In this document: positions 1 through 25,649 of the stretch, piece after piece | Layout of the letters: each line of letters opens with the position of its first letter | Position numbering within the stretch: the first letter of the stretch is position 1 | IMG/VR virus record: IMGVR_UViG_3300031521_000329 | Span: 1-25,649 of that record | Direction: 5' to 3' (one strand) | Source: a virus | DNA: 25,649 nt | Made by a program: the position numbers and the translations under genes | The notes under the pieces: generated by a model | The model's database searches: none | What the model saw: only the letters and a program-made list of their open reading frames with translations | What the model was told of the DNA's origin: nothing

Positions 1-128
1 TTACAGAAGCTTGTAATCTGATTAAAAAAGCCGAACGCCGTCCTGATTCAAAAACATACTTCCGAGTATGGGTTAAAAATGTAGCCGGGGCTTATGAAAG
101 TATTGAATTGAATTTTTCTAATATTTAA
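1..128 (+). CDS. DUF3164-like protein, 3' fragment
   Basis: Only the last 41 codons are present; the open frame runs from position 3 to a TAA at 126-128 and the gene begins left of the window. The C-terminal segment has the pattern SKTYFRVWV followed by a G-x-Y-x-x-I-x-L strand. That resembles the end of DUF3164 proteins, a family of unknown biochemical role found in the early region of Mu-like phages next to the transposition genes. The assignment rests on this short tail and on the Mu-like context, so it is tentative. It lies on the same strand as the next gene, 45 bases upstream of it. Confidence 0.45.
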   Translation, partial: TEACNLIKKAERRPDSKTYFRVWVKNVAGAYESIELNFSNI

Positions 129-173
129 TAATAATCAGTTCCGCACACACGGGACATAAAACAACAAAAAATT

Positions 174-632
174 ATGCTCAATTGGTTTGAAGTGAAAATT
201 AAGTACGAGAAAACTGCTGAAGAGGGTAAAATCGTAAAAGTATCTGAAAGTTATTTGGTGGATGCGCTGTCTTTTACAGAAGCGGAAGCACGTATTAATA
301 CCGAAATGAAACCATTTATTAGTGGTGAGTTTGTAGTTTCCGCAATTCGTAGGGCAAGGATTAATGAACTCTTTTCAAATGAAAATGGAGATAAGTGGTA
401 TCGTGCAAAATTGTACTTTATTTCCTTAGATGAAGAAAAAGGAATTGAAAAACGTACTGCTACTACAATGATGGTACAGGCTAATGATACTAAAGAGGCC
501 AATGAAGGAATTGTGGCAGGAATGAAAGCATCCATGGCAGACTATGAGATTGCATCAGTTACTGAAACTCAAATTATCGATGTATTTCCATTTGTTGCTC
601 CAAAAGATACTGAAGAAACTAAAAAGGATTAA
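174..632 (+). CDS. DUF4494-like phage protein
   Basis: This 152-residue protein has no signal peptide or membrane segment. It opens with MLNWFEVKIKYEK and contains SYLVDALSFTEAEARI, the hallmark arrangement I associate with DUF4494, a Bacteroidota family often found in phages and mobile elements and without known function. The fold looks like two alpha/beta repeats: W-(F/Y)-(E/R)-(V/A)-K occurs near residue 4 and again as KWYRAKLYF near residues 74-82, suggesting an internal duplication. The ATG at 174 is preceded by an A-rich leader typical of Bacteroidota. It ends two bases before the first DGR target gene starts, so both are probably cotranscribed. Family assignment is from memory of the motif; the function is unknown. 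Confidence 0.6.
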   Translation: MLNWFEVKIKYEKTAEEGKIVKVSESYLVDALSFTEAEARINTEMKPFISGEFVVSAIRRARINELFSNENGDKWYRAKLYFISLDEEKGIEKRTATTMMVQANDTKEANEGIVAGMKASMADYEIASVTETQIIDVFPFVAPKDTEETKKD

Positions 633-634
633 TT

Positions 635-1153
635 ATGTCACTAAAAATGAATAAAAAAACATACATGGATCTTATTGATCAGGATTTAGATTTATTAAAT
701 AAGAACTGTTCTGATACACCCGAAAGAGATCATATTAAACTGATTCTTTGTAAATCAATTGAATTCTATTATCCCCCTATAAAAAAGGATGGTAAAATTA
801 CGGATCGTATAAAAACATACGAAGATGCGTGCGAAGAACTTGATGAAACTCCTTTAGACGAAAAGGTACTTACAGACCTTGGATTTACAACCGACGAAAT
901 CAATTACCGGAAAATCAAAACCATTACCAAGGCACTTAACGAAGGTTGGAAAGCTGACTGGAACGATAGTAATCAATACAAGTACTATCCATGGTTTAAA
1001 ATGTCTTCCGGGGGCTTCGTTTTCTGCGATATGTATTACGATCGCTCGTATGCGAATGCGGGTTACGCCTCTCGCCTTTGCTTTAAAAGTTCGGAACTGG
1101 CCAAGTATGCCGGGGAACAATTCTTACAATTATATTCTGATTTTATTAAATAA
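635..1153 (+). CDS. DGR target protein 1 (contains VR1)
   Basis: This 172-residue protein is the first variable protein of the retroelement. Residues 1-95 are helical and charged. From about residue 100 it shares a block with target 2: ITKALNEGWKADWNDSNQ, then YYPWF, then MSSGGFVF. VR1 encodes residues 123-150, where the residues specified by template AAY codons have become C, Y, R, Y, N and Y. A constant tail (RLCFKSSELAKYAGEQF) follows, so the variable segment is close to, but not at, the C-terminus. DGR targets generally use a C-type-lectin-like scaffold to display such residues, and the G-F-V-F and RLCF blocks fit that, but I infer the fold. There is no signal peptide. Its partner is unknown; it could be a virion adhesin or an intracellular binding protein. 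Confidence 0.8.
   Translation: MSLKMNKKTYMDLIDQDLDLLNKNCSDTPERDHIKLILCKSIEFYYPPIKKDGKITDRIKTYEDACEELDETPLDEKVLTDLGFTTDEINYRKIKTITKALNEGWKADWNDSNQYKYYPWFKMSSGGFVFCDMYYDRSYANAGYASRLCFKSSELAKYAGEQFLQLYSDFIK
1002..1082 (+). repeat. DGR variable repeat VR1
   Basis: This 81-bp stretch aligns without gaps to the template repeat at 1593-1673. I count 12 differences, all at positions where the template has A (changes to G, T or C). Left of it the identity with the template stops, while identity with the paralogue continues, so the left edge is set by the TGTCTTCC block. The last 17 bases (CGCCTCTCGCCTTTGCT) are identical in VR1 and VR2 and differ from the template at three A positions; this is the likely initiation-of-mutagenic-homing (IMH) end. 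Confidence 0.92.
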
Positions 1154-1184
1154 CCGCCGTAAGGCACAAACAATTTTACACACA

Positions 1185-1562
1185 ATGGAAAAACAAGTAT
1201 TGACAATGGAAAGTATCAAAACTGTAGAAGATGCTTTAAATGCAGCTGCAATTCCAGCAACTCCTGAATTCAACGAAGTACCTGAAGAAATGAAGGATTA
1301 TTTTAAAGCGGTATATGAAGCCGTTGCAATTACTAAGGCTTTAGTTCAAGGTTGGAAAGCCGACTGGAACGATAGTAATCAACGCAAATGGTATCCTTGG
1401 TTCCGAATGTCTTCCGGGGGCTTCGTTTTCGGCGCTATGTATTGCGATTACTCGAATGCGGATGCGGGTCACGCCTCTCGCCTTTGCTTCCCTACTGAAG
1501 AGATGGCTGAGTATGCAGGAAGACAGTTTACGGAGGTATACAGTCGAATGATTCTGAAGTAA
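1185..1562 (+). CDS. DGR target protein 2 (contains VR2)
   Basis: A 125-residue paralogue of target 1. I place the start at the ATG at 1185, 31 bases after the end of target 1; the frame is open further upstream, but that part is an out-of-frame reading of target 1. The sequence runs through a helical N-terminus (VEDALNAAAIPATPEF), the shared block ITKALVQGWKADWNDSNQ, YPWFRMSSGGFVF, the variable segment (residues 75-102) and a constant tail (RLCFPTEEMAEYAGRQF). Variable residues include G, A, Y, C, Y, D and H. The homology spans nearly the whole C-terminal half at both protein and DNA level, so the two targets arose by gene duplication. It lacks the first 40 or so residues of target 1. Function is unknown beyond being a substrate for DGR diversification. 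Confidence 0.8.
   Translation: MEKQVLTMESIKTVEDALNAAAIPATPEFNEVPEEMKDYFKAVYEAVAITKALVQGWKADWNDSNQRKWYPWFRMSSGGFVFGAMYCDYSNADAGHASRLCFPTEEMAEYAGRQFTEVYSRMILK
1408..1488 (+). repeat. DGR variable repeat VR2
   Basis: This 81-bp gapless match to the template repeat has 13 differences, every one at a template adenine. Relative to VR1 it differs at 8 positions, all template adenines too. With VR1 it shares seven identical changes from the template, three of them inside the presumed IMH end. It lies in frame in target protein 2. Confidence 0.92.
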
Positions 1563-1592
1563 ACAAAAATGGGCTGTTTGTCTTTGTGAGGT

Positions 1593-1673
1593 TGTCTTCC
1601 AGGGGCTTCGTTTTCAACGATATGAATTACGATAACTCGAATGCGAATGCAGGTAACACCTCTCACCTATGCT
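1593..1673 (+). repeat. DGR template repeat TR
   Basis: This 81-bp noncoding copy lies between target 2 and the reverse transcriptase. Read in the register of the targets it contains six AAY codons (starting 1616, 1625, 1634, 1640, 1646, 1655), the codon type that DGR templates use because mutating both A positions reaches many amino acids without making stops. It has 21 adenines; 15 differ in at least one variable repeat, and no other base differs. In that register it runs into a TAA right after the repeat, so it is not a coding copy. It would be transcribed and copied by the reverse transcriptase with errors at A. Confidence 0.93.
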
Positions 1674-1784
1674 AAAAAGATACAAGGACAAAGGCCTTGC
1701 CACTGGGCAAAAAATAACAACTTTCAATGTGTACTGGTAGCCCCGCTTTTGCGGGGCGAACGTTCACGAACGAAAAGCAAAGAA
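1674..1784 (+). other. TR-RT spacer with GC-rich hairpins
   Basis: This noncoding stretch lies between the template repeat and the reverse transcriptase start. It holds a perfect hairpin CCCCGC-TTTT-GCGGGG at 1741-1756 and directly after it a second short dyad (CGTTC-AC-GAACG, about 1761-1772). In the Bordetella DGR, RNA downstream of the template repeat is needed for priming and for binding the reverse transcriptase complex, so this is the place to expect such an element. The first hairpin has no T tract after it, so it does not look like an intrinsic terminator. Confidence 0.5.
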
Positions 1785-2768
1785 ATGAAAAGATACGGAA
1801 ACTTATACGAACAGGTTTGCAGCCCTGAAAACTTAGTACTGGCATACCAGAAAGCGAGAAAAGGGAAAGCTACCACTTATGGAGTGAGGCTATTTGACAA
1901 GCATTTGGAAAAGAATATGAATAAACTGCATGATGAATTGGTTGCAGAAACTTACCGGACCTCTGAATACAGCGTATTTACTATTTATGATCCGAAAGAA
2001 CGTGAAATTTACAGGCTTCCATTTTGCGACAGGGTAGTGCACCATGCGATTATGAACATCATGGAACCGATATGGACAAGTATTTTCATTCAACACACCT
2101 ACAGTTGTATCAAAGGACGTGGGATACATGCCGTTTTAATGGCGATTAAACGGGATTTAAAGGATGTTTCAAACACAAAGTACTGTCTTAAAATGGATGT
2201 CAGAAAATTTTATCCGAACATTGATCATGAAATATTAAAGTCAATTCTCAGAAAGAAGATAAAAGATAGCCGATTGCTCAACTTGCTTGACGGTATCATT
2301 GACTCAGCTCCCGGAGTTCCTATTGGAAATTACTTATCTCAATTTTTCGCAAACCTGTATTTAGCGTATTTTGACCATTGGATGAAAGAAACGAAGCATT
2401 TTAAGTATTACTACCGATATGCCGATGACATTGTAATATTATACGATGATAAGACTTATTTACATGATTTGCTGTATGAAATAACAGCTTATCTGAAAAA
2501 TGAACTTAACCTGCAATTAAAAGGAAATTACCAGGTATTTCCGGTCAATTCACGAGGTATTGACTTCGTTGGTTACAAATTCTATCATACGCATATATTG
2601 ATGCGTAAAACGATTAAAAAAAGGCTTTGCCGAAAGGCCGCAAAGCTGAATAAAAAAGACATTGATGTTAAAAGTTACAAAATGCAGATAGCCCCATGGA
2701 TTGGTTGGGCATCACATTGCAACTCGAAGCATTTACTTAAAAAAGTACTGAATGAAAAATTTTTCTGA
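1785..2768 (+). CDS. DGR reverse transcriptase
   Basis: This 327-residue protein copies the template RNA into mutagenized cDNA that replaces the variable repeats. The ATG at 1785 gives MKRYGNLYEQVCS, the usual N-terminus of this group; the open frame extends upstream through the template repeat but that part is not protein. Visible motifs are R-L-P-F-C-D (78-82), the finger motif KMDVRKFYPNID with catalytic Asp138, GVPIGNYLSQ at 177-186 (the DGR signature; group II intron enzymes usually have QG...SP here), the catalytic YADD at 212-215, and GIDFVGYKF at 258-266 before the thumb. The size is normal for stand-alone DGR enzymes; no maturase or endonuclease domain is attached. The next gene overlaps its end by 17 bases. 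Confidence 0.95.
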   Translation: MKRYGNLYEQVCSPENLVLAYQKARKGKATTYGVRLFDKHLEKNMNKLHDELVAETYRTSEYSVFTIYDPKEREIYRLPFCDRVVHHAIMNIMEPIWTSIFIQHTYSCIKGRGIHAVLMAIKRDLKDVSNTKYCLKMDVRKFYPNIDHEILKSILRKKIKDSRLLNLLDGIIDSAPGVPIGNYLSQFFANLYLAYFDHWMKETKHFKYYYRYADDIVILYDDKTYLHDLLYEITAYLKNELNLQLKGNYQVFPVNSRGIDFVGYKFYHTHILMRKTIKKRLCRKAAKLNKKDIDVKSYKMQIAPWIGWASHCNSKHLLKKVLNEKFF

Positions 2769-3066
2769 TTTATGCATAAAGCCACTTGATGATAAAAATA
2801 TATTTAATGTTCCGGTGGTGTCAATAGAAGATGTTGCTAATGTAGAAATTGAGGTTTTAGACTTTGAAGCAAACGTAAAAACAAGACATGGTGAGGGTCG
2901 ATACATTCTAAAAGTGAAATTTGAAGGAATTGAACGAAAGTTTTTCACCAATGCAGCTCCCATCAAACAAGCACTCGAACAAATTAATAAAAACGATTTA
3001 CCTTTTAAGACAACAATAAAAACTCAAAAATTTGGGAGCAATAAAAAGACATTTTACTTTACATAA
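2752..3066 (+). CDS. Small protein overlapping the RT, candidate DGR accessory factor
   Basis: A 104-residue protein whose ATG lies inside the end of the reverse transcriptase gene (17-base overlap in another frame), so the two are probably translationally coupled. It looks mainly beta: VEIEVLDFEANVKT, a charged turn RHGEGRY, ILKVKFEGIERKFFTN, a short helix AAPIKQALEQIN, then LPFKTTIKTQKFG and KKTFYFT. Alternating basic and aromatic residues would suit a nucleic-acid-binding beta barrel, but that is inference. It is not a helical Avd-type protein. No Avd gene is visible elsewhere in the cassette, so this gene occupies the accessory position. I recall similar small proteins beside Bacteroidales DGR enzymes, but cannot check that here. 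Confidence 0.6.
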   Translation: MKNFSDLCIKPLDDKNIFNVPVVSIEDVANVEIEVLDFEANVKTRHGEGRYILKVKFEGIERKFFTNAAPIKQALEQINKNDLPFKTTIKTQKFGSNKKTFYFT

Positions 3067-3075
3067 ACACACAAA

Positions 3076-3615
3076 ATGGAAAAGAAAATTAAAACCTACG
3101 TGATCATGGTTAGCCGTACTTATCCGGCATATCACCCAAGAAAGAGACAGCCTACATATTTTATTGAAAAAATTCAACTTGCACTTAATATGCTTGTGCA
3201 AATGCCGGGTGATCTACTTATTGATCTAGATCCTAAAATTCATACATTCCGAGGGAATTACCCATTGTGGGAAAAACGTATTAAGGAAGTATTAGCCGGG
3301 AATGCAGTTATTGTTTTGAAATATCATTCTTTGGGAAGATACGTGAAAGGAAATAAGCAAATTGAGTTTGCACGACTGGATAAAGATAGTGGAGTTGGAA
3401 TAGAGGAAGTAAAATTTGAATGGAATAGCATAACATATCCTGTTCTAACAAAGGATTATCTTACAAATATTACGATCACTCAAATTGCTGAAAATGATGG
3501 ATTGCAAGTACATGACTTTATGAATTGGTTTGTAAAAGGAGATTATGATTTGAAAGAGACTTTTGCATGTATACAGTTTACTTCATTTAGATATGGAAAA
3601 CAAACCGAAAGCTAA
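3076..3615 (+). CDS. ASCH/PUA-like hypothetical protein
   Basis: This 179-residue soluble protein has no signal peptide or membrane segment. The central stretch DPKIHTFRGNYPLWEKRI (about residues 52-69), followed by VLAGNAVIVLKYH and a GRY turn, resembles ASCH-type beta-barrel proteins of Bacteroidota phages, in which a conserved KIHTIR-N-W-R core precedes the barrel. ASCH proteins are linked to RNA binding or modified-nucleoside handling, but the role here is unknown. A basic N-terminal segment (AYHPRKRQPTYF) precedes the core. The gene starts nine bases after the RT-overlapping gene and overlaps the next gene by 23 bases, so it is part of the early operon. Confidence 0.5.
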   Translation: MEKKIKTYVIMVSRTYPAYHPRKRQPTYFIEKIQLALNMLVQMPGDLLIDLDPKIHTFRGNYPLWEKRIKEVLAGNAVIVLKYHSLGRYVKGNKQIEFARLDKDSGVGIEEVKFEWNSITYPVLTKDYLTNITITQIAENDGLQVHDFMNWFVKGDYDLKETFACIQFTSFRYGKQTES

Positions 3616-4075
3616 AGGAACCTGGGGTCAGCGTTCCCCCAGAACAGGATCGGAACTAAATATAATTTGTACTGAGTTTTTTGAAAAACTTGTTGTTCCG
3701 GAACACTGGAAGTTTATGCAATGGCAGAATGTGATTGATAAAGAGATGATATCACAGGCTAACCCAAACGGAACATTGATTAGTGTTGGAAAAATATTCC
3801 GGGATATGCGAACAAGTGGAATTGATTTAATGCATTATAGGGTATGTTTCCTGACTTTTCCCGAAAGGGGTGGTATTTGTGAAAAGTCAATCATTGACTT
3901 TGGAAAGTTTAAATATCATACGGTAGTTACTAATAAAACTATTGAGAAGTTGAATGAATGGATTGCGGAACATTATAAAGAACCCCCTGTTTCGTCAAAT
4001 GACTCAGAACAAGAAAATCCGGTAAATGACAAAGACGATGGCTTACAACATTTTAGAGATAGATTCGGAACTTGA
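3593..4075 (+). CDS. Hypothetical early phage protein
   Basis: I take the ATG at 3593, giving 160 residues starting MENKPKAKGTWGQRSPRTG; an in-frame ATG 30 bases upstream exists but lies deeper in the preceding gene. The N-terminus is basic and rich in G, P, R and S, as in flexible nucleic-acid-binding tails. The middle (WQNVIDKEMISQANPNG, VGKIFRDMRTSGID, LMHYRVCFLTFPERGG) looks like a compact alpha/beta domain and the C-terminus is acidic and polar. I do not recognise the family. It overlaps the preceding gene by 23 bases and the following small frame by 38 bases, which suggests translational coupling. Confidence 0.6.
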   Translation: MENKPKAKGTWGQRSPRTGSELNIICTEFFEKLVVPEHWKFMQWQNVIDKEMISQANPNGTLISVGKIFRDMRTSGIDLMHYRVCFLTFPERGGICEKSIIDFGKFKYHTVVTNKTIEKLNEWIAEHYKEPPVSSNDSEQENPVNDKDDGLQHFRDRFGT

Positions 4076-4178
4076 ATGGCTAATGTCCTTTAATGATTTA
4101 TACCTGAAAGAAATTGAAGAATTGAAAATTAAAAAAATCAATCTTTATGAACAATCAACCGACACAGTTACAGCTTGA
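4038..4178 (+). CDS. Possible 46-residue overlapping peptide
   Basis: An open frame starting ATGGCTTACAAC encodes MAYNILEIDSELEWLMSF, then an acidic/basic helix (LKEIEELKIKKINLY). It overlaps the previous gene by 38 bases and the next by 32 bases and fills the 71-base gap between them. The amphipathic helix and the position favour a real small gene in a compact early operon; the short length means it could also be chance. Confidence 0.4.
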   Translation: MAYNILEIDSELEWLMSFNDLYLKEIEELKIKKINLYEQSTDTVTA

Positions 4179-4401
4179 ATTTACTGAACCTAAATCCATA
4201 CATGTTGTCAGGTATGCTGATACTCGGGCACGGGATTCGGAAGGTCATTATACAACTGAAATTGGGAACGATGGTAATACTGAAGAGAGATTACGTGAGC
4301 AATTACACATATTGAGAATAAATAGCAGCATTTGGCTTGAAAATAAGAATAAAGAGATATTTAAACTGAAAGAAGAACTTAAAAAATATAAGAATGAGTA
4401 A
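4147..4401 (+). CDS. Small hypothetical protein with C-terminal coiled coil
   Basis: An 84-residue protein. The N-terminal half (LQLEFTEPKSIHVVRYAD) is polar and beta-like; from about residue 40 a charged helix runs to the end (EERLREQLHILRINS, NKEIFKLKEELKKYKNE) with heptad-like hydrophobic spacing, so dimerisation through a coiled coil is likely. No family is recognised. It overlaps the following phosphatase-like gene by eight bases. Confidence 0.6.
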   Translation: MNNQPTQLQLEFTEPKSIHVVRYADTRARDSEGHYTTEIGNDGNTEERLREQLHILRINSSIWLENKNKEIFKLKEELKKYKNE

Positions 4402-4789
4402 CTTAATATTGGCAATAGATTTTGATGGTACGATAGTAAAAGACAAATATCCAGAGATTGGGGAAATGGTAGAGGGAGCAAAAGAAGCGATCAACCAACT
4501 GTACTCTGATGGATATACGATTATAATATGGAGTTGTAGGACTAAGATAAATAAAGCCAGGGCAATTGAATGGTTAGCTAAAAATGGTATAAAGTACCAC
4601 CGATTTAATGAGAGTTGTCCGATAAATGTGGCTAAGTACGGCGGGGTAGATACCCGTAAGGTATATGCCGACTTATACATAGATGATAGGATGTTATTTA
4701 AACTACCAACATGGGATGAAATATACTGGATAGTCCGTGATTTAGTACCAACGTATGCGGATAAAGTAGGGAGAGACGGATTTTTATAA
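4394..4789 (+). CDS. HAD-superfamily phosphatase-like protein
   Basis: This 131-residue protein has the HAD motifs in order: LAIDFDGTIV with Asp9 and Asp11 (nucleophile and general acid pair), IIIWSCRT near residues 43-50 (motif II Ser/Thr position), and YIDDR with Asp97-Asp98 (motif IV magnesium ligands). No large cap domain is present, so it belongs with the small cap-less HAD phosphatases common in Bacteroidota genomes and phages. The substrate is unknown; nucleotides or a modified nucleic-acid end are plausible in an early phage operon. It starts eight bases inside the previous gene and ends 31 bases before the HTH gene. Confidence 0.75.
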   Translation: MSNLILAIDFDGTIVKDKYPEIGEMVEGAKEAINQLYSDGYTIIIWSCRTKINKARAIEWLAKNGIKYHRFNESCPINVAKYGGVDTRKVYADLYIDDRMLFKLPTWDEIYWIVRDLVPTYADKVGRDGFL

Positions 4790-4792
4790 TTG

Positions 4793-4811
4793 ATTTAAAT
4801 GATATTTAAAT
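4793..4811. promoter_or_regulatory. Twin ATTTAAAT sites, possible operator
   Basis: Two copies of the self-complementary octamer ATTTAAAT lie at 4793-4800 and 4804-4811, immediately before the small HTH gene at 4821. The 11-base spacing is about one helical turn, which suits a dimeric repressor, but AT-rich palindromes also arise by chance in this composition. Confidence 0.25.
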
Positions 4812-4820
4812 ACTGATTAA

Positions 4821-5048
4821 ATGGCTAAAAAACATCCAAAGCATATAAGTACAAAATTAAGCGCAGAGACAGTGAAAGATATCGTTAAGCAAAAATACGA
4901 ACCAGGTAGACAGGACAGATGTAAAGAATGGGTATATCGTACGATCATAAAAAAACAAACTGGGATTAGTCGACGAACGTTTTTTCGTTATCTGAAAGAA
5001 GAATCCGATGAAATAAAAGAGGATCCAAATCAATTAAAATTATTTTGA
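4821..5048 (+). CDS. Small helix-turn-helix protein
   Basis: A basic 75-residue protein with KQTGISRRTFFRYLKEE near residues 44-60, which has the layout of a helix-turn-helix (helix, Gly turn, recognition helix with R-R-T-F-F-R-Y). The N-terminus is lysine-rich and the C-terminus acidic (EESDEIKEDPNQ). In Mu, the end of the early region encodes the middle-operon activator Mor; the location here is similar, but this protein is shorter than Mor and I see no clear Mor/C signature. It could activate the late operons or be an excisionase-like factor. Confidence 0.6.
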   Translation: MAKKHPKHISTKLSAETVKDIVKQKYEPGRQDRCKEWVYRTIIKKQTGISRRTFFRYLKEESDEIKEDPNQLKLF

Positions 5049-5053
5049 TTTAC

Positions 5054-5085
5054 ACTTGTTTATTCGGGGAAAACTCTTTATTTTT
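5054..5085 (+). promoter_or_regulatory. Bacteroides-type sigma-ABfr promoter
   Basis: CTTG at 5054-5057 and TATTTTTG at 5078-5085 are 20 bases apart. This matches the Bacteroidota vegetative promoter pattern TTTG-N19-21-TAnnTTTG. It lies 26 bases before the ATG of the lipoprotein gene, giving that gene its own promoter independent of the early operon. Confidence 0.7.
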
Positions 5086-5111
5086 GTGAAAAAAATTAAA
5101 AACATAATATT

Positions 5112-5633
5112 ATGAAAAAAATAGCTATAATATCTATAGCACTTGTAATTATGAGTGCTTGTGTTCGGGAGATAGATAAGGAAGTAATAAAAACAGTTAT
5201 AGTTACACCAAGTGGTTCACTCATGCCTGATAGTCTTGCATGGTTCTTTAGTAATCCTGAAAATGTAAGCAATTATAAAGGAAGTTTAAATGATTTCAAA
5301 TCGCTTCATCTTGTAACCAATGAGGTGTCAGATTATGTCATAGTGACATATGGGAGAGATAAGTGCGCTAGAAATCTTCCAGATACTACTTTGCTTCCTT
5401 GTAACTGTATTACTTTTTCTTGTTTCAGAAATAATGAAATATTTGACTTTTATCACTATAGAATAAAAGACTGGAAAAGAGATTTAGTGAATGAGGATAT
5501 TGGTTATCTTACAAATAACTCTACTCCTATATGGAACTATAGATATTTTTCTACAGAGTACGTGTACGAGATTGTGCCTGGTAACGGAGCTACTACTTAC
5601 CGTAAAAGCGTACTGATGAAAATTCCGTTCTAA
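5112..5633 (+). CDS. Predicted lipoprotein, candidate moron
   Basis: A 173-residue protein with a lipoprotein signal peptide: MKKIAIISIALVIMSAC, with the lipidated Cys at position 17. The mature part is mixed alpha/beta (SLAWFFSNPENVSNY, DYVIVTYGRDKCARN, FDFYHYRIKDWKRD, WNYRYFSTEYVYEI) with three or four extra cysteines. No family is recognised. The gene has its own vegetative-type promoter and is followed by a strong bidirectional terminator, so it forms a separate unit between the early genes and the oppositely transcribed head operon. That isolation is typical of morons expressed from the lysogen; an envelope role such as superinfection exclusion or host-surface change is plausible but unproven. 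Confidence 0.7.
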   Translation: MKKIAIISIALVIMSACVREIDKEVIKTVIVTPSGSLMPDSLAWFFSNPENVSNYKGSLNDFKSLHLVTNEVSDYVIVTYGRDKCARNLPDTTLLPCNCITFSCFRNNEIFDFYHYRIKDWKRDLVNEDIGYLTNNSTPIWNYRYFSTEYVYEIVPGNGATTYRKSVLMKIPF

Positions 5634-5650
5634 TAGTTAGTTAAAACTGA

Positions 5651-5686
5651 AAAACGCCCCTTAGTAAATGAACTAAGGGGCGTTTT
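5651..5686. terminator. Strong bidirectional terminator
   Basis: A 15-bp perfect stem (5651-5665 with 5672-5686) around the loop AAATGA, with AACGCCCC/GGGGCGTT in the stem, followed by a T run on the + strand and an A run before it for the - strand. It separates the lipoprotein gene from the convergent head operon and can stop transcription from both sides. Confidence 0.93.
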
Positions 5687-5693
5687 TTGTTTA

Positions 5694-6203
5694 TTACGGA
5701 TTAATTGTAATAATCTTTATTGTCGGTTTAGCTGCCATAATTGTTGGAATTTTTACTGCTGATGTATCTTTAATATAAGCCATATATTCCTCAACACTGT
5801 CCAGGTACTTGGAGTGATTATGATTGATGACCGATAGGGTGCGTGTCAGACTGCTGGATCCGTTTACGGTTATATTTTGAAGTGATGCTATCACCTTATC
5901 GGGTAAGTCCAGGTAATCAAGTGCGGTGGATTGTCCTGGATTGTATTTTGCGGTTCCTTCATACCAATCGGTTACAATGTGCAACTTAATAATAAGTGAA
6001 GCCTCCTGAACTTTATTACCAATAGTTTTCCACTGAATAGGCATAAATTCAACAAATACTGCAGGACGTGCAAACGGCGTATCCTGTTCAAGGAAATCAA
6101 CATTCTGATTCCACAAGTCGAAATGTTCAAAAATAGATTTGCCTTCATTGTTTTTTATTTCTGATAAAGCATTTTGCAAGTCGAGATAAAGTTGTTTTCT
6201 CAT
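5694..6203 (-). CDS. Tail terminator / neck protein (gp37-like)
   Basis: A 169-residue protein, last in the - strand head operon. It starts MRKQLYLDLQNALSE and continues with DTPFARPAVFVEF, a long beta segment EASLIIKLHIVTDWY and a Gln-Asn-I-T segment, the alpha/beta layout of tail-terminator or head-tail joining proteins of Myoviridae-type phages. Position supports this: in Mu-like phages the gene after the gpG-family protein encodes a small joining protein (gp37/DUF1834-like). It overlaps the gpG gene by four bases (ATGA). I see no catalytic motif. Confidence 0.6.
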   Translation of the reverse strand: MRKQLYLDLQNALSEIKNNEGKSIFEHFDLWNQNVDFLEQDTPFARPAVFVEFMPIQWKTIGNKVQEASLIIKLHIVTDWYEGTAKYNPGQSTALDYLDLPDKVIASLQNITVNGSSSLTRTLSVINHNHSKYLDSVEEYMAYIKDTSAVKIPTIMAAKPTIKIITINP

Positions 6204-6709
6204 TTGTTCATTAAATTATTTAGTTTACGTTCTAGTTCCTCAACGATCAGTTTATTTAATGTAGGACTATTTCCCATAAACTGGCGTTTTGGCATAGTAA
6301 ATCCGGAACCACGTCCGGCCTTTAATCCTTCGTTATGTACTGCTGCATATATTTTATCACTTTTGGCAAATGCCGAAGGTGATGTCCAAACTACAGCTTG
6401 ACCTTGTCCGGTCCGGCTTCGATCCATTTCAATGGAGCGTCCCAGGTCACCTGTTTCACCGGTCAGAATTTTACGGGATGTTGCTGCACCTTTCGCATAA
6501 CTTTTTACTGTTTTACCATTCCGATCCCAGGAACCCATCCGGCGTTGTACGTTCTGCCAGGGTATACGCTCCCAACTTTCAGTCTGAAAGTTTTTTTTGA
6601 AATAACTTACAGCTATTTTAGCTGCAATTGTAGGAGCGTATTTATCATAGAACTCACCATATTGCTTGTATAAGGTCTGTAAGTGTTGTTCAAATTCTTG
6701 TGGAGTCAT
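6200..6709 (-). CDS. Phage virion morphogenesis protein, gpG family
   Basis: This 169-residue protein resembles the Mu gpG / P2 gpS tail-completion family. Visible features are the helical N-terminus, WERIPWQNVQRRM (about residues 46-58), ILTGETGDLGRSIE with the conserved L-T-G-x-L-x-x-S-I pattern, and IYAAVHNEGLKAGRG followed by MPKRQFMG, the signature of this family (Y-A-x-x-H-x-G ... P-x-R-x-F-x-G). These proteins help attach the completed tail to the head. The gene follows MuF after a 134-base noncoding gap and overlaps the next gene by four bases. Confidence 0.85.
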   Translation of the reverse strand: MTPQEFEQHLQTLYKQYGEFYDKYAPTIAAKIAVSYFKKNFQTESWERIPWQNVQRRMGSWDRNGKTVKSYAKGAATSRKILTGETGDLGRSIEMDRSRTGQGQAVVWTSPSAFAKSDKIYAAVHNEGLKAGRGSGFTMPKRQFMGNSPTLNKLIVEELERKLNNLMNK

Positions 6710-6757
6710 ACTAATTACACGAATTAAGACGAATTAACGCTACTAGAGAACAATTTA

Positions 6758-6845
6758 AAGAAAAGCATAGTATATTTGCATCGGATTAGCATTTGGATAG
6801 AGCATTACCCTGTAGAGGTTTTGAGGTCATCTGGGTGCTTTTCTT
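6758..6845. repeat. 10-bp inverted repeat enclosing a possible structured RNA
   Basis: AAGAAAAGCA at 6758-6767 is complementary to TGCTTTTCTT at 6836-6845, bracketing the gap between MuF and gpG. Inside, on the + strand, is a TATATTTG box (6771-6778) that fits the Bacteroidota -7 pattern, then a stretch with tRNA-like pieces: TAGCATTTGGATAGAGCA resembles a D arm and ACC-CTGTAGA-GGT has the layout of an anticodon arm. There is no matching acceptor stem or clear T arm. On the - strand the repeat could instead form a stem in the mRNA after the MuF stop. Confidence 0.4.
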
Positions 6846-8010
6846 ATTTTATGGCATTGGTCAATGCATATAAATTAAACTTGCCTGTTATCAATTCCCT
6901 TACATTCAAATAAACTGTTTGTCCTGACAAGTCAAAAGAATAGTAATGAAATGCCTTTACCATAGGATTTGACTTGCTGTCTTTTGCACTCAACTCATAA
7001 GTAGCATTTTTGGTTATCTTATCAAGTTCAGGGATCAATGAGTTCTTGAAATTTGGATTTTCTGCAAAATCATGTGCGAAATGATTTATTCCACGTTTAT
7101 TAAATCCAATTTCAATAGTTTTCTCCACCTCATTTTCTACAATGGTTTGTTGAACCATTTTATCTAATAAGTTCTCAAAACCCAAGCTAACTGAACGATC
7201 ACGCACATCACGCATAATATCGTCGGTTATTTCCTCATTCATTTTATCACTTACAGAACTTATATAAGGATGTTCATCCGTGATCAGTTCACCTATTTCA
7301 CCTGGATTGCCTTCGAGTCCCGGAGAAGCCGGTACGCTATCAATATCTCCATTATCGGTGACATCCTTATCCGTTTCTTCCCAATCGCATTTACAATTCC
7401 ATAAACTTCCAGGTGAGTTCTCATCCCAAAACGGATCATCCTGTGGCCATACGTGAAAATAAAAGGCTGCATGTTCCTCTCGGATATGAGCCGAACGGCT
7501 TGGCAACCACATGATATTTGGATATAAGTCTTTATTTTCCTTGAATCCTTCCCATTGGTGTGCTGATCTGGCTCGTGCTGTAATGGTATTGTATTCAGTT
7601 GCCTGAAAGCGATTAAAGGTATTTATAACTGATTTGGCGTTATCCTCAAATTTAGGGTCATCCGTTTTTAATGACTTCAATTGTTCGGTTGCCTGGTATG
7701 ATTTGAAGTTGGCAAACCGTTCGACATTGAGTCGTGATTGCAATGCCAGGTCAAAACCTGAATCACCATACCCGGGTTTCCCCATTACACCATCAACAGC
7801 TTTATTGAAGTTTGATAAATAGTTATCCCGTAAATGACTGTTTATACGCTCGCTGTTACCTTCTTTTATTTGTGAAATGACGGTATCGGTTAACTCCTGT
7901 TTTGTCAAATCCCAGATAGGGAATGTAGCAATAGCTGAAATAAACTCGTTGAAGTTATTGTTGAAATAGGTTTTGTTTAAGACCCCGACCGGAGAAGCCG
8001 GGGCTAAACG
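6844..8010 (-). CDS. MuF head protein with C-terminal nuclease-like domain (no standard start; see frameshift)
   Basis: This is a Mu gpF / SPP1 gp7-type minor head protein. Counting from the TTG at 7908, residues 1-190 carry the MuF domain, with WLPSRSAHIREEHAAFYFHV and SLWNCKCDWEETD (metal-site-like C-x-C). Residues about 255-354 form a second domain (EIGFNKRGINHFAHDF, LIPELDKITKNATYEL, FHYYSFDLSGQTVYLNV, FNLYAL) that resembles the phage Barnase/EndoU/ColicinE5-type (PBECR) nuclease domains often fused to MuF. The frame is open upstream to 8073 and conserved-looking sequence (RLAPASPVGVLNKTYF) continues before 7908, but it contains no ATG or GTG; TTG at 7908 is the only common start. Expression by -1 frameshifting from the portal gene explains this best. 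Confidence 0.8.
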   Translation of the reverse strand, partial: RLAPASPVGVLNKTYFNNNFNEFISAIATFPIWDLTKQELTDTVISQIKEGNSERINSHLRDNYLSNFNKAVDGVMGKPGYGDSGFDLALQSRLNVERFANFKSYQATEQLKSLKTDDPKFEDNAKSVINTFNRFQATEYNTITARARSAHQWEGFKENKDLYPNIMWLPSRSAHIREEHAAFYFHVWPQDDPFWDENSPGSLWNCKCDWEETDKDVTDNGDIDSVPASPGLEGNPGEIGELITDEHPYISSVSDKMNEEITDDIMRDVRDRSVSLGFENLLDKMVQQTIVENEVEKTIEIGFNKRGINHFAHDFAENPNFKNSLIPELDKITKNATYELSAKDSKSNPMVKAFHYYSFDLSGQTVYLNVRELITGKFNLYALTNAIK

Positions 8011-8016
8011 AAAAAA
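7983..8016 (-). other. Candidate -1 ribosomal frameshift signal, portal to MuF
   Basis: On the - strand the portal frame ends AAT TTT TTC GTT TAG. The heptamer T TTT TTC (8016-8010) is a canonical -1 slippery sequence in the correct register. Six nucleotides downstream a hairpin begins, CCCCG (8003-7999) pairing with CGGGG (7987-7983), loop of 11. A -1 shift joins the portal to the MuF frame without a stop and would give a fusion of about 826 residues. A one-base sequencing error in the six-T run is the main alternative. Confidence 0.6.
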
Positions 8017-9323
8017 TTCTTTATAGCATGAAGGATGTTTTGAGGTGGTGTTTTGCCATCGTTTACGGTCTGATTAAATGCCGTTGCAACTGCCTTTAAC
8101 GAGTTCTGTTTCATCTCCTCTTTTAATTTGTCATAGTCCTTTGGTTTTGGGATGTTGAATTCTTCATAAATGGTATCATCATCCACCGGAACTTTGGCAC
8201 TGATTCCGGCATATACTTCCCATTTAGTTTTGAGCTTATCCCAATCGGCTTCATCATCCATGAACAGAATGGCACCACCGGTTACATCAATTCCAAAAGT
8301 TTTAAGTATAGCACGGAACTTGGAGTTCAGAATGTCGAGAACATATTTCTCATCATTCATGTGCTTTTGTTTTTCAGCGTCCTCGTGAACGGTTCCGAGG
8401 GATTTTGCGCCCTTATCTCCTTGTTCGGTTGTTAGTGTATTACCAAGTATTATCTTTGAAATTTCAGCGTTACACGCAGCCAGCAGATCTTTGTAAATTG
8501 AATTGCTTCCGGAGTTTCCTCCTGTGTCGTGAATTTTAAGCTCAGCACCTTTAGGACGAATCATATAATTTGCACCTCCCCATTTTTCCATTGCATCCTC
8601 AAGCTTGATGCGGGTTGCCTCATCATAATCCTCATACGAAGCTTCACGGAACGGCATACCAAACATCTCGGCAAATTGACTCCAGTCACCAAAATCACCA
8701 CGCTTGTAAATTACATATTGAGCTGCTTTTACAAGCAATCCTTTATCTTCAGCTTCACCTGCCCAAACCATGTACTTTTTTAATGGATCCTCCTGGTATA
8801 AAAAATCAGGAGTCGGCATGTTTTGATCACGGGAGATGCACTTGAAGTTTCGCTCAGGATGAACGTGTTTTCTTGGTATTAAATCATTATCAATGATCCA
8901 ACGTTCTTCCATGTCATCCCAATAGATATTATTGACCTGAATAAGCGTATAACCCCACAGAATTGAGTCCAATAAATGTTTTATAACAAAACGCATATCA
9001 GGACAATTAAGAAGTTTATTAATATCTTCATCCTGATTTTTAGTTTTATCTATGAAAACAAGTGGCTTATTTAATATCCAGTCAACCCGTTTACCCCATG
9101 TGGATTCTATTTGTCCGTCCAGACTAACATCTTCAAATAGGTCGTAGAGTATCAAGCGAGATGGATTGATAATGTTTTCAAAACTACGTATGCCGGTACG
9201 CCATTTTTCAATATCCTGTGTGCTACGATAAGGTGCACGGATGTTGATTTGATTTACTACTATTTTAGTATCTTTATTCCCTGGGGTACGTGTTACCGTT
9301 CCTGATTTAGCAGTCTTTTCCAT
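8004..9323 (-). CDS. Portal protein (Mu gp29-like, DUF935)
   Basis: This 439-residue protein matches the Mu gp29 / DUF935 portal family. Typical features are YDLFEDVSLDGQIESTWGKR (the conserved D-x-x-L-x-S-x-x-x-x-R block), LDSILWGYTLIQVNNIYWDD, the FAEMFGMPFREASYEDYDE region and LLAACNAEISKIILGNTLTT. The portal forms the dodecameric DNA channel at the head vertex. I chose the ATG at 9323; an in-frame TTG at 9335 overlaps the gp36-like gene. The stop at 8004 falls directly after a slippery T TTT TTC, and the MuF frame continues with FFRLAPASPVG, which looks like a natural continuation. Confidence 0.88.
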   Translation of the reverse strand: MEKTAKSGTVTRTPGNKDTKIVVNQINIRAPYRSTQDIEKWRTGIRSFENIINPSRLILYDLFEDVSLDGQIESTWGKRVDWILNKPLVFIDKTKNQDEDINKLLNCPDMRFVIKHLLDSILWGYTLIQVNNIYWDDMEERWIIDNDLIPRKHVHPERNFKCISRDQNMPTPDFLYQEDPLKKYMVWAGEAEDKGLLVKAAQYVIYKRGDFGDWSQFAEMFGMPFREASYEDYDEATRIKLEDAMEKWGGANYMIRPKGAELKIHDTGGNSGSNSIYKDLLAACNAEISKIILGNTLTTEQGDKGAKSLGTVHEDAEKQKHMNDEKYVLDILNSKFRAILKTFGIDVTGGAILFMDDEADWDKLKTKWEVYAGISAKVPVDDDTIYEEFNIPKPKDYDKLKEEMKQNSLKAVATAFNQTVNDGKTPPQNILHAIKNFFV

Positions 9324-9325
9324 AA

Positions 9326-9745
9326 TTAATTCCAATTGTTTCGACGGCGTGGGTTTCCGCCTGATTTGATGTACGAACTTCCACCACCTATTGCTGACTC
9401 TAATCGGGTTAGTCCAGGAATAGATGCTTTTTCTCCCTGAAGCTTGATAAGTGCATTTACCGTATCCTTGTAAATAGTTTGCCTTATTTCGGGCATATTA
9501 GCCGGATTGCTGACTTTGTAGCAATTGTAAATAGCAATTTCACGAACCAGGTTAACCACACGTATACTTCGTGCGTTTCCCGATTTTGAAAACTCCACGT
9601 CCATGTTATAGCGTGCACACAAGTAGCTTCGAACTTCCTCAATGGCTTCGTCAATGGCCGTAGTTACATTGTCCCCTGTACGGGTAAGCACTGTCAGCAC
9701 TTCAGGATAAATACCCATTTTCAAATCGGTGTCGGTGAAATACAT
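9326..9745 (-). CDS. gp36-like head-tail connector (DUF1320)
   Basis: A 139-residue protein of the Mu gp36 / DUF1320 type. It begins MYFTDTDLKMGIYPEVLTVLTR and contains AIDEAIEEVRSYLCARYNM and LVREIAIYNCYKV, the helical pattern of this connector family. It ends in a glycine- and asparagine-rich tail (AIGGGSSYIKSGGNPRRR) typical of a disordered terminus. It presumably attaches below the portal to form the neck. It lies three bases upstream of the portal ATG and is part of the same - strand operon. Confidence 0.8.
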   Translation of the reverse strand: MYFTDTDLKMGIYPEVLTVLTRTGDNVTTAIDEAIEEVRSYLCARYNMDVEFSKSGNARSIRVVNLVREIAIYNCYKVSNPANMPEIRQTIYKDTVNALIKLQGEKASIPGLTRLESAIGGGSSYIKSGGNPRRRNNWN

Positions 9746-9747
9746 AA

Positions 9748-9999
9748 CTATTTTCGGTTTTTGTGGTTGGTTGTATAAATACAGGCCTTACGCAGTTCAT
9801 CATCGTGATTCAGCTTCTTTGACAGAATGCCGGCATCAATTAATTTATTGATGTGTTCCCGGTCATAGACCCTGATTTTTTTATAAACCTGAATAACAAA
9901 CATTTCTTTTTTAGCCAGTTCGCTCATTTTATTGGCATGGTTGACTGCGTTCTTTACCCGTGTGTAACGGATAGTTCTTTTGATGAAAGTTAGTAGCAT
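9748..9999 (-). CDS. Small basic hypothetical protein
   Basis: An 83-residue, strongly basic, helical protein (FIKRTIRYTRVKNAVNHANKM, ELAKKEMFVIQVYKKIRVYD, INKLIDAGILSKKLNHDDEL). It lies between terminase large subunit and the gp36-like gene, with two bases to the latter. The second half could be a winged or helical DNA-binding unit; no family is recognised. Position suggests a role in packaging or head assembly. Confidence 0.65.
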   Translation of the reverse strand: MLLTFIKRTIRYTRVKNAVNHANKMSELAKKEMFVIQVYKKIRVYDREHINKLIDAGILSKKLNHDDELRKACIYTTNHKNRK

Positions 10000-10022
10000 G
10001 TTGTGTTGTTTTTGTGTGTTGT

Positions 10023-11549
10023 TTATACTCTTTTTTTATTAATTGGCCGGCGGTGCATGGTAATAGCATCTCCTGACATTTGCATGCGTTTAATATCCAG
10101 TATGAATTTTCCACCCTCAATGCAGTCTGGTCCGTCGGCGGGTGATTTCATTTGTGGATTGATTAAAAGAAATTGTTCCTCCAGTCGGAGCATATCCGGA
10201 TTGTCCTTTTCATCTAAATTGAAAATAAGTTGTCCGTTCCGGTTTATCGGTTCCAGGTTCCCCTCAATGCGGACAAATTTATCCGGCTTTTTACGTGTAT
10301 CCGGGATAAGTCCTATTTGACCACGTTCCTTCCCCATCTGGGAAAAAAGAGGAATAAATACCTGTTCATAGAATGGATCCTGAAGCGTGTTATTTTCAAC
10401 ATAGTTGTAAACCTGTGCTTTTCCGTTGACATAGTCACGAATAGCATAAAACCACTCTACAAATTTTGCATTTGGAACCTGATCCAGGAAGCCGGTATAG
10501 ATGTAATATTTTCCTTCCTTGTAACCCATCAGGAAAATACATTTATAACTTCCACCCGCTTTTTGCTTATCCTTATTGCTTGGTGACGGGTCGGAATACG
10601 CAACCAGGTATTTCATAGTTCCGATAGGTGGACATTTACCCCATCGTATTTCTTTGAATGTTTCACCCTCTGAAAGTGGATTGTTGAAATACTCTTGTTG
10701 TGCTGCTTTGGTACTGATCTTAGAAAGCACCCGGTCGATCATCTCCTCCGTATTCTTTTCTGGCCAGGAAGATTTACCATCCTTATTTCGAATGTTGACA
10801 ATATCGTGATGATCCGCTTTTTGAGCGGCCAGGGTTACACAACATGTTTTAGCAATGATATTACCCAGAATAAGAACTAACAGCGGTTTACTGATAGATC
10901 GGGTAGGCATTAATGCTTTCTCGAACCAGTCAAAGTTTTTCTTTACCGTGTCAGGATTGCGTACGCTTTCATCAGTGTCAAAATCGGATATCAACAAGAC
11001 ATCCGGACGTATTTCCTCATTCTTTTTACCACGTGGACTTTGGCCTGCTCCCAATGCTATAAATTTAGCACCACCGGTGGTAGCAAAATCACCTTCCTCC
11101 CAATCACCGTAATTTTTCTGCTTCCCGTAGTACCGGATGATGCGTTCGTTGAATTCAAGGTTCATCATAAACGGCATCAGCAAATCGGTTGCAGCATCCT
11201 CGCTTGATGATACAAATACAATGAACTTCTTTTTACCGGTTAATGCCAGGAATAAAACAGCAAACATGGTTACGGTGTCCTTTCCAAGTTCCCGGCTCCA
11301 ACTGATCACCTCATACCATTCAGGATTATTTACAACCCGATTGATAAACTTAGTATGAAATAAGGCAAATTCGGCAGTAGCATATTTTGGGAACATAAAT
11401 TTAGCCCACTCTACCGGACGCGCTTCGAGCCATTGTCGGTGCTTATTAATTTCCGCTTCCGACGTATTAGGATCGAGTCCGCTATCCGATAGATAAGACT
11501 TTTTATACGATTGCCACTGATCGAGGCTATGCCTTTCTCCTGGTTTCAT
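10023..11549 (-). CDS. Terminase large subunit (Mu gp28-like)
   Basis: A 508-residue packaging motor. The ATPase half has a Walker-A-like SRELGKDT (85-92), FIVFVSSSEDAATDLL (strand and helix after it) and a Walker-B-like VLLISDFDTDE (about 184-194). The C-terminal nuclease half contains YLVAYSDPSPSNKD (first metal-binding Asp), a second cluster around YNYVENNTLQDPFYEQVF and a later acidic region near DCIEGGKFILD. It translocates phage DNA into proheads and cuts it by a headful mechanism in Mu-like phages. It overlaps the small subunit by four bases and is first in line after it. Confidence 0.92.
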   Translation of the reverse strand: MKPGERHSLDQWQSYKKSYLSDSGLDPNTSEAEINKHRQWLEARPVEWAKFMFPKYATAEFALFHTKFINRVVNNPEWYEVISWSRELGKDTVTMFAVLFLALTGKKKFIVFVSSSEDAATDLLMPFMMNLEFNERIIRYYGKQKNYGDWEEGDFATTGGAKFIALGAGQSPRGKKNEEIRPDVLLISDFDTDESVRNPDTVKKNFDWFEKALMPTRSISKPLLVLILGNIIAKTCCVTLAAQKADHHDIVNIRNKDGKSSWPEKNTEEMIDRVLSKISTKAAQQEYFNNPLSEGETFKEIRWGKCPPIGTMKYLVAYSDPSPSNKDKQKAGGSYKCIFLMGYKEGKYYIYTGFLDQVPNAKFVEWFYAIRDYVNGKAQVYNYVENNTLQDPFYEQVFIPLFSQMGKERGQIGLIPDTRKKPDKFVRIEGNLEPINRNGQLIFNLDEKDNPDMLRLEEQFLLINPQMKSPADGPDCIEGGKFILDIKRMQMSGDAITMHRRPINKKRV

Positions 11550-12004
11550 TTAAGTTGATCTTTAATGTATGCATCAAACAGGGCTAATATCTCTTTTCCC
11601 TTTTGTGGATCAATAGGACGGATCCAGTCGAGTACTTTGCGAGATACATTGATCACATCCGTAAGTCCGCATTCTGTTTCGAGGGATGCCAGGTCGGCAA
11701 CCAGGCGTCGACGGATATTACTTTCGTCCTTATCGGGGAACCGGTATTTCGGTTCACGACTCCCAATCAGGTTATCAAGCTCGGTGAGTTGATTGATAGT
11801 TGAGCGCAGACGTTCCTCCCTGGTTACTGATATGGTTGATCGTAACTGATCCCATTTGCCATCCCTTACCCATTTGGAAATAGTTACTTCCGATACACCC
11901 ACTTTAGAAGCAATTTCCTTTTGTGTAAGTTTCTCCTTTACAAAAAGAAGTTTGGCATATTCTTTCAATTGTAACCGCTTGTCTTTTGTTGTCGACTTAT
12001 CCAT
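11546..12004 (-). CDS. Terminase small subunit
   Basis: A 152-residue protein with an N-terminal helix-turn-helix (LTQKEIASKVGVSEVTISKW, about residues 25-44, with WVRDGKWDQLR after it), a pattern typical of phage terminase small subunits and of DUF1804-like proteins in Mu-type phages. The rest is helical (LRSTINQLTELDNLIGS, RRRLVADLASLETECG, VLDWIRPIDPQKGKEIL) and probably oligomerises. It recognises phage DNA ends and hands them to the large subunit, which it overlaps by four bases. It is the first gene of the - strand head operon, transcribed away from the control region at 12005-12151. Confidence 0.85.
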   Translation of the reverse strand: MDKSTTKDKRLQLKEYAKLLFVKEKLTQKEIASKVGVSEVTISKWVRDGKWDQLRSTISVTREERLRSTINQLTELDNLIGSREPKYRFPDKDESNIRRRLVADLASLETECGLTDVINVSRKVLDWIRPIDPQKGKEILALFDAYIKDQLK

Positions 12005-12040
12005 CCCTTTAATTTTTCAGCAAAATAAACGGAAATAATG

Positions 12041-12102
12041 ACAGTATAAAAAAATACGTGACAAAATGGCACTACTTTTTTGGTAGGTGTGTTTTATACT
12101 GT
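12041..12102. promoter_or_regulatory. Inverted repeat in the divergent late control region
   Basis: ACAGTATAAAA (12041-12051) and TTTTATACTGT (12092-12102) form a perfect 11-bp inverted repeat 40 bases apart, between the divergent terminase and ClpP genes. A smaller imperfect dyad (CACTAC ... GTAGGTG) sits in between. I see no clear TAnnTTTG box either way, which would suit activator-dependent late promoters as in Mu. It could also form a hairpin followed by the T7 run at 12102-12108. Confidence 0.5.
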
Positions 12103-12151
12103 TTTTTTGCATCGCAATTCAAACCGGACAAAATAACATGAACCTGACATT

Positions 12152-13294
12152 ATGCCTAAAAAAGTAAACCAGATCCTGAATCAACTCAATGAATCCTGCT
12201 GCGAAGTTTACCTCTATGGTATCATAGGGAGATTTATGGATATTGACACTAATTTACTAATTCCGGCTTTAGAGGATTGTCGTAAATCGGGTTGTACAAA
12301 TTTCACATTTTATGTGAATTCCGATGGTGGTGAGGTTGTTCAATGTCAAGCGTTGTGGAACTACCTGAACAGATCTGATATTAATGTGACATGGGTAGTA
12401 GATGGCGTAGCAGCCAGTTGTGGTTACGATATGATGACTAACCCAAAACATACAGTTTGTATGGCAAAATACAGCAAACTAATGGTTCATAAAGTATCCG
12501 GATTTGCAAGTGGAGGTTCTAAAGACATTCGAAATTATGCAGATACAATGGATCTTTTTGAAGCTGATATTGTAGACATGATTGCCAACCGGTGTGGGAT
12601 AACGAAGGATGAGGTTATTGCTACGTACATGGATGGTAGCGATCACTGGTTGACACCACAACAGGCAATTGATGCCAAACTATGCGATAAAATGATAGAG
12701 GGATGTGACAGCATGGAGGAACCTCCATCCAGCATGTGCAATCCAAACGATATTTACAATTATTTCCAAAATCAAATAATCAATTTACAAACCAACAAAA
12801 CGAGTATGGATCACAAAGAAATTGCACCAATTTTAAACTTGGATGTGAATTCGGATGAGAAAGCCGTAAAGACAGGTATTCAGAATGTGGTAGCGAAAGC
12901 CACCCGTTTGGAGACTGAAAACGGAACTCTGAAAACCGAAAAAGAAGCCCTGCAAAATCAGGTTAATACAATGAATCAGGCAAAGGTAAAAAACCTGATT
13001 GATGGAGCTGTAACCGCCAAACGTATTGGTGAGGATATGCGCGACACGTACACCGAAATGGCGAACGAAAATTATGAACGTGCTGAAAAAGTTATCAATT
13101 CATTACCTGTTGTTGGTCGGATTGCAAACGAATTAGGTAGCGGGAATAACGGATCCGTTCCGGGAGCAGAAAAAGACTGGACTTGGGATGATTATCACAA
13201 GAAAGGTAAATTGGAAAACCTGAAGGCTACCAATATGGAGCATTTCAAAAATGTATTTAAAGCGAAGTTTAACCGTGATTTTAAGGAGGCATAA
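12152..13294 (+). CDS. ClpP-type head maturation protease fused to scaffold
   Basis: This 380-residue protein has a ClpP/S14 domain at residues 1-185. The nucleophile is Ser89 in VDGVAASCGY, the base His113 in LMVHKVSG, and Asp164 in GSDHWLTPQQAID is the probable third residue. An N-D-x-G-G-type strand (FYVNSDGGEV) forms the oxyanion region. After a polar linker, residues 219-380 are scaffold-like, with a coiled coil (RLETENGTLKTEKEALQNQV) and helices to the end. This is the layout of Mu gpI and similar proteases, which digest the scaffold and themselves during prohead maturation. It is the first gene of the + strand late operon. Confidence 0.9.
   Translation: MPKKVNQILNQLNESCCEVYLYGIIGRFMDIDTNLLIPALEDCRKSGCTNFTFYVNSDGGEVVQCQALWNYLNRSDINVTWVVDGVAASCGYDMMTNPKHTVCMAKYSKLMVHKVSGFASGGSKDIRNYADTMDLFEADIVDMIANRCGITKDEVIATYMDGSDHWLTPQQAIDAKLCDKMIEGCDSMEEPPSSMCNPNDIYNYFQNQIINLQTNKTSMDHKEIAPILNLDVNSDEKAVKTGIQNVVAKATRLETENGTLKTEKEALQNQVNTMNQAKVKNLIDGAVTAKRIGEDMRDTYTEMANENYERAEKVINSLPVVGRIANELGSGNNGSVPGAEKDWTWDDYHKKGKLENLKATNMEHFKNVFKAKFNRDFKEA
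12806..13294 (+). CDS. Possible internal-start scaffold protein
   Basis: An in-frame ATG at 12806 (residue 219 of the protease) starts MDHKEIAPILNLDVNSDEKA, exactly at the boundary between protease linker and scaffold domain. The preceding ACCAACAAAACGAGT resembles the A-rich leaders of other genes here. In Mu the scaffold gpZ is made from a start inside gene I, so a nested 162-residue scaffold is plausible. Both products would share the same stop. Confidence 0.45.
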   Translation: MDHKEIAPILNLDVNSDEKAVKTGIQNVVAKATRLETENGTLKTEKEALQNQVNTMNQAKVKNLIDGAVTAKRIGEDMRDTYTEMANENYERAEKVINSLPVVGRIANELGSGNNGSVPGAEKDWTWDDYHKKGKLENLKATNMEHFKNVFKAKFNRDFKEA

Positions 13295-13297
13295 GCA

Positions 13298-13702
13298 ATG
13301 ACAGTCATTAATATGAATACCAATGCGAGCTATAACTTTAAAGCTCCCGCTATCATAAAAGATGCGGATTCAAAAGTAGAAGTTGTATTCCCAACTTCAG
13401 AAAAACAAACCGTTGCCCCGGCAGCTGTTATTGAAGTAGATGTGGAAAGAACCTCTACAGTGGTTGATCTTGGTGAGTTAGCTGAAGCTGCTACGCTAAA
13501 CCTGACTATTGGTGCAGATGTACCTGTAGGTGCTATTTTGGTAGTTAAAGCTAAAAGCGATGCAACTGCCCGGGACATAACCCTTGGAACAGGGTTAACG
13601 GGTCCTGCTATTACCGGAGTAATTTCTAAAACAAAATCAGTGTCGTTCATGTATGACGGTTTGTCGTTTATCGCGATGGCCGCTGCTGTTCAACTTGATT
13701 AA
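13298..13702 (+). CDS. Head decoration-like protein
   Basis: A 134-residue, beta-rich protein with many Ala, Val, Thr and Gly residues (SKVEVVFPTSEKQTV, LNLTIGADVPVGAILVV, ARDITLGTGLTGPAITG). It lies between the protease-scaffold and the major capsid gene, the usual place for a decoration or stabilisation protein in Mu-like and lambda-like head modules. The ATG at 13298 follows the protease stop by three bases. No motif allows a firm family call. Confidence 0.6.
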   Translation: MTVINMNTNASYNFKAPAIIKDADSKVEVVFPTSEKQTVAPAAVIEVDVERTSTVVDLGELAEAATLNLTIGADVPVGAILVVKAKSDATARDITLGTGLTGPAITGVISKTKSVSFMYDGLSFIAMAAAVQLD

Positions 13703-13731
13703 TTTATTCACGATTAATTATTAAAATCAAT

Positions 13732-14841
13732 ATGAAACGAACAAGATTTATTCTCAGTTTTTTAACGGCACTTTTGTTTGCCGTTGGTATCGGTTCCGCT
13801 TTCGGAGCTGTAGCGGGTGGTGGCGCGTTTATCGTGTCTGCAATTAATAAAGGTGTGCCTTCGGGTTCGATGCTTTCGGGTGTTACCCCTGAAATATGGG
13901 TAAACTATATTATTGAAAATCTTTTCAAGAACAACGAGTTCCTGTTGAATTCAGTCGACGAAAGCCAATATGTGATTGGTGGTAGTGTCGTTCATATTCC
14001 TCAGGCAGGTAGCCAAAGCGGGGTACAAAGAAATCGTAAAAATTTGCCGGCTACTATTACCCGCCGTAAGGATATCGATGTAACGTATGCACTGGATGAA
14101 TTTACAACCGATCCACGGTTTATCCCGGATATTGATAAAGCCGAATTAAGCTACGATAAAATGGATTCGTGTATGAGCGAAGATATGAGTTACCTGGAAC
14201 AATTTGTTGCTGAAGCAATGATGTATAACTGGCGTCCTCAATTCTTTATTAAAACAACCGGAGACTCAACAGCAGCACATATTGGAACAGGGAATCGTAA
14301 GAAATTAACCTTAACTGATTTTCAGACTGCCAAATCCGTATTTAATAAATGGAATATCCCTAAAGGTGACCGTTATGTAGTATTGGATACTGAAATGCAG
14401 GCACAATTATGCAGCGATTTGAAAGCAACTGCTAACCGTGATTTCTCAGCCGTTTACGATCCAATTAACGGTGAATTAAAGAAACTGGAAGGTTTCCAGA
14501 TCACTGAACGATCAACTGCTTTGAATGCACGTAATACAACATTAACAGCTGTTGCTAATTCAAAATATTTCAAATGGACTGCTAATGATTTGACTTACTA
14601 TCCTGAAGATTTCATGGATGTTGAATCAGGTGATGCAGCTGCTGATACTACCTCGTGTGCTTATGGTTTATTCTGGAGCAAAAACGCAGTAGCCCGTTCA
14701 ATGGGTATGACTAAGATGTTTGATGACAAAGGTAATCCTCAGTTTTACGGTGATATTTATTCGTTCTTGCAACGTGCCGGTGGACGTTCACGTCGTGCCG
14801 ATGGTAAGGGAGTTCTTGGAGTCATTCAGACTATTGTATAG
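13732..14841 (+). CDS. Major capsid protein with signal-peptide-like N-terminus
   Basis: This 369-residue protein is the best major capsid candidate by position (after protease and decoration protein) and by its sequence: TPEIWVNYIIENLFKNNEF, the E-loop-like stretch GSVVHIPQAGSQSGVQ and a long helix DMSYLEQFVAEAMMY are typical of HK97-fold capsid proteins in Bacteroidota Mu-like phages. The first 30 residues are unusual: a basic n-region (KRTR), a hydrophobic core FILSFLTALLFAVGIG and small residues SAFGAVAGGG, like a Sec signal peptide or membrane anchor. An in-frame ATG at 13870 (residue 47) would remove it. It is followed by a strong terminator. Confidence 0.85.
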   Translation: MKRTRFILSFLTALLFAVGIGSAFGAVAGGGAFIVSAINKGVPSGSMLSGVTPEIWVNYIIENLFKNNEFLLNSVDESQYVIGGSVVHIPQAGSQSGVQRNRKNLPATITRRKDIDVTYALDEFTTDPRFIPDIDKAELSYDKMDSCMSEDMSYLEQFVAEAMMYNWRPQFFIKTTGDSTAAHIGTGNRKKLTLTDFQTAKSVFNKWNIPKGDRYVVLDTEMQAQLCSDLKATANRDFSAVYDPINGELKKLEGFQITERSTALNARNTTLTAVANSKYFKWTANDLTYYPEDFMDVESGDAAADTTSCAYGLFWSKNAVARSMGMTKMFDDKGNPQFYGDIYSFLQRAGGRSRRADGKGVLGVIQTIV

Positions 14842-14882
14842 GTTTAGTTTTTTAATGTTTATTTTTCATGTGTGTGTTTTGA

Positions 14883-14917
14883 ATATCCGCTACCGGTAGC
14901 GGTAGCGGGTATTTTTT
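14883..14917 (+). terminator. Intrinsic terminator after major capsid gene
   Basis: A 12-bp stem (14883-14894 with 14901-14912, one G-T pair) around GGTAGC, followed by six T. The stem includes CCGCTACC/GGTAGCGG, and an alternative 16-base perfect palindrome is nested at 14887-14902. It probably attenuates transcription into the tail genes so that capsid mRNA is most abundant. Confidence 0.82.
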
Positions 14918-14929
14918 AAAATTGAAATT

Positions 14930-15127
14930 ATGGCTAAAACAATAAATAACGATCCAAAAACCGGTGATCCGAAAGAAGGACAGCAAATCGCTGATGAAAT
15001 AATGAAATCAGTCCAGGTAATTGAGATTTGGCGTCTGGATGATAACCGGTGGTACACCAATGAAAAGAAAGCGATTGAAAGAAACGAAACTGATGGAGAA
15101 ATTCAACATTTTACAAAAACAAAATAA
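14930..15127 (+). CDS. Small hypothetical protein before tail sheath
   Basis: A 65-residue charged protein (AKTINNDPKTGDPKEGQQ, then ADEIMKSVQVIEIWRLDDN). The second half, IEIWRLDDNRWYTNEKKA, looks like a small beta hairpin. It lies six bases before the sheath gene. Small genes at this position occur in Mu-like phages, but I cannot assign a role. Confidence 0.65.
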   Translation: MAKTINNDPKTGDPKEGQQIADEIMKSVQVIEIWRLDDNRWYTNEKKAIERNETDGEIQHFTKTK

Positions 15128-15133
15128 GAGACT

Positions 15134-16330
15134 ATGTTACCACGTGTAAAAATATATTTTGAAAACGGATCCATTGGATCAACTACTCCGTCAGATGATG
15201 GTGTAGTTGGATTAGTGGCTACCGGGGTAGCTGTAGCTGGAAAGTTTGTACTTGGTACAGCATATCTGATTACATCACTTTCCGGACTCACTGCTTTGGG
15301 TATTACGTCGGCTGATGCTGATGTCAATAAGACCATTTACAAAGCTGTAAAAGATTTCTATACCGAAGCTCCAGACGGTACTAAGTTGTGGTTGAAAGGA
15401 GTTTCTGATACGGTAACCCTGGCACAAATGATGGATGTAACCCTCACTAATGCAAAAACACTGATTGATTCGGCTAACGGAGCTATCAAGATCCTGTTTG
15501 CAGTGAAAAAAGATGCAACCGGTTATGTAACTACCATAACCGATGGATTGGATGCTGATGTTACGGCTGCTATTACCAAAGCCCAGGCGTTGGGAGAATA
15601 TGCTTCAGACAGCAAATATGCTCCACTTTTTGTCATTCTTCCCGGACGCCATTACAGTGGTGTAGCTGCTGACCTTTCCGATTTAGGAACCGGAACATTC
15701 AACCGGGTAGCTGTGATGATTGGTGATACCGTAGCCTCAAGTAATGATGCTGCTGTAGGCCTATTAGCTGGGCGTGTTGCCGGTATACCAGTACAGCGAA
15801 GCATTGCCCGGGTTAAATCGGGTGCAATTGGTGTTGCATCGCTCTACATTGGAGCAGTAACTGCTGAGAACGGATCTCCTGACGTTATCAATGATAACGG
15901 CTATATTACCTTCCGTACTTTCGTGGGTAAATCCGGTTATTACTTCACTGATGATAAATTGGCTACAGCTGTTACCGATGACTATGCATTGATTCCACGA
16001 CGCAGGACTATTGATAAGGCTTACCGGATCGGATATCAGACATTGATCAACGAGCTGGGGGATGAAATTCCGGTAACTGATGATGGAACTATTCCGGCAT
16101 CAACGGTAAAAAGTATTCAAAATGCTGTTGAAACAGCCATTGAAAACAACATGGCCGGTGAACTTGGATCTGATCCGGGTAACTCAACGGATACCGGTGT
16201 AATATGCTTTATTGACCATACGCAAAATGTGGTTAGTACGTCAAAACTGAACGTAAAACTTCGTGTAAAACCTTTTGGTTATCCGAAGTATATTGATTTG
16301 TATTTAGGATTTAAAACTGCAACCACTTAA
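15134..16330 (+). CDS. Contractile tail sheath protein (DUF2586-like)
   Basis: A 398-residue protein matching the DUF2586 sheath type of Mu-like phages. The N-terminus MLPRVKIYFENGSIG is followed by the conserved GVVGLVATGVAVAGKFVLG region; the middle has an Ala/Asp-rich domain with FVILPGRHYSG, RVAVMIGDT and GLLAGRVAGIPVQRSIARV; the end carries YITFRTFVGKSGYYFTDDK and PRRRTIDKAYRIGYQTLI, typical of sheath C-terminal domains that link neighbouring subunits. It polymerises around the tube and contracts at infection. Cotranscribed with the tube gene 12 bases downstream. Confidence 0.9.
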   Translation: MLPRVKIYFENGSIGSTTPSDDGVVGLVATGVAVAGKFVLGTAYLITSLSGLTALGITSADADVNKTIYKAVKDFYTEAPDGTKLWLKGVSDTVTLAQMMDVTLTNAKTLIDSANGAIKILFAVKKDATGYVTTITDGLDADVTAAITKAQALGEYASDSKYAPLFVILPGRHYSGVAADLSDLGTGTFNRVAVMIGDTVASSNDAAVGLLAGRVAGIPVQRSIARVKSGAIGVASLYIGAVTAENGSPDVINDNGYITFRTFVGKSGYYFTDDKLATAVTDDYALIPRRRTIDKAYRIGYQTLINELGDEIPVTDDGTIPASTVKSIQNAVETAIENNMAGELGSDPGNSTDTGVICFIDHTQNVVSTSKLNVKLRVKPFGYPKYIDLYLGFKTATT

Positions 16331-16342
16331 TACTATAAAATT

Positions 16343-16762
16343 ATGGCATTCGACAGTAGAGAATATGAATTTGCTGACCTGACATTTGTATTAGGTGGCA
16401 AGGATATAACCGGTTTCCGGGGTATTAAATATACCAAGAAACAAGAAAAGGAACTTGTTTATGGTAAAGGAAATGAACCGCTGAAGATTCAGAAAGGGAA
16501 TAAATCCTATGAAGGTGAACTATCTGTATTACAATCGGAACTTGAAACGCTTATTGCAAACAGTCCAAATAAGGACATATTGGATCTACAGCTTGATGCT
16601 GTATGTGCGTATGGAAACCCAAGTCATGGTGATGTATTGATCACTGATGTTTTGCAAGGGATTCAGTTCACAGAAGAAAGTAAAGAGTTTAAACAAGGTG
16701 ATAAATTTGGTGAAATCAAACTACCATTTATTTTCCTGAGGAAAAAGGCTCAATCTCTTTAA
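16343..16762 (+). CDS. Tail tube protein
   Basis: A 139-residue protein directly after the sheath gene, where Mu-like phages encode the tube. It begins AFDSREYEFADLTFVLGGKD followed by ITGFRGIKYTKKQEKELVYG, a beta-hairpin pattern typical of tube subunits, and has the small size expected. It builds hexameric rings inside the sheath. A terminator hairpin follows. Confidence 0.8.
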   Translation: MAFDSREYEFADLTFVLGGKDITGFRGIKYTKKQEKELVYGKGNEPLKIQKGNKSYEGELSVLQSELETLIANSPNKDILDLQLDAVCAYGNPSHGDVLITDVLQGIQFTEESKEFKQGDKFGEIKLPFIFLRKKAQSL

Positions 16763-16786
16763 TCAATTTAAATTTTAGACTATTAC

Positions 16787-16823
16787 AAAAGCAGTCGGTC
16801 CAAACTGACTGACTGCTTTTTTT
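16787..16823 (+). terminator. Intrinsic terminator after tail tube gene
   Basis: AAAAGCAGTC (16787-16796) pairs with GACTGCTTTT (16811-16820), followed by more T to 16823. It probably reduces read-through into the chaperone and tape-measure genes, matching the higher need for tube subunits. Confidence 0.8.
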
Positions 16824-16843
16824 AAAAACAAAAAACATACACA

Positions 16844-17383
16844 ATGTCAAAAGAAACTATCAATGTTGATGAACTAAAAGAAAAGTTCGGAACAATAAAA
16901 GAAATTACATGCGGTAAATTGGTTGCCTTTTTCCGTAAACCCGATTTAAAGATATGGCGTTTCGCCTTGAAATCAATTGAAAAAAGCCAGACAGAATTTA
17001 AAAAAGCGTTGGCAATAAACTGTTTTGTGGCAGGAAGTAAAGAATTATTGGCATCACCTTATATTGAGGATATAGCTGATGTTATTGATGAATTTGTAAA
17101 CTATGCAGATGCTGAAGTTGAAAAAGAAGGTAATGCATACGTGATTAAAGTCCTGGATAAATCTGCACGTTTCAAACCGGTAACTATTGAAATGCAAACA
17201 CTGGCTGAACGTAATAATATGGATGACTTACCATTTAAGACCCAGCAAAACCTTATGGAGTTAATGTGGTTGGATGGAGATTCAGAGATTCGGGATCCTA
17301 AGAACTTAGATTACCATATGCCCGCACTCCGTGTAATGAAAGATTTACGCGAAAAACACATCCTTAGCATAAAAAACGCCTAA
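16844..17383 (+). CDS. Tail assembly chaperone, upstream frame
   Basis: A 179-residue helical protein between the tube and the tape measure genes, the place of lambda G / Mu gp41-type chaperones. It begins SKETINVDELKEKFGTIKEI and has an acidic, helical middle (IEDIADVIDEFVNYADAEVE). It ends HILSIKNA at a TAA. The last codons ATA AAA AAC GCC TAA contain the canonical slippery heptamer A AAA AAC (17371-17377), and a -1 shift leads to a 71-codon extension. The short form and the fusion together would keep the tape measure protein soluble while the tube assembles on it. Confidence 0.85.
   Translation: MSKETINVDELKEKFGTIKEITCGKLVAFFRKPDLKIWRFALKSIEKSQTEFKKALAINCFVAGSKELLASPYIEDIADVIDEFVNYADAEVEKEGNAYVIKVLDKSARFKPVTIEMQTLAERNNMDDLPFKTQQNLMELMWLDGDSEIRDPKNLDYHMPALRVMKDLREKHILSIKNA
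17371..17377 (+). other. -1 ribosomal frameshift slippery site
   Basis: A AAA AAC in the register of the upstream chaperone frame, six nucleotides before its stop. This is the most common -1 slip sequence in phage tail chaperone genes. Slipping lets ribosomes continue in the -1 frame to 17592. Confidence 0.85.
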
Positions 17384-17592
17384 CGGGGTCAGTATTTTGG
17401 GATTTCGATATAGATGAAAAACCGGAGTTTGAAAAGTTTGTAAAAACACTTACGCTTCGTGCCGGAAGTTCTATGATTCGATATTACCTGAAAGAAATGC
17501 ACCCCGACCGATTGGATGATTCCGATTGGATTGATTCCGTACTTGATGTATGGTTATACAGATACCTGGAAAGTAAAGAAATTAAAAAGTAA
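17377..17592 (+). CDS. Tail assembly chaperone, -1 frame extension
   Basis: This 71-codon stretch is open in the -1 frame from the slippery site to a TAA at 17590-17592. It encodes RLTGSVFWDFDIDEKPEF, then TLTLRAGSSMIRYYLKEMHP and a helical end (VLDVWLYRYLESKEIKK). It has no start codon near its beginning; the first ATG is at 17473. Reached by frameshifting it yields a fusion of about 249 residues, equivalent to lambda GT. It ends five bases before the tape measure start. Confidence 0.8.
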   Translation, partial: RLTGSVFWDFDIDEKPEFEKFVKTLTLRAGSSMIRYYLKEMHPDRLDDSDWIDSVLDVWLYRYLESKEIKK

Positions 17593-17597
17593 CTCCG

Positions 17598-19235
17598 ATG
17601 AATGCTGTTGAATTTGTAATGAAAATGCGGGACAATGCAAGTTCTACGATTGATAAGATCGGTAAAGAATTTGGTCATGCCAATACAAACGCAACTAAGT
17701 TACAAGGAACAATGCAACGATTATCAACTTCTGGAACTTCTATGTTTGGTAGCTTAAATTCAATGTTAACTACTTTCGGTATTGGTTTTTCTTTATATAA
17801 AGTAGCTGACATGATGCGAGTAGGTACAGAAAAGGCTCATGAACTTCGATTAGCGCAAACTCAGGTACAAGCGTCTCTACTAAGTACTGGACATGCTGCC
17901 GGGATAATGTATGATGAAACATTAAAACAGGCTAAAAAATTAAGCTATTCAACATTGTATGGACGTGCAGAAATAACTGATATGCAGTCCATGTTATTAA
18001 CCTTCCCTTCCGTAAGTAAGAAAACATTTGAAGCGGCTTCAGGTGCAATTTTAGACATGAGTACTAAAATGCATCAAGATGTAAAAATGTCAACTGTAAT
18101 GGTAGGTAAAGCTTTGCAGGATCCTAAATATGGAGTTATGGCATTACGTCGTGTGGGTGTAAACTTGACTCGTGAACAGGCTGTAATCATTAAAAACTTA
18201 GTTGCTTCAGGTCATAAGGATATTGCTCAGGCAATGATTTTAAAAGAACTTAATACTGAATTTGGAGGGTCGGCTAAAGCTGCTTTTGATGCAACCCCTT
18301 TAGCTCGTTACAATAAAATAGTTGGATCTATCCAATTAAAAATGGGTGAACTTGCTGAACGCGTACAGGAAAAATTAGCACCGGCACTTGAATCAATTGC
18401 GACCATAGCAGGAAAAGCATTGCATCCTGTCAGAATTGTACTTGGATGGATATTTAGACAACTTGAAAGCGGGAATCCTATTGTTTCAGCTATTGTAGCA
18501 ACATTAGGAACATTTGCCTTAATTATTGGTATAGTTTCAGCTGCAACAGCTATTTGGACAGCAGTAAACTGGGCACTTGACATGAGTTTACTAGCTAATC
18601 CAATAGTTTGGATTATAGCTATTATTGTCGGATTTGTTGCTGGTATAGTATTAGCCTATCAAAAAGTTGGATGGTTTCGTGGGGCTGTACTTGCCAGTTG
18701 GGAAGCTATTAAAGGATTTGGTTTATTGATTAAAGATTATGTAGTCGATCGAATTACTGGTGTAATCAATGGACTTGGTAAACTTGGTAAAGCTTTTTAT
18801 CAATTCTTTGTAAAACGGGATTGGAAAGCTGCATGGGATACAGCTAAAGATGCCGGTTCTGATTTATTCGGTTTAAAAGCAGACTCAAATGCTGTAAATA
18901 ATCTGAAAAAAATCGGTAAAAATATGGGTACTGCTTACCATAAAGGAGTTTTAGAGGCTGCAACAAACAATAAGGCAAGTAAGGAAAAGAAAACTATTCC
19001 AGGTACAAATGTAGCCTATGGGATGAATGGTGGGAATGATAAGCTTGGAAATAAAGGAGCTGCAACAGCAGTTGCCACCGGAGGAACCCGAAATACTTCC
19101 ATTAATATTCACCTGGGTAAAATGTTTGAAAATATTGTTTTCCAAGGAGGATTAAAAGAGAATAAACAGGACTTGGAAAAACAACTTGAAGAAATGTTTA
19201 TGCGATTATTATATTCAGCTCAATCAGTCGGTTAA
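17598..19235 (+). CDS. Tail tape measure protein
   Basis: A 545-residue protein downstream of the chaperone. It starts MNAVEFVMKMRDNASSTIDK, typical of tape measures. Residues about 60-260 include the conserved helical block (TKMHQDVKMSTVMVGKALQD, MALRRVGVNLTREQA, EFGGSAKAAFDATPLARYNK). Two or three hydrophobic segments lie at about 295-355 (SAIVATLGTFALIIGIVSAA, PIVWIIAIIVGFVAGIVLAY), expected for a protein that enters the host membrane. The C-terminus is Gly/Asn-rich. It is short for the family, so the tail should be short for a contractile phage. Confidence 0.92.
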   Translation: MNAVEFVMKMRDNASSTIDKIGKEFGHANTNATKLQGTMQRLSTSGTSMFGSLNSMLTTFGIGFSLYKVADMMRVGTEKAHELRLAQTQVQASLLSTGHAAGIMYDETLKQAKKLSYSTLYGRAEITDMQSMLLTFPSVSKKTFEAASGAILDMSTKMHQDVKMSTVMVGKALQDPKYGVMALRRVGVNLTREQAVIIKNLVASGHKDIAQAMILKELNTEFGGSAKAAFDATPLARYNKIVGSIQLKMGELAERVQEKLAPALESIATIAGKALHPVRIVLGWIFRQLESGNPIVSAIVATLGTFALIIGIVSAATAIWTAVNWALDMSLLANPIVWIIAIIVGFVAGIVLAYQKVGWFRGAVLASWEAIKGFGLLIKDYVVDRITGVINGLGKLGKAFYQFFVKRDWKAAWDTAKDAGSDLFGLKADSNAVNNLKKIGKNMGTAYHKGVLEAATNNKASKEKKTIPGTNVAYGMNGGNDKLGNKGAATAVATGGTRNTSINIHLGKMFENIVFQGGLKENKQDLEKQLEEMFMRLLYSAQSVG

Positions 19236-19236
19236 T

Positions 19237-19860
19237 ATGGATCCAGTAAAATATATAAACGATGCTACGAATATAGCACTTGAGCACCAAAATGCATTAG
19301 GCTTTGCTTTACCCCCAATTATCTTTTTTAAAGATACAGTAAGTGTTAAAGATGGTAAATCAGTTGAAGGTAATGCAGAACTGCAAAACCGTTTGAAATC
19401 AGGATTGGTTGAAAATACTAATTGGATAGTTCCACTGACATTTCAAAAAATTACTTTTAATGACAACGGGAAGCCTACGACGCTTGAAGATTTTAAATTG
19501 CCTTTTGATCCTATTGTGAATTTCTCCAGTAAAAATATAATTACAAGGAGATATGTCTCAAAGAAAACAACCAGGGGAACGATAAAAGAGCATTGGAATC
19601 CGGATGATTGGGATATAAGTATTACAGGGGTAATCATTGAAGAAAATGAAACATTAAGAGCGGATTACCTGAATAAGATTCGCGCCTTTTGTAAAGCTCC
19701 ACAATCTATACCTATTCTTTGTGATTTATTTAATGAAATGGATATCCATAATATCGCTATTGAAAGTTATGATTTTCCATTTACAAAAGGAATCGAAAAT
19801 CAGGCATTTGTAATAAAAGCATATAGCGACGAAACTTATACGCTTTTAATCACTAATTAA
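19237..19860 (+). CDS. Tail/baseplate protein (DUF6046-like)
   Basis: I take the ATG at 19237, one base after the tape measure stop, giving 207 residues; the frame is open 51 bases further upstream inside that gene. Visible features are IIFFKDTVSVKDGKSV, TNWIVPLTFQKITFND, the KKTTRGTIKEHWNPDDWDI block and YLNKIRAFCKAPQSIPIL. This fits a Bacteroidota phage family I know as DUF6046. It takes the position of the Mu gp43 (DNA circularisation N-type) and LysM-type baseplate adaptors that link tape measure and hub. The role is inferred from position. Confidence 0.65.
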   Translation: MDPVKYINDATNIALEHQNALGFALPPIIFFKDTVSVKDGKSVEGNAELQNRLKSGLVENTNWIVPLTFQKITFNDNGKPTTLEDFKLPFDPIVNFSSKNIITRRYVSKKTTRGTIKEHWNPDDWDISITGVIIEENETLRADYLNKIRAFCKAPQSIPILCDLFNEMDIHNIAIESYDFPFTKGIENQAFVIKAYSDETYTLLITN

Positions 19861-19874
19861 ATACCGTTTCAATC

Positions 19875-20831
19875 ATGTTTAAAATGTCGTGGAAGGTCAT
19901 AATTGGTGGGTATCAGTTGGGAATGATTGAAAGTGTAGAGATAGTTCGAAGCGTCGAATTATTGAGTGATACGGCCATTGTTACTTTGCCTTCAGCAGCA
20001 TTCAATCAACCATTTGAAATTAACGATAAGTTAAAGCGTGGTGATATAGTAAGGATTGAACTTGGATATGATGATAAATTGATCACTGAATTTGATGGTT
20101 ACCTGGAACAAGAACCGGCCACTGATAACGGATCGCTGATATTGAAATGTGAGGACGGTTTATTTCTGTATCGTAAATCACTCAAAAATGTAGTTTTGAA
20201 GGATATTAGTGTAAAAGAACTGATTAATCACGTGAACTCCGAATTAGGAGGGTTTACCGTTAATTGCGACTATGACTTTAAATATAGCAAATTCACAATA
20301 AATAATGCAACAGGTTACGATGTACTGAAAAAGATTCAGGAGGAAATTAAAGCAAATATATACCTGAAAGGAACGGTATTGCAAGTTCATCCTCCGTATT
20401 CTGAAATTTTTGGAAATGCAAATTACGACTTTTCTATAAATATTGAAAAAGCTGATTTAAAATATAAACGAGCTGAAGATAGGAAAGTACTTGTATCGAT
20501 TGAATATACCGGTGTTGATGGGAAAGTTCATAAGATTGAGTATGGTGATACTGGAGGCGAACGAATAGATCGTAAAGGCGGTACAGGTGATTTAAATAGT
20601 TTATTACTTCAGGCAAAAGCGGAACATGCTAATCGGGTTTATGATGGATATGAAGGTACTTTTGACAGTTGGCTTGTTCCGTACTGCGATGCCGGGTATC
20701 AGGTTCGAATAGTTGATAATGATTATGAGTATAAAACAGGCACTTATTACGTGTTGGAAGTAAAAGTCAAATTTTCAAAAGAAGGTGGAGTCCGTACTGT
20801 TAAAATAGGAAAGAAATTAAGCAATGGGTAA
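19875..20831 (+). CDS. Baseplate hub protein (Mu gp44 / gpP-like)
   Basis: A 318-residue protein with the hub layout of Mu gp44 and T4 gp27. The N-terminal beta domain has VIIGGYQLGMIESVEIVRS and KLKRGDIVRIELGYDDKL (the typical G-D-x-V-x-I-x-x-G-Y strand), then FDGYLEQEPATDNGSLILKC and the helix KELINHVNSELGG. The C-terminus has GTFDSWLVPYCDAGYQVRI and TGTYYVLEVKVKFSKEGGVR, as in late-control gpD-type hubs. An ATG at 19884 is an alternative start. It overlaps the spike gene by eight bases. Confidence 0.82.
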   Translation: MFKMSWKVIIGGYQLGMIESVEIVRSVELLSDTAIVTLPSAAFNQPFEINDKLKRGDIVRIELGYDDKLITEFDGYLEQEPATDNGSLILKCEDGLFLYRKSLKNVVLKDISVKELINHVNSELGGFTVNCDYDFKYSKFTINNATGYDVLKKIQEEIKANIYLKGTVLQVHPPYSEIFGNANYDFSINIEKADLKYKRAEDRKVLVSIEYTGVDGKVHKIEYGDTGGERIDRKGGTGDLNSLLLQAKAEHANRVYDGYEGTFDSWLVPYCDAGYQVRIVDNDYEYKTGTYYVLEVKVKFSKEGGVRTVKIGKKLSNG

Positions 20832-21345
20832 TAAGTCGAAAGAAATAAGGGATGCTATTCGTAGCATCTGCGGAATAGATAATCAGGGGTTGATTTTCTT
20901 CAATGCAAAGATAGTTTCCGTTGATGATGAAACCTGTACCATTGAGCGAAATGGGTTAGAATTTACCGATGTAAGGTTAGCTGCTGTTGTTGATGGGAAT
21001 ACTAAAAATTTATTGATTAAACCTAAGGTTGGAAGTATGGTATTGATAGCTGATCTTAGTGAAGGGTTAATGCGTGACCTGGCAATTATAGGTTGGAGTG
21101 AAATGGATACGATTACAATCAACGGCGGTGAAAATGGAGGTTTAACAATAACTCCGACATTGGTCCAGGAGCTGAATAAAAACAATGCCATATTAACGGC
21201 ATTATTAGGAGTTCTGACAGGTGCACCTATTCCGGAACCGGGTAACGCTTCCCCCAGTGCTTTGCAAATAGCACTAAAAGGTGCTGTAACCGGAAAACAA
21301 CTTGGAGACTTTTCGAAAATTGAGGATGCAAAAATAAAACACTAA
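20824..21345 (+). CDS. Baseplate spike protein (Mu gp45 / gpV-like)
   Basis: A 173-residue protein after the hub. Residues 20-95 look like an OB fold (LIFFNAKIVSVDDETCTIER, VRLAAVVDG, IKPKVGSMVLIADLSEGLMR, AIIGWSEMD), as in Mu gp45 and P2 gpV. A short repetitive beta segment follows (TITINGGENGGLTITPT), which could form a beta-helix spike, and then a helical end. It would form the trimeric membrane-piercing tip. It shares an ATGA overlap-type boundary with the next gene. Confidence 0.8.
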   Translation: MGNKSKEIRDAIRSICGIDNQGLIFFNAKIVSVDDETCTIERNGLEFTDVRLAAVVDGNTKNLLIKPKVGSMVLIADLSEGLMRDLAIIGWSEMDTITINGGENGGLTITPTLVQELNKNNAILTALLGVLTGAPIPEPGNASPSALQIALKGAVTGKQLGDFSKIEDAKIKH

Positions 21346-21662
21346 TGAGTAAAAAGATAGGCATACAACTAACCAGTAACCTGGAATTGGCAATAAATCC
21401 GGTTCGTGATAGTTCCGGACTAATTTTATCCGGTTTAACTATTGGTGATACGCTCTACCAAAATCAATACATGATCTTGAACGCTCAAAAGGGTGAGTTT
21501 AAAGAGAACCCTACTCTTGGTGTAGGTATTAACGATATGTCAAACGATGATGACCTGAACGAATGGAAAAAGGCAATCAGGGAAGAGTTTGCAAAGGATG
21601 GACTAAAGGTAGATAAATTAAGTATAACAACTTCAGGAATGGAGATTAAAGCAGATTACTAA
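21345..21662 (+). CDS. Baseplate wedge protein, gp25/gpW-like
   Basis: A 105-residue protein of the T4 gp25 / P2 gpW / Mu gp46 size and position. It carries SNLELAINPVRDSSGLIL, IGDTLYQNQYMILNAQKGEFKE's core NAQKGEF, then ENPTLGVGINDM, LNEWKKAIREEFAKDG and a terminal strand. The N-P-x-L-G-V-G-I and R-E-E-F-A-x-D-G-L elements are typical. It starts the ring that nucleates sheath assembly. Confidence 0.8.
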   Translation: MSKKIGIQLTSNLELAINPVRDSSGLILSGLTIGDTLYQNQYMILNAQKGEFKENPTLGVGINDMSNDDDLNEWKKAIREEFAKDGLKVDKLSITTSGMEIKADY

Positions 21663-21664
21663 AT

Positions 21665-22138
21665 ATGAAATCAGTTAAAACAGTATTATTGGTAAAACAA
21701 TTTGAGGGGTGCAAATTAAAACCATATTTATGCCCTGCAGGTATCCCAACGATAGGTTGGGGAAGTACACGTTACCCAAATGGAGTTCGAGTATCTATGA
21801 AAGATCCTGCAATTACGCAACAGAAAGCTGACCAGATGCTATTATGGGACTTACAAGCATTTGAAAAGGATGTAACATTTCTTACTAAATCGGTTAAGCT
21901 TTCACAAAATAAGTTTGATGCATTGGTTGATTTTGCGTATAACTGTGGTTCTGATATTGATATTGATACTATTCCTGAAGGATTAGGTGATAGTATGCTT
22001 TTGAAAAAAGTATTGGCAAATCCAAATGATCTAGCAATTGCTAATCAGTTTAACAGTTGGATTCATGGAGGTGGTAAAGTATTGCCAGGACTTGTAAAGA
22101 GACGTAAAGCTGAAGTTGAATTATATTTTACAAAATGA
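21665..22138 (+). CDS. GH24 phage lysozyme (endolysin)
   Basis: A 157-residue muramidase of the T4-lysozyme type. The active site shows Glu14 in FEGCKLKPYLCPAG, Cys23 at the position of the T4 Asp20, and Thr29 in PTIGWGST. Cysteine there is common in this family and compatible with activity. Downstream are QKADQMLLWDLQAFEKDV, KFDALVDFAYNCGS and NSWIHGGGKVLPGLVKRRKA, the conserved C-terminal helices. No signal peptide is present, so export needs a holin. It cleaves the glycan backbone of peptidoglycan and lies between baseplate genes and the other lysis genes. Confidence 0.93.
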   Translation: MKSVKTVLLVKQFEGCKLKPYLCPAGIPTIGWGSTRYPNGVRVSMKDPAITQQKADQMLLWDLQAFEKDVTFLTKSVKLSQNKFDALVDFAYNCGSDIDIDTIPEGLGDSMLLKKVLANPNDLAIANQFNSWIHGGGKVLPGLVKRRKAEVELYFTK

Positions 22139-22359
22139 TAGTTATGAATCCTATTATTGAACGCTTAAACGCAAAATCTCCAAAGTTTTTCATTCAGTTG
22201 AAAAAGTACGCCATAAAAATTGGTGGTTCATGTGCAGCTGTTTTAGTTGCAAATTCGACTATGAATTTAAATTTAAACTCTGTTTTAATAACCGGTTTAG
22301 GATATGTGGTTGCTACTTGTGTAGCAGTTGCAGGTACTTCCCAGCTAACAAAAGAATAG
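22135..22359 (+). CDS. Holin-like membrane protein
   Basis: A 74-residue protein with a basic N-terminus and two hydrophobic segments (about 29-43, GSCAAVLVANSTM, and 49-67, SVLITGLGYVVATCVAVAG), the layout of small class II holins. It overlaps the endolysin by four bases. An ATG at 22144 (residue 4) is an alternative start. It probably permeabilises the inner membrane at lysis time. Confidence 0.7.
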   Translation: MIVMNPIIERLNAKSPKFFIQLKKYAIKIGGSCAAVLVANSTMNLNLNSVLITGLGYVVATCVAVAGTSQLTKE

Positions 22360-22360
22360 G

Positions 22361-22741
22361 ATGAACTGGATAGAAGTTACAACACTTGTCTTTGGCTCTG
22401 TATTGGGCGGTCAATGGCTCATTAACCTGTTAACAGTAAAAAGTCAAAAGAAAAAAGCTGCTGCCGATGCTGATAGTGCAGATATTGACAATGCTAAAAA
22501 GATTGTTGATTTGTGGAAGGAGTATGCAGAAACAAAATCAACCTCTGATGATAAGCAAATAACAACTTTATCAGGTGAAGTAAATGAGCTAAAAACAGAG
22601 GTTAATGGACTTCGTGAAACAATTGCTAAAATGGATAAAACCATGAAAATAATGATTAAAGCATTAAACAAGGCAAAAGAGTGTAAATATGCAGATGATT
22701 GCCCGGTACAAAGCGAACTTAAAAAAGATAACCAGGAATGA
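22361..22741 (+). CDS. Membrane-anchored coiled-coil protein of the lysis cassette
   Basis: A 126-residue protein with one N-terminal membrane segment (about 5-25, VTTLVFGSVLGGQWLINLLTV), then a charged helix and a coiled coil (TLSGEVNELKTEVNGLRETI). It ends KECKYADDCPVQ with two close cysteines. The layout fits an i-spanin or a holin-associated antiholin. It starts two bases after the holin-like gene and overlaps the lipoprotein gene by four bases. I cannot choose between the roles. Confidence 0.6.
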   Translation: MNWIEVTTLVFGSVLGGQWLINLLTVKSQKKKAAADADSADIDNAKKIVDLWKEYAETKSTSDDKQITTLSGEVNELKTEVNGLRETIAKMDKTMKIMIKALNKAKECKYADDCPVQSELKKDNQE

Positions 22742-23238
22742 AAAAACTAATTTTTATCATGCTTCTCGCACTGATCACATTCAGTTGCCGAACAACGAAG
22801 CAAACTTCAAGCACAAAAGCTGAAGTAAAAACTTCTGCTAATTTGGACATTAAACAGTCAGTTAATAATCAATCAAAGGTTGACAGTTCCCGTATTACGA
22901 TTGATAAAAGCGTGACGAATTCACTTGTAAGTGAAGTTATCACTATTACCAATCTTTCAAAACCTGATTCGATTGGTAAACAATATCCGGTTCAAACCAC
23001 TGTGATAAATCGGATAACGAATAATAAGAAAGTAGGTGACTTAAAAACAGAAAGTAAGATTAATTCAACAAACGAGAATAAGACAACCATTAGCGATAAA
23101 TCAGACTATAAATCGGACTCCATAGCGACACAAAAAAGTAAGCTTACTAAAGAAACAAAAACACCGGCATGGGTTTATGTGGTGGGGTTCGGATTATTAT
23201 TGGTAGTAGGTTTATTCCTTTATATTAAGTTTAAATAG
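22738..23238 (+). CDS. Candidate unimolecular spanin (lipobox plus C-terminal membrane segment)
   Basis: A 166-residue protein with a lipoprotein signal (MKKLIFIMLLALITFSC, lipidated Cys17), a long polar Ser/Thr/Lys-rich middle (about 120 residues) and a C-terminal membrane segment (about 145-164, WVYVVGFGLLLVVGLFLYI). A protein tethered to the outer membrane by a lipid and to the inner membrane by a C-terminal helix is the defining layout of u-spanins such as T1 gp11, which fuse the two membranes in the last step of lysis. It lies in the lysis cassette after endolysin, holin-like and membrane-anchored genes. Confidence 0.75.
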   Translation: MKKLIFIMLLALITFSCRTTKQTSSTKAEVKTSANLDIKQSVNNQSKVDSSRITIDKSVTNSLVSEVITITNLSKPDSIGKQYPVQTTVINRITNNKKVGDLKTESKINSTNENKTTISDKSDYKSDSIATQKSKLTKETKTPAWVYVVGFGLLLVVGLFLYIKFK

Positions 23239-23248
23239 CATTTAAATA

Positions 23249-23809
23249 ATGAAAGTTCTATCAGGTCAATCCCTTTTCGATATTGCAATTCAATCGTGCG
23301 GCGGTACAGATGCTGCGTTTGAATTGGCAGTGTTGAATGGGTTAAACCTGATGGATGATTTGATTCCTGGACAAGAACTGGCGTTGCCTGAAGTAGTAAA
23401 CCCTGATATCGCTCTTTACTTCAAGAACAAAAACATTCAGCCGGCTACATTACTAACCGTTCAGACTCAGTTTCTCGGTTCATTGGTTGATGCGGTTATA
23501 AGGGATATTGTAACTATTCAAAGTAATATTATCACATCGCTTCAGGGACAAACATTATTCGATATAGCAGTTCAAACAGCAGGTTCTGTTGAAGCTGCAT
23601 TTGAAATGGCATTAATCAACTCGATCGGGATAACTGATGATTTAGTTCCTGGAACAAATCTTTCCCCAGTAGGGATTTTGAATAAACAAATTGCAGCGTA
23701 TTACAGGAATAAGAATCTAATGCCGGCAACTGGCCTTCAGGGAGAGATTGGAGATGATATAGGTGGTATTGAATACTGGGCAGTTGAAACTGAATTTTTA
23801 GTAAGCTAA
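23249..23809 (+). CDS. LysM-like duplicated baseplate protein
   Basis: A 186-residue protein made of two copies of a LysM-like unit. The first (6-67) has GQSLFDIAIQSCGGTDAAFE, then LIPGQELALPEV and ALYFKNKNIQPAT; the second (100-162) has GQTLFDIAVQTAGSVEAAFE, LVPGTNLSPVG and AAYYRNKNLMPAT. G-(Q/D)-(S/T)-L-x-(D)-I-A and L-x-P-G-x-x-L are LysM hallmarks. Such domains can bind peptidoglycan or serve as tail adaptors. It lies between the lysis cassette and the gpJ-like gene, so a baseplate role is likely. Confidence 0.7.
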   Translation: MKVLSGQSLFDIAIQSCGGTDAAFELAVLNGLNLMDDLIPGQELALPEVVNPDIALYFKNKNIQPATLLTVQTQFLGSLVDAVIRDIVTIQSNIITSLQGQTLFDIAVQTAGSVEAAFEMALINSIGITDDLVPGTNLSPVGILNKQIAAYYRNKNLMPATGLQGEIGDDIGGIEYWAVETEFLVS

Positions 23810-23828
23810 CTTAAAACGAATAACACGA

Positions 23829-24689
23829 ATGGCACGGACAACAGCAGAAATTAAAGCGACAATGACCGCTGATTTTATGAATAATACCACATTTGCAACT
23901 TATTATGGCTTCACTTTGGGAGATGCTTTCGATGATCATTTTTCAAAAGTATCATTCGAAGGGTTTATATTTTTTACCGTTGCCACAGCGATCTGTTTTT
24001 TGGAAAAGATATTTGATGCTGATAAGGCTGATATTGATACCCTGATAGCAGAATTAAAACCTCACAGCAAGAAATGGTACATTAACAAGGCTTTGGCATT
24101 TATGTACGGTTATGAGCTCGTCGAGGACACGGATACTTATGATACTAGTACTTTAACTGCTGCACAGATATCGACCGCACATGTGGTGAAATATGCAGCT
24201 GCTGTAGAAAAAAGCAGCGTTGTATATCTAAAAGTAGCCGGTGCCGGATTAACTCAGATTTCAACAGACCAGGAAGCGGGTTTAGTTGCTTACTTTAAAG
24301 AGGTGAAAGATGCCGGGGTAAAACTTGAAATTATAAATCGACCTGCTGAATACTTCAAAGCTAAACTAACGATTTACTATAACCCGATGGTTTTAAACTC
24401 AGACGGTTCAAGTATTGACGGTAGTTTTCCGGTTCGAGATTCAATCATAGCATTTATAAGCTCCCTACCATTTAATGGTGAATATAGAAACAATGCCCTG
24501 ATTGATGCCTTACAAGTACTCGAAGGTGTTGTAATGGCTGAATTGGTAAGCGTTGCAACCAGTTCCGATAACGGAGTTACATTTATTCCGGTTGATGCCT
24601 ATGTTGTTCCGGATTCGGGACGTTTTAAAATTAATGTTGATACTGATTTAATTCTTGATTATAAAGCCTATGAAACTGTTAGCGATTGA
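23829..24689 (+). CDS. Baseplate wedge protein (gpJ / Mu gp47-like)
   Basis: A 286-residue protein in the Mu gp47 position. The N-terminal helices (EIKATMTADFMNN, YYGFTLGDAFDDHFS) resemble the start of gpJ-type proteins. The middle strand SSVVYLKVAGAGLTQIS followed by LVAYFKEVKDAGVKLEI is the typical J-domain beta/alpha pattern (ahead of an x-x-P-A-E-Y stretch). The C-terminal part (VRDSIIAFISSLPFNGEY, ALIDALQVLEGVVMAEL) matches the x-L-x-F-N-G-x-x-x-x-x-x-L-x-x-A-L pattern. It connects wedges to the hub. Confidence 0.8.
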   Translation: MARTTAEIKATMTADFMNNTTFATYYGFTLGDAFDDHFSKVSFEGFIFFTVATAICFLEKIFDADKADIDTLIAELKPHSKKWYINKALAFMYGYELVEDTDTYDTSTLTAAQISTAHVVKYAAAVEKSSVVYLKVAGAGLTQISTDQEAGLVAYFKEVKDAGVKLEIINRPAEYFKAKLTIYYNPMVLNSDGSSIDGSFPVRDSIIAFISSLPFNGEYRNNALIDALQVLEGVVMAELVSVATSSDNGVTFIPVDAYVVPDSGRFKINVDTDLILDYKAYETVSD

Positions 24690-25152
24690 TTTTAATAAGC
24701 TGGCCGTTTTGTTACAGGCTACATTTTTGAGACCGGTTTCAATTATCGGATATCTCAAGTCTCTTATGCCGGCTATCTCCGATTTACAAGATCGTTTTTT
24801 TACGAATAGAACTAAGAACCTGTACATCCTGAATCATAACGGACAGGTTTGTTATTTGCGTAAAGTGTTGAACGATGCTTTTCCAAACCGAAATAAGGAT
24901 TTTATTATTGAAGATTACGAACAAGGAGGTAAATGGGTATTTGCTTATGATGAATCATTGATTGATTCACAACTTATGATACCGGATGATTCTTCTTTGC
25001 TCATTTATTCGGTTGAAACAATCGGTGATTATGCCAATTTCAAAGTAAAGATACCGATAGTTCTTACAGGTGATGACAACCTGAATAGAATCAAATCACT
25101 TGTAAACAGTTATAAATTACTATCTAAAAAAGCGATATATGCATACTATTAA
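24670..25152 (+). CDS. Mu gp48-like baseplate protein
   Basis: I take the ATG at 24670 (160 residues), which overlaps the gpJ-like gene by 20 bases; the ATG at 24655 is also in frame. The sequence runs through LATFLRPVSIIGYLKSL-like helices (actual LQATFLRPVSIIGYLKSL), DRFFTNRTKNLYILNHN and VCYLRKVLNDAFP, then a beta-rich end (KVKIPIVLTGDD, NRIKSLVNSYKLL). The L-x-x-x-L-N-D-x-F-(D/P)-x-x-x-R pattern is typical of the gp48 type in Bacteroidota phages. It lies between the gpJ-like and fibre genes, as Mu gp48 does. Confidence 0.65.
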   Translation: MKLLAIDFNKLAVLLQATFLRPVSIIGYLKSLMPAISDLQDRFFTNRTKNLYILNHNGQVCYLRKVLNDAFPNRNKDFIIEDYEQGGKWVFAYDESLIDSQLMIPDDSSLLIYSVETIGDYANFKVKIPIVLTGDDNLNRIKSLVNSYKLLSKKAIYAYY

Positions 25153-25649
25153 TTTCACCAACAATCTCAAGAACTTTCCACTGTCTACTCAGGCGTTGGA
25201 ATTTATGAAGCTTATTTCGCAACAAGCCTATCAACTGGCCTCTCTTGGGGGAAGCAATTATATATTATCCGGATGCATCAATACTTCAGCTAATAACTGG
25301 TCAGATGGTTGGATAGTGATCAATGGTGAATTACTACCATTTGTAGCCAGTTCCGGAACTTTGACTTCTAACGTTCATGTTGTTGAAGTGAAAGAAGCAA
25401 TTACAGCAGGTTATGAAACTTATGATGATGTTTATGTAAGTCGACATGTAGAATTCGGAAGTAATGTTGGCGGTGCTGATACTTTCGTTTGGAATACTTT
25501 TACCAGGGTAAAATCAAACCTCGAACTTGCTGCTGAAAGTGCTACAAAAGAAGAATTAACGGCTTTGAGTAATCTGATGATGCCAAAAGGTGGAATCATC
25601 ATGTGGAGCGGTGCAATCGTTTCAATTCCTGTCGGATATAATTTATGTA
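25139..25649 (+). CDS. Tail fibre / collar protein, 5' part
   Basis: 170 codons are present from the ATG at 25139, which overlaps the previous gene by 14 bases; the frame runs off the window end. It begins MHTINFTNNLKNFPLSTQAL and has a hydrophilic beta-rich shaft (SGCINTSANNWSDGWIVING, VHVVEVKEAITAGYETYDD). Near the end is LMMPKGGIIMWSGAIVSIPV followed by GYNL, the usual start of phage tail-collar domains (P-x-G-x-I-x-x-W-x-G ... P-x-G-W/Y). It should bind the cell surface. The receptor-binding end is not in the window. Confidence 0.85.
   Translation, partial: MHTINFTNNLKNFPLSTQALEFMKLISQQAYQLASLGGSNYILSGCINTSANNWSDGWIVINGELLPFVASSGTLTSNVHVVEVKEAITAGYETYDDVYVSRHVEFGSNVGGADTFVWNTFTRVKSNLELAAESATKEELTALSNLMMPKGGIIMWSGAIVSIPVGYNLC

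Follow-up and report, generated by a model that had tools for sequence, protein, structure and literature searches.

A two-target DGR of a probably Mu-like Bacteroidota phage, with a candidate helper protein instead of Avd

We describe here a diversity-generating retroelement (DGR) of a probably Mu-like phage of Bacteroidota in which a small protein encoded at the end of the reverse transcriptase (RT) gene, here called ACC, appears to take the place of Avd, and in which two neighboring genes, T1 and T2, would be the genes that are rewritten. The cassette lies within a 25,649-nucleotide stretch of viral DNA (IMG/VR virus record IMGVR_UViG_3300031521_000329, positions 1 to 25,649), which we refer to as the window, and we put the probability that this reading as a whole is right, and that the DGR is of a working type, at roughly 0.9. 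The DGR mechanism itself is known, and it is the dedication to apparently non-structural targets and the ACC helper that set this lineage apart. We propose that the template repeat (TR) would be transcribed together with the structured RT-17 spacer that follows it, that RT, aided by the overlapping ACC instead of Avd, would copy the TR RNA with errors at adenines, and that the resulting cDNA would replace either variable repeat 1 (VR1) in T1 or VR2 in T2, each independently of the other. As read from sequence, the case is built on adenine-specific variation, divergence confined to the VRs of otherwise identical relatives, a conserved layout, an in-frame RT-ACC fusion in hankyphage, and the lack of a tail VR in nine long relatives.

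Results

The features of the cassette and its upstream neighbor are as follows.

174..632, + strand: DUF4494 gene (PF14902, E = 7.7e-55), an early-block neighbor upstream of the cassette and not part of the DGR
635..1153, + strand: T1, first target, 172 aa (phrog_11581, E = 2.1e-31), contains VR1
1002..1082, + strand: VR1, 12 differences from TR, all on TR adenines
1060..1082, + strand: 3' end of VR1, IMH-like, with positions -13, -6, +1, and +5 (register given below) fixed or nearly fixed across relatives
1185..1562, + strand: T2, second target, 125 aa from the ATG at 1185 (phrog_11581, E = 2.6e-16), contains VR2
1408..1488, + strand: VR2, 13 differences from TR, all on TR adenines
1593..1673, + strand: TR, template repeat, whose 3' end (1651-1673) is the IMH*-like counterpart
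1693..1784, + strand: structured RNA, Rfam RT-17 (RF03020), 57.7 bits against a gathering threshold of 40.4, E = 8.6e-10
1785..2768, + strand: reverse transcriptase, 327 aa (PF00078, E = 4.3e-17; phrog_1423, E = 9.4e-132; 8ub7, E = 5.5e-56)
2752..3066, + strand: ACC, 104 aa, OB-fold-like, candidate RT partner, overlapping the 3' end of RT (phrog_19665, E = 2.3e-30)

Template and variable repeats

A first-pass annotation, made from the letters alone, had placed a complete DGR with two VRs at 635-2768, and on realignment its repeats are exact to the base. TR aligns without gaps to both VRs, all of the 12 + 13 differences (25/25) fall on TR adenines, and 15 of the 21 template adenines are changed in at least one VR. 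The accompanying chance estimate of ~10^-9 becomes stronger when recomputed (P = 6.7e-12, hypergeometric, 15/15 sites on A with 21 A in 81 bases), and the six in-register AAY codons of TR and the RT motifs YADD and GVPIGNYLSQ are present as described. The interval does hold the targets, TR, and RT, but it is slightly short in that the helper ORF at 2752-3066 belongs to the cassette too, and although all 25 differences are indeed on adenines, not all can be credited to hypermutation, since five sites that are changed in both VRs, and hence ten of the differences, are fixed between TR and VR. VR1 and VR2 carry the same base at 7 of the 15 variable sites, and at five of those seven (TR positions 9, 59, 66, 73, and 77) the TR/VR difference is fixed or nearly fixed in relatives, so that these five are not independent evidence of hypermutation. 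The sites at which VR1 differs from VR2 number eight, and all are on A (P = 6e-6). Relatives provided 96 distinct TR/VR pairs with 1475 mismatches in all, and 1432 of these mismatches are on TR adenines, which constitute 27% of TR bases; the pairs had been selected for A-rich mismatches, and the clean tests are therefore provided by pairs of near-identical contigs. No further TR/VR copy was found within the record, a virus fragment of 25.6 kb from IMG/VR.

Diversification among relatives

An RT search gave 80 viral and 34 genomic loci. Two of these, L008 and L009, are from different metagenomes and are identical over 9,061 nt apart from six bases, all of which are in VR2 and at TR adenines. 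L069 and L070 have nine differences from ~1.77 kb upstream of RT through the RT end, all in VR1 and all at TR adenines, in a comparison that excludes a cluster of differences at the very contig edge and the divergent downstream flank. The comparison of related loci that the first-pass annotation recommended thus finds near-identical contigs differing only at VR sites that match TR adenines, and VR diversification with a constant TR is seen in these relatives, between contigs rather than within one infection. L045 has the same TR, VR2, and 678 RT bases as the window, and its VR1 differs at 15 positions, 14 of them on TR adenines, in a VR1 alignment longer than that of the window and beside an upstream flank that has recombined too. 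Because some relatives are changed in VR1 only and others in VR2 only, each VR can evidently change without the other.

These observations bear on two other accounts of the repeats. In the first, a gene was duplicated, its copies drifted apart, and the fit of their differences to adenines is a coincidence. T1 and T2 are indeed paralogs (79% over 200 nt), but drift does not put 25 of 25 differences here, and 6 of 6 and 9 of 9 between near-identical contigs, on template adenines, and we regard this account as refuted by the contig pairs. In the second, the cassette is a fossil, and the rewriting that once diversified its VRs has ceased, in keeping with the VRs of L005, which are identical to those of the window, and with the existence of apparently dead derivatives (L012, L014, and L015). 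However, the RT, TR, RNA, and both targets of the window are intact, L045 has another VR1 beside an identical TR, VR2, and 678 RT bases, and close relatives differ in their VRs only, all of which makes a fossil very unlikely and favors a DGR of a working type. The dead derivatives have their own distinctive structure, with a hybrid target gene in L012 (3948-4355), and also in L014 and L015, that passes from a VR-type 5' part to a TR-type 3' end with a stop. Their second target is missing and a separate TR was not found in them, and these DGRs look to have been inactivated by recombination between VR and TR.

Two classes of template adenine

We placed 101 distinct TR/VR pairs in a register in which 0 is the first base of the Arg codon of SRLC, and the template adenines then fall into two classes. 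At adenines -48 to -8 all four bases occur in the VR, with pooled frequencies of 39% A, 32% G, 19% T, and 10% C over the 101 pairs, a pool that includes site -61, which is never A in the VR (32 G, 2 T). At the other class the VR is always G (-63, -60, -54, -13, and +1), G in 95/97 (-6), or always T (+5). Most of these fixed adenines are compatible with constraint on the protein or, for those at the 3' end, with a boundary of the IMH/IMH* type. TR has A at both +1 and +5, where the VR is invariably G and T respectively, and on these fixed differences the 3' end would be an IMH*/IMH-like element; we note that the IMH of BPP-1 also differs from TR in part (PMC3240598).

Site -13 (TR position 59, window position 1651) is peculiar in that the substitution is synonymous (GCA/GCG), that hypermutable adenines flank it on both sides in the window's lineage, and that 45/45 VRs, from 25 loci, have G there. 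The site has a CAG context, in which template adenines are G in the VR at 98% of 257 sites overall; for other DGRs the figure is 88% of 25 sites. BPP-1 bRT is known to make errors that depend on context, although the text gives no CAG figure (PMC12875486). Context as the sole cause of the fixed adenines is doubtful, since CAC sites do not behave deterministically and A is retained at a few CAG sites of other DGRs. A hairpin just downstream of the VR has been described for BPP-1 and many phage DGRs, and we do not treat it as defining. Next to the VRs described here, the best stems are the same as those in shuffled sequences when perfect stems only are counted.

Reverse transcriptase and spacer RNA

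The best solved relative of RT is 8ub7 ('Reverse transcriptase'), with the next best at 2e-18, and we take 8ub7 to be the BPP-1 DGR enzyme. The RT type and the adenine-specific VRs uphold the earlier call of a complete DGR with two VRs, and judged on these features the cassette is a genuine one; only the word 'complete' sits less easily with the finding that no Avd was found and that another small protein lies beside RT.

The TR-RT gap is structured and shows covariation. In the RNAalifold structure of the window and 23 relatives (n = 24), 97.7% of cells are paired, and 38 cells have changed on both sides, compared with a shuffle mean of 9 and a slid maximum of 10. Six T-type relatives and L088 also have a match to RT-17, which falls below threshold in several more distant relatives. 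In hankyphage, the spacer between TR and RT is occupied by a different Rfam RNA, RT-3, and we infer that the RT-17 and RT-3 RNAs may represent the 3' spacer of the template RNA.

The helper protein ACC

Scored from ORFs at the RT end, ACC occurs in 73 of the 74 T-type loci whose sequence extends far enough downstream (46/47 RT clusters). A separate search that started from the targets recovered 17 loci with RT, 17/17 of them with ACC, three being contigs seen before. The ACC model has a pLDDT of 87.5 and its order of strands and helices fits a beta-beta-beta-alpha-beta-beta OB barrel; structure matches are weak (best Z 5.9), with SSB, PriB, and RPA70N recurring among the VIA-align matches. A Pfam Dicer_dsRBD assignment was dropped, as E = 0.0016 is below the cut-off and only 4/47 members match.

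It could be argued that ACC is a protein of Mu phages in general, located next to RT but without a role in the DGR, given that OB-fold-like proteins are common in phage replication and that a small ORF separates ACC from RT in LoVEphage. However, ACC overlaps RT at a near-constant offset in most relatives, residues 327-434 of the hankyphage RT match ACC (42%, E = 1e-23) in an in-frame fusion located at the end point of the 327 aa window RT, and ACC is found inside the RT genes of two other phages, BT-TP2 and BKO1-TP3, so that a bystander role seems improbable.

Avd is a frequent but non-universal DGR accessory, and we do not treat it as defining. A bAvd model (PF22296) that scores 123 bits with the BPP-1 control finds no Avd in the window or in 19 T-type viral records, nor anywhere in the hankyphage genome, whose RT has the C-terminal ACC domain; the genome of L099 has a sub-threshold bAvd match elsewhere. 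A second Avd model, PF05635, has no match anywhere, and we do not count this as evidence. The earlier Avd-like assignment in hankyphage rested on size and isoelectric point (PMC6199706). The ORF following the hankyphage RT (L119:5324-5806) matches DUF4376. Taken together, the linkage of ACC to RT, the hankyphage fusion, and the lack of a bAvd match make ACC a candidate to partner RT instead of Avd, and it quite probably works with RT. A Prolixibacteraceae locus (L102) has a DGR with ACC and a longer VR, and no T-family target was detected in it, so ACC is not tied to one type of target.

Genome context and the target genes

In a near-complete relative (L047/L164) the gene order is S24-type repressor, transposase, transposition protein, ATPase, DUF3164, DUF4494, T1, T2, TR, RT, ACC, which places the cassette in the early block. 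The DUF4494 gene is the upstream neighbor in many relatives too, and the T1-T2-TR-RNA-RT-ACC layout is conserved. The lineage has 49 RT clusters at 95% identity among the fetched loci, with known hosts mainly in Bacteroidota, and cassettes of this kind are carried, for example, by Muricauda sp. ARW1Y1 and Galbibacter marinus (L097/L094). We consider the phage to be of Bacteroidota and probably Mu-like; the MuA/MuB-like genes are seen in L047/L164, and the window begins downstream of that region. Structural genes in the window are on both strands, with neck, portal, and terminase genes at 5694-12004 (- strand) and head protease, major head, and tail genes at 12152-25648 (+ strand). A tail-collar-like gene (25139-25648) is cut by the record end, and the VR check of the window's tail genes extends to that point.

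All 79 aligned targets match phrog_11581. An ungapped scan of 80 T-type loci with >1 kb upstream of RT shows two VRs in 58, one in 16, three in one, and none in five. Three tandem target genes, each with a VR, are seen in L034 (4459-5788) and L041 (3346-4752), and the middle target of L034 is composed of the 5' part of the last target and the 3' part of the first. T-family genes without RT in the fetched flanks occur at L142, L146, and L147, with several copies in L142 and L146. Neither T1 nor T2 has an obvious signal peptide by eye. The variable segment of the target model has low confidence (pLDDT about 53-55), and with that segment so modeled a fold search returned uncharacterized viral proteins and weak helical PDB matches only, and no C-type lectin. 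Sequence searches of the PDB with target and ACC profiles gave nothing convincing, NCBIfam gave scattered single-member matches to the targets only, viral contigs searched with a profile of the complete target alignment gave no conserved stretch, and plasmids gave no matches.

Nine long relatives of 36-52 kb, of which two were read over just 39.8 kb, have no tail gene with a VR, and their TR matches the adjacent targets only; the DGR thus seems to serve small early proteins only. Elsewhere, T homologs with a remote VR are present in the known gut phages LoVEphage, Versailles, and crAss cr56_1, with 19/19, 15/16, and 16/16 differences at A respectively. In all three the TR also matches a VR near RT, which is in an annotated tail protein in Versailles and cr56_1. 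The LoVEphage T gene is near methyltransferase and tRNA-ligase genes, and is probably a non-structural second target of the Quimbyviridae kind.

Phage DGRs are mostly understood as tail-fiber tropism switches, and T1 and T2 could conform to this as virion or receptor-binding proteins of an ordinary tropism-switching DGR. Structural proteins predominate among the targets of phage DGRs (PMC8008677, PMC10743442), and the variable segments of the Versailles T homolog and tail protein are 71% alike over 38 aa. However, the T genes are in the early block by the transposition genes and away from the tail genes, the nine long relatives have no tail VR, and the T homologs of Versailles and cr56_1 are far from tail genes, and we consider virion targets unlikely. 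T1 and T2 would rather be small non-structural proteins of the early gene cluster, as their position suggests. Masking of receptors through a specificity shared by tail and T proteins was also considered, and is unsupported in that the tail and T VRs carry different variants within the same genome in both LoVEphage and Versailles.

Discussion

What the two targets bind is a matter for more tentative suggestion. T1 and T2 may be cytoplasmic binding proteins that are made early in the lytic cycle and are diversified against variable molecules of host defense or rival phages rather than against surface receptors, a proposal that we think has a reasonable chance without being the favorite. More doubtful is the larger composite in which hypermutation serves only a pair of recognition proteins that act inside the cell and are expressed alongside the transposition genes, using an RT with an OB-fold partner in the place of Avd and a near-deterministic change of CAG to CGG at certain template adenines. 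If our overall reading is correct, a widespread lineage diversifies only small early proteins, and targeted hypermutation would be at work inside the cell, plausibly against defenses or rivals. The fusion of ACC to RT suggests that DGRs have a family of accessory proteins other than Avd, and the placement of RT-17 and RT-3 in the TR-RT gap hints at a function for both RNA families.

The BPP-1 DGR (bRT, Avd, Mtd) has the same RT family, a TR upstream of RT, adenine-specific VRs, and fixed 3' TR/VR differences. It departs from the window cassette in having Avd (the bAvd match of 123 bits) and a tail target, whereas in the window there is no Avd found, an OB-fold-like ACC, two small and apparently non-structural targets, and no VR-adjacent hairpin detected. 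Hankyphage (Bacteroides phage p00) is a Mu-like phage of Bacteroidota, as the phage of the window probably is, with an ACC domain, albeit one fused to RT, and an Rfam RT-n RNA (RT-3) between TR and RT. However, it has a single VR in a large ORF of the tail region (PMC6199706), its RT is 31% identical to that of the window, and its cassette is at the tail end of the genome and not in the early block.

The diversification of two genes by one DGR is shared with the tentaclins (PMC10743442) and the Bacuni phages (PMC8143477), although the targets there are adhesin-like or receptor-binding-like with C-type lectin folds. The Quimbyviridae DGR similarly has one target outside the structural genes, a non-structural gene in a defense-like island, against a background of structural targets (PMC8008677). 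The Quimbyviridae thus pair one structural with one non-structural target, whereas in the window both targets appear to be non-structural, and are paralogs situated beside RT.
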